This document shows, in pieces, positions 1 through 64,000 of a stretch of DNA of 64,000 bases. A model generated the notes under the pieces. The model was given only the letters and a program-made list of their open reading frames with translations. It was not told the DNA's origin and ran no database searches. Made by a program: the position numbers and the translations under genes. Positions within the stretch are counted from its first letter, which is position 1; each line of letters starts with the position of its first letter. Location of the stretch: positions 124,001 through 188,000 of the forward strand of contig JAJYDK010000002.1 of assembly GCA_021777555.1 (NCBI GenBank), written 5' to 3'. The stretch is from Pseudomonadota bacterium (lineage in GTDB: Bacteria; Pseudomonadota; Gammaproteobacteria; Steroidobacterales; Steroidobacteraceae).

Positions 1-1280
1 CGCTCATCACGCGCGAGGCTTACGCGCAGGACTTCGAGTCCGCCGTCAAAGTGCTCGAGGGGCGCAGCGATGAGGTCAACGCCACCCTGCAGGCGCGCAT
101 GCTGGAGGCCTCGGGTCGCCTCGATTTCGAGCGCGCCGCGCAGATCCGGGATCAGCTGGCGGCGCTGAAGGCGATCCAGGCCCAGCAGGTGGTGACCGCC
201 GAGGATGAGCGCGATGTGGACGTGGTCGATATCGCCGGGGAGCCGGGTGAGTACGCGGTCAGTGTGATGTTGGTGCGTGGCGGACGCAATCTCGGCACCA
301 GCAGCAGTTTCCCCCGGGCGGCACTGGCCGAGCCCGATGAGGCGCTCGCATCCTTCCTCATGCAGTACTACGCCAACCATGAGCCCCCGCCCGAGGTGTT
401 CCTCGGGCGCAAGCTCGAGGACGCCGAGGCGCTCGGCCAGGCGCTCGGTACTCGGGCCGGGCACACCGTCCGCGTGCGCTGTCCGGCGCGAGGTCTGGCT
501 GTGAGGTGGGTGGAGCTGACGCGGGAGAACGCCGCGCAGGCGCTGAGAATGCGGCTCTCACGCCGGCAGGGGATGGAGGAGATGCTCGCAGCGCTCGCCG
601 CGGAGCTGAATTTGCGTGCTCCGCCCTCGCGCATGGAGTGCTTCGACATCAGTCACACGGGCGGGGAGGGAACGGTCGCATCGTGTGTGGTCTTTGGACC
701 GGAGGGTCCGCTCAAGAAGGAATACCGCCGCTTCAACATCACGGGCGTCACCCCGGGGGATGACTATGCCGCCCTCAGACAGGCCATCGAGCGCCGCTAT
801 ACCCGGATACGGCACGAGGAGGTGCCGCCGCCCGATCTGCTGCTGATCGATGGCGGCCTCGGGCAGATCGATGGCGTGCACGAGGTGCTCGCCGCCCTCG
901 GGTTCGCGGGGCTCACCCTGGTCGGGGTGGCCAAGGGACCCGACCGGCGCCCCGGGCAGGAGCGGCTGTTCGTCTACGGGGAGCGCGTGCCGAGGATCCC
1001 CGAGGCCCATTCCCCGGCGCTGAGGGTCATCCAGCGGATCCGGGACGAGGCGCACCGCTTCGCGATTACCGGCCACCGGCGCAAGCGCGCGCGCCGCTAC
1101 ACCGAGTCCGTCCTGGAGACGGTTCCGGGGCTGGGCCCGGCCAAGCGGCGGGCGCTGCTCACGCACTTCGGGGGCCTGCAGGGGGTGGTGCGCGCGGGGG
1201 TGGCGGACCTCGAGAAGGTGGCCGGAATCGGAGCAACCTTGGCGCGCACCCTTTATGATCATCTGCATCCCGGCTCATGA
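1..1280 (+). CDS. uvrC: UvrABC system protein C (excinuclease subunit), 5' end outside the window
   Basis: C-terminal two thirds of UvrC, the nuclease subunit that makes both incisions around a UvrB-bound DNA lesion in nucleotide excision repair. The reading frame is open from base 3 to the window edge, so the start and most of the GIY-YIG domain are missing. Visible parts are the UVR (UvrB-binding) helix around codons 25-55, the RNase H-like 3' nuclease core with ECFDISH and LLLIDGGLGQ motifs, and a terminal helix-hairpin-helix pair (VPGLGPAKRRALL, VAGIGATLA). It is followed 12 bases later by pgsA, as in many gammaproteobacteria. Confidence 0.96.
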   Translation, partial: LITREAYAQDFESAVKVLEGRSDEVNATLQARMLEASGRLDFERAAQIRDQLAALKAIQAQQVVTAEDERDVDVVDIAGEPGEYAVSVMLVRGGRNLGTSSSFPRAALAEPDEALASFLMQYYANHEPPPEVFLGRKLEDAEALGQALGTRAGHTVRVRCPARGLAVRWVELTRENAAQALRMRLSRRQGMEEMLAALAAELNLRAPPSRMECFDISHTGGEGTVASCVVFGPEGPLKKEYRRFNITGVTPGDDYAALRQAIERRYTRIRHEEVPPPDLLLIDGGLGQIDGVHEVLAALGFAGLTLVGVAKGPDRRPGQERLFVYGERVPRIPEAHSPALRVIQRIRDEAHRFAITGHRRKRARRYTESVLETVPGLGPAKRRALLTHFGGLQGVVRAGVADLEKVAGIGATLARTLYDHLHPGS

Positions 1281-1292
1281 AGGGGAGGGCCC

Positions 1293-1862
1293 TTGCCCTG
1301 GAACCTGCCGAACACGCTGACGTGGCTGCGCATCGCGGCGATCCCGCTCATCGTGTTGCTCTTTTTCCTGCCGTATCCGTGGGCGAGTCCGGCATCGGGC
1401 CTGCTATTCGCTGCGGCCGGGATCACCGATAGCCTGGATGGCTATTTCGCGCGCCGGCTCGGCCAGACCTCGCGCCTCGGCGCCTTCCTCGATCCGGTGG
1501 CCGACAAGCTCATCGTCGCGGTCGCGCTGGTGCTGATCGTGAGCCGCGACACCCGGCCGCTCATCGTGCTCACGGCGGTGGTGATCATCGGGCGCGAGAT
1601 CACGATCTCGGCGCTTCGCGAGTGGATGGCGGAGATCGGGCAGCGGCGCAAGGTCGCGGTCTCGCAGCTCGGTAAGGTGAAGACCATCCTGCAGATCGTG
1701 GGGCTGTCGATGATGCTCTACCGTCTGCCGCTGAAGGCCTTCCCGACCTATCCGACCGGCGTGATGCTCACCGAGCTTGCGGCGCTCGCCACCCTGGTCT
1801 CGATGGTGGCGTACCTGCGCGCCGCCTGGCCGGAGCTGAAGCGCCCGGAGCTCAAGGAGTAG
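1293..1862 (+). CDS. pgsA: CDP-diacylglycerol--glycerol-3-phosphate 3-phosphatidyltransferase
   Basis: Inner-membrane enzyme that makes phosphatidylglycerophosphate, the committed step to phosphatidylglycerol and cardiolipin. The 189-residue product is of normal length, begins NLPNTLTWLRI as PgsA proteins do, and carries the CDP-alcohol phosphotransferase signature (DSLDGYFARR followed by GAFLDPVADK) near residues 47-72, with several hydrophobic helices. A TTG start is chosen because a purine-rich AGGGGAGGG lies just before it and the uvrC stop is 12 bases upstream. Probably cotranscribed with uvrC. Confidence 0.95.
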   Translation: MPWNLPNTLTWLRIAAIPLIVLLFFLPYPWASPASGLLFAAAGITDSLDGYFARRLGQTSRLGAFLDPVADKLIVAVALVLIVSRDTRPLIVLTAVVIIGREITISALREWMAEIGQRRKVAVSQLGKVKTILQIVGLSMMLYRLPLKAFPTYPTGVMLTELAALATLVSMVAYLRAAWPELKRPELKE

Positions 1863-1892
1863 CCGCGCCAGCGTCCGCAGGGAAACTGTGCC

Positions 1893-1920
1893 TTGACTTC
1901 GGGCAGGCGGCCTCTAAAAT
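1893..1920 (+). promoter_or_regulatory. Probable sigma70 promoter of tRNA-Gly
   Basis: TTGACT at 1893-1898 and TAAAAT at 1915-1920 are separated by 16 bp, a near-consensus -35/-10 pair. A start around 1927 would give a short leader before the tRNA at 1939. Prediction from sequence only. Confidence 0.75.
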
Positions 1921-1938
1921 GCCGCCTCTCACCGCGAT

Positions 1939-2014
1939 GCGGGAATAGCTCAGTTGGTAGAGCGCAACCTTGCCAAGGTTGAGGTCGCGAGTTCGAGCCT
2001 CGTTTCCCGCTCCA
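1939..2014 (+). tRNA. tRNA-Gly (anticodon GCC)
   Basis: A 76-nt cloverleaf. The acceptor stem pairs GCGGGAA (1939-1945) with TTCCCGC (2004-2010), T is the discriminator and CCA is encoded at 2012-2014. The anticodon stem CAACC/GGTTG encloses the loop TTGCCAA, giving anticodon GCC at 1972-1974. The TPsiC arm contains GTTCGAG. The 3' half lies only 22 bases from the end of the integrase gene, so it is the likely attachment site of the neighbouring island. Confidence 0.97.
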
Positions 2015-2036
2015 AAAATCCTTTCTGTACAAAGAC

Positions 2037-3344
2037 TTACGCGGCGACGCCATTTCCGGTCAGGGAATTCTCAGGGAATTTTTCCCGACCCTGCGGCGAG
2101 GCCGCCACGCGATAGACGGCGCGCTTCTCCCTGACGGCGTTGTCGGGCTGCGGCTGCGGCTGCGGCTGCGGCTGCGGCACGCGGTACGGAAGCATCATCT
2201 CGACACGCAGCACTTTCCGGGCGTGGCCCTTTTGATACGCCCGCGTCATATCCGGGTCCGTGTGCGCCATCAGCTCTTGAACGGCAGCCACTTCGTAACC
2301 GGCTGTCGCGTAGAGGTGTGAAGACAGCGCCCGGATTTCGTGCAAGGTCGGCATTTGCCGCACGCTCATCCCCTCGAACAGGCGGGTCTGATCGAGGGCC
2401 AGATCCCGGGCTTTGTAGAATGCCTTTGATGCGTAATCGGGGAGCACTTGAGCGGGGTGCGCCATGCGGCCTCCCTCCAGCGCGCCGGCGGCGCGCTGCG
2501 TTCGCCGCTCCGGCTCGCGGTGCACGACAAAAGGGCACCCACCGACCCGCAGGCTCGACCGGCGAGCCTCCATGAGCACATTGCGCACATCCGGGTGGAT
2601 CGGAAAGTCGACGCTGGTTGCCTCCATGTCGCGAGCTTGCGAATCTGACTTGCGGATTGGACTGATGATCCTGTCTGCGACCACCTCATCAAAGCGCAGG
2701 TTCACAAGATCGACCCGCCTCAGGGCCAGATGGAACGCCAATGTCATCATCCATCGCAGCCATTGGGGCGCGACCGAATAGATGGCGTTGAACTGTTCGA
2801 TCGTCATCCGTTGACGACGTTTGCGAGGCAAGGGGTCGACGAACAAATCGTCGACCGGATTCGACAGGTGTGAGGGATACAGGCCGGTCGACTTCGCGTA
2901 CCGGAAGAATCGCAGCAGAATGGTCCTGAGCTTGCCCTGCTCGAACTGACTTCCCGACGATATCGCTTCGCGAAGCATCTGCGTGTCAATCATCGGCACT
3001 TGAATCTTTCCGAGAGCGTCGATGAGGCGTCGGCGTCGCTGACGAAGCAGCTGGGCGGTGCTCGATTTCAGGCTGTAATCCGCTATGTACTTTTCAACGA
3101 ATTCGCCGAACGCATCCGAAAACGCGACGCTGCCGAGATCAACGGAGGCTTCCAGCCGCGCGGCTTCCTGCTCGCATTGAATTCGATGACGCGCATTCAG
3201 CTGAGAGGCGAGTCGGATCGCTTCCTGCTCACCCTTGCCGAGGTTCGCCTTCGCCGGCATCGCCGGATTCCGGTAATAGTACGTGCCATTGTGCGGGTTC
3301 AACTCGAGATACCTGGGCAGCAGATTGGTGCGAATTCTGGCCAT
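2037..3344 (-). CDS. Tyrosine-type site-specific recombinase (phage/island integrase)
   Basis: Integrase of about 435 residues. The N-terminus (MARIRTNLLPRYLELN) and the segment NGTYYYRNPAM resemble the arm-binding domain of lambda-type integrases. The catalytic domain keeps the full set of tyrosine-recombinase residues: Arg in LALRRVDLVNLR, the HEIR box, then HTDPDMTRAY with the final His and nucleophilic Tyr. The frame runs open farther upstream to 3815, but ATG at 3342-3344 is chosen because family similarity begins there and the upstream part overlaps other genes. The gene ends 22 bases from the tRNA-Gly 3' end and reads toward it, the usual geometry for tRNA-integrating elements. Confidence 0.93.
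   Translation of the reverse strand: MARIRTNLLPRYLELNPHNGTYYYRNPAMPAKANLGKGEQEAIRLASQLNARHRIQCEQEAARLEASVDLGSVAFSDAFGEFVEKYIADYSLKSSTAQLLRQRRRRLIDALGKIQVPMIDTQMLREAISSGSQFEQGKLRTILLRFFRYAKSTGLYPSHLSNPVDDLFVDPLPRKRRQRMTIEQFNAIYSVAPQWLRWMMTLAFHLALRRVDLVNLRFDEVVADRIISPIRKSDSQARDMEATSVDFPIHPDVRNVLMEARRSSLRVGGCPFVVHREPERRTQRAAGALEGGRMAHPAQVLPDYASKAFYKARDLALDQTRLFEGMSVRQMPTLHEIRALSSHLYATAGYEVAAVQELMAHTDPDMTRAYQKGHARKVLRVEMMLPYRVPQPQPQPQPQPDNAVREKRAVYRVAASPQGREKFPENSLTGNGVAA
2146..2175. repeat. Five tandem GGCTGC hexamers inside the integrase gene
   Basis: Five uninterrupted GGCTGC units encode an alternating Pro-Gln run near the integrase C-terminus, after the catalytic Tyr. Such in-frame hexamer arrays can change length by slippage without breaking the frame. 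Confidence 0.9.
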
Positions 3345-3486
3345 GTGAGGCGCCTCCGTGGCGGACACGACGAGACGGGGTGTTCTCGGGCATGATACCG
3401 CCATATCTGTATAAAAATACAGCCAGCACCCCCGACGGTTCAGCGGGCCGGCCTGAAGGCGTGTATCAACATCCCCGGTGGCTTGA

Positions 3487-3744
3487 CGGAACAGGGTGGT
3501 CGTGGCAATTCTCGGGCGTCTCGTGCATTCCAAGCGATTTGAGGCGCTCGAGAGCGCGCCGACAGTGCCCGATGGGTGGGATGGGGAAGAGCCGCTACCC
3601 GCTGCGCAGGCAATCGGTGACGCGTGGTGCGATGAGCGCAGGGGCCCGGAACTCCTGGTTCCGAGTGCCGTGACGCCGAGTGAGTACAATCTCATCGTCA
3701 TGTTGACCAGGCTGATTCGCGTGGCTCGGAAGGATCGCAGGTGA
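3487..3744 (+). pseudogene. Remnant of a RES-domain toxin
   Basis: Open frame of 85 codons resembling discontinuous pieces of a RES-domain protein (the NAD-degrading toxins of Xre-RES toxin-antitoxin pairs). VVVAILGRLVHS matches the internal 'ALAvLEtLVH' segment, and QAIGDAWCDERRGPELLVPSAVTPSEYN matches the C-terminal signature; each piece is recognisable but the connecting region is too short. The N-terminal catalytic region with its conserved Arg/Tyr is absent, and no Xre-type antitoxin gene precedes it. It overlaps the start of the MFS gene by 4 bases. Most likely dead; family call from motif recognition only. Confidence 0.5.
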
Positions 3745-4967
3745 GGGCACAGGACATGAGGCGTCGGCCATCTGCTGATCGACGCTCGGGAGAGAGCGGG
3801 GGTTCTCCGATCCATCCCGATGTGATCAAGCTCGGGATGGTGAGTCTCCTGACGGACGTGAGCTCCGAGATGATCTTCTCGGTGTTTGCGATTTTTTTCA
3901 CGACGGTGGCCGGTGGCTCCGCCGCCTTGCTCGGCGTGATCGAAGGCGTCGCCGACCTGTCGTCCTGCTCACTCGACTATCTCTCCGGCTGGTGGTCCGA
4001 TCGCACGGGCCGCCGCAAGCCGCTCGCGGTCGTTGGCTATGGATTCTCGACCCTGGCCAAGACCATCCTCCTGGTCGCAAGCTCGAGTGCCGCTCTCGGG
4101 GCTTTTCGAGTGATCGAGCGACTGGGAAAGAGCTTTCGGGGTCCGCCGCGAGATGCCTGGCTCGCCTCCGTTGCGCAGCGGCAGGTCCGCGGCCTCTCTT
4201 TCGGAATTCACAAGGCGCTGGACAAGTCCGGCGCAATCCTGGGGCCGCTCCTGGCCTACGGGCTGCTGACCGTCCTCGGAGCGACGGCGAGCACGTATCG
4301 CGCGTTGTTTCGGATTGCGTTCGTTCCGGCTCTTCTTGCGGTCGTGCTCTTGATGCTGCTGCGCGAGCGGGCGGGAGAGCGCCACACGCACGAGCATCCG
4401 TTGGCTGCCTGGAAAGCGCTGAGCTCACGTTTCAGACGGTACCTGGTTGCGGCCGGGATCTTTTCGCTCGGGTATTTCAGTTTCGGATTCCTGCTGCTGC
4501 GGGCCTACGATGTCGGGTTCTCGATCAGGGAGACGGTTCTGCTCTACGCGCTGTTCAATGCAGCGTTCGTCATTGCGGCACCCCTGGTGGGGAGGCTGGG
4601 CGACAGGATCGGCCGGACAAAAATCGTACTCCTGGGCTACGTGTGCTACCTGCTGATGTGCCTCGGTTTCGCCGCCGCGAGCGTGAGATGGGAGATCATC
4701 GCGCTGTTTATCCTGTATGGGATTTTCTTCTCCATCGATGAGGCCCAGAGCCGGGCATTCATTGCAGACATCGAGCCGGAGCGCCGCGCGACCGCCGTCG
4801 GCGCATACAATTTCGTAACCGGAGGACTCTACCTGCTCGCGTCGATCATTGCCGGTGCGCTCTGGGCGTCCGGGCCGGGAACGGTGTTTATGCTGGCGGC
4901 TGCGCTATCGGCCATTGCGGCCGTCGTGTTTCTGTGGTCGGGGCGGGAGGGTCACCCGGACTCCTGA
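3741..4967 (+). CDS. Major facilitator superfamily transporter
   Basis: Polytopic inner-membrane protein of 408 residues with about 12 hydrophobic segments. The first helix carries LTDVSSEMIFSVF, typical of one MFS subgroup, and SDRTGRRKP around residue 90 is the MFS loop-2/3 signature; GRLGDRIGRTK is its repeat in the second half. GTG at 3741 is used; later starts are possible because the first 25 residues are hydrophilic and poorly conserved. Substrate unknown. It lies upstream of the arsenic genes on the island, but it does not resemble ArsJ at its N-terminus, so a link to arsenic is only positional. Confidence 0.85.
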   Translation: MRAQDMRRRPSADRRSGESGGSPIHPDVIKLGMVSLLTDVSSEMIFSVFAIFFTTVAGGSAALLGVIEGVADLSSCSLDYLSGWWSDRTGRRKPLAVVGYGFSTLAKTILLVASSSAALGAFRVIERLGKSFRGPPRDAWLASVAQRQVRGLSFGIHKALDKSGAILGPLLAYGLLTVLGATASTYRALFRIAFVPALLAVVLLMLLRERAGERHTHEHPLAAWKALSSRFRRYLVAAGIFSLGYFSFGFLLLRAYDVGFSIRETVLLYALFNAAFVIAAPLVGRLGDRIGRTKIVLLGYVCYLLMCLGFAAASVRWEIIALFILYGIFFSIDEAQSRAFIADIEPERRATAVGAYNFVTGGLYLLASIIAGALWASGPGTVFMLAAALSAIAAVVFLWSGREGHPDS

Positions 4968-5081
4968 GATGGAGGCGCCGGACGGGCCGCAGACACCCCA
5001 GTGTCCAGTCACCGGCGCTGAAGGCGCGAAACCTGTCCTGGCCTCGGTGGTTCCGGTGCGCCTCGGCGAGAATGCTGCGCG

Positions 5082-5453
5082 CTATGCGCGCTTCCTGTGC
5101 TTCGTCATGGCCGTGGTCTCCAGCGCGGCGGCGGGCAGCGGCTCGCAGTCCGGTCCACAGGCTTCATTGGCGAGCGCGCAGCAGTTCTCGGTCAGAAAAC
5201 CGACCAGGTCCTGCATGCGCGCGAGATTCGGGCTGTAGAAGAGGTTGCGCCCCTCTCGGCGGCTGGTGACGAGCCGGGCATTGACCAGCTCGCGCAGATG
5301 GAAGGACAGCGTCGGGGCAGGCACGCCGAGCCGCCGGGTGAGCTCGCTCGGGGTGTAGCCCTCGGGTCCGCGCTTCACGAGCAGGCGGAACATCGCCAGG
5401 CGCGCTTCGGAGGCGAGGGCATCGAGTGCGGCGATTGCGTCCCCTGATTTCAT
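5082..5453 (-). CDS. arsR: ArsR-family arsenite-responsive repressor
   Basis: Winged-helix ArsR/SmtB repressor of about 123 residues. The DNA-recognition region reads LTRRLGVPAPTLSFHLREL. It lacks the ELCVC arsenite site of the E. coli type. Instead a C-terminal cluster NCC...C...C (Cys91, 92, 99, 103) resembles the As(III) site described for the Acidithiobacillus ferrooxidans ArsR. Two ATGs lie at the ends of a 14-bp palindrome (starts 5453 or 5465); the inner one fits family length. Divergent from arsI-acr3-arsC, which it presumably represses until arsenite binds. Confidence 0.92.
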   Translation of the reverse strand: MKSGDAIAALDALASEARLAMFRLLVKRGPEGYTPSELTRRLGVPAPTLSFHLRELVNARLVTSRREGRNLFYSPNLARMQDLVGFLTENCCALANEACGPDCEPLPAAALETTAMTKHRKRA

Positions 5454-5459
5454 GATTGC

Positions 5460-5532
5460 AATCATATCGAATTGTCTCGGGCCTGCAAGCGCCCTTGACC
5501 GTCTTGCGCTCCACAAATGATTCGATTACATT
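5460..5532. promoter_or_regulatory. Divergent arsR/arsI control region with inverted ATTCGAT-N3-ATT elements
   Basis: The element ATTCGAT-N3-ATT occurs twice in opposite orientations: on the minus strand at 5472-5460 and on the plus strand at 5520-5532. A perfect palindrome, ATGATTGCAATCAT, adjoins at 5452-5465. TTGCGC (5504-5509) and TTACAT (5526-5531), 16 bp apart, could form the arsI promoter, so the right-hand element would cover its -10. These are good candidates for ArsR operators; binding is inferred. Confidence 0.5.
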
Positions 5533-5564
5533 GGAAACATAGAAATTGAAATGCGGAGCTGCCC

Positions 5565-6020
5565 GTGAAACGCTTGCATGTGCACATCGCCGTCGGGGAT
5601 CTCGCCGCCTCCGTTCGGTTCTACTCGGCACTCTTTTCGGCAGAGCCCACGGTGCTCAAGTCCGATTATGCCAAATGGATGCTGGCAGACCCCCGTGTGA
5701 ACTTCGCGATCAGCCTGCGCGGGGCGACCCGCGGGATCGAGCACCTCGGCATTCAAGTGGAGGACGGCTCGGAACTGAAGGAGGTCTACGCGCGGCTGAG
5801 ACGCGCCGGGCGGCCGGTGCTCGAGGAGGGCAACACCACCTGCTGCTACGCTCAGAGCGAGAAGAGCTGGATCGAGGATCCCCAGGGTGTCCTCTGGGAG
5901 ACCTTTCTCACGACGGGTGAGAGCGCGCTCTACGGGGCGGAGGCCATGCTGACCGGGCCGAAGGGCGCGGCCAAATCCGCATGCTGTGCCCCGGGTTGCT
6001 GCTCGCCTGAAAACGCATGA
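5565..6020 (+). CDS. arsI: ArsI-type C-As lyase (VOC/glyoxalase-fold dioxygenase)
   Basis: A 151-residue vicinal-oxygen-chelate protein of the ArsI/CadI family. ArsI is a non-heme Fe(II) dioxygenase that splits the C-As bond of trivalent methyl- and aryl-arsenicals, releasing arsenite. The arsenical-binding motif is present: Cys93-Cys94 in NTTCCYAQSEK, with Lys100. Candidate iron ligands are His5 or His7, His60 (IEHLGIQV) and Glu112 (LWETF). An extra cysteine-rich tail (Cys140, 141, 145, 146) ends the protein. It is the first gene of the ars operon, so released arsenite can be exported by the Acr3 encoded next. Distinction from cadmium-induced CadI rests on the Cys pair and context. Confidence 0.85.
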   Translation: MKRLHVHIAVGDLAASVRFYSALFSAEPTVLKSDYAKWMLADPRVNFAISLRGATRGIEHLGIQVEDGSELKEVYARLRRAGRPVLEEGNTTCCYAQSEKSWIEDPQGVLWETFLTTGESALYGAEAMLTGPKGAAKSACCAPGCCSPENA

Positions 6021-6057
6021 GGCCGCGCGTCGCGGCGAGTTCAAGGAGAGGAAGCTG

Positions 6058-7149
6058 ATGTCCCTGTTCGAGCGCTATCTGACGCTTTGGGTGACGCTGT
6101 GCATCGCGGCCGGTATCGTTCTCGGCAAGCTGATGCCCGGCATGTTCCACATGATCGCCGCGGCGGAGGTCGCGCAAGTCAACCTGCCGGTGGCCATTCT
6201 CATCTGGCTGATGATCGTGCCGATGCTGGTGAAGATCGACTTCGCGGAGCTGCACCGCGTGAAGGAGCACTGGCGAGGGATCGGCGTCACCCTGTTCGTG
6301 AACTGGGCGGTGAAGCCCTTCTCGATGGCGTTCCTCGGCTGGATCTTCATCGCGCACCTCTTCCGGACGATTCTGCCGGCGGGGCAGATCGATTCGTACA
6401 TCGCCGGGCTCGTGATTCTCGCCGCGGCGCCGTGCACGGCGATGGTGTTCGTCTGGAGCCAGCTGACCAACGGCGAGCCGCATTTCACGCTCTCGCAGGT
6501 CGCGCTGAATGATGTCCTCATGATCTTCGCGTTTGCACCCATTGTCGGGGTACTGCTCGGGATCGCGGCGATCACCGTGCCGTGGCAGACACTGCTGCTT
6601 TCAGTCGTCCTGTACATCGTCATCCCCGTGCTACTCGCCCAGCTCGTGCGCCGGGGCGTGCTCGCCCGAGGGGGGGACCCGGGCCTGCGCCGTCTTCTGG
6701 CGTTCCTGCAGCCGCTCACGCTGGGGGCGCTGCTCGCGACGCTGGTCGTACTGTTCGCGTTTCAGGGCACGCAGATCCTCGCCCAGCCGCTGGTGATCGT
6801 GCTGCTTGCGGTGCCCATACTGATCCAGGTCTACTTCAACGCAAGCTTGGGCTACCTCCTGAATCGCGCCCTGGGCGAGGCGCATTGTGTTGCGGCGCCC
6901 TCGGCGCTCATCGGCGCCAGCAATTTCTTCGAGCTGGCGGTGGCGACCGCGATCAGCCTGTTCGGCATCGCATCGGGCGCCGCCCTGGCGACCGTCGTCG
7001 GCGTGCTGGTCGAGGTACCGGTGATGCTCTCGGTCGTGCATATCGTCAATCGGACCCGGAGTTGGTACGAGCGAGGCGCCGTGATGCCCTGCGGTGCCCA
7101 GGCCGATGTCCGCGTGAGTGCACCTGATCGCTCCAAGGAGCATGCATGA
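6058..7149 (+). CDS. acr3: Arsenite efflux permease Acr3
   Basis: Inner-membrane arsenite/H+ antiporter of the bile/arsenite/riboflavin transporter superfamily, 363 residues with about ten membrane segments. [13 protein letters not shown] contains the conserved Cys of the fourth segment essential in Acr3 proteins. The start [12 protein letters not shown] is preceded by AAGGAGAGG at good spacing. The gene overlaps arsC by 4 bases (ATGA), showing translational coupling. Confidence 0.95.
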
Positions 7150-7583
7150 AGCGTCGAATTCTCTTTCTCTGCGTCGCGAACTCCGCTCGAAGCCAGATGG
7201 CCGAGGGATTGGCGCGCGCGCTGCTGGGACGCGACACCGAAGTGCAGAGCGCCGGCTCGCAGCCCTCAAAGGTCAATCCGTACGCCATCGAGGCGATGGC
7301 GGAGCTCGGCATCGACATTTCGGGGCACCGATCGAAGTCGGTGGAGGAGATCGATCCGCAAGCAGTGGATGTCGTGATCACGCTGTGCGCGGAGGAGGTG
7401 TGTCCCGTCCTGCCGGGTCGCGTCCGCCGGCTGCACTGGCCGATACCGGACCCGGCTTGCAGTGACCCCGCCCTGTCGGCGGAGGAAATGCGATCCCGGT
7501 TCCGCTTCGCACGGGATGAGATCCGCGAGCGCCTCGCGGGTCTGACGGAGCTTGTCGATCTTCGGCTGCGAACGGACGACTAG
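7146..7583 (+). CDS. arsC: Arsenate reductase, low-molecular-weight phosphatase type
   Basis: Cytoplasmic enzyme of 145 residues that reduces arsenate to arsenite for export by Acr3. The P-loop [10 protein letters not shown] supplies the nucleophilic Cys9. Two further cysteines in LCAEEVCP and the HWPIPDPA segment fit the three-cysteine relay of thioredoxin-coupled ArsC. Last gene of the arsI-acr3-arsC operon, overlapping acr3. Confidence 0.94.
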
Positions 7584-7966
7584 ACGCGTTCTGCGAGGCG
7601 GGGCGAGCCGCGGGCCGTCGTGCGTTTGGCCGCATGGGTGAGCAGCTCGCCGATGACGATGGCGAGCGGAATGAACTCATCATCGGAAAGGCCGGTGGCG
7701 TTGAGCGGCGAATCGCGGATGAAGTGCATCGGAATCCGCGACGCGGCCGGGTGGGCAGAGACGATCTGCGGCACCAACGAGGCAATGTCGATGAGGGTGC
7801 GCAGCCCCAAGCGGCTCGAGCTGCGTCTGCGCAAGATCGAAGTGCGCGCATCCTGAGGGGAGATCGGCACGGATTCCGCGGAACGGAAAGCGTCCCGCGG
7901 AATCGCCCGCGCCGGAACTCGGTGCCGCATGAGGAAACTTGGACGGCATGGCGTGGTCGAAGCCAA
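7580..7966 (-). pseudogene. Possible fragment of a histidine kinase (start of ATPase domain)
   Basis: Open frame whose C-terminal third, DEFIPLAIVIGELLTHAAKR, resembles the N-box region of HisKA_2/HWE-type kinases (usually 'aiPLaLivnELlTNAlKH'). The key Asn is replaced by His, and the frame stops right after this helix, so no G-boxes or complete ATPase domain exist. Upstream, LGLRTLIDIASLVPQIV could be part of the dimerization region. No convincing start. The last 4 bases overlap the 3' end of arsC on the other strand. Probably a decayed piece at the island edge. Confidence 0.35.
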
Positions 7967-8007
7967 TGGTTCGGCCCCTTCGGGCCGGTGATTTCAAGGA
8001 GGTCCCC

Positions 8008-8529
8008 ATGCGAAAGAACGTCCTTGTCTTAGCCCTTGCGGCCACGGTCCTGCCGGCACTGGCGCTGGCGGCGCAGCCGGTGCAGATCCGCGTCGACGGG
8101 CATTACGCGCCCGTGCGGGAAGTCGTAGAGGTCTTACACACCGCGGTCGGACCGGTGCGCGTACACACCTGGAGCTGGCGCGGGCCGGGTGGCGTCGGCA
8201 CTTTCCAGGTGTCCGAGAGCCGGGGCGCGGTTCCCGCCATGCCCGTGTGGGCCATGGCGCAGATGCGTGCCTTGCAGACGCAGATGCAACTGATCCAGGC
8301 GAGGTTGGAACAGCCGATGCGGGTGTCTTCGCTGCCCGTTCCCGTCGTGTTCGGGCCGCCCGTGTGGCTCGCGCTCCCGGGAGAGGCACCGGTCGAGGTG
8401 CGCTACCTGCGGCCGATGATCCAGGGGCGTGTCACGCCATGGCCGGTGAGGATCCTGGTTCTCTTGCCCACGTCGCCTCCGCATACGGCGCCTCCTGCGC
8501 CGGCGCGGCCTCGCGGGCACCTCATCTGA
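8008..8529 (+). CDS. Secreted protein of unknown function
   Basis: A 173-residue protein preceded by an excellent Shine-Dalgarno (AAGGAGGT, 5 bases before ATG). MRKNVLVLALAATVLPALALAA is a clear Sec signal peptide with an ALA cleavage site. The mature part has a Gln/Met-rich helix (MAQMRALQTQMQLIQARLEQ) and a proline-rich end. No family recognised. Followed by a strong hairpin terminator. Probably periplasmic. Confidence 0.7.
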   Translation: MRKNVLVLALAATVLPALALAAQPVQIRVDGHYAPVREVVEVLHTAVGPVRVHTWSWRGPGGVGTFQVSESRGAVPAMPVWAMAQMRALQTQMQLIQARLEQPMRVSSLPVPVVFGPPVWLALPGEAPVEVRYLRPMIQGRVTPWPVRILVLLPTSPPHTAPPAPARPRGHLI

Positions 8530-8535
8530 CTCGGG

Positions 8536-8572
8536 CAAGCGCCGGGTGCCGTGCGCGGCGGCCCGGCGCTTG
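8536..8572. terminator. Hairpin terminator between convergent genes
   Basis: CAAGCGCCGGG (8536-8546) pairs perfectly with CCCGGCGCTTG (8562-8572) around a 15-nt loop. It lies directly after the secreted-protein gene and before the end of the convergent gene on the minus strand. The following bases are only weakly T-rich, so termination may be bidirectional or partial. Confidence 0.7.
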
Positions 8573-8647
8573 TCGTGTACCCTGACGATCGGTGGCGGCG
8601 TTTGCCGCGAGATGCAACGCGGCGCCGTTGCCCTGCACGTTCCTCAA

Positions 8648-9367
8648 TCACCGCACTGAGTAGCCCCTTCCCGAGAGACAGGAGGCGTCGGCGCGCAGGT
8701 AATCATCCCGCTTCTGGGGAAGTAGCGTAGGCGGCACGCCGCCGCCCGGCAGTGTGGGATCGAAGCCGCTTTGGGCTACCGCCCATCGGTGACAGTCGAA
8801 TTCGTCCTGAGACTGCTGCGCAGCGGATTGGCCGTTCTTCGGGTAGACGAACAGCCGGTCGCTCGGTGGCGCCTGGGTCGTTGCGGTCTCCTCGATGCCG
8901 GCCGGTGGTGCGACGACCTGGTATTTGCCGAGATTGGCGTCCCAGAGGTAGTACGTGTCGTTGGCGTAATAGTAGGGAACCCCATACCGCCATATCGTCG
9001 AATAGTAGGGCGGAAGCCAGGGTACGAACACGCCGACGGGCGCTCCCCAGACCACCCATGAGTCATCACGCCATCGATACCAGTCTCCCCGGTGGTACCG
9101 ATACCGTCCGCCTCGCGGTCCATGCAGGTCCCCGAACGATCCGGGAGGCGGACGGCGAACGGCATAGCCACGGTTATAATAGTAGCGGTTGTTCGAGAAG
9201 CGTCCGTCGAAGTGCTGGTGCGGAGCAGCTCGAGCGCGGCCAGCGGGGGGATGGGTACCGGTTTGCCCGCTCGCCTGCTGGCCGGGGGCGGTCCCGATGA
9301 ATGCAAGGGAGAGAACGGAGGCTGCGATCAGGGACATCCAGCGCCGCGTTTGATGCTTGTAACTCAT
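8648..9367 (-). CDS. Secreted Tyr/Trp-rich protein with C-terminal CHxWAVxxSGFDP motif
   Basis: A 239-residue exported protein. The signal peptide follows MSYKHQTRRWMSLIAAS. The mature N-terminal half is rich in Tyr, Arg, Gly and Trp (RYYYNRGYAVRRPPPGSFG, YRYHRGDWYRW) and resembles DUF6515-type envelope proteins, including WVVWGAPVGVFVPWLPPYYS. The C-terminal part contains FDCHRWAVAQSGFDP and ends CLSGRGYSVR, features shared with the next gene on the same strand. ATG at 9365-9367 chosen for the signal peptide. Function unknown; probably periplasmic or cell-surface. Confidence 0.75.
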   Translation of the reverse strand: MSYKHQTRRWMSLIAASVLSLAFIGTAPGQQASGQTGTHPPAGRARAAPHQHFDGRFSNNRYYYNRGYAVRRPPPGSFGDLHGPRGGRYRYHRGDWYRWRDDSWVVWGAPVGVFVPWLPPYYSTIWRYGVPYYYANDTYYLWDANLGKYQVVAPPAGIEETATTQAPPSDRLFVYPKNGQSAAQQSQDEFDCHRWAVAQSGFDPTLPGGGVPPTLLPQKRDDYLRADASCLSGRGYSVR

Positions 9368-9413
9368 ATCGGCTCCCGTCTGCGATCTCGAGGGGTCCAG
9401 GACGATGACTCGG

Positions 9414-9956
9414 TCAGCGCACTTCATATCCCCTGGCGGACAGACACGCACTGAGCGCGCGGACATAGAAGCGTGCCTGCTCCTCGAGCGCGGCGGCTCG
9501 GGCATACTCGGCATTCGATTGCGCCTCCTCCTGCGCCTCTCGCGCCGCGGAGGACTCCGCGATTCCGCCAACAGCCGCGCCTGCGAGGGCGCCCAGGAGT
9601 GCGCCTCGTCCGGACTCCCACGGACGGGAGAGAATCGAGCCGATCACGGCGCCGGCCATCGCGCCGGTGAGGATGCCGGTGCCGGGGGGTGGGCCGGAGG
9701 AGACCACGACCCGCAGATGGGGTGGAACGTAGGGCGCGCTCGGATCGAACCCGGACTCCTGTACGGCCCAGTTGTGGCACTCATAGCGGTCGCGGTCCTG
9801 AAGGTCGGTGGACTGACCGCGCAGGGGGTAGACGAATACACGGGTCTCAGGCTGTGTCGGCGGCCCAACCGGACGGCTGGGCTGGGTGACACAGGCGGCA
9901 GAGCCCGCGAGCAGGGCCATCAGACCGAGGGACTTCAGGCTCCGGAGAACTTTCAT
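9414..9956 (-). CDS. Lipoprotein with glycine-zipper and CHxWAVxxSGFDP motif
   Basis: A 180-residue protein with a lipoprotein signal (LLAGSAAC lipobox, Cys near residue 22), so probably anchored in the outer membrane. It contains YECHNWAVQESGFDP, then a Gly-zipper stretch (GILTGAMAGAVIGSIL and GALLGALAGAAVGG), an Ala/Glu helix and the ending CLSARGYEVR. The motif and ending match the adjacent downstream gene, which suggests duplication of a shared domain. Likely cotranscribed with that gene (46-bp gap). Function unknown. Confidence 0.78.
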   Translation of the reverse strand: MKVLRSLKSLGLMALLAGSAACVTQPSRPVGPPTQPETRVFVYPLRGQSTDLQDRDRYECHNWAVQESGFDPSAPYVPPHLRVVVSSGPPPGTGILTGAMAGAVIGSILSRPWESGRGALLGALAGAAVGGIAESSAAREAQEEAQSNAEYARAAALEEQARFYVRALSACLSARGYEVR

Positions 9957-10218
9957 CGCGTCCACCATGATCGAGCTCCCGCTGCAAGGGGGCGGCTTTC
10001 GATGCCCGCTCGGTGACTGTTTAGCGGATCGTTTCGCCGAGGAACATCCGCAGATACCCGGAGCCGTCGTGAATCAGCCCAGACTGCGCTGGCGTCGTAC
10101 CGCTGTAAGACCGGCGCGGCAGCTTCGCGATATTCTTAAGTATCTGTCCTGATCCCATGATCGAGACTGCCGTAGTAGAACGGTCGCCGAGCTCCGTCAC
10201 AAACTGCGAGACCCGGTC

Positions 10219-11268
10219 ATGAAAAACCTGCTCGTGCCGGCGGCTGCGGTCGCTGCGCTCCTGTTGACCCTCCCAGGTGAATCCTTCGCTCAAGGCGCCG
10301 TGCGGTGGCAGCCGCTGCCGACCGTGGCGCCGGCCCCGGCGGATAATCCGACGACGCCCGCGAAGGTGCGCCTCGGCAAGATGTTGTTTTTCGACCCGCG
10401 ACTCTCTTCAACGGGCACCGTGTCGTGCTTCTCCTGCCATAACATCATGGAAGGCGGCGATGACCACCGTCCCGTGTCCATCGGTGTCGAGGCGCAGCGC
10501 GGTGGGCGGAACGCTCCCACGGTGTTCAACGCGGCATTTCTCTCTGTGCAGTTCTGGGACGGCAGGGCGGCCACATTGGAGGATCAGGCGAAGGGTCCGC
10601 CAGTCAACCCCATCGAGATGGGCATGAAGAACTTCGGCGAGGAGATCTCCCGGATTCAAGCGATCCCGGGATATCGTCCCTATTTCGTGCAGGCGTTCGG
10701 CCCGGGCAATGTCGTGACCATGGACAATGCCGCGAAGGCGATCGCCGCCTACGAGCGCACGCTCATCACGCCGGGCAGCGCCTATGACCGGTACGTCGAA
10801 GGAGCGCACAACGCGCTCACGGCGCAGCAGATCAGAGGAATGAACGATTTCGCCTCGGTCGGGTGCGCTGGCTGTCACCAGGGACCGAACTTCAGCGGGC
10901 CGCCGTTGCCCATGGGGCAGGGGTTTTTCGTGAAGTTTCCCGTCTACCCGCAGAGCCCGTACGTGGCGAAGTACGATCTCATGAAGGATCTGGGACGTTA
11001 CGATGTGACCCACAATCCGGCGGACAAGAATGTCTGGCGGGTCCCCGGTCTGCGCAACCTCCTCTACACGGCCCCCTACATGCATAACGGCTCGGTCAAA
11101 ACCCTCCCCGAGGCGGTGAGGGTCATGGCCTCGACCCAGCTGAATCGCGAGCTGACGGATCAGCAGGTGAACGACATCACGGCGTTCCTCGGATCGCTCA
11201 CCGGACCGTTCCCGAAGCAGACCATGCCACGCCTGCCGCCGACGCCGGGGGATCTGCTGGGTCGCTAG
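10219..11268 (+). CDS. Di-heme cytochrome c peroxidase
   Basis: Periplasmic protein of 349 residues. A Sec signal peptide (ends ESFA-QG) is followed by two heme-c sites, CFSCH and CAGCH, about 150 residues apart, as in bacterial CcpA/MauG-type peroxidases that reduce hydrogen peroxide with electrons from cytochrome c. LGKMLFFDPRLSSTGTVSC, FWDGRAATLEDQA and the C-terminal VPGLRNLLYTAPYMHNGS are hallmark CCP segments; the last supplies a heme ligand Met. A cytochrome b561 gene follows 60 bases downstream and may be an electron partner. Confidence 0.93.
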   Translation: MKNLLVPAAAVAALLLTLPGESFAQGAVRWQPLPTVAPAPADNPTTPAKVRLGKMLFFDPRLSSTGTVSCFSCHNIMEGGDDHRPVSIGVEAQRGGRNAPTVFNAAFLSVQFWDGRAATLEDQAKGPPVNPIEMGMKNFGEEISRIQAIPGYRPYFVQAFGPGNVVTMDNAAKAIAAYERTLITPGSAYDRYVEGAHNALTAQQIRGMNDFASVGCAGCHQGPNFSGPPLPMGQGFFVKFPVYPQSPYVAKYDLMKDLGRYDVTHNPADKNVWRVPGLRNLLYTAPYMHNGSVKTLPEAVRVMASTQLNRELTDQQVNDITAFLGSLTGPFPKQTMPRLPPTPGDLLGR

Positions 11269-11328
11269 CGGGGATGGCATCGCCATGCGCAGTCAGATAT
11301 TCGCGCCATATGCTCCGGGACGCGTGCC

Positions 11329-11964
11329 ATGCCGGCCATGAACCCCTCCGCCCGGTACGATGGCCTCTCGCAGTTCCTGCATTGGGCGATCGTGCTGCTG
11401 GTCCTCGTTCTGCTCGTCATGGGCAAGGTGGGGCTCGTCGATGCCGAGCATCCCGAGAGTGCGGCCTTCATGTGGCACGGGTCTCTCGGGGTGCTGGTGC
11501 TCGTACTGGTGGCCGCCAGGGCGATCTGGCGCCTGCGGCGTCCGCCTCCGGAGTTCCCTTCGACGATGACGCGCCTCGGCCGGATCGGCGCGAGGATGAT
11601 GCACGCCTCGCTCTATGTACTGCTGATTGCGCTGCCACTTTCCGGATGGCTCGCAGCCTCGTCCGAGGGGAGCAACGTCAATTTCTTCAATGTTGCAACG
11701 CTTCCACGCTGGGGGGGCTCCGTGACCGCCGATCGAGGGTCGGCCGCGGCGCCCCGGACGCGGGCGGTAGCGGAGTCGGCGGAGGGTCGCGAGGATCTCG
11801 CCGAGGAGGCGCACGAGCTCCTCGGGGATGCGCTCATCATTCTGGCCAGCCTGCACGTGCTCGCGGCGCTCAAGCACCAATTCATCGACCACGACGACCT
11901 CATCCGCCGGATGCTGCCGGCCGTGTGGCCGAGAACCCCGGGGACGAGGTCGACGGGCGGATAG
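11329..11964 (+). CDS. Cytochrome b561 family membrane protein
   Basis: A 211-residue di-heme b-type cytochrome of the inner membrane with four hydrophobic helices. It starts RYDGLSQFLHWAIVLLVL, has MWHGSLGVLVLVLVAARAIWRLRRP, MMHASLYVLLIALPLSGWL and HELLGDALIILASLHVLAALKHQFI; the His residues in these helices are the expected heme ligands. Such proteins move electrons from quinol to periplasmic acceptors. The hydrophilic loop before the last helix is longer than usual (about residues 115-155). Confidence 0.9.
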   Translation: MPAMNPSARYDGLSQFLHWAIVLLVLVLLVMGKVGLVDAEHPESAAFMWHGSLGVLVLVLVAARAIWRLRRPPPEFPSTMTRLGRIGARMMHASLYVLLIALPLSGWLAASSEGSNVNFFNVATLPRWGGSVTADRGSAAAPRTRAVAESAEGREDLAEEAHELLGDALIILASLHVLAALKHQFIDHDDLIRRMLPAVWPRTPGTRSTGG

Positions 11965-12025
11965 ATTCGGTCCTCGCCGCTCAGTGAGCGGAAGGCGGGT
12001 GGCTCAGGCTCGAGCCTGCGCAGGG

Positions 12026-13204
12026 TCAAGGCTGCACCGCAACGCGCGACCCGTCGATGAGTTCGTTCGGCGGATGCTCGATCACCTTCTCGCCCTGCTC
12101 GAGTCCTGAGAGGATCTCGACCGCCTCATCGCTGCGGTGCCCGATGCGGATACGGCGCAGTCGTGCGCGACCCCGGTCGATGACGAACACGCACCAGTCG
12201 CTGCCGCATCGGAAGATGGCCGATAGGGGTGCTTGAAGCACATGCGGGGAGCTCCAGGTGATGATGCGCGCGATGACGCGGTATCCGTCTCCCAGCGAGC
12301 CCGGCGAGTCGACGAAATCCAGGATGACATTGGTGCGCTTCTCCTCGACCCCGAGCGCCGATATCTTCGTGAATCCGTACGGTTCGACCCGCCGCACTCG
12401 CGCGCGCAGCGGATGATCTCCGCCCCACCCGAGCAGGAGCGCCGGCATGCCGGGTGCGACCCGGACCGCCTGGGAGGAGAGCATTTCCATCACGACCTCG
12501 AGGTGCGCGAGATCCCCGATGGTCAGGATCGGTGTTCCGGAAGGAATGACCCGCTCGCTCGGCTCGAGGACCCGCAGCACTCGCCCCGCGGCGGGTGCGT
12601 GGAGCGTCACGAGCGTCGCGCCTCCAGAGTGCGCTTCGCCCAGGGCGGAGAGCGCCGCGCGTGCCCCCCGCAGTTCCGCCGCAGCGGACTTGGCGCGATG
12701 ACGAGCCGCCGTGACTTCCAGGCCCAGTGTGGCCACGGCGGTGCGTGCCTGATCGAGAGCCTGTTCGGAGGCGAGCCTCTGAGGGACGAGCGCCTGCAGA
12801 CGCTCGTTCTCGCGCCGCGCGTGTGCCAGGTCCTCGAGAGCACGATTCAATTGTGCCTGCGCGCCGCGTTCGCTCGCTGCGGCGGCATCCACTCGGGAAG
12901 TGGCTTCCTCCCGCTCCCTCGCGCTGAGTGGGACCGGGGCCAGCGTGGCGACCGCCTGTCCTTTCACGACCGTGTCACCATCGCGAAGCAGTACGCGCAG
13001 CAGCCGGCCTGCAACCGGAGCGGCCACCACGTACCGGTCATGTGAGCGAGTCTCAGCCTGGTCCTCCTCGGCCGTCTGCAGGGGACCGACATGGACGGTA
13101 CCGATCTCGACGGGGACCGGTCGAGGTCGAAGCGCGATCACCGAAAGCGCCCCGACCGCTACGGCGGCGATGACGAGAAAGAGCGGTCCACGTGCGATCT
13201 TCAA
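12026..13204 (-). CDS. HlyD/MacA-family membrane fusion protein
   Basis: A 392-residue periplasmic adaptor. One N-terminal membrane anchor is followed by half of a biotinyl/lipoyl-like domain (VVAAPVAGRLLRVLLRDGDTV), a long coiled coil (about residues 95-200) and the second half (LVTLHAPAAGRVLRVLEPSERV), then a beta-barrel. TTG start with GGGAG upstream, 3 bases after the permease stop. Last gene of an ATPase-permease-adaptor operon, so it probably connects the ABC pump to an outer-membrane channel. Confidence 0.9.
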   Translation of the reverse strand: MKIARGPLFLVIAAVAVGALSVIALRPRPVPVEIGTVHVGPLQTAEEDQAETRSHDRYVVAAPVAGRLLRVLLRDGDTVVKGQAVATLAPVPLSAREREEATSRVDAAAASERGAQAQLNRALEDLAHARRENERLQALVPQRLASEQALDQARTAVATLGLEVTAARHRAKSAAAELRGARAALSALGEAHSGGATLVTLHAPAAGRVLRVLEPSERVIPSGTPILTIGDLAHLEVVMEMLSSQAVRVAPGMPALLLGWGGDHPLRARVRRVEPYGFTKISALGVEEKRTNVILDFVDSPGSLGDGYRVIARIITWSSPHVLQAPLSAIFRCGSDWCVFVIDRGRARLRRIRIGHRSDEAVEILSGLEQGEKVIEHPPNELIDGSRVAVQP

Positions 13205-13207
13205 GGG

Positions 13208-15580
13208 CTACTCCCGAGCTTTGAGCACGGCGATCAGGTCGAGCCGCGCGATGCGTTCGGCGACGATGCAACCGGCCGCCGCGGCCGACCCCAGCGTCAC
13301 GAGGGATGCGAAGCCGAACGTCGCTCCGGTCAGCGTGAAGGGCAATCGAAAGAGCTCGCGGTCGAAGGCCGGAACGAGCAGCCGGCACAGCAGGGCCCCG
13401 AGTGCGCACCCTGCCGGAATCGCCACCAGGGTCAGCAGCACCTGTTCCCCGAGCAGCAGCTGACCCACCTCCACGCGGGTGAAACCGAGAACGCGCAGAC
13501 TCGCGAGCTCGTTGCCTCGCTCCGAAAGGGCGATGCGTACGCTGTTGTACACCACGCCGGCGACGAGAACGATGCCGAAGGCGGTCATGACGATCGTCAT
13601 GAGGATGAAGCTGCGATTCATGATGTCGCGGATCGTCTCCAGCGTCGCCGAGCGGATCGATACGGCGGCGACGGCCGGTGTGCGCTTGAGCGAAGCGAAG
13701 AGCTCGGGCTCGCGGCGCGTGTCCACCTGCAGAACGGCGCCCGAGATGGGCGCATCCTCCCCGAGCAGTCCCGCCAGCGCGTCCGCGTCCATGTAGCCAT
13801 TCATGCCGATCGGCTCGTCCGAGAGTCGCACGACGGTGGCGGTGAACTCTCGTCGCCGACCGTCGAGCTGTTCCACGGTGAGGTGGTCACCCGCGTCGAC
13901 GGCGAGCAGGTGCGCCAGCTTGCGGGTCAGTACCAGACCTTTGGGCGGCACGTCGATGCGCCTTCCGCGGGCATCGATCAGCTGTCGCAGCGTTCCGGAG
14001 GGCGGCAACGCCAGAACCGAGACTCGCTTTTCGCGGTGGCCTGCGCGCAGGAGCGCCGGCATGGCACGGAAGGGCTCAACGCGCAGGACTCCAGGCAATT
14101 CCCCGAGACTCGTTACCGCCCCTCGCGAGAGGGCTTCGTTGAAGGTCACGGTGATGTCTTCGCGCTCTGCGGCATTGAAGTGCACGGCCATCAGGGCGTT
14201 GACCGCATCGAACATGAAACGCCCGACCACCACGGTTGCCACCGCGGCTGAGATCCCGAGGATGGATAGCGTGGCGCGCCATGGGCGCCGGGCGATGTTT
14301 CGCAGAATGGCTTTCGTCACCGTGTCGAGCCGACGCATGAGCCCAACTCGATCGAGCACCCCTGCCCTGAAGCTTCGCGGTGGCTCGGGACGCATGGCCT
14401 CGGCAGGCGGCAGTCGGACGGCCCTCCACACCGCGGTGAGAGATCCGCCGAGGGCGGCGCCGAGCGCGATGGCGAGGGCAAAGCCGAAGAGGGAGGGGCT
14501 GAGCCGGTAGCGCAGGATGGGGAAGTGAAAGTAGCGCTGATAGACGCCGATCAGCGCGGCACCGAAATATCCGCCCAACGCGAGTCCGGCGAGCATCCCG
14601 AGCCCCACGATGAGCAGCGCAAACTCGAGATAGTGCAGGCCGATGCGGCGGTCGGAGTATCCGAAGGCCTTCAGGAGCGCGATCTGGCTGCGCTGGATGG
14701 CGATGAATCTCGCGAGCAGCGTGTAGACGAGGAATACGGCAACGGCGAGGAAAATGGCGGGAATGTAGGTGGCATTCACCTCGATCTCCCCGAGCTCGTC
14801 GGTCAGGAACCGGTTGGAGGGCTGATCTGCCCGCCCGTACGCCCGGAAGCCTCCATAGGGCGCGAGCAGCCGATCGAGTGCATCGATGACATCGTTCGAG
14901 GAGGCTCCTCGCGCCAGAGAAAGACTCACATCGTTGAACGCCCCTTTCATGCTGAACGCGGTGGCGAGCCCTTCCGCGTTCATCCAGAGCACGCCGAAGC
15001 GCTTGTTGTCCGGAACGACCATCCCCGGGCCGACTTCGTATACGTACTCCGGTGAGAGGGCGAGACCGACGATTCTGAGCACCTTCCAGCGCCCATTCAG
15101 CACCGCTCCGATGCGGCTCCCCAGGGACAACGCGTTGGCGCGCGCGAAGGTCTGGCTCGCCACGATCTCCTCGTCGCTGCGAGGGGAGGGATATCGGCCC
15201 GCGGTGAGGTGCAGACGGTTGACGCGCTCGGCGCCTGCGACCGCGCCGGGCAACGAGATCAGCCGCCCTGTCGCGGGCTCCGCGAGCCCCGGTACGCTCA
15301 GGGTGACATCTTCGACCACTCGGGTCTGGACTGCCGCGACCCCCGGAATCAGGCGCAGCGAGGCGGTGAGCGAATCCGGCGCGCGCTTGAGACTGGCGAA
15401 TATGTCGGCAAATCGGTATGTGGCGTAATAGTCGGTCCGCGCACGCGCCAGTGACTGGTAGGTGCTCACCATCGTGACGAATGCGCCGATGCCGACGGTG
15501 ACGACGAGAGCCGTCGCGATCACCTGGCCGCGCAGGTGCCAGAGGTCCCGGATCAGGGCCCGATGCAACCGGCTTACCAA
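13208..15580 (-). CDS. FtsX-like ABC transporter permease (two FtsX domains)
   Basis: A 790-residue inner-membrane permease with an N-terminal helix, a large periplasmic domain, two FtsX-type four-helix regions (around 270-400 and 670-785) and a second extracytoplasmic domain between. This is the layout of LolC/E-like and DevC-like export permeases. The TTG start overlaps the ATPase gene by 7 bases, and the adaptor gene follows at once, so the three are one operon. Substrate unknown; adaptor pairing favours export of a lipid, peptide or drug-like molecule. Confidence 0.88.
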
Positions 15581-16296
15581 GAGATCGCCTCCGATGAGGC
15601 CCGGTGCGGATTGAGGCGCACCTCGGCGATGCTGCCACTGCTCAAGCGCACGACGCGGCTCGCCATTTGAGCGATGGCCGCGTTGTGGGTGATGACGACC
15701 ACGAGTGTCCCGAGCTCCCGATTGGCTTGCTCGAGAACCTCGAGAACGCGCTTGCCGGTCGGATAATCGAGCGAGCCCGTCGGCTCGTCGCAGAAGAGCA
15801 CATCCGGCCGCTTGGCGAGGGCGCGTGCGATCGCGACGCGCTGCTGTTCGCCTCCCGAGAGTTGGGAGGGGAAATGACGGAGGCGGTCCCCGAGTCCCAC
15901 GCGCTCGAGCACTTCGCGCGGTGAGAGCGCGTTTTGGGCGATTTCGGTCACGAGCTCGACATTCTCGAGCGCGGTGAGGCTCGGCAGGAGGTTGAAGAAT
16001 TGGAAGACGAAGCCGACGTGCTCACGCCGATACCGGGTGAGTGCGCGGTCATCGGCGCCGGAGAGAAGGTGATCCCGGTAGCGCACCTCGCCGTGGGTCG
16101 GGGTGTCCAATCCGCCGAGAATATTGAGAAGGGTGGATTTGCCGCTGCCGGATGCGCCGAGGATGACGACGAACTCTCCATCCTCGAGCTCGAGATCGAT
16201 TCCGCGCAGCGCATGCACCTCGACCTCACCCAGGCGGTAGGTCTTGCTCACCCCTCGGGCCCGCATGACCGGCTCGGCAGTGCACGAAGTGCTCAT
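15574..16296 (-). CDS. ABC transporter ATP-binding protein (MacB/LolD type)
   Basis: A 240-residue ATPase with Walker [10 protein letters not shown], signature [15 protein letters not shown] and Walker [13 protein letters not shown], followed by the H-loop [25 protein letters not shown] and [22 protein letters not shown] mark the MacB/LolD subgroup that works with FtsX-like permeases. ATG at 16294-16296 is used because similarity begins soon after. First gene of the operon with the permease and adaptor. Confidence 0.93.
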
Positions 16297-16426
16297 TGTC
16301 CGCAGGGATCTCCGCGATGCGGCGTGCAGGACCCGGCATTGTAGCGTGCAGCCGATGAGTGCTGGCATGCGGGTCAGCGCCCTCAGCTTGCCTTCTCAGG
16401 CGCCCGGTATCGATGCGTAAAATCCC

Positions 16427-19063
16427 CTATCCGGACAGGTCACCGCCGATGGAAGCGCGCCGGCGCCACGCTTTCTCGAGCTCCACGGCCGCGACCACGA
16501 TCAGCGCCGGGATCAGGCAGAGTCCGAGCTGCGTGGCGCTGAGCGCCACGGTGGCAAAGAGTGGGTGCAGCGCGGGCAGGTACACCACGGTCAACTGCAG
16601 CGCGGCCGAACCGAGTGCCGTGAGGAACAGTGCCGGGTTGCCCGGCGTTTCCAGGGAGAATAGGGACACACGCTCGGAGCGGATGGCGAGCACGTGACCG
16701 ATCTGCGTGAAGCACAGGGCGGTGAATGCCGCGGTGCGCCAGGCCTCGGACCCGGTATGCACGTCCCAGGCTTCGAGGGCCAGGATGAGCCCCGCCATGA
16801 GGATCCCGATGAGCAGGGCGTGCATCCCGAGACCGCGCGCAAACAGGCTTTCCGCCGGTGGGCGGGGCGGCCGGCTCATCAGGTCCGGCTCGGCGGGCTC
16901 GGAGGTCAGGGCAATGCCGGGCAGGCTGTCGGTCACGAGATTGATCCACAGGATCTGGATGGGCAGCATCGGGATCGGCAGGCCGAGCAGCGGAGCGAGG
17001 AAGATCGCCCAGACTTCGCCCGAATTCGTCGTCAGGATGTAGCGGAGGAATTTGCGCAGATTGTCGTAGATGCGCCGGCCCTCGCGCACCGCGCCGACGA
17101 TGGTCGCGAAGTTGTCATCGAGCAGCACCATGGCGCTCGCCTCCTTGGCCACGTCGGCGCCGGTGATGCCCATGGCGACGCCGATGTCCGCCCGCTGCAG
17201 GGCCGGCGCGTCATTGACCCCATCGCCGGTCATCGCCACGATCTCGCCGCCCCTTTGCAGGGCCATCACGATGCGCACCTTCTGTTCCGGTGCGACTCGG
17301 GCATAGACGCGCACCTCGCGCACCCGCTCCGCAAGAGCAGGGTCGCCGAGGGCGGCGAGCGCTGTACCGGTGAGGATCTCGCCGCCTTCGGCGAGAATCC
17401 CGATCCGCTGCGCGATGGCGCGCGCGGTCATCGGATGATCGCCCGTGATCATGACCGGCACGATGCCGGCCGCATGACAGGTTTCGACCGCCTCCCGCGC
17501 CTGCGGTCGCGGCGGGTCGAGCAAGCCCACCAGGGCGAGAAAGGTCAGGTCGGTTTCCAGCTCCTCATCGGAGGGCTGCGCTCCAGCGGCCCAGCGGCGC
17601 ATCGCAAACCCGAGAACACGCATGCCCTCGCGCGCCATGGCGTCCGCTGTCCGCAGAAGGGCGTCCCGATGGGCCGGCTGCGTGGCACCGTGGATCAGCT
17701 CGCTGCGGCAGAGCGGGATGAGCATCTCGGCGGCCCCTTTGGTGAATGACACGTAGCCTCCCTCTGGGCAGCGATGCACCGTGGTCATTCGCTTGCGGTG
17801 CGCGTCAAACGGGAGTTCCGCCACTCGAGGGGCATCGCGCTCTGCCGCATCGCGGGCGAGACCCATGTGATGCGCCGCCAGGAGCAGCGCGACCTCCGTG
17901 GGGTCGCCGTACGGCTTTCCAGAGGCGTCGAGGTTGGCGTCGTGGCTGATCGCCATGGCCAGAAGAAGCGGCTTGCAGGTGGTGCCCGAGCCGGAGGGGG
18001 TCTGCATCGAGCCGTCGCAGTAGTAGGATTCGACGCGCATCCGGCTCGTCGTCAGGGTGCCGGTTTTGTCGGAACAGATGTAGGTCACCGAGCCGAGTGT
18101 CTCGACCGCGGGCAGGTGCCGCACGAGCGCCCGGCCGAGGGCCATGCGATGGGCCCCCAGTGCGAGTGCGATGCTCACCACGGCGGGCAACGCTTCCGGG
18201 ATGGCGGCCACGGCGAGGCTGAGGGCGGTCAGAAGCATCGGCACCGCCGGCTCGCCACGGAGAATGCCCGCGATGAACACCAGGACGCAGATCAGCATGA
18301 CGAGGACGGCCAACTGACGGCCCAATGCGTCCAGGCGCCGCTGCAGAGGGGTCTTGGGGCGCTGGTGCTCGACGAGGAGCGAGGCAATGCGTCCGATCTC
18401 GGTGCGCATGCCGGTGGCGACGACCACCCCGATGCCGCGCCCGGCGGAGATCGTCGTGCCCTTGAATGCCATGTTGGTGCGGTCGCCCAGCGTGGCTTCC
18501 CGATCGACCGGCGCCACGGTCTTGTCCACAGGAACCGATTCCCCGGTGAGCGCCGCCTCGTTGACGCGCAGTCCGGCGGCTTCCATCAGGCGCACGTCGG
18601 CCGGAGCAATGTCGCCCGCCTCGAGGATGAGGACATCGCCCGGGACCAGATCCGCCGCCGGGATGACTTCAGGCTTTCCCGCACGCAGCGCCTTGCTGGT
18701 CGGCGCCGCCATCTTGCGCAGTGTCGCCATGGCCCGTTCCGCCCGTATCGCCTGGAACGTTCCGAGGGCCGCATTCAGCAATACCACCGCCAGGATCACG
18801 ATCACGTCCGAAATCTCGCCGATCAGTCCGGAGACGACCGCGGCGCCGATGAGCACCAGGATCGTCACATCCGCGAACTGCGCGGCGAGCAGCTGCGCCG
18901 CGGAGCGCCGCTTCGGCTCCGCGAGGACATTGGCGCCCTGCAGGCGGCGCCGGGCGGCGGCCTGCGCGGCGCTCAAGCCTCCCGGTGCGCTTTCGAGCGC
19001 GGCGATCACGTCCGCGACGCTCTGGTGGTGCCAGAGAAAGCCTTGAGGAAGGTCATTGGTCAC
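16427..19063 (-). CDS. P-type cation-transporting ATPase (P2-type, Ca2+/Mn2+-like)
   Basis: An 878-residue membrane pump of normal length for bacterial P2 ATPases. Visible motifs are the N-terminal cation-ATPase domain, TGES (173-176) of the actuator, PEALP (289-293) in helix 4, the phosphorylated Asp332 in DKTGTLT, and TGDGVNDAPAL of the hinge. PEALP in place of PEGLP is common in the calcium/manganese-type bacterial subgroup. GTG start. Cation specificity cannot be fixed by eye; heavy-metal CPx motifs are absent, so it is not a copper or zinc/cadmium P1B pump. Confidence 0.93.
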   Translation of the reverse strand: MTNDLPQGFLWHHQSVADVIAALESAPGGLSAAQAAARRRLQGANVLAEPKRRSAAQLLAAQFADVTILVLIGAAVVSGLIGEISDVIVILAVVLLNAALGTFQAIRAERAMATLRKMAAPTSKALRAGKPEVIPAADLVPGDVLILEAGDIAPADVRLMEAAGLRVNEAALTGESVPVDKTVAPVDREATLGDRTNMAFKGTTISAGRGIGVVVATGMRTEIGRIASLLVEHQRPKTPLQRRLDALGRQLAVLVMLICVLVFIAGILRGEPAVPMLLTALSLAVAAIPEALPAVVSIALALGAHRMALGRALVRHLPAVETLGSVTYICSDKTGTLTTSRMRVESYYCDGSMQTPSGSGTTCKPLLLAMAISHDANLDASGKPYGDPTEVALLLAAHHMGLARDAAERDAPRVAELPFDAHRKRMTTVHRCPEGGYVSFTKGAAEMLIPLCRSELIHGATQPAHRDALLRTADAMAREGMRVLGFAMRRWAAGAQPSDEELETDLTFLALVGLLDPPRPQAREAVETCHAAGIVPVMITGDHPMTARAIAQRIGILAEGGEILTGTALAALGDPALAERVREVRVYARVAPEQKVRIVMALQRGGEIVAMTGDGVNDAPALQRADIGVAMGITGADVAKEASAMVLLDDNFATIVGAVREGRRIYDNLRKFLRYILTTNSGEVWAIFLAPLLGLPIPMLPIQILWINLVTDSLPGIALTSEPAEPDLMSRPPRPPAESLFARGLGMHALLIGILMAGLILALEAWDVHTGSEAWRTAAFTALCFTQIGHVLAIRSERVSLFSLETPGNPALFLTALGSAALQLTVVYLPALHPLFATVALSATQLGLCLIPALIVVAAVELEKAWRRRASIGGDLSG

Positions 19064-19207
19064 CCAAGCCTTGTCGCAGTGAGGCCGGACCGCCGCAAGT
19101 CGTTACTTTCCCCGAGGCTCGGTATACCTACGGATGGACAGCGTTGGTGGGGCGGGGCAATTTGACGGCACAGGGCCTCATCGATCCACGCGCAGAGTGA
19201 TCGCGAT

Positions 19208-19810
19208 ATGAGTCAGATGTTCGGCACAGATGGGTTCCAGGTCGCCCGTTGGCGCAGACGGGTCTCGTTCGCGGTGGCGCTGATGTTGCCGCTCCTGCTG
19301 GCGCTCACGGGTTGTGAGACCCTGCAGGTGGGCAGTGATTACGATCGCACCACGACGTTTGCGACCTATCACACCTTTACCTGGCTGCCGCGAGACAACT
19401 ACGGCATCGCCAACCCGTTGGTGATCGAGCAGACGCGCGACGCCATAGAAAGCGCGCTCGAGCAGAAAGGCTATCGGTACGTGGCGGAGGCGGGGCAGGC
19501 GGATTTCGCGGTCGATTTCACCCTGGGCTCGCACGAGCGAGTGGATGTACGCACTTATCCCAGGCCCTATGGGGGGCCGTGGGTCTGGTACGGACCACGC
19601 TGGTGGGGGTACCCCTATTGGGGAACCGGCGTCGATGTGTATCGATATCGGGAGGGAATCCTCGCGGTCGACGTGTTCAATGCCAGGACCCATCGGCCGG
19701 TCTGGCATGGCTGGGCCAAGAAGCCCCTTTCCCGGGAGGACATGGCGCACTCCGCCGAGCCCATACGCAAAGCGGTCGAGGCGGTTTTGGCACGCTTTCC
19801 TCCGGGTTGA
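19208..19810 (+). CDS. DUF4136 family lipoprotein
   Basis: A 200-residue lipoprotein. The lipobox is LLALTGC (Cys about residue 36), followed by SDYDRTTTFATYHTFTWLP and a C-terminal IRKAVEAVLARFPP, the typical start and end of DUF4136 proteins. A Trp/Tyr/Gly-rich middle (PWVWYGPRWWGYPYWG) is also common in this family. Probably located at the outer membrane; role unknown. Confidence 0.85.
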   Translation: MSQMFGTDGFQVARWRRRVSFAVALMLPLLLALTGCETLQVGSDYDRTTTFATYHTFTWLPRDNYGIANPLVIEQTRDAIESALEQKGYRYVAEAGQADFAVDFTLGSHERVDVRTYPRPYGGPWVWYGPRWWGYPYWGTGVDVYRYREGILAVDVFNARTHRPVWHGWAKKPLSREDMAHSAEPIRKAVEAVLARFPPG

Positions 19811-19867
19811 GTCCCGCTTGCGGGTGCATCGATAACCGCACGGCGTTCACGTAGGACGCAGCGGAGC

Positions 19868-20446
19868 ATGCAAAGACAGTCAAACAGTGCCAGGGCGTTG
19901 TCGCGCAAGGGCGCACAGGCTCTGGAGAGCGGTTTCGAGCGTCTGCTCTTTGGAGCCCGCTGGCTCCTTGCCCCGATCTATGCGGGGATGGCGCTTGCAC
20001 TCGGGGCGATCGTCGTCGTATTCGTCCGAGCCCTGTTCGATGAGCTCGAGCATCTGGGAACCCTCACGGGCGAGCACGCCATCCTTCTCGCCCTGACGCT
20101 CATCGATCTGTCGCTCGCCGGAAACCTGCTTCTGGTGGTGATGTTTGCGGGCTACGAGAGTTTCGTCTCGCGACTGCATATCAGCAACCACGTGGATCGG
20201 CCGATCTGGCTCGGCACCATCGACTTCGCGGACCTGAAGCTCAAGGTCATTGCCTCCATCGTGGCGATCAGCGCAATCTCGCTGCTCAGATCCTTCCTCC
20301 TGCTCGGCGATCCGGCGGCCGTCGTGTATCCCAGGCGGCTTTTCTGGATGGTCGTCATCCAGTTGACGTTCGTCGTGTCCGGAGTGCTCCTCGCCACGAT
20401 GGATTGGATTTGCCCGCGCAACCGGCGCCGTGACCCGGGCTCGTGA
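19868..20446 (+). CDS. UPF0114 (YqhA-like) membrane protein
   Basis: A 192-residue inner-membrane protein with about four helices. FERLLFGARWLLAPIYAGMALALG and DLSLAGNLLLVVMFAGYESFVSRL are characteristic of the UPF0114/YqhA family, as is the later DLKLKVIASIVAISAISLL. Function of the family is not established. It follows the DUF4136 gene by 57 bases and may be cotranscribed. Confidence 0.88.
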   Translation: MQRQSNSARALSRKGAQALESGFERLLFGARWLLAPIYAGMALALGAIVVVFVRALFDELEHLGTLTGEHAILLALTLIDLSLAGNLLLVVMFAGYESFVSRLHISNHVDRPIWLGTIDFADLKLKVIASIVAISAISLLRSFLLLGDPAAVVYPRRLFWMVVIQLTFVVSGVLLATMDWICPRNRRRDPGS

Positions 20447-20503
20447 ATCCCCGGGGCGCGAGCCCGTCCCGGGGAGATGCGCGCGTCCGGAACGCCGAGC
20501 GAA

Positions 20504-20788
20504 TCAACTTCGATTCTTTCTTTTGGAGCGGGCACGCAGCCTTGACATGACGGTGCGTCTCAGGGGCGGTATGTCGAGGGCGATGAACAGGCCGCCCAAG
20601 GGAATCATCCAGAAGCCGAGGATCGGTAACAGTCCGAAGAGTCCGGCGACGATGAGCAGCAGCCCGAGCACACTGCGGATGCCGGGAGGGAGCTTGCGAT
20701 CCGCCCAGATGACGATTCGATGCATCCAGGCGGTGATGCGTCCCCGCGCGAGACCGCTCCGGGGGTGTCGCCGGCCCTCGTGGGGCAC
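20504..20788 (-). CDS. Small predicted membrane protein
   Basis: About 94 residues if the GTG at 20786-20788 is used; an ATG start near 20725 would give about 73. One or two hydrophobic helices (SVLGLLLIVAGLFGLLPILGFWMIPLGGLFI) lie between a basic N-terminus and a very basic tail (RRTVMSRLRARSKRKNRS). No family recognised with certainty. It overlaps no other gene, and its hydropathy pattern is that of a real inner-membrane protein. Confidence 0.6.
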   Translation of the reverse strand: MPHEGRRHPRSGLARGRITAWMHRIVIWADRKLPPGIRSVLGLLLIVAGLFGLLPILGFWMIPLGGLFIALDIPPLRRTVMSRLRARSKRKNRS

Positions 20789-20930
20789 CGTGAGTCCTCC
20801 AGGGAAAACGATCGAGCCGATTCGAGGTTAAGGAGGCATGCCGCGCGCGGGTATCGGGGGAAATACCCACCGTCTGGGGTCTCGCCCGTGGTGCGGGGCG
20901 GTTCAGCCCGTTCGCCGCCGGCCCATTCGA

Positions 20931-22142
20931 TCAGGAGGCGGACGCCTGGGTAAGAGAGCTCGCCAGGGCCCGTTTGAAGGGCCGGACCCGATCCCCGATG
21001 CGCACCAGCGCCTGGCGCGCGAGGCGGGCCGGCAGTCGCTCGTCGGTGTAGAGGCCCACGAGGGCGTTGGTTGCGCCATAGAGCGGCAGCGTGGCGCGCC
21101 GGTGGCCTCGCTCGTAAGGGGCGAGAACGGCGGGGGCGCCGATGTCACGGCGGTCGAACGCGGCCCGGTCGATCTCGCGGGCGAGCCGCACCGCGCCGCG
21201 CAATCCCAGATTGAATCCATGGGCGGTGACGGGGTGCATCCCGACCGCCGCATCTCCCACCAGCGCAAATCGCGGTCCGGTGAAGCGATCCGCCAGCACG
21301 GCCACGAGCGGATAGGCGAACACCTCGCCCGTGCGCCGCATCCATCCCATCCGACTCCCGTAGCGACGCTCGACTTCGATGTCGAAGTCCATGGCGTCGA
21401 GCTCCTGCAGCCTCCGGGCCTCGCTCCCGGGGAGCGTGATCACGGCGGAGGAGCGGTTGCCCCTCAAGGGCAGCAGCGCCAGCGTCTGTCCGTGATCGAA
21501 CCACTCCGAGGCGACCTCCCCGTGGGGCTTTTCGTGCTCCATGCGGCATACCAGCATGGTCTTGCCGAAGTCCCGGGAGCGGGCCGGGATGCCCGCCATG
21601 CGGCGGACCTCGGAGAAACGGCTGTCCGCCGCCACCAGCAGGGGCGCGCGAAGGACTTGCCGGTCCGAGAGCGTCACCCGGACCCCGGCAGGTTCCCATC
21701 GCGCCTCCGACACGGAGGTGTCGGCGAGGAGCGTGACGTGATCCATCCGCCGCACCGCCTCGCAGGCGGCGCGGCGGATCAGGTGGTTCGGAACGAGATA
21801 GCCGAGCTCGCCCGCACCGCCGTCGAGGTGATCGATGCGCATGCAGCGCGCGGAGGCGCCGTTGAAGACCCGGACATCGGTGATCCGCGAGACCTCATCC
21901 GCTGCGATCCCCGGCCAGATGCGCAAGTTCTTGAGGGATTGCACGGAAGCGTGTGTGAGTGCGATCTCCCGGCCGTCGAAGGCGGGATCGCAGAGGCTCT
22001 CGAGCGGCTGACGGTCGATGAGTGCGACGCTAAGGCGGCGGTTCTCGAGGGCCGCCGCCAGGCACAGGCCGGCCGGGCCGGCGCCTGCGATCACGATATC
22101 GAAGCGCCGCTCAGAGCCTTCTGGCCTCACGAGTTCGGACAT
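20931..22142 (-). CDS. UbiH/UbiF/UbiM/COQ6-type FAD-dependent hydroxylase
   Basis: A 403-residue flavoprotein monooxygenase. Residues 14-40 form the ADP-binding fold (IVIAGAGPAGLCLAAALE), DGREIALTH follows near residue 56, and the second FAD motif is FALVGDAAVGMHPVTAHGFNLGL near 290. The VTAHGFNLGL variant recalls UbiM-type enzymes. These proteins hydroxylate the ring of ubiquinone precursors or related aromatic prenyl compounds. It starts one base after the radical SAM stop and is the last gene of the nine-gene operon. It may serve ubiquinone synthesis or tailor the cluster's product; if O2-dependent, its place under FNR control is noteworthy. Confidence 0.88.
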   Translation of the reverse strand: MSELVRPEGSERRFDIVIAGAGPAGLCLAAALENRRLSVALIDRQPLESLCDPAFDGREIALTHASVQSLKNLRIWPGIAADEVSRITDVRVFNGASARCMRIDHLDGGAGELGYLVPNHLIRRAACEAVRRMDHVTLLADTSVSEARWEPAGVRVTLSDRQVLRAPLLVAADSRFSEVRRMAGIPARSRDFGKTMLVCRMEHEKPHGEVASEWFDHGQTLALLPLRGNRSSAVITLPGSEARRLQELDAMDFDIEVERRYGSRMGWMRRTGEVFAYPLVAVLADRFTGPRFALVGDAAVGMHPVTAHGFNLGLRGAVRLAREIDRAAFDRRDIGAPAVLAPYERGHRRATLPLYGATNALVGLYTDERLPARLARQALVRIGDRVRPFKRALASSLTQASAS

Positions 22143-22143
22143 G

Positions 22144-24012
22144 TCACCGCACGGAGTCGGACAGGGCGAACTGGAAGGGCCAGGCGTTGAGGGAGATCAG
22201 CCCGTGAAGCGCGCCGGCCTCGATCGAGACCTGATCCGCGAAATGCGTCAATCGGCGCAGCAGCCGCTGCAGCCGCGGTACGTCGGCGGCATGGATTTCC
22301 TCGAAACGAAGCGTGATTCTGCCGGGTGTGTCGTTGAGGTAGGCGCGCAGATGCCTCGCGGTGCGCCTTACGCGGGCCGGGACGGCCCGCAGGGAGAGCG
22401 CCAGTGCCGGCGTTCCGTGATCGCTCGCGCTGTGGCCGACGGTGACTTTGCCCGCGCCGCAGCGTCGCAGGGCCTGCGCGAGGCGTGCGAGGCGGGTGTT
22501 CCATAGCGCCGGAGCCTGCAGCACCGGCTCCACGAGATGCCTTCGGGCGTAATCCTGCATCGACAACCCGACGATCCAGTCCCCGATGGTCGAGGGAATC
22601 TGCCAAGGCTTCGCGAACGGGAAGCTGCGCAGGAAGTGCCAGACGCGAAGCGGACCTCCCCGCAGCACGCCGCGCCAGAGCAGGCGCGCCAGGATGCCGA
22701 GGCTTGTAGCGGCCCCGTATTCCGTTCCACCCGGGGCTCTGCCGAGGAAGCGGTTCTTGTGGCGGATGCGGCCGGCGATCGCCCCGTTCGCGAGCAGCCG
22801 CTCGTACAGGCGGCGATAGCCGCTGAGGAGTTCCTCGCGGGACATGCCGAGGGGCACGACGTTCGTATCCAGCTTGGTGTTGTCGCCGTCGTTGTCCGTG
22901 ACGTGCAGCCGGTTGGCGGCGCGCAGCCGCTCGTAGAGGGGCGTGCGCGGCATGGCATTCAGCAGGCCGATCATCGCCGTCTGGATGCCCGAGCGCAGAA
23001 TGAATTCGTACTGACGCTCGAAGGTGGAGACCGTGTCGTTGTCGAAGCCGATGATGAAGCCGGCCAGCACTTCGATGCCATGCGCGTGGATCCGTCGCAC
23101 CGCCGTGAGCGGGTCCTCGCGCATGTTCTGCAGCTTGTGCGTCTCGCGCAGGCTCGCCTCGTCGGGGGATTCGATGCCGATGAAAGTCCAGGCGAAGTGC
23201 GCCTCCCGAAAGAGGTCCATGAGTTCCTCGTCCTGGGCGAGGTTGAGCGAGGTCTCGGTGCCGAAACTGAAGGAATAGCGGTGTCGCTTCTGGTAGTCGA
23301 TGAGGAATCTGAGCAGGCTCTTGGCGACCTTGAGGTTGCCGATCAGATTGTCATCGACGAAGAAGATCTTCCGCACCCCGTGCTCGCGCAGGATGTCGAG
23401 CTCCCGGCCGATCTGCTCGAGGCTCTTGTGCCGGGGTTTGCGGCCGAACATCACGATGATGTCGCAGAACTCGCACATGTAGGGGCAGCCGCGCGAGAAC
23501 TGCAGGGTCGCGGTTGTGTAGAGCGAGAGCTTCAGCAGATCGAAACGGGGCGTCGGAGAGGTGCGCAGATCGATCGTGTCCTGCTCCCGATAGAGCGCAA
23601 GCGCCGATCCGGCTTCGAAGTCGGCGCAGAAGCGCGGCCAGATCCGCTCCGCTTCGCCGCAGATCACCGCATCGGCCAGGCTTTCGTAGTGCTCCGGGCA
23701 GAGCGAGGCGTAGCTGCCTCCGGCCACCACGAAGTGCCCCCGGCCACGATAGTACTCGAGCAGCTCGCGCTGCCGCGGAAACTGCACGCCCATGCCGCCG
23801 ATGCCGATCAGATCCGCCTCCGGCTCGAGAGGCAGGGGCTCGACGTTCTCATCGACGATGCGGACTTCCCAGTGAGGAGGGCAGAGCGCAGCGAGCGTTG
23901 CGAGGCCAAGCGGTGGATTGACCGCGCGCCGCCCCGACAGCACCTCGCTCACCGCCCAGCGGAAGGTCCAGAAGCTTTCCGGGGACTTGGGATTGATCAA
24001 CAGCAGACGCAT
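22144..24012 (-). CDS. Radical SAM protein with B12-binding-like N-terminus and DUF4070-like C-terminus
   Basis: A 622-residue enzyme. Residues 1-150 form a cobalamin-binding-like Rossmann domain (MRLLLINPKSPESFW...NPPLGLATLAAL), but the DxHxxG cobalamin motif is absent (IVDENVEPL instead). The radical SAM cluster motif is GCPYMCEFC (Cys176, 180, 183), followed by DIIVMFGRKPRHKS, typical of the DUF4070 group that includes hopanoid 2-methylase HpnP. No hopanoid genes are nearby. An FNR box lies 63 bp before the ATG (centre to start). Likely catalyses an oxygen-sensitive methylation or rearrangement within the operon's pathway; exact reaction unknown. Confidence 0.85.
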   Translation of the reverse strand: MRLLLINPKSPESFWTFRWAVSEVLSGRRAVNPPLGLATLAALCPPHWEVRIVDENVEPLPLEPEADLIGIGGMGVQFPRQRELLEYYRGRGHFVVAGGSYASLCPEHYESLADAVICGEAERIWPRFCADFEAGSALALYREQDTIDLRTSPTPRFDLLKLSLYTTATLQFSRGCPYMCEFCDIIVMFGRKPRHKSLEQIGRELDILREHGVRKIFFVDDNLIGNLKVAKSLLRFLIDYQKRHRYSFSFGTETSLNLAQDEELMDLFREAHFAWTFIGIESPDEASLRETHKLQNMREDPLTAVRRIHAHGIEVLAGFIIGFDNDTVSTFERQYEFILRSGIQTAMIGLLNAMPRTPLYERLRAANRLHVTDNDGDNTKLDTNVVPLGMSREELLSGYRRLYERLLANGAIAGRIRHKNRFLGRAPGGTEYGAATSLGILARLLWRGVLRGGPLRVWHFLRSFPFAKPWQIPSTIGDWIVGLSMQDYARRHLVEPVLQAPALWNTRLARLAQALRRCGAGKVTVGHSASDHGTPALALSLRAVPARVRRTARHLRAYLNDTPGRITLRFEEIHAADVPRLQRLLRRLTHFADQVSIEAGALHGLISLNAWPFQFALSDSVR

Positions 24013-24041
24013 GAGGTTCGGGGCTCGAGGTCGGATGCGTC

Positions 24042-24082
24042 AGCCTAGCCCTGCCCAGGGAGGGAGTTTTGATCTCGATCAA
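24042..24082 (-). promoter_or_regulatory. Internal FNR-dependent promoter before the radical SAM gene
   Basis: TTGATCTCGATCAA at 24069-24082 is a perfect FNR/ANR palindrome (TTGAT-N4-ATCAA). On the minus strand a TAGGCT hexamer occupies 24047-24042, its centre 31 bp from the box centre, matching class II FNR activation. A transcript starting near 24035 would have a 23-nt leader before the ATG at 24012. The box overlaps the last codons of the UbiA gene. Activity is predicted, not shown. Confidence 0.72.
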
Positions 24083-24984
24083 ATATGCGGGGCAAGCAGC
24101 GCGAAAACCGCGACGATCGCCAGCTGCGCGAGGGGATAGAGGCTCGCGTGATCGAAGAGCCTCGCGGCCTCGCGATGCTCGTGCGAGCGCATGAGCTGAA
24201 AGCCCGGCCGCAGCAGCAGAACCACGCCCGCCAGGGCGCTCGTCGCCAGATATGGCACGCCGAGCGCAAGGGGTGACATGCGCGGCAGGAACAGGCTGAG
24301 CACAACGGTGAGCGTGAGGGCGAGAGCGACCAGCCTGCCCGCCACGCGCGGTCCGAAGGCGAGCGGGATGGTCGCGGCGCCGACCCGCTTGTCTTCCTCG
24401 ACATCGTTCCAGTCCGCCGGGATGTTCTGCCCGCCGATTTCCCAGCACATGAGCCACGCGAGCAACAACAGCAGGAGCGAGGGCGAGGGGTGCGGAGTGA
24501 CGACGAATACCGCGGCGAGCGGGCCGGCGGACTTGACGAGTCCGCTGACCAGCGTGCGCCAGTAGGTGACCTTGAGCAGCAGGCAGTAGAGCACTTCGAG
24601 CGCGGCCGCGGCGAGCACGATGATCAGGAGGGCGGGGTTCAACAGGTAGGCGCCGAGGAGCGTGAGCGCGTACCAGAACGCGAACCAGGCGATGCCGCTG
24701 CGCATGGAGAGGATGCCTTGCGCGAGCGGATGGCGCATGTCGGATGCCTCGAGCGAATAGCCTGCGTTGATCCCCGCGCCGGCGAACTTCTCCCGGTCGA
24801 TCCTCACGCCGATGAGATCGTTCAGGGCATAGATGGCGGTGTAGCCGGCACCCGCCGTGAGCAGCGAGAGCAGCAGCACCGGCCATGAGGGGAGATGTCC
24901 GAGCCAGAGCAGGGCGACGAAGCCGGGCATGGCGGCATCCACGATGCCGTGCTTCGATCGGGATAGGGCCAGGAATCGCCGCAT
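24079..24984 (-). CDS. UbiA-superfamily prenyltransferase
   Basis: Polytopic membrane protein of 301 residues with eight to nine helices. The first prenyl-diphosphate/Mg site reads ALNDLIGVRIDREKF, where the usual second Asp of NDxxD is Gly. The second site, ADWNDVEEDKRVGAATIP, is a complete DxxDxxxD-type motif. RHPLAQGILS after the first site is the typical RPLasG segment. It transfers an isoprenoid chain to a small acceptor. The ubiG stop is 7 bases upstream with AAGGTGAG between. In ebo-type clusters a UbiA protein (EboC) accompanies a sugar-phosphate cyclase, as here. Confidence 0.9.
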   Translation of the reverse strand: MRRFLALSRSKHGIVDAAMPGFVALLWLGHLPSWPVLLLSLLTAGAGYTAIYALNDLIGVRIDREKFAGAGINAGYSLEASDMRHPLAQGILSMRSGIAWFAFWYALTLLGAYLLNPALLIIVLAAAALEVLYCLLLKVTYWRTLVSGLVKSAGPLAAVFVVTPHPSPSLLLLLLAWLMCWEIGGQNIPADWNDVEEDKRVGAATIPLAFGPRVAGRLVALALTLTVVLSLFLPRMSPLALGVPYLATSALAGVVLLLRPGFQLMRSHEHREAARLFDHASLYPLAQLAIVAVFALLAPHI

Positions 24985-24991
24985 CGGAATC

Positions 24992-25702
24992 TCACCTTTT
25001 CTTGATGAAGCAGGCCATGTAGTTGACGTCCGCCTTGCCGGGGGCCACCCGGAACCGCCCCGTCAGCGGGTTGTAGAGGAGGCTTGCGATGGCGGTGAAT
25101 TCGAGGCCGCTCCGCTGCGCCCACTCGCGCAGCTCCCGCGGGCGGATCAACTTCCGGTACTGGTGCGTCCCGCGCGGCAGGAGTCTGAGTACGTACTCGC
25201 CGCCGAGGATGGCGAACAGAAACGCCTTGAGCGAGCGGTCGATGGTCGAAAAAAAGGCCTGCCCGCCGGGCTTCAGGAGGCGCGCACAGGCGGCGATCAC
25301 CTCGCTGGGCTCGGGCACGTGCTCCAGCATTTCCATGCACGTGAGGGCATCGAAGCCGCCTTCGGCCTCCTGCGCGATCTGCTCCACGCTCATGTAGCGG
25401 TAGTCGATCCCGAGGCCGTGGGCGGCGGCATGCCGGCGGGCGGCTTCGAGCGTCGGTTGCGACAGATCGATCGCGGTCACTTCCGCGCCCGCGTGGGCCA
25501 GAGCCTCGGAGAGAATGCCGCCCCCGCACCCCACGTCCAGGATCTTCGGCCGGGGCAGCTCGATCTGCCCGAGGATGAATGCGCTGCGCAGCGGGTTGAT
25601 GACATGCAACATGCGCATCGGTCCCCCGGTGTCCCACCACATGCGCGAGACCCGGTCGAACTTCGCGATCTCCTGCTGGTCAGCGTTCGAGAGCAGGTTC
25701 AT
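24992..25702 (-). CDS. ubiG: UbiG-family SAM-dependent O-methyltransferase
   Basis: A 236-residue methyltransferase very close to UbiG along its length: EIAKFDRVSRMWWDTGGP, LHVINPLR, ILDVGCGGGILSE (SAM site), DALTCMEMLEHVPEP, STIDRSLKAF and the ending GKADVNYMACFIKKR. UbiG methylates both O-positions in ubiquinone synthesis. The ATG at 25702 gives UbiG length; it overlaps the cyclase gene by 23 bases. Its position inside this operon leaves open whether it is the housekeeping UbiG or a paralogue acting on the cluster's product. Confidence 0.92.
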   Translation of the reverse strand: MNLLSNADQQEIAKFDRVSRMWWDTGGPMRMLHVINPLRSAFILGQIELPRPKILDVGCGGGILSEALAHAGAEVTAIDLSQPTLEAARRHAAAHGLGIDYRYMSVEQIAQEAEGGFDALTCMEMLEHVPEPSEVIAACARLLKPGGQAFFSTIDRSLKAFLFAILGGEYVLRLLPRGTHQYRKLIRPRELREWAQRSGLEFTAIASLLYNPLTGRFRVAPGKADVNYMACFIKKR

Positions 25703-26828
25703 GGTCTGCGCATGTCCGATCGTGAAGCGCGGTGATGGAAGACTCGATCTCCTGCCGGGTGATGTCATTCAGGAAGACGCAGTGGCCGATCGAGTCCGGC
25801 ATGGGCGAGCGCTGCAAGCCGTTGCGGTGCTCGATGCGCTCGAGGAGGGCTTGCCAGAGGATCTCGGCATCGAGAAGGCTGATGTCGAGCGGGAGTCCGA
25901 GCGAATCGATCAGGCAGAAAATCCGCGCCGTTTCGCGCTCGGACAGCAGGCGTCGTTCTCTTGCGATCAGCGTCGAGACGGCGATGTCGAGGAGCACCGC
26001 CTCACCGTGCAGCAGGCGTGCTTCGTGGCGGGATTCGAGCCCGTGGCTGAAGGTGTGCCCGAAATCCACCTTGCGGGACAGGTTATCTTCGAAGAGGTCC
26101 GGCTCGAGTTCCTCCAGCATTCCCGAGATCGCACGCTCGAGGATCATTCCGCCGGCGGGGTTCTGGAAGCGGCTGACGATGCTCTCGGCCCCATGCGCCT
26201 CGAGCAGCTGGAACAGACCGGAATCCTTGATGATCGCGAGCTTGAGGATTTCACACACGCCATTGAGGATGTGGCGGTGGGGCAGAGTCCGCAGGAACTC
26301 CTTGTCGAGCAATACCCGCAGCGGAGGCTCGAAGCTCCCCAGGCGATTCTTGTGGCCGTCGAAATTGATGCCGGTCTTGATCCCCACGGAGGCATCGACA
26401 TAGCCCATCAGGGTCGTCGGGACCTTGATGTGCGGCACACCGCGCCGGTAGCAGCTCGCGACGAACCCGACCACATCGGTGAGCACGCCGCCGCCGATGG
26501 CGATGATGGGCTCATCCCGGCGCCGGATCGGAAAGGCATCGAGTTCGCGCAGAATCTCGAGGTAGCCGTCCATCCTCTTGCTGCGCTCGCCGCCGGCGAA
26601 GAAGACGATCCTGGCCTCGATCCCGTGATGCGCGAAGTAGGCGTACAGGTCATCGGCGCAGTGGCGCGCGACGTTGCGGTCGATGACCACGAACCGGCGC
26701 CCCTGCTCGAGCCTGCCGACCGAGAGCAGCGCACGGTTCTGCGGCTCGAAGAGCCTGGGGGCTTCGAGGATATCGTAGGCGATCGGGCGGTTCTGGCGGA
26801 TGCGCCACCGGGTGAGGCCTTCGCTCAT
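25680..26828 (-). CDS. Sedoheptulose-7-phosphate cyclase / EboD-like sugar-phosphate cyclase
   Basis: A 382-residue member of the dehydroquinate-synthase fold. GGGVLTD (112-118) is the NAD-binding glycine motif; VPTTLMGYVDASVGIKTG is the active-site segment; E193 in CEILKLAII, His in DFGHTFSHG and His in LLHGEAV are the expected zinc ligands. The segment HKNRLGSFEPP replaces the KNxIGxFxQP of true AroB and is typical of the C7-cyclitol synthase branch (EEVS, EVS, DDGS, EboD). It would convert sedoheptulose 7-phosphate or a similar sugar phosphate to a cyclitol. Its start overlaps the luxS-like stop (ATGA). Which C7 product forms cannot be told by eye. Confidence 0.85.
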   Translation of the reverse strand: MSEGLTRWRIRQNRPIAYDILEAPRLFEPQNRALLSVGRLEQGRRFVVIDRNVARHCADDLYAYFAHHGIEARIVFFAGGERSKRMDGYLEILRELDAFPIRRRDEPIIAIGGGVLTDVVGFVASCYRRGVPHIKVPTTLMGYVDASVGIKTGINFDGHKNRLGSFEPPLRVLLDKEFLRTLPHRHILNGVCEILKLAIIKDSGLFQLLEAHGAESIVSRFQNPAGGMILERAISGMLEELEPDLFEDNLSRKVDFGHTFSHGLESRHEARLLHGEAVLLDIAVSTLIARERRLLSERETARIFCLIDSLGLPLDISLLDAEILWQALLERIEHRNGLQRSPMPDSIGHCVFLNDITRQEIESSITALHDRTCADHEPALER

Positions 26829-27307
26829 ACCGCATCCATCCAGGTGGATCTGGATTCCAACACTTCGCGGGCGACCTCGCGGGCGAGCTCGAGGCTGTGG
26901 TTGCGGTAGTTGCCGCACTGGTCGATGCGCGCGTACGGCACGGCGAGCGAGCTGCGGATGCCGGTGAGGATGTCCTGCAGCACCCGCCGGATCGTCCAGG
27001 CGCGGCCTTCGTTGAGGAAGGTGAGATAGAAGCCGGTCTGGCAGCCCATGACGCCGACGGACACGAAATTCTCCGGCAGCTCGCGCTTGAGGCCCTCGAG
27101 GAGGAAGTGCTCGATGGAATGCAACTCCGTGGCGGACAGCTCCTGGTCGGCGTTCGGGCGCCGGATGCGCAGGTCCACGCAATAGACCACGTCGCCGTTG
27201 CGGCCGGGGCTGGCGGAGCGCAATTTGATGCTCGGCGCCTTGAGCAGCCGGTGATCGAGCTCGCCGATGGTCTTCGGATCCCAGCCGAGGGCTTCGACAT
27301 CGATCAT
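26825..27307 (-). CDS. LuxS-family S-ribosylhomocysteine lyase homologue
   Basis: About 160 residues from ATG 27307 (169 if ATG 27334 is used). Every catalytic element of LuxS is present: the metal-binding HSIEH (His63, Glu66, His67), MGCQTGFYLTF with catalytic Cys89, and QCGNYRNHSLELAREV with metal ligand Cys131. ELDHRLLKAPSIKL matches the LuxS N-terminus. LuxS cleaves S-ribosylhomocysteine to homocysteine and DPD, the AI-2 precursor. The sequence is clearly divergent from common LuxS, and it sits between an isomerase and a cyclitol synthase, so a pathway-specific role is possible. Pfs is not in the window. Confidence 0.88.
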   Translation of the reverse strand: MIDVEALGWDPKTIGELDHRLLKAPSIKLRSASPGRNGDVVYCVDLRIRRPNADQELSATELHSIEHFLLEGLKRELPENFVSVGVMGCQTGFYLTFLNEGRAWTIRRVLQDILTGIRSSLAVPYARIDQCGNYRNHSLELAREVAREVLESRSTWMDAV

Positions 27308-27358
27308 GGTGGGTCCTGGTTGGTCGGTGGGCATCTTCGGCCGGCGCGCACGAGACCC

Positions 27359-28609
27359 CTAGCGGGGCGTGTCGGTGAAATTCGCGAGGTGCCGGTGGCT
27401 GTCCCGAAGGGCTCTCTCCCACGATTCGACATGGTGATAGAGCTCCACCGAGGCGTACCCCGAGAACCCATTGCCGGTCAGCGCGCGGAAGCTCGCGGCG
27501 AAATCGAGCGTCCCTTCCCCGGGAATCTCGTGGAAATGCACGATGCCGGTGCGCGTATTGGCGACCATCCGGTCGATGAGGGGCGGGCTGCGCACGCCGC
27601 GCAGATGAGCGATCACCGGTCTGGCGCGCTCGAGCACCTCGTAGCTCAGCCCCGCGACGGAGATGAGGTAGGTGAATATCTCATCGTCCAGGGGCGATGC
27701 GCCGGCGTACAGGCTCGGATAATCGATGTGGCGCGGCGCTTTGTGCACTGCCGCCCGGGCAAGCAGCGCGTCGATCCGTCGCCGCCGCGCAAGCCCCGGC
27801 TTCGCATCGCAGAAATAAAGCGGATGGTCGCGGTCCACGAGCAGATAGTCCGCGGTATCGGGGAAGTAGACGAGCTTCGCCGCGGCATCCAGATCGAAGG
27901 TCAGGTCTTCGGCGTCATTCTCGATTTTCAGGTTGTAGCCCTGCCGGGCGTCCGAGACGTGCAGGTAACGGGTGGCCGGCGCCGCCTCGGCGAGCGCTGC
28001 GATGTAGTTCTTCTCGGAACAATACGCGTGGCAGAGGTCCACGTGCAGCCGGAAGTGCGGCGAATCGATCTGCTCGATCAGCGCCAGGCCCTGTTCCATC
28101 GTCTCGATGAGCATGCCGGGCTCGGGCTCGATCAGGAGCGTGATGTCTTCATCATCGCGGATCTCTCGCAGGCACTCCTCGATGCCCTCCAGCAGGAGCA
28201 GGTGTGGATCCACCGAGGGGTGACTCACGTGCTCCTCCCGCAGGAAGCCGCTGCCGAAGGTGACCAGCGGCGCGCCCAGCCGGCGGGCGAAGTGGATGCC
28301 GCGCTTGATGAGGTCGATGCGGCGCTTGCGGCCCGCGAGGTCGAGCGACATCAGCGACGGTTCGTGCGGCCGGGAGGGGGTGAAAAAATGCGAGGCGGTC
28401 GCGATGCAGGCGGGCTTGAGGTGGGCGGCCTCGAGGCGTTTGCGGATGGCCGCCAGGGCGTCATCGTCGATGTCGAAGGGGTTCAGCTGGCGGCGATGGA
28501 AGGAAATCTCGACTCCGGAGTAACCTGCGCGGCCCACTGCATCGATGGCGTCCAGGATATCGAGATCGGTCAAGCCGAAGGTGCAATAGCTGAGCTCGAG
28601 TGCGCCCAT
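27359..28609 (-). CDS. TIM-barrel sugar-phosphate isomerase/epimerase-like protein
   Basis: A 416-residue protein of the xylose-isomerase-like TIM-barrel (AP endonuclease 2) superfamily. Strand/metal motifs include GYSGVEISFHRR, LVTFGSGFL, LLIEPEPGML (Glu), LHVDLCHAY (Asp, His), YLHVSDARQGYN and the final GYASVELYHH (Glu), consistent with a divalent-metal isomerase. The C-terminal part is longer than in simple isomerases. It starts 4 bases after the nadB stop and precedes the luxS-like gene. EboE of ebo clusters is also a TIM-barrel protein, but orthology is not certain. Confidence 0.82.
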   Translation of the reverse strand: MGALELSYCTFGLTDLDILDAIDAVGRAGYSGVEISFHRRQLNPFDIDDDALAAIRKRLEAAHLKPACIATASHFFTPSRPHEPSLMSLDLAGRKRRIDLIKRGIHFARRLGAPLVTFGSGFLREEHVSHPSVDPHLLLLEGIEECLREIRDDEDITLLIEPEPGMLIETMEQGLALIEQIDSPHFRLHVDLCHAYCSEKNYIAALAEAAPATRYLHVSDARQGYNLKIENDAEDLTFDLDAAAKLVYFPDTADYLLVDRDHPLYFCDAKPGLARRRRIDALLARAAVHKAPRHIDYPSLYAGASPLDDEIFTYLISVAGLSYEVLERARPVIAHLRGVRSPPLIDRMVANTRTGIVHFHEIPGEGTLDFAASFRALTGNGFSGYASVELYHHVESWERALRDSHRHLANFTDTPR

Positions 28610-28613
28610 CGGC

Positions 28614-30170
28614 CTAGGCCCGCACGGAAGAGGCGCTCGAGGGCGCGCCGCTCGAGCTTTCGCTTTCCAGAGAGTGGGACGAGAGTGGGCGGGACCGCGA
28701 GGGATCATCCGCCCGCTGGTGCGCGCCGCGGCTCTGCTTACGGTGCCATGCGGCCGTCAACAGCGCCCTGGCGAGGCACAGCCGACCGCGCAGCAGCACC
28801 TGTTCCGGCGTGCTCCTGCGATAGAGCGTGGCGAACTCCGTGAGTCCCGCCAGCAGTCCGCGCGCATCCCGCACGATTCCAGCGTGCGTCCACATGAGAT
28901 GACGCAGATCGCCCCAGACCTCCGCATCGAACTGCAGAGCCGTCTCGTCCAGCGCCATGTCGGGTCGTGCGGCGCAGCGTCTCGTCGACTCTCTCTTGCG
29001 CGAGAGCGCGCCGCCCAAGCGCCGGCCAAACACGGCAGCCTCGAGCAGGGAGTTGCTCGCCAGGCGATTTGCGCCGTGGACCCCGCTGCAAGCCACCTCG
29101 CCGCAGGCCCAGAGTCCGGGCAGACTCGTATGCCCGTCCACGTCCACCGCAACGCCGCCCATGTGATAGTGCGCCGCGGGGATCACCGGAATGGGATCCA
29201 GCGCCGGGTCGATGCCGTGCGCCTGACACAGGGCGCTCACCTGCGGAAAGGCGTGGCTGTCTGCGGACACGATCCCTGTGGCATCGAGCCAGACACGGTG
29301 CCCCTGAGATACTTCGGCCCACACCGCGCGCGCGACGATATCCCGCGGCGCGAGGTCGCCGGCCGGATGAGCGTCTTCCATGATTCGCCGGCCGCGTGCG
29401 TCGATGAGCGTGGCGCCGGCCCCCCGAAGCGCCTCGGTCACCAAGGGGAGGGGGTCTGCCGCGCAGGCGAGCGCGGTGGGATGAAACTGGACGAATTCGA
29501 GCGCCTGGAGCCGCGCGCCGGCTCTGAGGGCCATCGCGAGCCCATCGCCGCACGCGGAGGTGGGATTGGTCGTATGCAGGTAGAGCTGGCCCATGCCCCC
29601 GGTCGCAAGCACCGTATCGTTCGCGCGCAAGGCGACGGCCCCTCCACCCGAGGAGACTGCGACGACCCCGGAGACTCCGGCAGGGTCGCGCATCAGCGAT
29701 ACGGCGGTGAGCCCGGTCAGCACTTCCACATTCGGGGCGGAGCGCACCGCGCGATAGAGTGAATCCGTGAGCGCGGCGCCCGTTGCATCTCCCCCGACGT
29801 GCAGAACCCGTGCCCGGTCATGCGCCGCTTCGCGGTGCAATGCCCAATGATCGCCATCCCGGTCGAAGCGGACACCGTGCGCCTCGAGCCAGGTGATGGC
29901 AGCCGGGGCCTCGCGGCACAGCAGCATCACGGCCGGCGGCCAACTTTCGCCGGCTCCGGCACGCAGGGTGTCCGCCGCGTGCAGCGCCGGGTCGTCATCC
30001 TCGGCGACCGCGGCGGCGATGCCCCCCTGCGCGAGCGAGCTGGCGGTCAACGAGGGCGGGGTGCGCGGACACAACAGTGTGACCCGACGGCGGGGGCTGG
30101 TGCCGAGCGCCGCGGCGAGCCCGGCCAGGCCGGCGCCCACGATGAGGACATCGGTATCGGTTTCCTGCAC
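28614..30170 (-). CDS. nadB: L-aspartate oxidase
   Basis: A 518-residue flavoenzyme that oxidises L-aspartate to iminoaspartate, first step of NAD synthesis from aspartate. Motifs: GAGLAGLAAAL (FAD), SSLAQGGIAAAV, the active-site FVQFHPTAL, HYHMGGVAVDVDG and GLWACGEVACSGVHGANRLASNSLLE, all typical of NadB and the succinate-dehydrogenase flavoprotein family. The C-terminal domain is present but ends in a Ser-rich tail. GTG start one base after the nadA stop. In anaerobic conditions NadB can use fumarate instead of oxygen, which would fit FNR control. Confidence 0.93.
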   Translation of the reverse strand: MQETDTDVLIVGAGLAGLAAALGTSPRRRVTLLCPRTPPSLTASSLAQGGIAAAVAEDDDPALHAADTLRAGAGESWPPAVMLLCREAPAAITWLEAHGVRFDRDGDHWALHREAAHDRARVLHVGGDATGAALTDSLYRAVRSAPNVEVLTGLTAVSLMRDPAGVSGVVAVSSGGGAVALRANDTVLATGGMGQLYLHTTNPTSACGDGLAMALRAGARLQALEFVQFHPTALACAADPLPLVTEALRGAGATLIDARGRRIMEDAHPAGDLAPRDIVARAVWAEVSQGHRVWLDATGIVSADSHAFPQVSALCQAHGIDPALDPIPVIPAAHYHMGGVAVDVDGHTSLPGLWACGEVACSGVHGANRLASNSLLEAAVFGRRLGGALSRKRESTRRCAARPDMALDETALQFDAEVWGDLRHLMWTHAGIVRDARGLLAGLTEFATLYRRSTPEQVLLRGRLCLARALLTAAWHRKQSRGAHQRADDPSRSRPLSSHSLESESSSGAPSSASSVRA

Positions 30171-30171
30171 T

Positions 30172-31260
30172 TCACACTCCCGGGGGGCCGGCAGGGCCCG
30201 AAGCGGCGGGATCCGCGGACCGCACCCGAGGCGATGCCGTCAGTTCCATCATGCGCAGAACCGCTCTGCGGGCGCCCGCGGCCACCTCCTCCGCCACCTC
30301 GACACGCGGCTCGAGGCGCTCGAGGCAGTCGCGGATGTTGGTGAGCGTGATGCGCTTCATGTGCGGGCAGAGATTGCACGGACGCAGGAAGTGAATCTCG
30401 GGATAGAGCACGGCGACGTTGTCCGCCATCGAGCACTCGGTCAGGAGCAACGCGGATGCGGGGCGGCGCGCTGCGAGGCGCGAGATCATGCCCGCCGTCG
30501 ACCCGACATAGTCCGCCGCCTGCTGCACTTCCCGCGGACACTCCGGATGGGCGAGCACATAGGCGCCCGTGAGTGTGCGGAACTCGGCGACGTCGGCCGC
30601 CCGGAAGCGCTCGTGGACTTCGCAATGACCGTGCCACGATATGATCTCGACCCGCGTCTGCGCGGCGACGTAGCGGGCGAGATATTCATCCGGCACCAGA
30701 ATGACACGCTCGCTGCCGAGCGCCTCGACGACCGCGACCGCGTTGGCCGAGGTGCAGCAGGCGTCGCACTCGGCCTTCACCGCCGCTGAAGTATTCACAT
30801 AACACACCACCGGCACTCCGGGGTGCCTGCGGCGCAGCTCACGCACGTCTTGCGGTTGGATCGCCTCCGCGAGCGAGCAGCCGGCCTGTGTGTCGGGCAG
30901 GAGAACCGTGCGGCCCGGATTGAGCAGCTTCGCGGTCTCCGCCATGAAGCGCACGCCGCACATCACGATCACATCGGCATCGCCCTCGGCCGCCTCGCGC
31001 GCGAGGGCGAGCGAATCACCCCGCAAATCCGCAACGCCGTGAAAGATCTCCGGGGTCTGATAATTGTGGGCGAGGATGATCGCCCTGCGCTCGGCTTTGA
31101 GGCGCTCGATGTCCCGGATGAGGGGCTCGAACAGCAGCCACTCGGGCTCGGAGAGCGCGCCCCGCAGCCGCTCATAGGTACTTTCCGCAATATCGCGGCG
31201 GGCCGGCGCACGGCCGCTCGCGGCTGAGACGTGCGAAAATGAAGGGGTCGGCACGGCCAT
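30172..31260 (-). CDS. nadA: Quinolinate synthase
   Basis: A 362-residue [4Fe-4S] enzyme condensing iminoaspartate with dihydroxyacetone phosphate to quinolinate. The three cluster cysteines are in MCGVRFMAETAKLL, CDACCTSANAV and CNLCPHMKRI; AHNYQTPEIFHGVADLRGDSLALA and YVNTSAAVKAECD are family signatures. ATG 31258-31260 is used. The predicted FNR-dependent transcript would begin almost at this codon, so either the message is leaderless or translation begins slightly farther in (GTG at codon 3 is in frame). First gene of the nine-gene operon. Confidence 0.94.
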   Translation of the reverse strand: MAVPTPSFSHVSAASGRAPARRDIAESTYERLRGALSEPEWLLFEPLIRDIERLKAERRAIILAHNYQTPEIFHGVADLRGDSLALAREAAEGDADVIVMCGVRFMAETAKLLNPGRTVLLPDTQAGCSLAEAIQPQDVRELRRRHPGVPVVCYVNTSAAVKAECDACCTSANAVAVVEALGSERVILVPDEYLARYVAAQTRVEIISWHGHCEVHERFRAADVAEFRTLTGAYVLAHPECPREVQQAADYVGSTAGMISRLAARRPASALLLTECSMADNVAVLYPEIHFLRPCNLCPHMKRITLTNIRDCLERLEPRVEVAEEVAAGARRAVLRMMELTASPRVRSADPAASGPAGPPGV

Positions 31261-31267
31261 GGGCGGC

Positions 31268-31308
31268 ACTCTAGCGCCCATCGCCGGCCGGAATTTGATC
31301 CGGATCAA
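31268..31308. promoter_or_regulatory. FNR box shared by nadA operon and fnr
   Basis: TTGATCCGGATCAA at 31295-31308 is a perfect FNR palindrome between the divergent nadA and fnr genes. Toward nadA, the minus-strand hexamer TAGAGT at 31273-31268 has its centre 31 bp from the box centre, the same spacing as at 24042-24082, fitting class II activation. Toward fnr, the box ends 11 bases before the ATG, a position suited to autorepression. Confidence 0.75.
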
Positions 31309-31319
31309 TCGAGGCCGCC

Positions 31320-32027
31320 ATGGAATCGACCAGCACCGAGCTGTCCTGCGGCAGCTGCGCGCTGTCGCGCATCTGCCTGCCCGCCCACCTCTCCGCACGG
31401 GAGACCCGCATCCTAGCCGGCGCCGTAGAGCGTGGCCGGGAGCTGCAATCCGGTGCGCGACTCATCCGGGCCGGGGCGCGAATGGACGCCTTGTACGTCG
31501 TGCGCAGCGGCTCAGCTAAGAGCTGCGGCGTGATGAACGATGGTGAGGAATACGTGCGCGCATTCAACCTGCCGGGTGAAGTGGCCGGCCTCGAGGGATT
31601 CGCGGACGGCCATCACACCTGCGACCTGGTGGCGCTCGAGCCGCTGCGCTATTGCCGCATCCCCCTCGGGCGTCTCGAGCGGCTGATGGAGACGCTACCG
31701 GGCCTCAGGCGCGAGGTGCTGCGTCTCCTCGGGCAGTCCCTCGAGGAGGCGCAGCGCATGCGCACCGAGGTGAGCATGGTCGATGCGCGCGGACGGCTCG
31801 CGAGTTTCCTGGTGGATCTGTCGCGCAGACTCGAGCGGCGCAACCTCCCGCCGATGCATTTCAGGCTCAGCATGAGCCGGCGAGACATCGCCCGGCACCT
31901 GGGGCTCACGCTCGAGACGGTGAGCCGCTCGCTCGGTGCCTTCCGCAGCGCAGGCTGGGTCGAGGTGCGGGCGCGCTACATCAAGCTGCTGCAGCCGAAG
32001 GCGCTCGCCGCGCTGCTTGCGCACTAG
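31320..32027 (+). CDS. fnr: FNR-type oxygen-sensing transcription regulator
   Basis: A 235-residue CRP/FNR-family regulator. The N-terminal CGSCALSRICLP supplies three cluster cysteines (10, 13, 19), and YCRIPL supplies the fourth, equivalent to E. coli Cys122, so an oxygen-labile [4Fe-4S] cluster is expected. The cNMP-like barrel precedes a helix-turn-helix with SRRDIARHLGLTLETVSRSLG; Glu, Ser and Arg there match the FNR recognition helix (ExxSR) for TTGAT sites. A perfect TTGAT-N4-ATCAA box lies just upstream, shared with the nadA operon. Confidence 0.95.
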   Translation: MESTSTELSCGSCALSRICLPAHLSARETRILAGAVERGRELQSGARLIRAGARMDALYVVRSGSAKSCGVMNDGEEYVRAFNLPGEVAGLEGFADGHHTCDLVALEPLRYCRIPLGRLERLMETLPGLRREVLRLLGQSLEEAQRMRTEVSMVDARGRLASFLVDLSRRLERRNLPPMHFRLSMSRRDIARHLGLTLETVSRSLGAFRSAGWVEVRARYIKLLQPKALAALLAH

Positions 32028-32047
32028 CGCCGCCCCGGGGCCGCCGC

Positions 32048-33397
32048 TCAGCCGGGCGGGATGCTCAGCGGGGTGGCGCCGTTGCGCCGGCGCAGCGTCT
32101 GCACGAGAGCGTAGAGGACGCCGAGGGCGATCCAGGATCCGCCGAGGATCTTGGCCATGGGGTCCATGCCGTAGAGGACATAGAGAATCACCCCGAGACC
32201 GGCGAGCGGGCAGATCAGATGCCGAAACCAGGCGCCGCTGCGCTTGCGGAAGTAGTAATGGTAGGCGACCGCCACGTGCAGGAGCGCGAAGCTGGTCAGG
32301 GCGCCGAAATTGACCACACGGGTCAAGTCATCGACGCGGTGGGTGAAGAAGAGCCCCACCAGTAGCGACACGCCGGCTACGAGCAACGTGCTGACGTACG
32401 GCGTCTTGTAGCGTGCGTGCACGGTTGCGAGCACCGCGGGAAGCTTTCGATCGCGCGCCATGGCGAAAAGGACGCGCGAGACCGCGGCCTGGGCGGCCAT
32501 GGCATTGGCGATGCCGAATGAGATCACGATGGCGAGGATCGCCGTGATGCGCAGCGCACCCCCCCCGGCGCGCGCGGCGATCGCATAGAAGGCCGTGTCC
32601 GCGGAGGAAAAACGCATCCCGCGGGCGAGATCGGCGGCGATCCAGGTCTGCACCATGAACAGCGCGCCGATCAACACGAGTGAGAGCACCGTGGCCCGGG
32701 CGATGGCATTGCGCGCGCCCGTGCTCTCCTCGGACAGCGTGGAGATGCCGTCGAAACCCAGAAAGGACAGAACGGCAATGGAGGTGGCGCCCGCCACGGT
32801 GGTGAGTGAGAAGTGCTGCGGATCGTAAAGGGGAGCGAGCGTCAGCCGGCCGGCCCCCTGGCCCTTGTAGAGGGCGATCGCCCCGAACAGAACGAACAGG
32901 GCGAGTGTCAGGAGCTCCAGGGCGAGCAGCATCTTGTACAGGCGCGCCGTGACGCGCACGCCGAGCACGTTGGCCGCCGCGTTGAGCGCGACGAACCCCA
33001 CCAGCCAGGCCCAGGCGGGTATGCCTGGCAGGAGCGGCTGCAGGGCGAGCGCGGAGAAGAGATAGAGCAGCGCGGGGACCAGGATGTAGTCGAGGAGAAT
33101 GAGCCAGCCGGCGAGAAAGCCCACCGTCTCGTGCAGCCCGCGCTGCACGTAGGCGTATACCGACCCCGCCAGCGGAAATGCCCGGGACATGGCGGCATAG
33201 CTGAGCGCGGTGAACAGCATGCCCGTCAGGCCGATCAGGTACGCCAGTACCACCATGCCCTTGGCTTCCTGCCAGACGAAGCCAAAAACCGAAAACGGCG
33301 CGATCGGCACCATGAAGATCATGCCGTAGACGATCAGATCGCCCAGGGTGAGTGCGCGATCGAGTTGATCTTCGTAGCCGAACTGCTCGAGCGACAT
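32048..33397 (-). CDS. APC-family amino acid/amine permease
   Basis: A 449-residue membrane protein with about 12 helices. The first helix region, LTLGDLIVYGMIFMVPIAPFSVFG, and FLGFDGISTLSEES are typical of the APC superfamily branch that includes putrescine and amino-acid importers. Transcribed away from the acetamidase-like gene across a 108-bp gap. Substrate unknown. Confidence 0.9.
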   Translation of the reverse strand: MSLEQFGYEDQLDRALTLGDLIVYGMIFMVPIAPFSVFGFVWQEAKGMVVLAYLIGLTGMLFTALSYAAMSRAFPLAGSVYAYVQRGLHETVGFLAGWLILLDYILVPALLYLFSALALQPLLPGIPAWAWLVGFVALNAAANVLGVRVTARLYKMLLALELLTLALFVLFGAIALYKGQGAGRLTLAPLYDPQHFSLTTVAGATSIAVLSFLGFDGISTLSEESTGARNAIARATVLSLVLIGALFMVQTWIAADLARGMRFSSADTAFYAIAARAGGGALRITAILAIVISFGIANAMAAQAAVSRVLFAMARDRKLPAVLATVHARYKTPYVSTLLVAGVSLLVGLFFTHRVDDLTRVVNFGALTSFALLHVAVAYHYYFRKRSGAWFRHLICPLAGLGVILYVLYGMDPMAKILGGSWIALGVLYALVQTLRRRNGATPLSIPPG

Positions 33398-33505
33398 GTG
33401 ATGCCTTCAGCGGGGGAAATGAGTGCCGGCGCAGTCCGGCCGGCGGAATCTGGCGGCGGTCCGGTTCATGATACAGTAGCCTCGCCGCGGCTCCAGCTCC
33501 AGACC

Positions 33506-34438
33506 ATGACGCACCGCCACACGATCCATGCTCAGCACTATGGTTGGGACAACAGTCTCGCGCCCGCGGTGCGCATCGCGCCGGGGGAGTCGCTCGAATT
33601 CGAGGTGCAGGATGCCTCCGGCGGCCAGTTCTCCCCGACCTCTCTCGCCGCGGACGTCGCGCGCCTCGATTTCACTCGAGTCAATCCGGTGGCCGGTCCG
33701 GTGCATGTCGATGGGGCCGAGCCCGGGGACATCCTCAAGGTGACGGTGCTGTCGTTCGCACCCTCCGGATGGGGTTGGACGGCGAACATCCCGGGCTTTG
33801 GGCTGCTCGCGGAGGAATTCCCGGAGCCAGCCCTGCACCTGTGGCGCTACGATGAGCACGCGCTCACGCCCTGCGCCTTCGGCTCGTGGGCCAAAGTGCC
33901 GCTGAAGCCCTTCGCGGGCACGATCGGGGTGGCTCCCGCGGAGGCTGGTTGCCACAGTGTCGTGCCGCCGCGCCGGGTCGGGGGCAACATGGATCTGCGC
34001 GACATCGCCCGCGGCAGCGAATTGCATTTACCGATCGAGGTTCCCGGGGCGCTCTTTTCCGTGGGAGACACCCACGCGGCGCAGGGTGATGGGGAGGTCT
34101 GCGGCACGGCGCTCGAGAGCCCGATGCGCGTGGCGCTTCGCTTCGAGGTTCTCAAGCAGCGCCCGCTCGCGTTCCCGCGCCTGATCACCCCGGGACCGGT
34201 CACGCGCCATCTCGACGGGCGGGGCTATTTGACGACCACCGGCATCGGCCCCGATCTCATGACTGCTGCGCGTGATGCGGTTCGCTCGATGATCGATTGG
34301 CTGGGTCGCGACCACGGGATTCCCGCGAGCGAGGCGTATCTGCTCTGCAGCGTCTGCGGCGACCTGCGCATCAGCGAGATCGTCGACATGCCCAACTGGA
34401 CCGTCTCCTTCTATTTCCCGCGGATCGTCCTCGAGTAA
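33506..34438 (+). CDS. Acetamidase/formamidase family protein
   Basis: A 310-residue cytoplasmic hydrolase of the FmdA/AmdA family. HYGWDNSLAPAVRIAPGESLEFEV, GPVHVDGAEPGDILKV, GNMDLRDIARGSELHLPI and FSVGDTHAAQGDGEVCGTALE are hallmark segments, the last carrying conserved acidic and His residues of the active site. It would release ammonia from short-chain amides. ATG at 33506 begins MTHRHTIHAQHYGWDN, where family similarity starts. The divergent permease could supply an amide or amine substrate, but this is only positional. Confidence 0.92.
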   Translation: MTHRHTIHAQHYGWDNSLAPAVRIAPGESLEFEVQDASGGQFSPTSLAADVARLDFTRVNPVAGPVHVDGAEPGDILKVTVLSFAPSGWGWTANIPGFGLLAEEFPEPALHLWRYDEHALTPCAFGSWAKVPLKPFAGTIGVAPAEAGCHSVVPPRRVGGNMDLRDIARGSELHLPIEVPGALFSVGDTHAAQGDGEVCGTALESPMRVALRFEVLKQRPLAFPRLITPGPVTRHLDGRGYLTTTGIGPDLMTAARDAVRSMIDWLGRDHGIPASEAYLLCSVCGDLRISEIVDMPNWTVSFYFPRIVLE

Positions 34439-34476
34439 GCGCGTCAGCGCGAAGACTCTCGGACGCCTCGGCCCGC

Positions 34477-35040
34477 TCAGCGCCCGTGGGCGGGCGGGGC
34501 ATCCGGCATCAGCACCTCGGCGCTCAGGTGGGTGCCGAAGGTGAGCTGGTGCGGTACGCAGTTCGAGGCGTAGCGGATGTCGCGCGTGGTGAACAGCGGC
34601 AGGAAACTCTCCTTGAACTGTTCGATCAGTTCGCAGTTGCCCTGTTCCTCGAAGCCGGCGTTGCCCGGCATGAGCACGACCTTCTGCCAATGCGCGGCGA
34701 CCGCGGGGCCCGCCTTCCGGCCGTGTTCCGAAGCGGCCGGGACGAGCACCTGCATGGTCACCCTCACGCCAGGGAAGGGCTCCACCCCGACCAGACTCAC
34801 GCAACCCTGTTCCTCGACCTTCAGATCGCCGGCGCCGAGCTTGGAGAGCATCTCGTGGATATTGTCGCGCAGGCCGTCGCAGGAATAATGGGTCGTGAAG
34901 CCCTGGTAGAAGAAGCTGATGTGGCGGGGCACCCATACGGCCTCGACACTGCCCGGGGCGGCCGCCAGCGCGGAGACGGTGCCGAGCAGGACGCCGGCCA
35001 TCGCGGCGGCGAGCCATCGTGTAAGGAATTTCAGGCGCAT
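34477..35040 (-). CDS. Exported protein of unknown function
   Basis: A 187-residue protein with a clear signal peptide (MRLKFLTRWLAAAMAGVLLGTVSALA). The mature region contains VWVPRHISFFYQGFTTHYSCDGLRDNI and several Cys (one near residue 54, others near 80, 137 and 162) that could form disulfides. No known domain recognised. Preceded by GGAG before the ATG. Downstream of the two L,D-transpeptidase genes, though not clearly in their operon. Confidence 0.7.
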   Translation of the reverse strand: MRLKFLTRWLAAAMAGVLLGTVSALAAAPGSVEAVWVPRHISFFYQGFTTHYSCDGLRDNIHEMLSKLGAGDLKVEEQGCVSLVGVEPFPGVRVTMQVLVPAASEHGRKAGPAVAAHWQKVVLMPGNAGFEEQGNCELIEQFKESFLPLFTTRDIRYASNCVPHQLTFGTHLSAEVLMPDAPPAHGR

Positions 35041-35086
35041 GGAGGTAGGCTCCCGAGGTAATGGCGGGGTGTTCTCCCCTAAGCGA

Positions 35087-35878
35087 TCAACGCGCCCATC
35101 CGGCCACGGTTGACACTCCGCGCGCGGCCAGCGCGCTCCCGAGGCCGGCCAGGCGCGAGGCGGGACGGGTGAGGAAGGCGGAGGAGTGCAACCACCGGGG
35201 ATCGGGGTAGTATCCGACCAGCACCGTGCCCTGGCGGATCAGTTTGACGAGGGCACCCTCTACCTTGCGGCTGAGCGCGAAGCAGCCCCAACTGCGCCCC
35301 ATGCGCCCGTGCGCCTCGGCGAACTTCCTGCTGACATACCACGCGCTGTGCATGACGATGGCGCGGCGGTAGGCGTCGCCGTTGAATCCTGGATCGAGTC
35401 CATGCAGGCGCAGCGAATAGCCATGCTCGCCGTTGTAGGTGCTGCCGGTGAGGTACACCCCGAGACTGCTGGCGTCCGAGCCCGGCTGGTTGGAGAAACG
35501 GGTCGCGGAATCCAAGCCGCTGCCTTTGCCGTGGGCCACGTAGGTATAAAAGAGCACCTTCCCGGTCTGCACGTCCGCGACGGCCAGGCGCTTCTTGGCC
35601 GAGGGTAGGGAATAGTCGACGATCGTGACCAGCGGCTTATCGGTCAGATGTTGCTGCCGGACGTGCAGATAGGCGTTGAGCGAGGTCAGGATGGCCTGGG
35701 GGCCGATATTGGGCGCCTGCGCATGGATGGTTGCCACGAGACGCTCGAGAGCGGTTCCGGCGCGGGCTGTCACGTGCACCGAGAGGGCGATGAAAAACGA
35801 CGCGGCAGCCACCCAGGCGGCGCGGCATTGCGTGCGAATTCGCGGCGTCGCGATCGCGGATGCGGATGGAATATGCAT
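35087..35878 (-). CDS. Murein L,D-transpeptidase catalytic domain protein (YkuD_2 type)
   Basis: A 263-residue exported protein. After a hydrophobic signal region, residues from about 90 show VTIVDYSLPSAKKRLAVADV, VMHSAWYVSRKF and GRSWGCFALSR. SxGCFAL is the Cys-containing motif of the YkuD_2 family, related to L,D-transpeptidases. ATG at 35878 chosen; a GTG 21 bases earlier is possible. Probably periplasmic peptidoglycan remodelling; the next gene upstream encodes a classical L,D-transpeptidase. Confidence 0.85.
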   Translation of the reverse strand: MHIPSASAIATPRIRTQCRAAWVAAASFFIALSVHVTARAGTALERLVATIHAQAPNIGPQAILTSLNAYLHVRQQHLTDKPLVTIVDYSLPSAKKRLAVADVQTGKVLFYTYVAHGKGSGLDSATRFSNQPGSDASSLGVYLTGSTYNGEHGYSLRLHGLDPGFNGDAYRRAIVMHSAWYVSRKFAEAHGRMGRSWGCFALSRKVEGALVKLIRQGTVLVGYYPDPRWLHSSAFLTRPASRLAGLGSALAARGVSTVAGWAR

Positions 35879-35905
35879 TGGCCTGAGGTATGAAAGCACA
35901 TTCGA

Positions 35906-36757
35906 TCATTTGCCGCACGAAACCTTCGCCTTCCCGCTGGCGAGACCCTTTGCGCGACATGCGCGCTTCACCTCGACCTTGGCTGGATGTGGCGGAAAGA
36001 CCGGTGCCCGGCCGACGATGAGGACCGGTGGTCCGTCTGTGATCTCATGGAAACCCCCATCGTCTACGTGGGGGGCGATCGCCCATTCGAACAGGGTCCG
36101 GGCGTCCTCCAGGATCGGTTTGCGCGGGTAGCCGTAACTCTCCTTCTGCATTTGCTCGTCGTAGAGTCCGATGCATCCGTGGGAGGCCGCGTAGCCCGGC
36201 ACGTCGCGTCCGTGGATCCACACGGCGACCCATTGCCGGGTAATGAGAAATCTCAAGCCGTAATGCATGGGATAGGGCGTGTCGCCCCGGGGCAGATCAT
36301 AGAGCGAGGAGCTGTGCAGCCGGTCGTAGGCCGTCACCCGGAAGAGCCCGTCGGGCGTGCGGCGCTCGGCGATGCTGTCATTGCCCGAGGTGATGGGAAA
36401 GGACATGACGAGTCTGCCGTGGTCATAGGCGCCCAGGAACTGCTCCGCGAGGTTCACGAGGATGAACTTGGGGTCATCGAGCGCCGCGGCGAAGCGCTTC
36501 GGCATGGGCGAGAAATGCTCCACCTGCTGCAGGTCCTTCGGGACCTTGATGCGCACGCCCGGATAGATGTGCCGCCGATCGATGCGGTTGAAGCGCAGGA
36601 CATCCGGCCAGAGAGACCCGAAGAGTCTGGTCAGCGTGTCGCGGCGGTTGATGCGATGGCAGGTCCAGGCAATGCCGGCATCGCTTGGATAGTGGATCCT
36701 GCAGGTATCGGGCACCGGTTCCGCGAGCGCCACGCGGACACATGCCAAGGTGAGCAC
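35906..36757 (-). CDS. L,D-transpeptidase (ErfK/YbiS/YnhG family)
   Basis: A 283-residue periplasmic enzyme. A LysM-like segment lies near the start ([17 protein letters not shown]...[11 protein letters not shown]), followed by the YkuD catalytic domain with [19 protein letters not shown] (catalytic His and Cys). Such enzymes make 3-3 crosslinks in peptidoglycan or attach Braun lipoprotein. The signal peptide from GTG 36757 is very short; the frame stays open upstream and encodes a better signal peptide ([20 protein letters not shown]), so an uncommon start about 50 bases earlier is possible. Confidence 0.9.
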
Positions 36758-36974
36758 GGCCGCGAGCCAATGCGCGCAATACGATGCCGTCCGCCTCAGA
36801 ATGAACCTCCGCCGTCATGACCCAGACCACACCGTGGCGCGGCCGGATGCGCTTCACGGGACCGATCTACGACAGAATTGGCCGAGACCGGCCGGGCCGC
36901 AATGGGCAATATTACCTACCGCATATTTACCGGACTCGGCTCACGCCCGGCGAGCGGTATATAGTTCTCCATCC

Positions 36975-37646
36975 ATGGCGCCCCCGTTTTCCAACCTCCC
37001 CGCAGCGGCCGACGAGGCGCGGGTGCCGGATTTCCGCTCGCTGTTCGAGTCGGCGCCGGGACTCTACCTGGTGCTGAGGCCGGATCTCGTGATCGTCGCG
37101 GCAAGCAATGCCTACCTCAGCGCGACCATGACGCGGCGCGAGGATCTGCTCGGCCGGGGGATCTTCGAGGCCTTTCCAGACAACCCCGAGGATCCGGGCG
37201 CGACCGGCGTGAGCAATCTGCGCGCCTCGCTCGAGCGGGTGCGCGACACCGGCAGACCCGACACGATGGCGGTGCAGAAATACGACATCCGCCGCCCGGA
37301 ATCCCAAGGCGGCGGATTCGAGGAACGATAATGGAGTTCCGTCAACTCCCCGGTCCTGGCAGGAGAGGGAGGTCGGCTCGAGCACATCATCCATCGCGTC
37401 GAGGACGTCACCGAGTTCGTGCATCTCAAACAGCAGGGTCTCGAGCGGGATCGCCTGGCCGAGGCGCTCAAGGTGCGCTCCGAACAGATGGAAGCGGAAA
37501 TCTTCCTGCGCGCGCAGCAGCTGCAGAAAGCCAACGCGCAGCTGCGCGCCGCCAACGAGCGGCTCGATCAGCTCGATCAGCTGAAGACACAGTTCGTCGC
37601 CAATGTCAGTCATGAGCTCAGGACACCGCTTGCCCTCGTCATCGGA
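36975..37646 (+). pseudogene. PAS-domain histidine kinase, interrupted by a stop codon and truncated
   Basis: From ATG 36975 the frame encodes a PAS domain ([20 protein letters not shown]...[24 protein letters not shown]). TAA at 37329-37331 then stops it after FEER. The same frame continues without a shift as WSSVNSPVLAGEGGRLEHI...VEDVTEFVHLKQQG, where a Tyr is expected at the stop. A coiled coil leads into HisKA (VANVSHELRTPLALVIG), after which similarity ends; no ATPase domain follows. A point mutation plus 3' loss has inactivated the kinase, though a short PAS protein could still be made. Confidence 0.85.
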
Positions 37647-37681
37647 TCGGCGGCGAGAGCGCAGCGAAGGACAGGGACTCC

Positions 37682-39247
37682 TCAGGGGGGGCGGGTGTCC
37701 GCCTCGGCAGAGGTCAATGAGCGAATGAGACGCAGCAACTCCTCGGCCTTGACGGGCTTGCTGGCCATGCGCAGTTCGGGATCGCGAGGCAGCTCACGGA
37801 TCGCGGTGGACGTGTCTCCGGTCACGAGCACGGCCTTCAACGGGGCCCGAAGCACCTCGCGCAGGGCGCCGATGACCTGGGTGCCGGTCTCCCCGCCCGC
37901 GAGGTGATAATCGGTCACCAGCAGATCGACGCCCGCGCGCGCGGCTTCGAGCGCCTCCGCCAGACAAGAGACGGCGATCACCTGATAGCCTTCCACCTTG
38001 AGCAGCATCCGTGTGGCATCCCGTACGCCCCGGTCATCCTCCACCAGAAGCACCCGCAGCGCCTCGCGTTTCTGCGGTGAGGCGGCGCGCGCGGCGGACT
38101 GTCCGGATGCCTGGACCCCCTGCATCACCCGACCTGCCGCGGGGGGCAGCAGGACCGAGAAGCACGAGCCGGATCCCACCTCGGAGCGGACCTCGAGCGT
38201 GAGCCCGAGCAGTTCCACGATGCGTTTGACGATCGAGAGTCCGAGTCCATAACCCTCCCGCGAGGTGTTTGCAGTCACGCCGACCTGATAGAACTCCTCG
38301 TATATGTGGGCGAGTTGATCCGCGGCAATGCCGATGCCCGTGTCGCGCACATCGATGCGCACCATCGAGCCGGACGCGGCGAGACAGCTCAGGCGCACAC
38401 GACCGTGCGGGGTATACTTGATGGCGTTGGTGATGAGATTGCGCAGGACCTGCTCGATGAGCGACGGGTCGCTGTGCACGCACACCGGTGAGGACTCGAC
38501 CTCGAAACGCAGCCCCTTGCCCGCGGCGATGCCGGCAAACTCGCGGCGCAGCTCCTCGAAGAGGGCGGCGACCGCGAAGTCCTCCGGCTCCGGCTTCACC
38601 GCGCCCGACTCGAGTTTGCTGATGTCGAGCAGCGCATTGAGGAGACGCGACATCGCCGCGATCGCCTGCTCCTGTTGGGCGAGGGCCTGGACCGGCTCCT
38701 CCTCGCGCACCGTGCGCCGCAGCGTCCCATTGAGCAGCGCGAGCGTCTGCAGCGGCTGACGCAGATCGTGGCTCGCCGTCGCGAGGAAACGGCTCTTCGC
38801 CTGATTGGCGCGGTCGGCAGCCTCGCGGGCCTGCTCGGCGGAGGCGCGCGCCGCATGCAGCTCGGTCTCGACGCGCCTGCGATGGGTCGCATCGCGGATC
38901 GCCGCGGCGACGAGCGTCTCGCCGTTGTCCTCGATGGGACTCAGGCTGATCTCGACGGGAAATTCCGTGCCATCGCGCCGCAGTCCGAAAAGATCGAGCC
39001 CCGGACCCATCGGGCGCACCCGTGTGTGGGCCATGTATTCGCTGCGGTGGCCGACGTGGTGGGCTCGAAATCGCTCGGGTACGAGCACGTCGATGTTGTG
39101 TCCGATCAGCTCCTCGGGCAAGTGGCCGAAGAGCGCCGTGACCCGGCGGTTGGCGAAGCGGATGGTCCCGCGGCCATCGACGACGATCATGGCATCGGGG
39201 GCGGCCTGAAGCACGGTCACGGCGAGCTGTGCGGGTGTTGAGACCAT
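37682..39247 (-). CDS. Hybrid sensor histidine kinase (PAS - HisKA - HATPase - receiver)
   Basis: A 521-residue protein without obvious membrane segments, so probably cytoplasmic. Order: PAS (about 8-125), coiled coil, HisKA with phospho-His in ATASHDLRQPLQTL, HATPase with NLITNAIKYTP, DTGIGI and GYGLGLSIVKRIV, then a receiver domain from about 395 (VLLVEDDRGV, phospho-Asp in LLVTDYHLAGG, Lys in MASKPVK). The lack of an output domain suggests phosphorelay or self-tuning. Signal unknown. It converges on the decayed kinase gene, ending 36 bases from it. Confidence 0.92.
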   Translation of the reverse strand: MVSTPAQLAVTVLQAAPDAMIVVDGRGTIRFANRRVTALFGHLPEELIGHNIDVLVPERFRAHHVGHRSEYMAHTRVRPMGPGLDLFGLRRDGTEFPVEISLSPIEDNGETLVAAAIRDATHRRRVETELHAARASAEQAREAADRANQAKSRFLATASHDLRQPLQTLALLNGTLRRTVREEEPVQALAQQEQAIAAMSRLLNALLDISKLESGAVKPEPEDFAVAALFEELRREFAGIAAGKGLRFEVESSPVCVHSDPSLIEQVLRNLITNAIKYTPHGRVRLSCLAASGSMVRIDVRDTGIGIAADQLAHIYEEFYQVGVTANTSREGYGLGLSIVKRIVELLGLTLEVRSEVGSGSCFSVLLPPAAGRVMQGVQASGQSAARAASPQKREALRVLLVEDDRGVRDATRMLLKVEGYQVIAVSCLAEALEAARAGVDLLVTDYHLAGGETGTQVIGALREVLRAPLKAVLVTGDTSTAIRELPRDPELRMASKPVKAEELLRLIRSLTSAEADTRPP

Positions 39248-39614
39248 CAGGTCGGCTTTCTCGGCACGTATGACGTGCGTGAACTCCTGTTCGCCGGGCG
39301 AGTCGGCCCGAGGGAGATAGCCGGACCGATGGGTGACGTGAGACGCGTTCCGCCCCGCAAAGTATACCGGAGAAGCGGCCCGCAGGGGATGGTGGAATTC
39401 ACCAGGGTGCGCGGCGTCCCTGCGGCGCGCTTCGTCTGAGATGCGGGTTTTCCCTATGTTCGAGTTCCGATGCCGATCGGATGATCAAGTGGATGGGACG
39501 GTCGTAGGTCCCCGTCCGCGGCTCGTGCGAGGTGCGCGAATTCCAACCCCCGCCGCGCCTGAGCGGCGCGCGTGGGGTCGAGCGGGTGATCTTACACCCG
39601 AGGAGGGTCCCCGG
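39248..39614. other. Intergenic region between a kinase and a CBS gene
   Basis: A 367-base divergent gap. A TATACT hexamer on the minus strand at 39366-39361 could be a -10 for the kinase, but no matching -35 is seen. An open frame reaches upstream of the CBS gene, yet its translation is low-complexity and unlike CBS proteins. Nothing else supported. Confidence 0.5.
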
Positions 39615-40088
39615 ATGAACATCGGAGAGGTCTGCAGTCGCGAGGTATACATCGTCAGGGCGGCCGAGCCTCTGGCGATTGCCGCCGCACAGATGATGAA
39701 GCGCCACATCGGGGCAATGGTCGTGGTCGAGGCCGAGCCAGCCCGCGTTCGGCCGGTGGGCATCGTGACCGATCGCGACATCGTGCGCGGCCAGGTCTCG
39801 CTCGGGAAGGACCTGGGGATGCTCACGGTCGGGGAAGTGATGACCCGTGATCCCTTGACCGTTTCCGAAGCCTCTGGACTAGGGGAAACCGTCGAGCAGA
39901 TGAGGCTGCGGCGCGTACGCCGCGCGCCGGTGCTCAACGAGCGGGGAGATCTCGTGGGGATCGTCTCACTCGATGATCTGCTGCCGGTCGTCGCCGAGGA
40001 GTTGCGCGCGCTCGCGCGCCTGGTGGATGTCCAGGCGCGCCACGAGGGCGGCTCGATCTCCTCGTCGCCGGGCTGGTCGGGGCCCTAG
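39615..40088 (+). CDS. CBS-domain pair protein
   Basis: A 157-residue protein made of two CBS motifs (about 1-60 and 70-135), a fold that binds adenine nucleotides. MNIGEVCSREVYIVRAAEPLAIAA, PVGIVTDRDIV, VGEVMTRDPLTV and LVGIVSLDDLL are the typical elements. GAGGGTCCCC precedes the ATG. A close paralogue lies at 57952-58407. Partner unknown; stand-alone CBS proteins often modulate enzymes or act in stress responses. Confidence 0.92.
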   Translation: MNIGEVCSREVYIVRAAEPLAIAAAQMMKRHIGAMVVVEAEPARVRPVGIVTDRDIVRGQVSLGKDLGMLTVGEVMTRDPLTVSEASGLGETVEQMRLRRVRRAPVLNERGDLVGIVSLDDLLPVVAEELRALARLVDVQARHEGGSISSSPGWSGP

Positions 40089-40140
40089 GGCACGGCGGGG
40101 CGCGTTGGCGCGGGCGGGTCTCAGCGGGGCGGGGGACAGG

Positions 40141-41274
40141 GTGTCCCGGGGCACGGTCACACTGTTCGTGTGTGGTGATGTCATGACCGGCCGGGGGATC
40201 GATCAGGTTCTGCCGGTGCCGAGCGATCCGCGGCTCTTCGAGCCTCATGTGAAGTCCGCGCTCGAGTACGTCGCGCTCGCCGAAAGAAAGTCCGGCCGGA
40301 TTCCACGGCGGGTCCGGTTCGAATACGTGTGGGGAGACGCGGGCGGGGTCTTGAGCCGCTTAAACCCGCACGTTCGCATCGTCAATCTCGAGACCGCCGT
40401 CACGAGCAGTCGCGAGGCGGATGTGTCGAAGCAAATTCACTATCGCATGCATCCGGGGAATGTCGGGTGTCTTACGGCCGCGGGGCTCGACTGTTGCGTG
40501 TTGGCCAACAACCACGTGCTCGATTGGGGCCGCCCGGGGTTGGAAGAGACGCTGAGCTCCCTGCACGCGGCCGGACTTCACACCGCCGGTGCCGGGGGCG
40601 ATGAGGCGGAGGCCGCGGCCCCGGCCGCGCTAGAGGTGCCCGGTGGGCGAGTGCTGGTGTACGGATTGGCGTTCCCGAGCAGCGGCACGCCCCGCGCCTG
40701 GAAGGCGGAGCGAGGGCGTCCGGGAGTCAATTGGTTCGCCGATCTGTCGGGTGAAACGCTGAAGACGATGCGCCGGTGCTTCGGGCGCGACCGCCGGCCC
40801 GGGGACCTCCTGGTGGTCTCCCTCCACTGGGGGGGCAACTGGGGCTATGAGGTCCGGGAATCGGAGCGGGCCTTCGCGCATGAGCTCATCGAGGCCGGCG
40901 TCGACCTGGTGCACGGGCACTCCTCGCATCATCCGAGGGGGATCGAGATTCACCGGGGCAAGGCGATTCTCTATGGGTGCGGGGATCTGCTCAATGACTA
41001 CGAAGGCATCGGGGGCTATGAGGCGTACCGGCCCGAGCTTTCCCTGATGTACTTCCCCGTGCTCGAGGTCTCAAGTGGCGAGCTGGTCGCGCTGACGCTC
41101 ATGCCGCTGCGCCTGCGACGATTTCGCCTGCAGAGGGCCTCGGCGACGGAGAGCGCCTGGCTCGCGGCCCGCTTGGGTCGCGAATGCGCCGGGTGGGGGG
41201 TGCGGGTGAGCCCGGATGGGCACGGCGCGTTGCACATCGACTGGGCCCGCGCATCCTCTGCGGCCTCACTCTGA
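40141..41274 (+). CDS. CapA-family protein (PGA_cap metallophosphatase-like)
   Basis: A 377-residue protein from GTG 40141. It shows the CapA pattern FVCGDVMTGRGIDQ, VRIVNLETAVTSS, LANNHVLDWG, VVSLHWGGNWGYE and HGHSSHHPRGIEIH, matching metal-binding sites of the calcineurin-like fold. Family members are linked to poly-gamma-glutamate capsule synthesis, but no CapB or CapC gene is nearby, so that role is unproven. No signal peptide seen. Its last 9 bases overlap the convergent hydrolase gene. Confidence 0.88.
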   Translation: MSRGTVTLFVCGDVMTGRGIDQVLPVPSDPRLFEPHVKSALEYVALAERKSGRIPRRVRFEYVWGDAGGVLSRLNPHVRIVNLETAVTSSREADVSKQIHYRMHPGNVGCLTAAGLDCCVLANNHVLDWGRPGLEETLSSLHAAGLHTAGAGGDEAEAAAPAALEVPGGRVLVYGLAFPSSGTPRAWKAERGRPGVNWFADLSGETLKTMRRCFGRDRRPGDLLVVSLHWGGNWGYEVRESERAFAHELIEAGVDLVHGHSSHHPRGIEIHRGKAILYGCGDLLNDYEGIGGYEAYRPELSLMYFPVLEVSSGELVALTLMPLRLRRFRLQRASATESAWLAARLGRECAGWGVRVSPDGHGALHIDWARASSAASL

Positions 41275-41952
41275 ACGACCCGCGCCGGATGTCGGGCTCG
41301 GGGCGCGCAGGTGGCGCTCGAACCAGCCGGTGGCGAGAGCGGCGACGCGCTCGAGGGCTCCCGGCTCGGCGAACAGGTGTGTCGCCCCAGGCACGACCTC
41401 CAGTTCCGCCTCACACCCGAGCTGCGCGAGCGCGGCATGGTTCAGTGCGAGGACGTGTGAATCATGGCCTCCGACGATGAGCAGAGTCGGTGCGCGCACG
41501 GCCACCAGCGCGGCGCCGGCGAGATCCGGCCGCCCGCCTCGCGAGACGACCGCTCGAACCTGCGGCATTCGTGCGGCCGCGGCGAGTGCGGCGGCCGCTC
41601 CGGTGCTGGCGCCAAAGTAGCCGATCGACAGATCCTTCAGATCCGCCTGGCGCAACGCCCAGTCCGTCGCCGCAACCAGCCGCTCCGTGAGGAATGGAAT
41701 ATCGAATCGCAGCTGCGCCGTCATCGCGTCGATCTCCTCCTCCCGTGCCGTGAGCAGATCGAACAGGAGGGTCGCGAGTCCATGGGCGGACAGCCGCTGC
41801 GCGACCTCGGTATTGCGGGGGCTCAATCGGCTGCTGCCGCTCCCGTGGACGAAGAGGACCAGCCCGCGCGGTGCGCGGGGGATGCGCAAAATGCCTTCGA
41901 GCTGCGTTGCGCCCGCTTCGATCGTGATCGCACGGGCCACGATCGGGTTCAT
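41266..41952 (-). CDS. Alpha/beta hydrolase (dienelactone hydrolase-like)
   Basis: A 228-residue hydrolase. [18 protein letters not shown] is the oxyanion-hole loop, [13 protein letters not shown] the nucleophile elbow (Ser in GASTG), VGGHDSHVL the acid and [12 protein letters not shown] the catalytic His. ATG at 41952 starts [14 protein letters not shown]; a longer open frame exists but is not family-like. Often found beside phosphoribosyltransferase or stress genes in other proteobacteria. Substrate unknown. Confidence 0.87.
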
Positions 41953-42087
41953 CGCCGCCACCCCGATGCGCCTCTGAGGGAGCCTATCCTGAAGACGAAT
42001 CGGCACGCCGGTCATTGCTACTTCTACGGACGGGCGGATCGGCTTCGGCGGTCTATCATCGGGCAGAGGCAGCGACGCCACACCATC

Positions 42088-42504
42088 ATGAGCGCGTACT
42101 GGGAACATTTCTCGCATGAGGCCGACATCGGAGTGCGGGGCATGGGGGCGACCCGGGAGCAGGCGTTCGAGCAGGCCGCCCTGGCGATGACGGCGATCGT
42201 CGCGGATCCCTCGACGGTCAGGCCGCTCGAGAGCGTGCGCATCGTCTGCGAAGCGCCCGATGATGAGCTGCTCCTCGTCGATTGGCTGAATGGCCTCATC
42301 TACGAGATGTCGACGCGAAGGATGCTGTTCGGGCGCTTCTCGGTCGGGGTGGAGGCGCATCACCTGAAGGGAACGGCCTGGGGGGAGCCGGTCGATCGCC
42401 GCCGGCATCATCCGGCCGTCGAGATCAAGGGGGCCACCTACACGGCGCTGCGCGTGGTCGAGGAGGGAGGACGGTGGCTCGCGCAGACGGTGCTGGACGT
42501 GTAG
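42088..42504 (+). CDS. Archease
   Basis: A 138-residue archease, the cofactor that speeds guanylylation and multiple turnover of the RNA ligase Rtc[32 protein letters not shown] and [24 protein letters not shown] are diagnostic, including the Asp of HEADIG. The end LAQTVLDV is also conserved. It lies 4 bases before rtcB, clearly an operon. Confidence 0.95.
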
Positions 42505-42508
42505 GCGC

Positions 42509-43939
42509 ATGGATCTGGATCTGCTCACCCGGCGCTCCGAGTATGAGTGGGAAATACCCCGGCGGGGCGATATGCGCGTGCCCGCCATTCTCTTCGCCAG
42601 CGAAGCGCTCATGCGGGCGATGGACCTGAAGGTCTACCAGCAGGCGGTGAATGTGGCGAAGCTGCCGGGCATCGTGAGCGCCTCCTACGCGATGCCGGAT
42701 GCGCACTGGGGCTACGGATTTCCGATCGGAGGGGTGGCGGCCTTCGATGCCGACGAGGGCGGGGTGGTCTCCGCCGGGGGAGTGGGATTCGACATCTCCT
42801 GTGGAGTGCGTTGCCTGCTCACGGGATTGAAACGCCCGGATCTCGCGGCGGTGCGCATGGAGCTGGCCGAGGCGCTGTACGAGCAGATCCCGGCCGGAGT
42901 CGGCAGCACGGGCGCGATCGAGCTCGAGTCCGCCGAGATGGAGGCCATGCTGCGGGGCGGGGCCCGCTGGGCCATCGAGCGGGGTTTCGGCGTGACGGCC
43001 GACCTCGAGCGCATCGAGGAGCACGGTCGCATGCCGGGCGCCGAGCCGGATGAGGTCTCGGGGCAGGCCAAGCGGCGCCAGCGCGAGGAGATGGGCACTC
43101 TCGGCAGCGGCAATCACTACCTCGAGGTGCAGGAGGCCGTCGAGGTGTTCGATGAGCCACTCGCACACGCCTTCGGGGTCGCCCAGGGCGACCTTCTCGT
43201 CATGATCCACTGCGGCTCACGCGGCCTCGGTCATCAGATCGGCACGGATTTCCTCAGGCGGATGGTCACCTCGGCGCCTGATCTTGGCATCGTGCTGCCC
43301 GATCGGGAGCTCGCCTGCGCCCCGATTCATTCCGATCTCGGTCGGTCGTATCTCGGGGCCATGCGTGCCGGGATCAACTGCGCGCTCGCGAACAGGCAGA
43401 TCCTGACGCATCTCGTGCGGCAGGTGTTCGCACAGTTTCTGCCCGAGGCGCGCCTCTCCGTCCTCTATGACGTCTCCCATAACACATGCAAGGTGGAGGA
43501 GCATGTGGTTGGCGACGCACCGCGCAAGCTCTATGTCCATCGCAAGGGCGCGACCCGGGCGTTCGGCCCGGGGCACGCGGAGTTGCCCGAGGCGCTGCGC
43601 GCGGCGGGCCAGCCGGTGCTCATCGGCGGCTCGATGGGAACGGCCTCGTATATCCTCGCGGGCACCGCGCAGTCCGAAGCCCGCGCCTTCAGCTCCGCGT
43701 GTCATGGCGCCGGACGGGCCATGAGTCGTCACGAGGCGGCGCGTACCTGGCGCGGCAGAGAGGTGATCGATGCCCTGGCGGGCCGGGGCATCATCGTGCG
43801 CAGCCCTTCGATGCGAGGCATCGCCGAGGAGGCGCCGGGCGCCTACAAGGACGTCTCGGCGGTCGTGCAGGCCGCGCAGGCGGCGGGCCTGGCGAGCAAG
43901 GTCGTGCGCCTCGCGCCCCTCATCTGCATCAAGGGGTAG
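42509..43939 (+). CDS. rtcB: RNA-splicing ligase RtcB
   Basis: A 476-residue GTP- and Mn-dependent ligase joining 2',3'-cyclic phosphate (or 3'-phosphate) RNA ends to 5'-OH ends. MPDAHWGYGFPIGGVAAF, GGVGFDISCGVRCL (metal Cys), GTLGSGNHYLEVQ, HCGSRGLGHQ, VSHNTCKVEEH and SACHGAGRAMSR (guanylylated His) are all present. Paired with archease; no RtcR activator gene in the window, so control is not of the E. coli sigma54 type as far as seen here. Confidence 0.97.
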   Translation: MDLDLLTRRSEYEWEIPRRGDMRVPAILFASEALMRAMDLKVYQQAVNVAKLPGIVSASYAMPDAHWGYGFPIGGVAAFDADEGGVVSAGGVGFDISCGVRCLLTGLKRPDLAAVRMELAEALYEQIPAGVGSTGAIELESAEMEAMLRGGARWAIERGFGVTADLERIEEHGRMPGAEPDEVSGQAKRRQREEMGTLGSGNHYLEVQEAVEVFDEPLAHAFGVAQGDLLVMIHCGSRGLGHQIGTDFLRRMVTSAPDLGIVLPDRELACAPIHSDLGRSYLGAMRAGINCALANRQILTHLVRQVFAQFLPEARLSVLYDVSHNTCKVEEHVVGDAPRKLYVHRKGATRAFGPGHAELPEALRAAGQPVLIGGSMGTASYILAGTAQSEARAFSSACHGAGRAMSRHEAARTWRGREVIDALAGRGIIVRSPSMRGIAEEAPGAYKDVSAVVQAAQAAGLASKVVRLAPLICIKG

Positions 43940-43960
43940 CGCCGAATCCGAATCGACGCG

Positions 43961-44236
43961 TCAGCCCTTGGCCGCAAGGCGCTCACGGACGAAGGCCTCC
44001 GCCGCGCGCAGGCTCGCGAGCCGCGCATACTCGGTCTCGGCGATGTCGATGCCGAAGGTCTTGCTCACCGCAGCGGCGAAATGCAGGGTGTCCATGGAGT
44101 CGAAGTCGACCTGCTCGCGCAGCGCCCGCGCAGGGTCGAGGTTTTGCGGCTCGATGTCGGGCGCCACACTCGTGAGGAGGGAGAGGAGGCGGCTCTCGAG
44201 GGTGTCAGGATCCATGGGGTGGTCTCCCGTGCTCAC
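43961..44236 (-). CDS. Stand-alone acyl carrier protein
   Basis: A 91-residue ACP. FDSMDTLHF holds the Ser (47) expected to carry 4'-phosphopantetheine, replacing the usual DSL with DSM. The rest (LLTSVAPDIEPQNLDPARALREQV, FGIDIAETEYARLASLRAAEAFVRERL) fits a four-helix ACP. The GTG start overlaps the E2 stop (GTGA); ATG at codon 8 is an alternative. It is the last gene of an operon for an acyl-CoA ligase and a 2-oxoacid dehydrogenase complex, an unusual place for an ACP. It is not the fatty-acid synthesis acpP, which sits among fab genes. Confidence 0.85.
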   Translation of the reverse strand: MSTGDHPMDPDTLESRLLSLLTSVAPDIEPQNLDPARALREQVDFDSMDTLHFAAAVSKTFGIDIAETEYARLASLRAAEAFVRERLAAKG

Positions 44237-45411
44237 AGGGCCTGCGGCTGAGCGAGCAGATCGGCGATCGCGCGCAGCAGTCGGGCGCCGGCCCGCCCAT
44301 CGGTGACACGATGGTCCGCGGCGAGCGCGAGTGTCAGAACCGGCCGAGCGATGAGCTCACCGTCGCGGACCCACGGTTGCTCGCGGACGGCGCCGGCGCC
44401 CACGATTGCGACCTGTGGCGGATTGATGATGGGAAAGAGGACATCCACGCCTTCGGCGCCGAGGCTCGTCACCGTGATGGTGGCGGCCGTGAACTCCCCG
44501 GAGCGCAAGTGCCCGGCGCGCACGCGCGTCACGAGCGCGCTGAAGTCCCGCATCAGCGTCGGCAGGTCTTTGCGATCCGCATCGAGCAGGGCCGGCGCCA
44601 CCAGTCCGCCACCGCGGACGGCGATCGCGGCACCCACGTGCACGGCGGCGCTGCTCTCGAAGCGGCCATGAAGAAAGTAGCCGTTGAAGCCCTCGATGCG
44701 CGCGGCGGCGAGGGCCACGGCCTTCGTGATGAGCACCGCCTCGATCAGCCGGTCCTGCACGGGAAGTGTTGCATTGTGACGGGCGAGCCACTCGCGTGCG
44801 GGTGCGAAGTCCACGGCGTGGGCAAGGTAGTAATGGGGAATTTCCCGTTTCGCGCGCGCCATCGCGGCGCCGATCGTGGCGCGCATCGCCCCGCGTGCAT
44901 CCGTGTGAGCCACGGGCCTCTGCGCGGCCAGCTTCTCGACGTCCTCGATGTGCACGAAGCCCCCGGCCGCGAAGCGCTCGAGCTCCTCGAGAGAGACGCC
45001 GAGCTCCTGAGCGCGGCGGCGCGCGGCGGGCGAGATTCGTGCTCGAGGGGGCGGCGTCCCGGGAGACTCGACCGCGCTTGCGGGAGGGCGCGAGGCCGGG
45101 GCGAGGGGGCCCATCGGGGCCGGCGGGGGAGTGGCCTCTGGTGCGGGTGCGGCGGGCGGTGCCTGCGAGGCCCCTTGCACCTCGAGGCGCGCCAAAGCGG
45201 TGCCGACGGCCACCTTGCTCCCCGGTTGCACGAGCTGCTCCAACACCTCTGCGTCCTCGTACGATTCGATATCGATCAATCCCTTGGTGGTCTCGACGGT
45301 CACGAGCGGCTCTCCGTGGCGCACGCGCTCGCCGGGCTTCTTCAGCCATTCGGTGAGCGTCGCGCTCTCCATGTCGGCCCCGAGTGAGGGGAGGCGGAAC
45401 TCGAGCTCCAT
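44233..45411 (-). CDS. Dihydrolipoamide acyltransferase (E2) of a 2-oxoacid dehydrogenase
   Basis: A 392-residue E2. An N-terminal lipoyl domain carries the lipoyl Lys43 in ETTKGLIDIES, followed by an Ala/Pro linker, a peripheral subunit-binding domain (ISPAARRRAQELGVSLEEL) and the catalytic core with ADHRVTDGRAGARLL (His and Asp). It transfers the acyl group from E1 to CoA. ATG at 45411 overlaps the E1 beta stop by one base. Pyruvate or acetoin is the likeliest substrate; no E3 gene is nearby, so a shared dihydrolipoamide dehydrogenase must serve it. Confidence 0.92.
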   Translation of the reverse strand: MELEFRLPSLGADMESATLTEWLKKPGERVRHGEPLVTVETTKGLIDIESYEDAEVLEQLVQPGSKVAVGTALARLEVQGASQAPPAAPAPEATPPPAPMGPLAPASRPPASAVESPGTPPPRARISPAARRRAQELGVSLEELERFAAGGFVHIEDVEKLAAQRPVAHTDARGAMRATIGAAMARAKREIPHYYLAHAVDFAPAREWLARHNATLPVQDRLIEAVLITKAVALAAARIEGFNGYFLHGRFESSAAVHVGAAIAVRGGGLVAPALLDADRKDLPTLMRDFSALVTRVRAGHLRSGEFTAATITVTSLGAEGVDVLFPIINPPQVAIVGAGAVREQPWVRDGELIARPVLTLALAADHRVTDGRAGARLLRAIADLLAQPQAL

Positions 45412-46391
45412 CAGCCGCCTCCGTCTCGGGCGAGCACGCTGCGGACCGCGGCCTCGATTGCGGCGGGGCCGGGGAGCGCCGCATCCTCGAGATGCTTCGC
45501 GTAAGGCACCGGAACCTCCGCCGTGCACACACGCGCAACGGGCGCTTCGAGGTCGTAGAAGGCCTGCTCGACGATACGGGTGGTGAGCTCTGCCGAGAGG
45601 CTGCCGCTGCGCCAGCCCTCATCGACGATGACCGCGCGCCGGGTGCGGCGCACGCTCGCCATGATGGCCGCATCATCCAGCGGGCGCAGCGTGCGCAGGT
45701 CCAGTACCTCCGCCTCGATCCCCTGGGCGGCGAGCGCTTCTGCGGCCGTGAGGCACTTGTACAGGCTCCAGCCATAGGTGATGAGCGTGACGTCCTTTCC
45801 CGCGCGGCGGATCGCCGCATGCTCGAGATCGACCCGCTCGAGGCCGGGCGGCACCCCGCCCTCCATGTTGTAGAGATACAGGTGCTCGAACAGCAGCACC
45901 GGATCGGGGCAGGCGAGGGCCGCGGCCAGCATGAAGCGGGCGTCCTCGATCGTCGCGGGCGCACAGATGCGAAGGCCCGGGATGTGCGCATACCATCCCT
46001 CCAGGCTGTGGGAGTGCTGGGCGGCGAGCTGGCGCCCGGCGCCGGTGGCGAGGCGGATGACGAGCGGAACGCTGAGCTGACCTCCGGACATGTGGCTCAA
46101 GGTCGCGGCATTGTTCACGATCTGATCGAGGGCGAGGAGGCTGAAGTTGACGGTCATGACCTCGACGATGGGCCGCAAGCCCCCGAGCGCGGCGCCGATC
46201 CCCGCTCCGACGAAGGCGGATTCCGAAAGCGGGGTGTCGCGTATGCGCTCGGGGCCGAATTCCTCGAGCAGGCCCTTGCTCACCGCATAGCTTCCCCCGT
46301 AGCGGCCAACGTCCTCGCCCATCAGAAATACCCGGGGGTCCGCCTGGAGCGCATCGCGAAGCGCCTCGTGCACGGCGTCCCGATAGGTCAT
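45411..46391 (-). CDS. 2-Oxoacid dehydrogenase E1 component, beta subunit
   Basis: A 326-residue transketolase-like subunit. [33 protein letters not shown] is typical of PdhB/AcoB, as are [42 protein letters not shown] (catalytic His) and [15 protein letters not shown]. With the alpha subunit it decarboxylates a 2-oxoacid using thiamine diphosphate. 13 bases separate it from the alpha gene. Confidence 0.94.
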
Positions 46392-46404
46392 GCGCACTCG
46401 CGGC

Positions 46405-47394
46405 TCAGGAGGCGCGTTCGGCATAGACGAACCGCTCGAGTTCCGATACGGGCTCCCAGGGAGAGCCCTCGGCGAAGCGCACGGCCGCATCGACTTCCGT
46501 CTGCGCCTCGCGCTCCAGTCGTTGATAGTCTTCCTCGCTCATGAGTCCGAGCGCCTTCAGGCGCCTCGTGAGCGTAATGACGGGACCTCTTTCTTGCCAC
46601 GCCTCGATCTCGGCTTTGTCGCGGTAGAGCTGCGGGTCGAACATGGAGTGCGCGCGGAACCGGTACGTGCGCATCTCGAGCAGGGCCGGTCCGCCGCCAG
46701 CGCGGACACGCCGCGCGGCGCTGCGCACCGCCGCGCCGACTGCAAACACATCCATCCCGTCCACCGCCGCGGCCTCCATCCGGTAGGCGCGGGCCTTGGT
46801 GGTGATGTCCGTCTCGGCCTGCGCCCGATCGAGCGCAGTCCCCATGGCATACAGGTTGTTCTCGCAGAGGAAAAGGACGGGCAGTCGCCATAGGGCGGCG
46901 AGATTCAGTGATTCATGGAACTCTCCCTCGGCGACGGCGCCATCCCCGAAGAAGCACGCGGTGATCCCGCGGTGGTGTTGGAGCGCTTGCGCGAGCGCGA
47001 GTCCCACCGCGATCGGCAGCCCGCCGGCCACGATGGCGTTGCCTCCGTAGAATCCCCTGGAGGCATCGAACAGATGCATGGAGCCGCCGCGGCCACGGCT
47101 GCAGCCGGTCTGTTTGCCGTAGAGCTCCGCCATGATCCTGTCCATCGGGATGCCCCGGGCGATCGCATGGCCGTGCTCACGGTAGGTGGAGACGATCGCA
47201 TCCGAGGGCTCGAGGGCTTGCATGGTTCCGACGGCGACGGCTTCCTCTCCGTTGTACAGATGCAGGAATCCGCGGATCTTCATCTCGCCGTAGAGTCGGT
47301 AGCAGCGATCCTCGAAAGCGCGGATGCGCAGCATCTCACGCAGCAGCGCGAGACCTTCCTCGCGCGTGGGGGCTGGTTCGTGGGCTTCGCTCAT
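46405..47394 (-). CDS. 2-Oxoacid dehydrogenase E1 component, alpha subunit
   Basis: A 329-residue TPP-binding subunit. [61 protein letters not shown] and the ThDP motif [20 protein letters not shown]...ENN are hallmarks of PdhA/AcoA. The conserved phosphorylation-loop region [14 protein letters not shown] is also seen. It overlaps the acyl-CoA ligase stop by 4 bases (ATGA). Confidence 0.95.
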
Positions 47395-49151
47395 TCACGG
47401 CCCTCGAGGGTGGACAGATCCCCCTCGGGAAGCCCGAGTTCGCGCGCGCGCAGCAGGCGGCGCATGAGCTTGCCGCTGCGCGTGCGGGGGAGAGTCTCCT
47501 TGAATGCGATCTCTCTCGGGGCCACCACGGCGCCGAGCAGGCGGCGCGCATGGCCCATGATCTGGCGGTTGAGCGCTTCGCCCGGCTCGAAGCCGTCCTT
47601 GAGCTCGATGAAGGCCTTCACGGCCTGCCCGGCAATGGGATCGGGAATGCCGATGACGGCCACCTGCGCCACGGCCGGATGGGTCATCAGTGTGCTTTCG
47701 ACCTCGAAGGGACTGATGAGGTGGCCGGCGGATTTGATGACATCGTCGGCGCGGCCGATGAACCAGAAGTACCCCTCGGCGTCGCGCCGCGCGAGGTCCC
47801 CGGCGAGGTACCAGCCGTCGACGAAACTCGCCTGGTAGCGCTCAGGGTCCTCCAGATAGCCGCTGAACATGGACGGCCAGCCTGGCTTGAGCGCGATCTC
47901 ACCGGTCTCATCGAATGATTCGAGGATCTCGAGCCCGCCCCGGGCGGTGCGGCGCGCGAGCTGCGCTTCGATGCCGGGCACCGCCCGGCCCATGGACCCG
48001 GGCAATACCTCGCACGCGGCGAAGTTGGCGATCATGATGGCGCCGGTCTCCGTCTGCCACCACGTGTCGTGAAAGGGCATGCCGAAGGCCTCGACGCCCC
48101 AGAGGACCGCCTCGGCGTTGAGCGGCTCCCCGACGCTCGCCAGGTGGCGAAGGTGCGGGAACGTGCGCTCGCGCGCGAGCGCCGTGCCGGCTTTGATCAG
48201 CATGCGGATCGCGGTCGGAGCGGTGTACCAGACATTGACGCGCTCTTCCTCCAGGATCCGGTACCAGCGCCGCGGATCGAATTCCTCGCGATCGACGACC
48301 AGCGTCACGCCGCAGGTGAGGGGGCCGATCAGGCCGTAGGCGATTCCCGTGACCCACCCGGGATCGGCGGTGCACCAGAAGACCTCGGCCGGGTGCAGGT
48401 CGAGGACGAGTCGGCTCGTTGCGTGTTGGGCAATCACCGCCGCGTGATTCAGGGTCACCCCTTTGGGCCTGCCGGTCGTGCCGCTCGTAAAATGAAGCAG
48501 GGCGATGTCCGTGTCCCGCGTGGGGGCCGTCTCGTGCTCCTGCGATGCACCGCTCATGAGCTCGGCGAAGTCGGCCGTGTCCTGCGGAAGGTCGCTTCCG
48601 GAGGACTCGCGCACGATGAGCACGTGGCGAAGCTCGGGCAGGGTGTTGCGTATCGGGGCCACCTTGCGCCGATAGAGGCTCTCGGTCGTCACCAGCACTC
48701 TGACGTGCCCGAGCTCGAGGCGCGTCCTCAAGGGCTCCGGGCCGAAGGCCGAGAAGAGCGAGCAGAACACGTTACCGGCCTCGAGTGTCCCGAGGCCGAC
48801 CGTGAAGAGTTCCGGGACGCGCCCGAGGAGGGTGGCGACGGTCGCCCCGCGCCCGGCGCCGAGGGAGGCGAGCACGTTGGCGAACCGGCCGGCGCGCCCC
48901 TTCAGCTCGGTGTAAGTCACTTCGGCCCGGTTCCAGTCCCGGTCGATGAATCGCGCAGCGACCTGACTCCCTCGCCCACACTCGATCTGGCGGTCGAGCG
49001 CCTCGCGCGCCATGTTGAGACGTGAATCCTCACCGCCAACCAGGGCGCGCCGCGCCGCCGGCCAGTTGAACTCGCGGCGGGCGGCGGCATAGTCCGTCAG
49101 ATGATGCAGCACGCTCCCCGAGGGGCTCTTGTGTAGGATTCGCTCGGCCAT
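47391..49151 (-). CDS. Acetyl-CoA synthetase-like AMP-forming acyl-CoA ligase
   Basis: A 586-residue adenylate-forming enzyme. The P-loop is [19 protein letters not shown], the WWQTETGA motif places it near acetyl-CoA synthetases, and the catalytic Lys is in [42 protein letters not shown] is the A8 hinge region. It is about 60 residues shorter than E. coli Acs, like AcsA proteins of Gram-positive type. First gene of the operon with E1, E2 and ACP, so it and the dehydrogenase may feed one acyl-CoA or acyl-ACP pool. Confidence 0.92.
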
Positions 49152-49312
49152 CACCTCGCTCCGCTGTCTCGATTCTCGGTTGCGGCGGGTCACTGTCGAT
49201 CCGAGGAAGTACCTATCGCTGCGGGCTCTACGGATGGCGGCGCCTGCCATGCGCGGCTCACAGTGCCATCGAGGGGATTACACGGAGGTCTCGGGCTTCC
49301 GGAGGTCGGGCC

Positions 49313-50575
49313 TTGCAGCAGCACACGAATCGGGTCGGCGCCGAGCAGGGGCGCAACGGGCCGGATGCGCCCGCGGATGAGCGGCGGGCGCCGCGCTCGC
49401 GTCGGCGCCGGATCGCCCTGATCGCAGGCGCAGCCATGCTGCTGGTCGTCGCGGTCCTCGCGGGCTGGTGGGCCACGCGAAGCGCACCGCCCCCGAAGTA
49501 TCTCACGACGACCCTGACCCGAGGAGACGTTTCGCGCACCGTCACTGCGACCGGCACCGTGAATCCCGTGATGACGATCATCGTCGGATCGTACGTGTCG
49601 GGGGTCATTCGCAACGTCTATTGCGACTACAACACCCGGGTGAAGAAGGGACAGCTCTGCGCCAGGATCGATCCGCGTCCTTACCAGGCGGCCCTCGAGC
49701 AGGCCGAGGGAGCGCTCGCGCGCGACAGCGCGCAGCTGGCCGGCGCACGGGCCGATTTCGCCCGGTACGCGGTGCTGGTCCGGCAGAACCTCGTCGCCGA
49801 GAGCACCTACTCGGACCAGGCGGCGCTCGTGCACCAGCTCGAGGGCTCCGTGCAGCTCGATCGCGCGCTGGTCTCGAACGCCAAGGTCAATCTCGGCTAC
49901 ACGAATATCGTCTCTCCCGTGGATGGCACCGTGGTGGCCCGCAACATCACGGTGGGACAGACCGTCGCCGCGAGCTTTCAGACCCCGACGCTGTTTCTCA
50001 TCGCCACCGATCTGACTCGCATGCAGGTCGACACCAATGTGAGCGAAAGTGACATTGGCGGGATCCGGCCGGAGGAGCCGGTGGACTTCACGGTCGAGGC
50101 CTTCCCCGGCCGAACCTTTCGAGGCACGGTCGTACAGGTGCGACAGGCGCCGCAGGTGGTGCAGAACGTCGTCACGTATGACGCGGTCGTGAGCGTTTCC
50201 AATCCGGACTTTCTATTGAAGCCGGGAATGACGGCAACCGTCAGCATCATCACGGCGCAGCGCCGTGGCGTCGTGCGGATTCCAGACCAGGCGCTGCGGT
50301 TCTCTCCCGGAGGGCTCGGGGCGGTCAAAGAGGCCGGCGCGCCCGGGAGCGCACCGCTCGAGGCGGCGCCCGCGTCCGGAAGCGGACAGCCGGCGCAGGT
50401 CTGGGTGTTGAGTGGGTCGAGACTGGTCGCGATCCCGATCCGCGTGGGCATCGACGATGGCGCCTACAGCGAGCTCGTGAGCGGGGCGCTGCGAGCCGGT
50501 GAGCGGGTGATCATCGGCGTGCAGCTCCCGGCCTCGAATGCGAATGCGCGCACGTTGCGCTTCTGGCGGCTGTAG
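49313..50575 (+). CDS. macA: MacA-like periplasmic adaptor protein
   Basis: A 420-residue membrane fusion protein. An Arg-rich start leads to one membrane anchor (IALIAGAAMLLVVAVLAGWW), then TVTATGTVNPVMTIIVGSYVSGVI, a coiled-coil hairpin (about 125-190), YTNIVSPVDGTVVARNITVGQTV, beta-barrel and a C-terminal domain. A TTG start is supported by GGAGG 7 bases upstream. macB follows after 23 bases. The pair would couple ATP hydrolysis to export through a TolC-type channel. Confidence 0.92.
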   Translation: MQQHTNRVGAEQGRNGPDAPADERRAPRSRRRRIALIAGAAMLLVVAVLAGWWATRSAPPPKYLTTTLTRGDVSRTVTATGTVNPVMTIIVGSYVSGVIRNVYCDYNTRVKKGQLCARIDPRPYQAALEQAEGALARDSAQLAGARADFARYAVLVRQNLVAESTYSDQAALVHQLEGSVQLDRALVSNAKVNLGYTNIVSPVDGTVVARNITVGQTVAASFQTPTLFLIATDLTRMQVDTNVSESDIGGIRPEEPVDFTVEAFPGRTFRGTVVQVRQAPQVVQNVVTYDAVVSVSNPDFLLKPGMTATVSIITAQRRGVVRIPDQALRFSPGGLGAVKEAGAPGSAPLEAAPASGSGQPAQVWVLSGSRLVAIPIRVGIDDGAYSELVSGALRAGERVIIGVQLPASNANARTLRFWRL

Positions 50576-50598
50576 CCGCTTCGCCCGGCCGCCCCGAC

Positions 50599-52770
50599 AT
50601 GGCCCGTCCCGTCATCGAATTGCAGCGTCTCACGCGACTCTATCGGGTCGGAGGCACCGAGCTGCGAGCGCTCGATGAGGTCACGCTCACCGTGGGCCGC
50701 GGGGAGTTCCTCGCCATCATGGGCGCATCGGGATCGGGCAAATCGACCCTCATGAACATCTGCGGCTGTCTCGACCGGCCGACGAGCGGCAGCTATCTCT
50801 TCGAGGGCGCGGACCTCGCGCGCGCGAGCGAGCCGGCGCTCGCCCGTCTGCGCAGCGAGCGGATCGGTTTCGTGTTCCAGAGCTTCAATCTGCTGGCGCG
50901 CACCAGCGCGATCGAGAACGTCGCGCTCCCATTGTTCTATGCCGCGAACGGTTCGGTCAGCCGCCGCGACCGATTCGCGCGCGCGCGCGCCGCTCTTCAC
51001 GATCTCGGCCTCCAGGAGCGTGAGAAGAACACTCCGAGCCAGCTCTCGGGTGGGCAGCAGCAGCGGGTCGCGATCGCCCGCGCGCTCATCAATCGACCGG
51101 ACGTATTGCTCGCCGATGAGCCCACCGGGAACCTCGATACCCGCACTTCGCACGAGATCATGCAGACCCTGAGACGGCTCAACAGCGAGCAGGGCGTCAC
51201 CGTCATGGTCGTGACCCATGAGCGTGACATCGCCGATTACGCCGACCGCATCATCCTGATGCGCGACGGCAAGATCGTCTCGGACGAGGCCCATCGGCCC
51301 GCGTGGCTCCCGGGGGCGCCCGATGCGCGAGGGGAGCCCTCGGGGTCCCCCGCTCCCGTGCCAACCTCCGGCAGACCCCCTCGAGAGACCGGCGCACCGC
51401 CTGCCGCCTCGCCGGCCTCGCTCGGCTTTGCGCGGATGGTTCTCTCGAGTGCCGCGCAGGCGGTTGGACGGAACGCGCTTCGCTCCATTCTCACCATGCT
51501 CGGGGTGTTCATCGGCGTGGCGGCGCTCATCGCGATGGTCGCGGTCGGTCAGGGCGCCAATCAGGCCGTGGCGAAACAGATCGAGGGTCTCGGCACCAAT
51601 ATGCTGGTGGTGATCCCGGGGGCGACGACCGCAGCCGGCGTGCATGCGGGCTTCGGGAGCGCATCGACGCTCACCACGGGGGATGCGAAGGCGCTGCGCC
51701 GGGACGATCCGGCCGTCGCGGACGTCGGTTACATGATCCGCCAGATCGCCCAGGTGCAATATGGAGGCCAGAACTGGACGACCAGCATCCAGGGGGTTTC
51801 ACCGGATTACCTGCGCATCACCAATTGGCGCATCGCGGCGGGCCGGACACTCGATGACAGTGACGAGACGGATGCCTCCATGGTGGCCCTCATCGGTGAG
51901 ACCGTATACCGGAAGCTGTTCGCGTCCTACGAGAACCCGGTCGGAGCGCGGATCAATGTCCGGGGTCAGAGCATGCGCGTCATCGGGCTGCTCGCCTCCA
52001 AGGGTCAGACCGGGTTCGGGCAGGATCAGGACGATGTGGTGATGATCCCCTTCAGCGCCGCGGAGCGCAAAGTGCTCGGTGTGGCGGCCCCGAGCTCGGT
52101 GCAGAGCATCGCCACAACCACCATCGGCAACGCGACGATGAACGTTACGACCTCTGCCGCGGCGTTCCTCGCTCCCCCGAATCCCTACAACATTGCGCCG
52201 CGCATGACGGGCTACGTCAACGCCATTTTCGTGCAGGCCGTGAGCCCGGGTCTCGTGCCCGCCGCCCAGCAGCAGGTGACCGACACGCTGATTCGCCGAC
52301 ATCACATCGCCGCCGGTGACACCGCGGATTTCGGGGTTCGAAATCTGAGTCAGATCGCCCAGACCGCCCAGGGCTCCTCGCGCATCATGGCCCTTCTGCT
52401 TGCCGTCGTGGCCTCCATCTCGCTGCTGGTCGGCGGCATCGGCATCATGAACATCCTGCTGGTGTCGGTGACCGAGCGCACGCGCGAGATCGGCCTGCGG
52501 ATGGCGATCGGGGCGCGCCGGTTGCATGTGCTGCTGCAATTCCTCGCCGAGTCGATCTTCCTCAGCGTGACGGGGGGAGTCGCCGGCATCCTTGCCGGGG
52601 TTGCGACTTCGCTGCTCATCTCGGCGCTCGCGCAATGGCCGACCTCGCTCTCGACCGGGGCGATCGGCGGAGGGTTTCTGTTCGCCGCCGCGGTCGGGAT
52701 CTTCTTCGGCTACTACCCGGCGCGCAAGGCGGCGCGGTTGAATCCCATCGAGGCGCTGCGCTACGAGTGA
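50599..52770 (+). CDS. macB: MacB-type ABC exporter (fused ATPase and permease)
   Basis: A 723-residue protein. The N-terminal ATPase has [24 protein letters not shown] and LLADEPTGNLD. A Pro-rich linker near residues 235-275 is longer than in E. coli MacB. The permease half has the first helix (LRSILTMLGVFIGVAALIAMV), a large periplasmic domain and three C-terminal helices with GIGIMNILLVSVTERTREIG LRMA as in MacB/FtsX permeases. Forms a pump with the MacA-like adaptor upstream. Substrate not predictable. Confidence 0.95.
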   Translation: MARPVIELQRLTRLYRVGGTELRALDEVTLTVGRGEFLAIMGASGSGKSTLMNICGCLDRPTSGSYLFEGADLARASEPALARLRSERIGFVFQSFNLLARTSAIENVALPLFYAANGSVSRRDRFARARAALHDLGLQEREKNTPSQLSGGQQQRVAIARALINRPDVLLADEPTGNLDTRTSHEIMQTLRRLNSEQGVTVMVVTHERDIADYADRIILMRDGKIVSDEAHRPAWLPGAPDARGEPSGSPAPVPTSGRPPRETGAPPAASPASLGFARMVLSSAAQAVGRNALRSILTMLGVFIGVAALIAMVAVGQGANQAVAKQIEGLGTNMLVVIPGATTAAGVHAGFGSASTLTTGDAKALRRDDPAVADVGYMIRQIAQVQYGGQNWTTSIQGVSPDYLRITNWRIAAGRTLDDSDETDASMVALIGETVYRKLFASYENPVGARINVRGQSMRVIGLLASKGQTGFGQDQDDVVMIPFSAAERKVLGVAAPSSVQSIATTTIGNATMNVTTSAAAFLAPPNPYNIAPRMTGYVNAIFVQAVSPGLVPAAQQQVTDTLIRRHHIAAGDTADFGVRNLSQIAQTAQGSSRIMALLLAVVASISLLVGGIGIMNILLVSVTERTREIGLRMAIGARRLHVLLQFLAESIFLSVTGGVAGILAGVATSLLISALAQWPTSLSTGAIGGGFLFAAAVGIFFGYYPARKAARLNPIEALRYE

Positions 52771-52964
52771 GGCCCCCCTGGACCGTTCGCGAGTCATGGC
52801 GCGAATCGGGAAAAGTGCCTATGGGCATCCAACGGGCTGCCGCGGGGTTGCGCAAGATACGGATGTTTCGCCGGTGCGTTTGCGGCGAGCCTGTGCATCG
52901 AGCTGAGTCCGCAGGCCGGACCCGATACGGCCCGTCGCGTGCTCCTCAGCGGCAAGGGACCCTG

Positions 52965-54353
52965 ATGAGTATCGTGCAAAGTCAACTGGCGATTGCAAAC
53001 CAGCCCGCGGCGCCGCGGGCCGTGTCGTCTGCCGCCTGCGAAGCCCGTTGCGATCCGGGGGAGCTGTGGAACTTCGCCATCTACGCCCTCATCACGGTCG
53101 GTATCGTGTTGATCGCGTACTACCAATTCCATGCGATCGTGCCGCGTGTGCTCGCCGCGGCCGCGATGAAGAGGGAGATCCGGCTGCTCGCCTACGTGGG
53201 GATCCTCTGGACGGCGATGGGATTTCTCCTGATCGCGGTGCGTACGGTCCTGTGGGTCCTCTATCGGCCCGCACCGGCGGCCACACGCGACACCGCGCCG
53301 AGTCTCACGGTGATCATTCCCGCCTACAACGAGGGGGCGATGGTGCTCAAGTCTATCCAGTCGGTGATCGATGCGGACTACCCGCCGGAGCGCCTGGAAA
53401 TCCTGGTCGTCGACGACGGCAGCCGCGATGACACCTGGGAGCACATTCTCGAGGCGGGCCGACGCTACCCCGGACGGGTCACCGCGCTGCGCCACGAGCG
53501 CAACCGCGGCAAGCGCGAGGCGCTCGCGTTGGGGTTCATGCGCGCGCGGGGGGAGATCATCGTCACGATCGATTCGGACAGCGTGATCGAGCGCGGCGCA
53601 CTGCTCTCGCTCGCCGGACCGTTTCGAGATTCCCGGGTCGGCGCTGTGGCGGGAAAGGTGCTCGTCTACAACCGCGCGCACGGCGTGATACCGCGCATGC
53701 TGCACGTTCGCTTCATTCTCTCTTTCGACATGCTGCGCGCCGCCGAGTCGGTCTATCGCAATGTGTACTGTTGTCCGGGGGCGCTCACCGCCTATCGTGC
53801 CCAAGCGGTCCGCCGGGTGCTCGAGCCCTGGAGAAGCCAGGCGTTCCTCGGCTCACGCTGCACCTTCGGCGAGGACCGGGCGATGACCAACTACCTGCTC
53901 GATCAGGGATATGACGCGCTCTATCAGCGCACGGCCGTCGTGCACACCGTGGTGCCGCAGGCGTATGGGAAGCTGTGCAAGATGCTTCTGCGCTGGAACC
54001 GATCGTACGTGCGCGAGGAGATCCGTTTCGCGCGCATCGTGTGGAAAAGGCCCTGGCCGACGCGCGCGCTGGCGCTGTTCGACCGGTTCATCACGAACGC
54101 GAGCTATCCGGTGTCCCTCTCCAGTCTCGGCGTGCTGCCGGTGGTCATCGCCCTGCATCCTGGAGTCACCGCCCCGGTGATGACCGTGATGGCGGCGATG
54201 TCGCTCTTCCAGGTGCTCTATTATTTGCGCACGGAGCGATCGTTCAATTGCCTCTATGGCGTGCTCTACGCCTATTTTTCCTCCGTCGCGCTCTTTTGGA
54301 TCCTCCCGTACGCGGTCGCCACCGTGCGCGCCCGCGGGTGGCTCACGCGGTAG
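52965..54353 (+). CDS. Processive family 2 glycosyltransferase (NodC/hyaluronan synthase-like)
   Basis: A 462-residue membrane enzyme. Two N-terminal helices precede a GT-A domain with VIIPAYNEGAMVL, VVDDGSRDD, TIDSDS and FGEDRAMT; LLRWNRSYVREE corresponds to the (Q/R)xxRW acceptor motif. Four more helices follow. This layout is that of NodC, chitin and hyaluronan synthases, which polymerise and extrude beta-linked polysaccharide. The long upstream frame is ignored; ATG 52965 is the first with family-like context. Product polysaccharide unknown. Confidence 0.9.
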   Translation: MSIVQSQLAIANQPAAPRAVSSAACEARCDPGELWNFAIYALITVGIVLIAYYQFHAIVPRVLAAAAMKREIRLLAYVGILWTAMGFLLIAVRTVLWVLYRPAPAATRDTAPSLTVIIPAYNEGAMVLKSIQSVIDADYPPERLEILVVDDGSRDDTWEHILEAGRRYPGRVTALRHERNRGKREALALGFMRARGEIIVTIDSDSVIERGALLSLAGPFRDSRVGAVAGKVLVYNRAHGVIPRMLHVRFILSFDMLRAAESVYRNVYCCPGALTAYRAQAVRRVLEPWRSQAFLGSRCTFGEDRAMTNYLLDQGYDALYQRTAVVHTVVPQAYGKLCKMLLRWNRSYVREEIRFARIVWKRPWPTRALALFDRFITNASYPVSLSSLGVLPVVIALHPGVTAPVMTVMAAMSLFQVLYYLRTERSFNCLYGVLYAYFSSVALFWILPYAVATVRARGWLTR

Positions 54354-54408
54354 CGCCGCAAGTGCAGCCCGGATTGGCTCTCGCCGGGCGCGCCCGACCC
54401 CGGGGCCT

Positions 54409-56394
54409 CTACGGTGGAGGTATCGAGCCGGGATCGCTTGCAAAGCGTGGGACGAGCCGTTCGGCCGCCCCGATCTGCCCGAACTTCATGCGCAGGCGCG
54501 CGAGGGCCATGGCGCGCACCATGGCCGGGAAGCGCAATCCGCGCACGAACGCCGCCCGCATCAACGCATAGCCCACCACGGGGTTCCCCGGCGCGCCGCG
54601 CCCCTCTGACAGGGTGGAACCCATGTTGTACATGGCCGCGGGGAGGCCGGCGCGCGCGGCGCGCCACCACCAGGCTTGCGCGGCGCGAGGGTCTCTCGGT
54701 ACGCCCCAGCCGCGGCTGTACAGGGACCCGAGCAGGTTCTGCGCAGCGGGCTCGCCGCGGTCCGCGGCCAACAGGGCCCAATGGGCGGCCAGCGCCTCGT
54801 TGCCGATGTCGTGCTCATATCGGGCGAGCCAGGTCTCGGCGTCGGCGCGACCCTGTTGCGCGGCACTGCGCAATTGCGCCAACGCGGCGCGATCACCCTG
54901 CCGGGCCTGACGCGCCCGTTGCCGGTCCTCGAGGAAGGTCGCGGTGCGATGAAAGAGGGGGATGATGCCGGTGGCGGGAGAGCCCTGCCGCCCGGGCGGC
55001 AGGGCTCCCGCCCGGGCGGCTGCCGCATCCGCGTCGAGCAATCCATAGCCGTAATGGGCATTCCAGCCCGGGGCCTCGCCTTGTGGGATGGCGGTCCGCT
55101 CGAGCAGGCCGATCATGCCCCGGGCGGGAACGTGCGCCGAGAGCAGCAGCGCGGCCACACCCGCCGCCGCGGGCCCCGCGGCGGAATCTCCGGAAAACGG
55201 CGCATAGCGCTCCTCGCCCGCACCGGCCATCACCACCGGCAAGCCGTCGGGAACCACGAAGGCCGGTTGCCGGTAGCATCGCGGCGCCGCGAGAGGAGTC
55301 CATCGGACGCCGGTATGCCGGTACTGCATGCACTGCGGGCCGGAGTTGGCGAAGGGCTCGTAGAGGTAGCGCTCGTGCCAGCCGGTGTTCGGATCGACCG
55401 CGGCCACCGAGATGAGATGGGGTGTGGTGGCGGAATTGCCCGCGCCGCCTCCGGTCCAGTATTCGAGGGGGAGCGGTGTGACAGTATCGCCGTCGAGCTG
55501 GACGGCGACGAGCTTGAGGCGCAAATCCACCGGCGAGCGACCCGGCGGCAGCAACACGAGGATGCCGAGGGAGCTTGGATCGCGCGGCGGATGGAGGTCC
55601 GACAGGCTCAGCACGGGACAGCGGCCGTGTACGGAGCGCAGAACCTCGTCCGAGCCCTCGACCAGGGCCAGCGTCACATCGGGATTGGAAGTCGGGCACC
55701 GCGGCGAGTCGTTCGGGTCGGCGCTGGTGCCGAGCACGACGGCCACGGCGGCCCCCGGGGGCGCTGTCAACCGCTCGTAGGGATCCCCCGGTCCGCCCAT
55801 CGAGGCGCCGAAGTCCTGCGCCTCGTAGCGGATGTCGTGCAGCATCATGGCAGTCGGGGTCCAGCGTCCCTCGTAATAGCCGCCACCGTTGTTGCCGGCG
55901 CCGGTGAAGAACAGCACATCGGGGTGCTCGCGCGCCAACTCGGCGTAGCCGATCTCCTTGTCGTCGGGGAATGCGTACACCGGCTGCGGGTTGGTGTCGT
56001 CGACCACGATGTCGGCGTGAAACTGTCTCACCAGGTCGCGCGCGCAGGCGACCGTGCGCCCGGGCGGACCGCCGGGGCAGAAAGCGAGCCGGGCCCCCGG
56101 GGCGATCCGGTGGAGGATCTGCAGCATCCAGTCGCCCTCATCGCCGTGCGAGGCATCCCCTCCATAGAAAGTGATCGAAGGCAGGATGCGCTGGCGCGCC
56201 AGGGTCGTGTAGAAGGAGGTGCCGTTCGAGATCACACCCACCCGGACCCCCTGTCCGAGGTCTCCGGAGTGCAGCAGCCGGCGGGTATGCAGCAGGACAT
56301 CGAAAGTGGGGGCCGTCACCGTCTGGGCGGCGGCGCGGGCGATGCCGGCGGCCAGCACGATGCAGGCGATCAGGCGCAGGCGGGCGGGGGTCAT
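54409..56394 (-). CDS. Divergent subtilase-like protein with C-terminal Sel1 repeats
   Basis: A 661-residue exported protein (signal peptide LRLIACIVLAAGIARAAAQ). The N-terminal 450 residues resemble S8 peptidases: LGQGVRVGVISNGTS sits where the catalytic Asp normally lies (Asn here), HGDEGDWMLQILHRIAPGA covers the His region, and GDSAAGPAAAGVAALLLSAHV covers the Ser (usually GTSxAxP). The triad is therefore partly altered. From about residue 500, Sel1/TPR-like repeats follow (AAQNLLGSLYSRGWGVPRDPRAAQAWW and AAMYNMGSTLSEGRGAPGNPVVGYALM). The combination suggests a periplasmic or secreted scaffold or specialised protease. Confidence 0.8.
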   Translation of the reverse strand: MTPARLRLIACIVLAAGIARAAAQTVTAPTFDVLLHTRRLLHSGDLGQGVRVGVISNGTSFYTTLARQRILPSITFYGGDASHGDEGDWMLQILHRIAPGARLAFCPGGPPGRTVACARDLVRQFHADIVVDDTNPQPVYAFPDDKEIGYAELAREHPDVLFFTGAGNNGGGYYEGRWTPTAMMLHDIRYEAQDFGASMGGPGDPYERLTAPPGAAVAVVLGTSADPNDSPRCPTSNPDVTLALVEGSDEVLRSVHGRCPVLSLSDLHPPRDPSSLGILVLLPPGRSPVDLRLKLVAVQLDGDTVTPLPLEYWTGGGAGNSATTPHLISVAAVDPNTGWHERYLYEPFANSGPQCMQYRHTGVRWTPLAAPRCYRQPAFVVPDGLPVVMAGAGEERYAPFSGDSAAGPAAAGVAALLLSAHVPARGMIGLLERTAIPQGEAPGWNAHYGYGLLDADAAAARAGALPPGRQGSPATGIIPLFHRTATFLEDRQRARQARQGDRAALAQLRSAAQQGRADAETWLARYEHDIGNEALAAHWALLAADRGEPAAQNLLGSLYSRGWGVPRDPRAAQAWWWRAARAGLPAAMYNMGSTLSEGRGAPGNPVVGYALMRAAFVRGLRFPAMVRAMALARLRMKFGQIGAAERLVPRFASDPGSIPPP

Positions 56395-56590
56395 GCAGTG
56401 TGGATTTCCATGTTGCCGGTGCTTCGGCGCACCGTCCCGTCTTGTGTCGTGCACCACATCACAGGACCCTCGCGTGTGTCAAGCAGGCGCCTGTGACGCC
56501 TTTCAAGCTCCTTGGAGCGCACGTGGACCTGGGTGACCCCGCTGGCGGCATGCAAATCTGTCGATCCGCGTGCTGCCGCATGGGGGTCTG

Positions 56591-56836
56591 TCAGGCTCTT
56601 GGGGCGGCGATCGAGGGCTTCTCCGGCCGATCCTCCGCAGTCACACCCAGCCGCAGTACCGCGTTCAACACTGCCAACACCGAGGCGGTCACGATGTCCG
56701 CGTGCATGTCCACACCGAAACGGCCGCCGGAGCGGGCTCGGGCGGCCTCGACGATCGCCATGGCCGAAGCGCTCGCGCCCTTGTTGAGTGAGCGCTCTTC
56801 GAGGGAGTCGTCGGTGCCCCGGCGCGGCTCACCCAT
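56591..56836 (-). pseudogene. Fragment or stand-alone copy of a LeuA regulatory-domain-like sequence
   Basis: About 81 codons. The segment GGRFGVDMHADIVTASVLAVLNAVLR resembles the end of the 2-isopropylmalate synthase allosteric domain (typically 'GvGvdtDIveASakAylnAlnr'). No catalytic HMGL-like domain is encoded nearby. It may be a remnant of leuA or a short free regulatory-domain protein. The start (ATG 56836) is uncertain. Similarity judged by eye only. Confidence 0.4.
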
Positions 56837-57000
56837 CCGGATGCCGCCTGAGCTCGAAGCGATGCCGGAGGGGGAGGCAGATGAGACCGCCCGCCGGCAC
56901 GTGGCGAGTGACGGAAATCGCCTGCGGCGGTAGGGATATCCTCGGATGCGCCGCCATGACCCATCGGTCATGCTCCCGCCAGGGTCATCGAGCGGGCATC

Positions 57001-57897
57001 ATGAAGCGCGTCGTTCTGTTCGCGGCGGTCAATATCGCGGTACTCGTGGTGATCGCTGCGATCGTGCAGATCCTCGGACTCGATCGATACCTGGCCGCCT
57101 ACGGCATGGGGCTCACCGATCTGCTCGTCTTCAGCGCGATTTTCGGTTTCGGGGGCGCGTTCGTGTCGCTCGCGCTCTCGAAGTGGATGGCGAAATCCTC
57201 CATGGGCGTACGGGTGATCGGGCAGCCGGGCTCCTCCGGCGAGCAATGGCTGCTGCAGACGGTCGGCGAGCATGCGAGGCGCCTCGGCCTTGCCATGCCG
57301 GAGGTCGGCATATTCGACTCGCCCGCCATGAACGCCTTCGCCACCGGCGCGCGGCGCAACCACGCGCTGGTCGCGGTGAGCAGCGGGCTGCTCAATAACA
57401 TGAACGGCGAGGAGGTGCGCGCGGTTCTAGGGCACGAGATGACGCACGTTGCCAATGGCGACATGGTCACCCTCGCTCTTCTGCAAGGAGTGCTCAATAC
57501 GTTCGTGATATTCCTCGCGCGCGTGGTTGGCACGGTGATCGACAATGCGATCGGTGGACGGAGCGAGGAACGCTCCGGTGGCGGGTTGTTCTACTTCCTG
57601 ACCGTGATCGTCCTGCAGATCTTCTTCGGCGTGCTGGCGACCCTGATCGTCATGGCGTACTCGCGCCGTCGCGAGTATCGGGCGGACTCAGGAGGGGCAC
57701 GCCTCGCCGGTACGGAGAACATGATCGATGCGCTTCGCGTCCTCGAGCGCACCGAGGACGGCCCGCTGCCCGGGCAGCTCAAGGCGTTCGGGATTCACGA
57801 CGGGGCCATGCGGGGCGCGCTCAGCCGCCTGTTCATGAGCCATCCGCCGCTCAGGGAGCGGATTGCGGCACTGCAGGCGCCGGGTGGGGCCGGCTGA
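57001..57897 (+). CDS. htpX: Membrane metalloprotease HtpX
   Basis: A 298-residue inner-membrane zinc protease for quality control of membrane proteins. HEMTHVANGD is the HExxH site, and SRRREYRADSGGARL supplies the third ligand Glu. Helices lie at 5-25, 40-60 and around 165-220; FSAIFGFGGAFVSLALSKWMAK and MNAFATGARRNHALVAVSSGLL are typical HtpX segments. Starts at MKRVVLFAAVN. Often heat- or envelope-stress induced. Confidence 0.96.
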   Translation: MKRVVLFAAVNIAVLVVIAAIVQILGLDRYLAAYGMGLTDLLVFSAIFGFGGAFVSLALSKWMAKSSMGVRVIGQPGSSGEQWLLQTVGEHARRLGLAMPEVGIFDSPAMNAFATGARRNHALVAVSSGLLNNMNGEEVRAVLGHEMTHVANGDMVTLALLQGVLNTFVIFLARVVGTVIDNAIGGRSEERSGGGLFYFLTVIVLQIFFGVLATLIVMAYSRRREYRADSGGARLAGTENMIDALRVLERTEDGPLPGQLKAFGIHDGAMRGALSRLFMSHPPLRERIAALQAPGGAG

Positions 57898-57951
57898 ATC
57901 CCGACACCTCCCAGCGTGGTTCAATGTCGAAGGTGAGCGAAGGAGTACACG

Positions 57952-58407
57952 ATGAAAGTCAGTGATATCTGCAAACGAAATGCCGTTACGGTCCGCGAGT
58001 TCGACGAGCTCACTGCGGCGGCGCAGCTCATGCGGGAGCAGCACATCGGCTATCTGGTCGTCGTCGTGCCGAACGTGGGCGATCGCACGGTCTCACCGGT
58101 GGGGGTGATCACGGATCGCGACATCGTGGTCGAGGTCATGGCGCAGGGGGCCGATCCGCGCGCGCTCACGGTCGGCGATGTCATGACCCGCCAGCCGGTC
58201 GTGGCCGAGGAGGACAGCTCCGTCTCCGCCGCGCTCCAGCGCATGCGCGAGATCGGCGTGCGGCGCGTGCCGGTCGTGAGCCGGACGGGTCAGCTCGTCG
58301 GGGTGCTCTCGCTCGATGATGTGCTCGATGCGCTCGCGGAGGAGTTGATGGACGTGGCGAGCTCGATCCGGCACGAGATCAAGGTGGAAGGCGCTCTGCG
58401 GCCCTGA
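57952..58407 (+). CDS. CBS-domain pair protein
   Basis: A 151-residue two-CBS protein (MKVSDICKRNAVTV, PVGVITDRDIVVEVM, VGDVMTRQPVVAEED, LVGVLSLDDVLDALAEEL). Good AAGGAG before the ATG. Close relative of the protein at 39615-40088, with the same order of motifs. Follows htpX by 54 bases and ends before a strong hairpin. Probably senses adenine nucleotides; partner unknown. Confidence 0.92.
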   Translation: MKVSDICKRNAVTVREFDELTAAAQLMREQHIGYLVVVVPNVGDRTVSPVGVITDRDIVVEVMAQGADPRALTVGDVMTRQPVVAEEDSSVSAALQRMREIGVRRVPVVSRTGQLVGVLSLDDVLDALAEELMDVASSIRHEIKVEGALRP

Positions 58408-58424
58408 GGCGAACGCTCCGCAGC

Positions 58425-58455
58425 GGGCGCCGCCGATCCTGCCCGGGCGGCGCCC
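58425..58455. terminator. Hairpin terminator between convergent genes
   Basis: GGGCGCCGCC (58425-58434) pairs with GGCGGCGCCC (58446-58455) around an 11-nt loop. It lies midway between the CBS gene and the convergent fused reductase gene. No T-run on the plus strand, so it may act as a bidirectional or Rho-assisted stop. Confidence 0.65.
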
Positions 58456-58464
58456 CGGGGTGCG

Positions 58465-58860
58465 CTACAGTTTTGCCGGCGCCACGCCGGTTCGGGTCTC
58501 GTAAATGCGCTGACAGGTGAGGCATCGCTTCGCGGTTGGATAGACTTCCAGCCGGTTCGCGGCGATCGGATCGCCGCAGTCGAGACACGTGCCGTATGTG
58601 TGATGAGCGATGCGGTCGCGGGCGGCTTCGATGTCGCGGACTTCCTGCACCTCGCGGGAGATCTCCGCGAGATTCACATCCGTGAGCAGATCCGCGAGGG
58701 ACTCTTCCTCGGCATCGTGCACCTGCCCGGCCAGCTCGCCGTAGCTCTCGGTATCGCTGCGCAGCAGCGCGTGGTGGATCTCCTCTCGCAGGATCCCTAG
58801 ACGGGCACGCAGCTTGATATCGAAGTGAAGGGGATCCACGGAGGAGTCCGATTGGGCCAT
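58465..58860 (-). CDS. DksA/TraR C4 zinc-finger protein (possible internal start)
   Basis: A 131-residue protein if translation starts at ATG 58860, which has CGGGAG 6 bases upstream. It contains a coiled-coil acidic region (about 30-80) and the C4 zinc finger CLDCGDPI...RCLTCQRIYE. Members bind RNA polymerase through its secondary channel and alter initiation with ppGpp, or act as small stress proteins. It lies in frame at the end of the old yellow enzyme gene, so it may be made alone, as part of the fusion, or both. Confidence 0.75.
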   Translation of the reverse strand: MAQSDSSVDPLHFDIKLRARLGILREEIHHALLRSDTESYGELAGQVHDAEEESLADLLTDVNLAEISREVQEVRDIEAARDRIAHHTYGTCLDCGDPIAANRLEVYPTAKRCLTCQRIYETRTGVAPAKL

Positions 58861-59970
58861 GATGTGCTCCCGGGGGGTTGGGCTGGGCTTAGGCTCGAGT
58901 GTTGGGTAGTCCGTGTACCCATGGGCGCCGCCGCCGAAGAAGGTCTGCCTGTCAGGCTCGTTGAGCGGGGCATCCGCGCGCAGCCGCTCGACCAGATCCG
59001 GGTTCGCGATGTACAGTCGTCCGAAAGAGATGAGGTCCGCACGGTGCTTGCGGCGCGCCTCGAGCGCAAGCGCGAGGTCGTAGCCGTTATTGGCGATATA
59101 CGGTCCCTGGAAGGCGCGCCGGAGGATCTGCAGGTCGATCCCGCCGGGCACGCTCCGGGGTCCCTGCGTCACGCCCTCGATCATGTGCAGGTAGGCGAGA
59201 CCGAAGTCGTTGAGGCGCTCCACGACGTAACCGTAGGTGGCGAGGGGGTCGCGGTCCAGCCTCAAGTCATTGACCGGGCTGAGCGGTGAGAGGCGAATGC
59301 CCACGCGCCCACCGCCGCAGACCTCCACGACCGCTTCGACCACATCGAGGAGAAACCTCGCTCGATTCTCGGTGGAGCCGCCGTACGCATCGGTCCGCCG
59401 GTTGGCGCTGTCACGCAGAAATTGCTCGATGAGGTAGCCGTTCGCGGCGTGGATCTCCACGCCATCGAATCCCGCGGTCAGGGCGTTGCGCGCCGCGCGA
59501 GCGTACTGAGCGACTATCCCCGGAATCTCCTTCTCATCGAGCGCCCGGGGGGTCACACACGGACGAAATCCCGCTTGGGTATAGGCGTGCGCGTCCGGAC
59601 GAATCGCCGAGGGCGCGATGGGCAGTGCTTCACCGGGCTGCAAGGACGGGTGAGACAGGCGGCCCACGTGCCACAACTGCAGGAACATCCGCGAGCCGCC
59701 GCGGTGCACGGCATCCAACACCGGGCGCCAGGCTCTCACCTGGGCTTCCTCGTAAATGCCCGGCGTGCGCGCGTAGCCCCGGGCCTGCGGCGAGATATTG
59801 ACCCCCTCGGACACGATGAGACCGGCGGAGGCGCGCTGACCGTAGTACTCGGCCATCAGGGGTGTGGGGGTGCCCTCGGCGTGCGCCCGGCTGCGGGTGA
59901 GCGGCGCCATGACGATGCGATTTGCGAGGTGAAACGCCCCGACCGTGACCGGCAGGAAAAGATCGCTCAT
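58465..59970 (-). CDS. Old yellow enzyme fused in frame to a DksA/TraR zinc-finger protein
   Basis: One open frame of 501 codons. Residues 1-355 are an FMN-dependent NADH:flavin oxidoreductase of the NemA/OYE type (RIVMAPLTRSRA, LQLWHVGRLSHP, GFDGVEIHAANGYLIEQFLRD, NRRTDAYGGSTENRARFLLDVV, SFGRLYIANPDLV), which reduces activated alkenes or nitro compounds. It should end at GYTDYP(T)LE, as OYEs do, but the frame runs on through PKPSPTPREHI into a complete DksA/TraR-type protein. In the next frame TAA lies at the expected OYE end, so a one-base indel could have created the fusion. Confidence 0.85.
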   Translation of the reverse strand: MSDLFLPVTVGAFHLANRIVMAPLTRSRAHAEGTPTPLMAEYYGQRASAGLIVSEGVNISPQARGYARTPGIYEEAQVRAWRPVLDAVHRGGSRMFLQLWHVGRLSHPSLQPGEALPIAPSAIRPDAHAYTQAGFRPCVTPRALDEKEIPGIVAQYARAARNALTAGFDGVEIHAANGYLIEQFLRDSANRRTDAYGGSTENRARFLLDVVEAVVEVCGGGRVGIRLSPLSPVNDLRLDRDPLATYGYVVERLNDFGLAYLHMIEGVTQGPRSVPGGIDLQILRRAFQGPYIANNGYDLALALEARRKHRADLISFGRLYIANPDLVERLRADAPLNEPDRQTFFGGGAHGYTDYPTLEPKPSPTPREHIMAQSDSSVDPLHFDIKLRARLGILREEIHHALLRSDTESYGELAGQVHDAEEESLADLLTDVNLAEISREVQEVRDIEAARDRIAHHTYGTCLDCGDPIAANRLEVYPTAKRCLTCQRIYETRTGVAPAKL

Positions 59971-60061
59971 GACAGCTTGAAAGACTAGCCCGATGCCCGA
60001 GGGGCGCAAGTGCGTAAATCTACCCATGTGCGGCGCACGTGAACGAGGCTACCGTGGCAGG

Positions 60062-61198
60062 ATGAGGCCCGCGCATGATCTCGATGTGCGCGCCAAGGTC
60101 GCATACCTTGCCGATCCGCACCACTTCGCCGGGCATCCGCGCGCCGTTGAGGTGATCGAGACGCATTTCGCCTGGGTGTTTCTCGCCGGCTCGTACGCGC
60201 TCAAGCTGAAAAAGCCGCTGCGCCAGGGTTCGCTCGACTATCGCACGCTCGCGCGGCGGGAGCGGGCCTGTCGCGCGGAGCTGCGGCTCAATCGGCGGAT
60301 CGCGCCCGATGTGTACCTGGGCGTCGAGCCGCTCTGGCGCACACGGGACGGTCGACTGTCGCGCCGCGGCGGTGATCGGGTCGTCGAGTGGCTGGTGTGC
60401 ATGCGCAAGCTCCCCGCCTCGCGAAGACTCGACCAGTTGCTCTCAACGGGCGCTTTCGACCCGCGGCGCCTCGAGCCGCTCCTGGCGAGGCTTACGGTCT
60501 TTTTTCGGGGCGCCGAGCCGCGGCCGCTGTCCGATCGGGCCTACCGAGCCCGGCTGCGCGGGCAGATCGAGGGCACCCTGCGCGAGTTGAGTGCCGCAGA
60601 CCTCGGCTTGGGCCGCGAGCGGGTGCGACGGCTCGCGCGCGTGCAGTTGGAATTTCTGGCCCGCAACCGGCGGATTTTCCAGGGGCGCGGCGCCCGCCTC
60701 ATCGATGGTCACGGCGACCTGCGCCCGGAGCACGTGTTCCTCGGGCCGCGAACCCTGGGCGTTTGCGTCATCGACTGCCTGGAGTTCGACTCGCGGTTGC
60801 GCCGGCTCGATCCGGCGGAGGAGATGGCGTTCCTCGCGCTCGAGTGCGCGCGCCTCGGGGCGGCGCCGACCGCGCAGGCGCTGCTCGCCGGATATCGCCG
60901 CACGATGGGCGATCCGGCCTCGCAGGCTCTGTTCGATTTCTACATGAGCCGCCGCGCCGCGGTGCGCGCGCAACTCATGGCGTGGCATCTTCGGGATGAG
61001 GCGTTCGCGGGCGAGCGGCGCGCCTGGAGGGCCCGCGCGCACTCCTACCTCGATGAGGCGATCGATCTGTGCCGCCGCGCCGGCACCGGGATCATTCCTC
61101 GAGAGACGGCGGCCACCGCACGAGGAGGGACGCCAAGGGTACGCCCGCGACCAGCCGCCGCAGCGCCTCGCCGAAGAGGGTCGCGACCGGCAGGATGA
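60062..61198 (+). CDS. Aminoglycoside phosphotransferase-like kinase-fold protein
   Basis: A 378-residue protein matching the N-terminal half of 'aminoglycoside phosphotransferase/AAA' proteins. HFAWVFLAGSYALKLKKPLRQGSLDY is the ATP-site region (Lys), IDGHGDLRPEHVFL the catalytic HGD loop and CVIDCLEFDSRLRRLDPAEEMAFL the metal-binding Asp segment. The usual C-terminal P-loop kinase half is missing. Its last 107 bases overlap the prs-like gene on the other strand, and that part is low-complexity Arg/Pro/Ala, so the true end may be a recent extension. Substrate unknown. Confidence 0.8.
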   Translation: MRPAHDLDVRAKVAYLADPHHFAGHPRAVEVIETHFAWVFLAGSYALKLKKPLRQGSLDYRTLARRERACRAELRLNRRIAPDVYLGVEPLWRTRDGRLSRRGGDRVVEWLVCMRKLPASRRLDQLLSTGAFDPRRLEPLLARLTVFFRGAEPRPLSDRAYRARLRGQIEGTLRELSAADLGLGRERVRRLARVQLEFLARNRRIFQGRGARLIDGHGDLRPEHVFLGPRTLGVCVIDCLEFDSRLRRLDPAEEMAFLALECARLGAAPTAQALLAGYRRTMGDPASQALFDFYMSRRAAVRAQLMAWHLRDEAFAGERRAWRARAHSYLDEAIDLCRRAGTGIIPRETAATARGGTPRVRPRPAAAAPRRRGSRPAG

Positions 61199-62108
61199 CG
61201 AGCTTGCCGGAGGCGGTAACGGTGGGCCCCGCAGGCAGTTCCAGCCCGACGCTGTCAGTGACGAGCACACCGGACACCGCCTCCGTCGCGAGCACGGCTT
61301 CCAGACCGCTGCGCATCGGCGCATGGGTCACCGCGACCTGGACGGACTTCGCACCCGCCTGCTGACAGGCGAGCGCCGCTCGAATCAGGGTTCCGCCCGT
61401 GGCGCACAGGTCATCCACCACGACGGCGATGCGACCGGCCACATCACCAGCGAGGCTGCCGCCGGTGACGATATCCTTCGCGCGGCGCTTGGTGAGGAAT
61501 GCCAGCTCGACATCGCGGCCGAACTGCGCGGCGAGGCGCTCGCGGAAGAGTTGCGCGCGCTTGATGCCCCCGACATCAGGTGACACGACGACAGCCGGCG
61601 CGTTTGCGAGTCTCGCGGCGAGATGCCGGGCCATCATGGGCAGGGCCGTCAGATGAACGGTCGGAATGCGGAACGCATTGTCGAAGGCGGCAGGATTGTG
61701 CACATCGAGTCCGAGGGCGCCCCCGAGGCCCGATGCCTCGAGTTGCTCGGCGAGGTATCGGGTGGCCACCGGATCGCGAAGTTGGGTGCGTCGCTCCTTG
61801 CGAGCGAAGGCGAGATAGGGGAGCAGTGCAACCGTGGATGCCGCGCCGCCATCACGCAAGACGTGCAGCAGCCAAAGGAGCCGCACCAGCCGCTCACACA
61901 CGGGCATCGGTCCCGTCCCCGCGAGGGACTGCAGCACGAAGAGCGTGCGGCCGCGCACGGACTCGAGCGGGCGGAGTTTGAATTCTCCGTCCTCGAATGT
62001 GCGCTCTTCGATCGGCAGCAGTGGCAGGCCCGCCTCGCGCGCGACCGCCGCGCCGAGAAGTCGGCTCTCGGTGAGTGCGACCACGCGCGCGCTGGAGGCA
62101 GACTTCAC
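61092..62108 (-). CDS. Ribose-phosphate pyrophosphokinase-like protein (PRPP synthetase)
   Basis: A 338-residue PRPP-synthetase homologue. The regulatory-flexible loop is partly kept (YLAFARKERRTQLRDPVATRYLAEQLEA), and the PRPP motif reads VVVDDLCATGGTLIRAA. ALGLDVHNPAAFDNAF and VVVSPDVGGIKRAQLF correspond to the catalytic regions. It is a divergent paralogue type often found beside a phosphoribosyltransferase, as here (4-base overlap), rather than the housekeeping prs next to ispE. Confidence 0.88.
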   Translation of the reverse strand: MKSASSARVVALTESRLLGAAVAREAGLPLLPIEERTFEDGEFKLRPLESVRGRTLFVLQSLAGTGPMPVCERLVRLLWLLHVLRDGGAASTVALLPYLAFARKERRTQLRDPVATRYLAEQLEASGLGGALGLDVHNPAAFDNAFRIPTVHLTALPMMARHLAARLANAPAVVVSPDVGGIKRAQLFRERLAAQFGRDVELAFLTKRRAKDIVTGGSLAGDVAGRIAVVVDDLCATGGTLIRAALACQQAGAKSVQVAVTHAPMRSGLEAVLATEAVSGVLVTDSVGLELPAGPTVTASGKLVILPVATLFGEALRRLVAGVPLASLLVRWPPSLEE

Positions 62109-62806
62109 GGAAGGTCGCGCCCGCCTTCGGCGGATGCCTCACGGTGCTTACGGCTGAGCGCCAGCATGCGCGACACCTCGGCGTCCTCGACCTGCTCGAA
62201 GTGCTCGTACCACTCGCCGATCGCGAACAGCGGCGCGGGAGTCAGGAGAATGACGAGGAGGTCGGCCTCCAGCCGGATGAGGTCGGCGGCATCGGCGGAA
62301 GCCACCGGCGCCGCCGCGACGATGGTCGTGGCCCCGGCCTGGCGCGCGGCCCGAATGGCCGCGAGCATCGTCGAGCCGGTCGCAATCCCGTCATCGACCA
62401 GAATGACGGTCTTGCGTTCGAGCTCGAGAGGGGCGAGTCCCTTGCGAAAGATCCGCTCGCGCCGCTCGAGCTCGTGTCGCTCGACCGCCACGAGGCTGTC
62501 GAATGTCCCGGTGAGGCTCGGGATCTCGTGCTCGATCCGAGGCTCGTGCACCACGATGTTTCCGGAAGCGATGGCGCCGATGGCGAGCTCGGGTTGTCCG
62601 GGCATCCCGATCTTGCGCACGAGCATGACATCGAGCGGCGCATGCAACCTGCTCGCGACCTCGAAGGCGACGGCTACGCCGCCACGCGGAAGGCCCAACA
62701 CGATCAGTGGCGGCGTCAGGGCTCGGCTCCGCAGCTCATCGGCGAGCGCGACGCCGGCCGCGGCGCGATCTTTGAATCTGCCGAAGGAGGTCTTCATGCC
62801 CTTCAT
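62105..62806 (-). CDS. Phosphoribosyltransferase family protein
   Basis: A 233-residue type I PRTase. VLGLPRGGVAVAFEVASRLHAPLDVMLVRKIGMPG is the N-terminal signature of the family widespread near stress genes, and VILVDDGIATGSTMLAAIRA is the PRPP-binding loop. Coupled to the PRPP synthetase gene downstream by a 4-base overlap (ATGA), so the kinase may supply its PRPP. Base or acceptor substrate unknown. Confidence 0.9.
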   Translation of the reverse strand: MKGMKTSFGRFKDRAAAGVALADELRSRALTPPLIVLGLPRGGVAVAFEVASRLHAPLDVMLVRKIGMPGQPELAIGAIASGNIVVHEPRIEHEIPSLTGTFDSLVAVERHELERRERIFRKGLAPLELERKTVILVDDGIATGSTMLAAIRAARQAGATTIVAAAPVASADAADLIRLEADLLVILLTPAPLFAIGEWYEHFEQVEDAEVSRMLALSRKHREASAEGGRDLP

Positions 62807-62866
62807 CCTGATGACGATCCGCCACCCCTGTCATCGCGACTTCTACGTAGTGGCCGAAGCCACGCT

Positions 62867-64000
62867 CTAGTCCGCCTCGCGCTCGGTATCGCAGCAGTGA
62901 GCGGCGGGGGGAAGCGGCGTTACCGACACCCCGAGCGGCGCCGGACGCGAGGCATCGCGCAAGACGGTGCAGCCCTTGAGGCCGAGATCGTAGGCGCTCG
63001 AGAAAACCTCCTCGACGGTCCCGGGCGTGGAGACTTGCGCCAGGGCCACGGTCTTCGAGATGGAGCCATCGACCGCCGGCTGCAGGGCGGCCTGCATGAG
63101 AAGTTGGTCGTGGGGGGCGATCGAGGCGAGCTCGAGGAAGGCCTCCGGAGGCGCCGGACCCTCACCCTGTTGCGCCCGCCAAAGCGCGTACGCGCGGTCG
63201 GTGACCGGGAAGGAGCGATGCTCGCTTCCCGCATCGAGCACGCTCCGGGTCTCGTGCAGACGGTGAATCGGCTCGAGGCCGCCGCTCAAGTTCCCGGCGA
63301 GCAGACTGATGGTGCCGGCGGGGGCGACCGCAAGCAGGTGGCTGTTGCGGATGCCGTGGCGGCGGATGGCGGCCTGGAGGGTTTCCGGGAGACGTCGGAT
63401 GAAGGGCCGCGTGGCGTAGCGATCCGCATCGAACAGCTCGAACGGGCCTCGCTCGCGTGCAAGCTCCACGGAAGCCCCATAGGCCGCATCGCGCACGGTG
63501 CGCATGAGGGAGGCGGCGACAGTCCGCGCGCTTTGCGTGTCGTAGCGCAGCCCGAGCAGGGCGAGGGCGTCGGCGAGACCGGTGATGCCGAGCCCGATGC
63601 GCCGCGACCGGAGCGTCTCCATGCGCTGACGGGGCAGGGGATAGCGCGAAATCCCGATGACGTCATCGAGAAATCGCACGGCGAGGCGGGCACAGGCGCG
63701 CAGCGCCTGCTCATCGAGACGGGCCTGGGGCGTGAACTCATCGATGACGAAGGCCGTCAGGTTGAGTGAGCCGAGATTGCACGCGCCATAGGGTGGGAGC
63801 GGTTCTTCCCCACAGGGGTTGGTCGCGCTCAGCGTTTCCGCGTAGCCGAGGTTGTTCTCGGCGTTGATGCGATCGATGAACAGCACCCCGGGCTCCGCGC
63901 ACTCGTGCGCGCCCGCGCAGAGTCTTTCCCATAGATCGCGCGCGCGCACGGTCCTCAGGACCCGGCAGGTCAGGGCAGTGGCGCTGCCGCTCCAGGCCCG
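62867..64000 (-). CDS. nrdJ: Adenosylcobalamin-dependent (class II) ribonucleotide reductase, 3' part
   Basis: C-terminal part of class II RNR; the frame is open to the window edge, so the N-terminus lies outside. NPCGEEPLPPYGACNLGSLNL has the catalytic cysteine, RRIGLGITGLADALALLGLRYD and SHLLAVAPAGTISLLAGNLSGGLEP are core motifs, and the C-terminal DGSISKTVALAQVSTPGTVEEVF...GLKGCTVLRD is typical. A final Cys pair (HCC) is the expected reducible tail. Makes deoxyribonucleotides without oxygen dependence, so it works aerobically and anaerobically. Confidence 0.95.
   Translation of the reverse strand, partial: RAWSGSATALTCRVLRTVRARDLWERLCAGAHECAEPGVLFIDRINAENNLGYAETLSATNPCGEEPLPPYGACNLGSLNLTAFVIDEFTPQARLDEQALRACARLAVRFLDDVIGISRYPLPRQRMETLRSRRIGLGITGLADALALLGLRYDTQSARTVAASLMRTVRDAAYGASVELARERGPFELFDADRYATRPFIRRLPETLQAAIRRHGIRNSHLLAVAPAGTISLLAGNLSGGLEPIHRLHETRSVLDAGSEHRSFPVTDRAYALWRAQQGEGPAPPEAFLELASIAPHDQLLMQAALQPAVDGSISKTVALAQVSTPGTVEEVFSSAYDLGLKGCTVLRDASRPAPLGVSVTPLPPAAHCCDTEREAD

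Follow-up and report, generated by a model that had tools for sequence, protein, structure and literature searches.

A conserved five-gene cassette with a LuxS relative, predicted to make a prenylated, methylated compound from a C7 cyclitol

Within a run of nine genes in the window (the whole stretch of DNA analyzed here, 64 kb long), five form a conserved unit: those for a TIM-barrel protein, a LuxS-like protein, a sedoheptulose-7-phosphate cyclase, UbiG, and UbiA. At least 19 loci, including the window, hold all five core genes in one order, and the sharing of this order across genomes exceeds chance. This five-gene cassette is probably self-contained and probably makes an O-methylated, prenylated compound derived from a C7 cyclitol, and the relative of LuxS, a quorum-sensing enzyme, appears to serve as one of its ring-making enzymes. 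If so, a conserved, horizontally spread cassette would represent a new biosynthetic use of the LuxS family, in which the catalytic machinery has been kept and residues of the substrate pocket have been lost.

All nine genes are carried on the minus strand within positions 20931 to 31260 (Table 1), as a preliminary description of this DNA had stated, and its spacing of 1 to 66 bases or overlaps agrees with the measured gaps, which in order of transcription are 1, 4, 24, -4, -23, 7, 66, and 1 bases. Gene families were assigned by Pfam and NCBIfam profile matches relative to model cut-offs. Gene bounds in other loci were set from tblastn frames, with the start codon taken as the one nearest the expected start. 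The same description had joined all nine genes in a single pathway, with conservation of gene order as a check. The middle five genes are clearly conserved in order, but nadAB, the radical SAM gene, and the hydroxylase gene are not, and a single nine-gene pathway is not supported.

Table 1. Genes and predicted FNR boxes of the nine-gene run and its upstream region (positions in the window)
Feature	Position	Strand	Evidence or remark
UbiM-type ubiquinone hydroxylase (lineage-specific flank)	20931..22142	-	NF006593, 519.8 bits (cut-off, 420)
B12-binding radical SAM protein with DUF4070 (lineage-specific flank)	22144..24012	-	Pfam/NCBIfam
Perfect FNR box TTGATCGAGATCAA overlapping the ubiA stop codon, ahead of the radical SAM gene	24069..24082	-	21 bases to TAGGCT
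UbiA-superfamily prenyltransferase, 301 aa (core gene 5)	24079..24984	-	PF01040, E 6.1e-30
UbiG O-methyltransferase paralog, 236 aa (core gene 4)	24992..25702	-	TIGR01983, 248.6 bits (cut-off, 102.95)
EEVS-like sedoheptulose-7-phosphate cyclase, 382 aa (core gene 3)	25680..26828	-	PDB match, tree, fingerprint
LuxS-like enzyme, 169 aa (core gene 2)	26825..27334	-	PF02664, E 1.1e-30
Xylose-isomerase-like TIM barrel, 416 aa, proposed isomerase/dehydratase (core gene 1)	27359..28609	-	PF01261, E 4.9e-37
nadB, L-aspartate oxidase, NAD synthesis (flank)	28614..30170	-	Over NCBIfam cut-off
nadA, quinolinate synthase (flank)	30172..31260	-	Over NCBIfam cut-off
Perfect FNR box TTGATCCGGATCAA in the fnr-nadA intergenic region	31295..31308	-	21 bases to TAGAGT hexamer
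Divergent fnr-family regulator	31320..32027	+	PRK11161, 182.8 bits (below cut-off, 228)

Complete cassettes are carried by proteobacterial and Anaerolineae/Chloroflexi genomes, mostly MAGs, and hence by two phyla according to record titles; the locus search retained its 80 top loci, which makes the cassette count a minimum. In the complete loci, the largest intergenic gap within the core is 156 bases, the LuxS and cyclase genes overlap by 4 bases in 15 of 19 (starts as set here), and pairwise distances of the five core proteins correlate with r values of 0.85 to 0.93 (19 loci). The TIM-barrel and LuxS proteins are fused in one frame in two genomes, Desulforadius and Zooshikella, and the cyclase and UbiG share one frame in a MAG locus (L023). 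Neither UbiG nor UbiA adjoins the Desulforadius version, and a transporter gene comes after the cyclase in Zooshikella, which suggests that the ring module need not end in a prenylated lipid. No common physiological theme was found among the flanking genes scanned. Searches of plasmid records with the cyclase and the TIM-barrel protein as queries returned related proteins, but no single record carried both among the best matches listed. Our literature search found the five genes in print once, as neighbors of a Chloroflexi nirS in an appendix table (PMC8756737). There, Table A1 gives the nirS neighborhood of SURF MAG 42, in which the same five genes are consecutive (RJP53741 to RJP53745) and a hydrolase lies between them and nirS (RJP53747); they are listed as nirS neighbors, and that table proposes no function for them (PMC8756737). 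A link to denitrification, an idea taken from this source, was not found in the hand-picked portion of each flank's genes that was covered.

The window cyclase belongs to the DHQ_synthase family (229 bits) and lies below the aroB cut-off of 305. Its top PDB match was ValA, an EEVS (4p53, 332 bits), while true DHQS scored no more than 140 bits, and it is 45% identical to a Streptomyces sedoheptulose-7-phosphate cyclase versus 31% to two EboD proteins. In a tree that left out L007, which ends at a contig edge, and in which L097 and EboD_L102 were trimmed N-terminally, a 95/93 branch split the sedoheptulose-7-phosphate cyclase group from DHQS and EboD. The cassette cyclases formed their own 100/100 clade, grouping with EEVS/DDGS and not with EboD. 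Residues D281 and H360 (ValA numbering, matched to the alignment), taken here as an EEVS fingerprint, are present in all 23 cassette-type cyclases, as are the metal ligands E213, H284, and H300. At the D281/H360 positions, two DDGS rows have A/T, and DHQS rows have N at 281. These are two of the 14 fingerprint sites described for this enzyme group (PMC4426668) and the two compared here. The cassette cyclase is thus like ValA and DDGS in cyclase group and metal ligands, and like ValA in D281/H360, but it stands in a separate clade and is partnered with LuxS, UbiG, and UbiA. The same D281/H360 pair occurs in EboD proteins and so, by itself, does not argue against an EboD-like activity.

In the TIM-barrel protein, the motifs EPEPG, H.D..H, lH.sD, and vELYhH are conserved across 23 aligned sequences (one partial) and, by analogy, presumably form the metal site. 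An AlphaFold2 model (mean pLDDT, 87.2) gave Foldseek matches that included ketose 3-epimerases, IolE, and AsbF, with no single answer. AsbF and IolE, which dehydrate ring ketones, have the TIM superfamily in common with the cassette protein, but identity is 10 to 14% and many epimerases equal or outscore them in the Foldseek list.

The LuxS-like protein of the window scored below the cut-off of all 10 NCBIfam LuxS models that it matched (best, 107.9 bits versus 158). We compared 25 cassette-type rows with 58 ordinary rows, the latter mostly from Firmicutes, in an alignment whose N-terminal columns Ser6/Phe7 are unsure owing to an insertion. The catalytic and metal set is kept (H11, R39, and H54 in 24/24 and E57, H58, C84, and C126 in 25/25 cassette-type rows), with HxxEH, Cys84, Cys126, and Glu57 invariant in the rows covering them. 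Asp78 occurs in none of the 25 rows, Ser standing in its place in 23 and Cys in 2, and Arg65 is retained in 5; alignment columns 73, 79, and 121 are assumed here to be Asp78, Cys84, and Cys126 in B. subtilis LuxS numbering. To our knowledge, LuxS is known for one reaction, the cleavage of ribosylhomocysteine. This cleavage releases the AI-2 precursor (PMC3907816), and Glu57, Arg65, and Asp78 have been named as important in binding the substrate (PMC2656534). In each of 13 host genomes searched, the cassette protein was the sole LuxS match and SahH was present, and Pfs was above the cut-off in 2 (G277 and G279); the window's own genome reached 25.4 bits on the Pfs model versus a cut-off of 73.8. 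None of the 58 ordinary LuxS loci had a TIM-barrel, cyclase, or UbiA homolog in the fetched flanks (E 1e-10). The cassette protein therefore has family and catalytic/metal residues in common with S-ribosylhomocysteine lyase, but unlike ordinary LuxS it has Asp78 and mostly Arg65 replaced, occurs in hosts with SahH, and has a gene that adjoins, or is joined in frame to, one for a sugar isomerase-like protein. A role as the AI-2 enzyme was rejected on the distribution of SahH and Pfs and the lost pocket residues.

Like canonical UbiG, the cassette UbiG passes the model cut-off, and the segment GEY.LRLLPRGTH.Y is common to most rows, but the cassette proteins form a single clade of their own (100/99), apart from the UbiG of ubiquinone synthesis. 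Two Asp-rich motifs are present in UbiA in an alignment of 22 cassette proteins.

From these assignments, we propose that the cyclase would close sedoheptulose 7-phosphate to a valiolone-type ketocyclitol, as its family and fingerprint residues suggest. The TIM-barrel and LuxS-like proteins would act successively on the sugar or ketocyclitol by metal-assisted enolization, carbonyl shift, and beta-elimination of water, chemistry that would resemble that of LuxS on ribosylhomocysteine, minus the homocysteine. The two TIM-LuxS fusions suggest that these steps are coupled. UbiG would methylate a catechol-type hydroxyl and UbiA would add a prenyl chain, judging by their families, and the favored product would be a methoxylated phenol or hydroquinone retained in the membrane. 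Step order, the TIM-barrel reaction, and aromatization are all predictions, and the core encodes no dehydrogenase, which counts against this scheme. The preliminary description had likewise derived the ring from the cyclase, with prenylation and methylation to follow; this part is supported as a prediction, the cyclase being of the sedoheptulose-7-phosphate (C7-cyclitol) type. A related case is the BE-40644-type isoprenoid-cyclitol, which has a cyclitol-derived ring and a farnesyl chain and has been cited as a precedent in the literature (PMC5133447). The scheme predicts that Anaerolineae and several proteobacteria make a prenylated metabolite not yet characterized.

A bolder reading, possible but doubtful, is that the cassette builds a ubiquinone-patterned quinone by a route independent of chorismate. 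Here 2-epi-5-epi-valiolone would undergo two beta-dehydrations, the TIM-barrel protein catalyzing one and the LuxS-like protein the other, to yield 2,4,5-trihydroxybenzyl alcohol; because this two-dehydration route is redox-neutral, oxygen would not be required. UbiA would prenylate beside the CH2OH and UbiG would methylate a catechol hydroxyl, giving demethoxyubiquinol with CH2OH replacing CH3 and a free ring position that the neighboring UbiM could hydroxylate next. The ring of such a quinone would come from a pentose-phosphate-pathway sugar, bypassing the shikimate pathway, LuxS would be a ring-aromatizing enzyme, and Anaerolineae would own an unrecognized benzoquinone.

The cassette could instead be a remodeled ebo operon for a nonaromatic prenylated cyclitol with a role in transport or defense, which we regard as unlikely. 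The ebo/EDB cluster, a short operon found in several phyla, follows a similar logic with three enzyme kinds in common, a sugar-phosphate cyclase, a UbiA, and a xylose-isomerase-like TIM barrel (PMC5133447). Besides the D281/H360 pair shared with EboD, the isomerase of an actinobacterial ebo-type locus (L100) is 31% identical to the window TIM-barrel protein over 235 aligned positions. Against this, the TIM-barrel proteins of the window and L016 did not match the EboE model NF035939 (cut-off, 250) at E 0.001, whereas the EboE of L101 scored 416 as a control. The UbiA proteins of the same two loci did not match the EboC model NF035940 at E 0.001, where the control was weak (the EboC-type protein of L101 scored 69.6, with a cut-off of 250, and was also below the SCO3242 cut-off). 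On PRK06203 (cut-off, 333), the window cyclase scored 213 bits versus 525 for the EboD of L101, and the two EboD rows in the tree grouped with DHQS outside the sedoheptulose-cyclase clade, subject to long-branch caution. The second Asp-rich motif of the cassette UbiA is without counterpart in the EboC-type proteins of L101 and L100 (one alignment). The cassette adds LuxS and UbiG, whereas none of the nine window genes is an eboA, eboB, or eboF, and the core of other loci leaves no room for these; no EboE was found in the window's own genome. Membership in ebo was rejected on the model scores, the identity values, and the tree, and the earlier label "ebo-related" does not stand, since the cyclase, TIM-barrel protein, and UbiA fall outside the EboD, EboE, and EboC models. 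The likeness to ebo appears to be one of kind of enzyme; descent of the cluster from ebo is not shown.

The remaining alternatives concern single genes or the flanks. It is quite improbable that the LuxS-like protein works as a normal S-ribosylhomocysteinase, recycling SAH from UbiG in the activated methyl cycle with AI-2 as a by-product. Its catalytic and metal residues are complete, a methyltransferase gene lies two genes downstream, and Pfs occurs in 2 of 13 hosts, but SahH in all 13, the altered Asp78 and Arg65 positions, the fixed slot between the TIM-barrel and cyclase genes, and the fusions argue otherwise. That nadAB supply quinolinate or iminoaspartate and the radical SAM protein and hydroxylase finish the product is very improbable. 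In its favor, nadAB run in the same direction as the core and close to it in the window (gaps, 1 and 4 bases), the same neighbors recur in L003 and L004, UbiM would suit ring hydroxylation, and quinoline acids are prenylated in vitro by EboC-type enzymes (PMC9235831). However, nadA is the sole copy found in the host genome, nadAB adjoin the cassette in just three of the loci examined (the window, L003, and L004), and NadA in 10 other host genomes searched was on a different contig in 7 and not found in 3; nadAB were therefore rejected as pathway members. The three closest radical SAM homologs examined (48 to 55%, three genomes) stand alone, with neither UbiM nor cassette genes adjoining, so this protein was rejected as a cassette enzyme, and the radical SAM-ubiM pair has an FNR box of its own in front of it. 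The hydroxylase, whose gene is separated from that of the radical SAM protein by 1 base, is predicted to act as a UbiM-type enzyme and is one of three host-genome proteins above the TIGR01988 cut-off. It adjoins the cassette in the window and the near-twin L003; the L004 contig stops inside the radical SAM gene. It is extremely unlikely that the cassette UbiG, UbiA, and UbiM serve the host's ubiquinone synthesis. UbiG and UbiM exceed their model cut-offs, but the cassette UbiA, at 39.4 bits, falls far short of the ubiA_proteo cut-off of 275, and elsewhere the genome encodes UbiA (C16; 328 bits, cut-off 275), UbiG (C110; 263 bits, cut-off 103), and UbiH (C24; 406.5 bits, cut-off 392) with a second UbiH-family hydroxylase adjoining. 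Four Chloroflexi genomes searched have the cassette UbiG as their only UbiG match at E 1e-30. The window's host also encodes a MenA-like protein, and with this existing set a new quinone would be additional.

Three FNR-box matches with at most one mismatch were found in the 64 kb (mean expected, 0.38; none of 100 shuffles reached 3). At an FNR-activated promoter, the start site lies about 41.5 bases downstream of TTGATNNNNATCAA. Both boxes in Table 1 stand 21 bases from a TAnnnT hexamer, an arrangement conserved in kin, and mark predicted promoters. L004 has a one-mismatch box at the same place before nadA, 22 bases from TACAGT, and the box before the radical SAM gene is perfect in L003 and has one mismatch in L004, with the 21-base spacing unchanged. 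Since the cassette lies behind nadAB and a putative FNR-activated promoter, low-oxygen expression would be expected in the window lineage, and the second perfect box suggests that the radical SAM and UbiM genes may be transcribed from a promoter of their own. The boxes of L003 and L004 stand before nadA or the radical SAM gene, not directly before the core, and no box (at most one mismatch) was found within 300 bases upstream of the core in the 22 loci L003 to L024 (L018 and L023 are without sequence there). FNR control as a general cassette trait was rejected, as boxes were seen in the window lineage only.

In Comamonas (L013), a Crp-type regulator gene lies upstream of the cassette.

Domain and profile annotation of the window confirmed the nine minus-strand genes, whose intergenic gaps along the direction of transcription are 1, 4, 24, −4, −23, 7, 66, and 1 bases, in a host assembly of 4.02 Mb with 97.4% completeness. 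The LuxS-like protein was then used as a query against one genome per species, and the best 80 loci, which set a lower bound, comprised 22 cassette-type loci (L003 to L024) and 58 ordinary luxS loci (L025 to L082). None of the 58 contained a TIM-barrel protein, cyclase, or UbiA homologue at an E value of 1e-10 in the fetched flanks. Among the matches listed, the order TIM-LuxS-cyclase-UbiG-UbiA was whole in 17 of the 22 (L003 to L006, L008 to L017, and L019 to L021), while L007, L018, and L023 are interrupted by a contig end and L022 and L024 are fusion forms. A class-wide cyclase search, in which 3 of 274 genomes matched at 1e-60 (the window's own counted), added L090, which is complete, and L091, in which a contig end leaves LuxS as the first gene. 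Counting the window, complete cassettes are found at at least 19 loci. The conserved unit is therefore five genes, and the nine-gene framing of the preliminary description is dropped.

Judged by record titles, cassette hosts include Anaerolineae/Chloroflexi, Rhodanobacter, Thermomonas, Comamonas, and Spongiibacteraceae, almost all of them MAGs. The closest locus among the matches listed from species-representative genomes is L003, a gammaproteobacterial MAG whose LuxS-like protein is 95% identical. A 4-base overlap at the LuxS-cyclase junction is found in 15 of the 19 complete loci, with start codons as set in the analysis, and the pairwise distances of the five proteins correlate across these loci (r = 0.85 to 0.93). 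The concatenated cassette tree, in which row L017 is long-branched, needs two inter-phylum changes where one would be enough under vertical descent, which implies at least one transfer between phyla. The cassette is a real, conserved, and horizontally spread unit with an unexpected LuxS derivative, and each of its enzymes is assignable to a family.

Coordinates of features in the window and in loci from other genomes (L numbers and G283)
Sequence	Position	Strand	Feature
Window	10219-11964		Di-haem cytochrome c peroxidase-like protein, then cytochrome b561-like membrane protein (by reading alone)
Window	20931-31260	−	nadA, nadB, TIM, LuxS-like, cyclase, UbiG, UbiA, radical SAM, UbiM
L008, Chloroflexi contig	2272-4326		Shikimate dehydrogenase-like and chorismate synthase genes preceding the cassette
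L013, Comamonas	7384-8535		Crp/Fnr-type regulator gene with long N-terminal part, upstream of the cassette
L022, Desulforadius tongensis	8708-10486		TIM and LuxS in a single open frame
L023, Natronospirales MAG contig	288-2120		Cyclase and UbiG in a single open frame, possibly an assembly error
L024, Zooshikella harenae	8837-10444		TIM and LuxS in a single open frame
L100, Streptomyces plasmid	3873-11057		ebo-type locus: inositol-3-phosphate synthase; no DHQS-family cyclase annotated in the stretch; also SCO3242-type UbiA, isomerase, EboA, TatD-like, EboE, phosphodiesterase
G283, Desulforadius, C6	79740-80588		One in-frame TAA inside a SahH match piece

The flanking genes are local to the window's lineage. 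Among the loci examined, nadA and nadB adjoin the cassette in just three: the window, L003, and L004. In these three host genomes NadA is single-copy; in the other 10 of the 13 host genomes searched it lies on a separate contig (7) or was not found (3, all Chloroflexi). UbiM adjoins the cassette in the window and L003, and the L004 contig stops within the radical SAM gene. Radical SAM homologues occur in 7 of 229 class genomes, the window's own counted; around the three at 48 to 55% identity, the examined stretches contained neither UbiM nor any cassette gene, and none of their genomes was cyclase-positive in the class-wide search. Elsewhere in the host genome, heme O synthase (C28), UbiA (C16), UbiG (C110), and UbiH (C24) were over the cut-off, as was MenA (C34; 110.6 bits against 102), and a second UbiH-family hydroxylase adjoins UbiH. 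Since the host has these genes of its own, it is expected to make ubiquinone by the standard route.

The nine genes had been described as one FNR-linked operon. Two perfect FNR boxes were found, one in the fnr-nadA spacer and the other over the ubiA stop codon; the latter precedes radical SAM-ubiM, and the nine genes are probably transcribed as two units. FNR near −41 occupies the class II activating position, where the 21 bases between each box and a TAnnnT hexamer would place it at both candidate promoters. In L003 the contig starts within the first box, and the second is perfect; in L004 each of the two boxes has one mismatch, and the spacings are 22 and 21. No box was found within 300 bases before the core in the other L003 to L024 loci having upstream sequence, and FNR control thus looks like a trait of the window's lineage.

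In a 36-row tree, all 23 cyclases of the cassette type cluster in a single clade (100/100), nested in the group that also contains ValA, DDGS, and proteins annotated as sedoheptulose 7-phosphate cyclases. The two EboD proteins included are placed on the opposite side with DHQS (95/93, with a program warning of long branches). The ebo label given to the pathway earlier is abandoned. At the positions that we take to be D281 and H360 of ValA, matched to the alignment, all 23 cassette cyclases have D and H, as does EboD, while the corresponding pair is A and T in the two DDGS rows, and position 281 is N in the DHQS rows. Such fingerprint sites are described as distinguishing EEVS from DDGS (PMC4426668).

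The TIM protein keeps metal-site-like motifs across the alignment. The many structural matches of its AlphaFold2 model (19 sequences, mean pLDDT of 87.2) include ketose 3-epimerases, IolE, and the dehydratase AsbF, and the protein is an enzyme of this isomerase/epimerase/dehydratase superfamily. In the UbiG tree, all 22 cassette proteins group into a single clade (100/99) next to two of the seven canonical UbiGs (96/91), and the segment GEY.LRLLPRGTH.Y is retained in most cassette members. At 1e-30, the cassette UbiG is the sole match in all four Chloroflexi genomes searched, and there are two matches in 6 of 7 searched proteobacterial genomes carrying the five genes. Two Asp-rich motifs, ALND...D and PADWND..ED, are conserved in the UbiAs of the cassette, whereas EboC (ebo locus L101) and the SCO3242-type protein (L100) have no counterpart of the second in one alignment.

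Catalytic and metal-binding residues do not vary across the 25 cassette-type LuxS rows, two of which are fusion forms and one of which is partial. The Asp78 position is occupied by Ser (23) or Cys (2), and that of Arg65 by Gln (12), Arg (5), Lys (4), or others (4). Glu57, Arg65, and Asp78 are described as important for LuxS substrate binding (PMC2656534), and the carbonyl-shift chemistry as using Cys84 and Fe(II) (PMC3907816). Searches of 13 host genomes gave one LuxS match in each. SahH was over the cut-off in all 13, matched in pieces in three, and Pfs in 2, so the usual LuxS substrate is unlikely to be formed in most of these hosts.

In Desulforadius the cyclase comes next after TIM-LuxS, with neither UbiG nor UbiA adjoining; in Zooshikella it lies at the end of a different contig, followed by a same-strand MFS transporter. 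From these arrangements, TIM, LuxS, and cyclase look like a ring-making module able to exist without the prenylating half.

Conservation, gene order, fusions, residue patterns, and host gene content are observations; the most likely pathway is inferred, and in it the cyclase would form a valiolone-type ketone, TIM and LuxS would carry out carbonyl shifts and water removal, and UbiG would methylate and UbiA prenylate. In 2-epi-5-epi-valiolone, the ketone lies between CH2 and CHOH with beta-hydroxyls on either side; on paper, two beta-eliminations and tautomerization would give 2,4,5-trihydroxybenzyl alcohol, net redox-neutral. Its catechol hydroxyl would correspond to the methoxy position of demethoxyubiquinol, the free position beside CH2OH to the prenyl position, and the remaining ring CH to the position still to be hydroxylated. 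The likeness is a structural argument rather than a finding.

Full-text literature searches, with all preprints and most subscription papers outside their scope, found no paper on an operon of LuxS, 3-dehydroquinate synthase, UbiA, and radical SAM, and none combining 2-epi-5-epi-valiolone, quinone, and UbiA. The only paper found pairing LuxS with valiolone was PMC8756737, whose Table A1 gives the five genes under consecutive accessions, with no function proposed there, close to the nirS of a Chloroflexi genome (SURF MAG 42, Anaerolineales). This proximity makes nitrite respiration a candidate link with the cassette.
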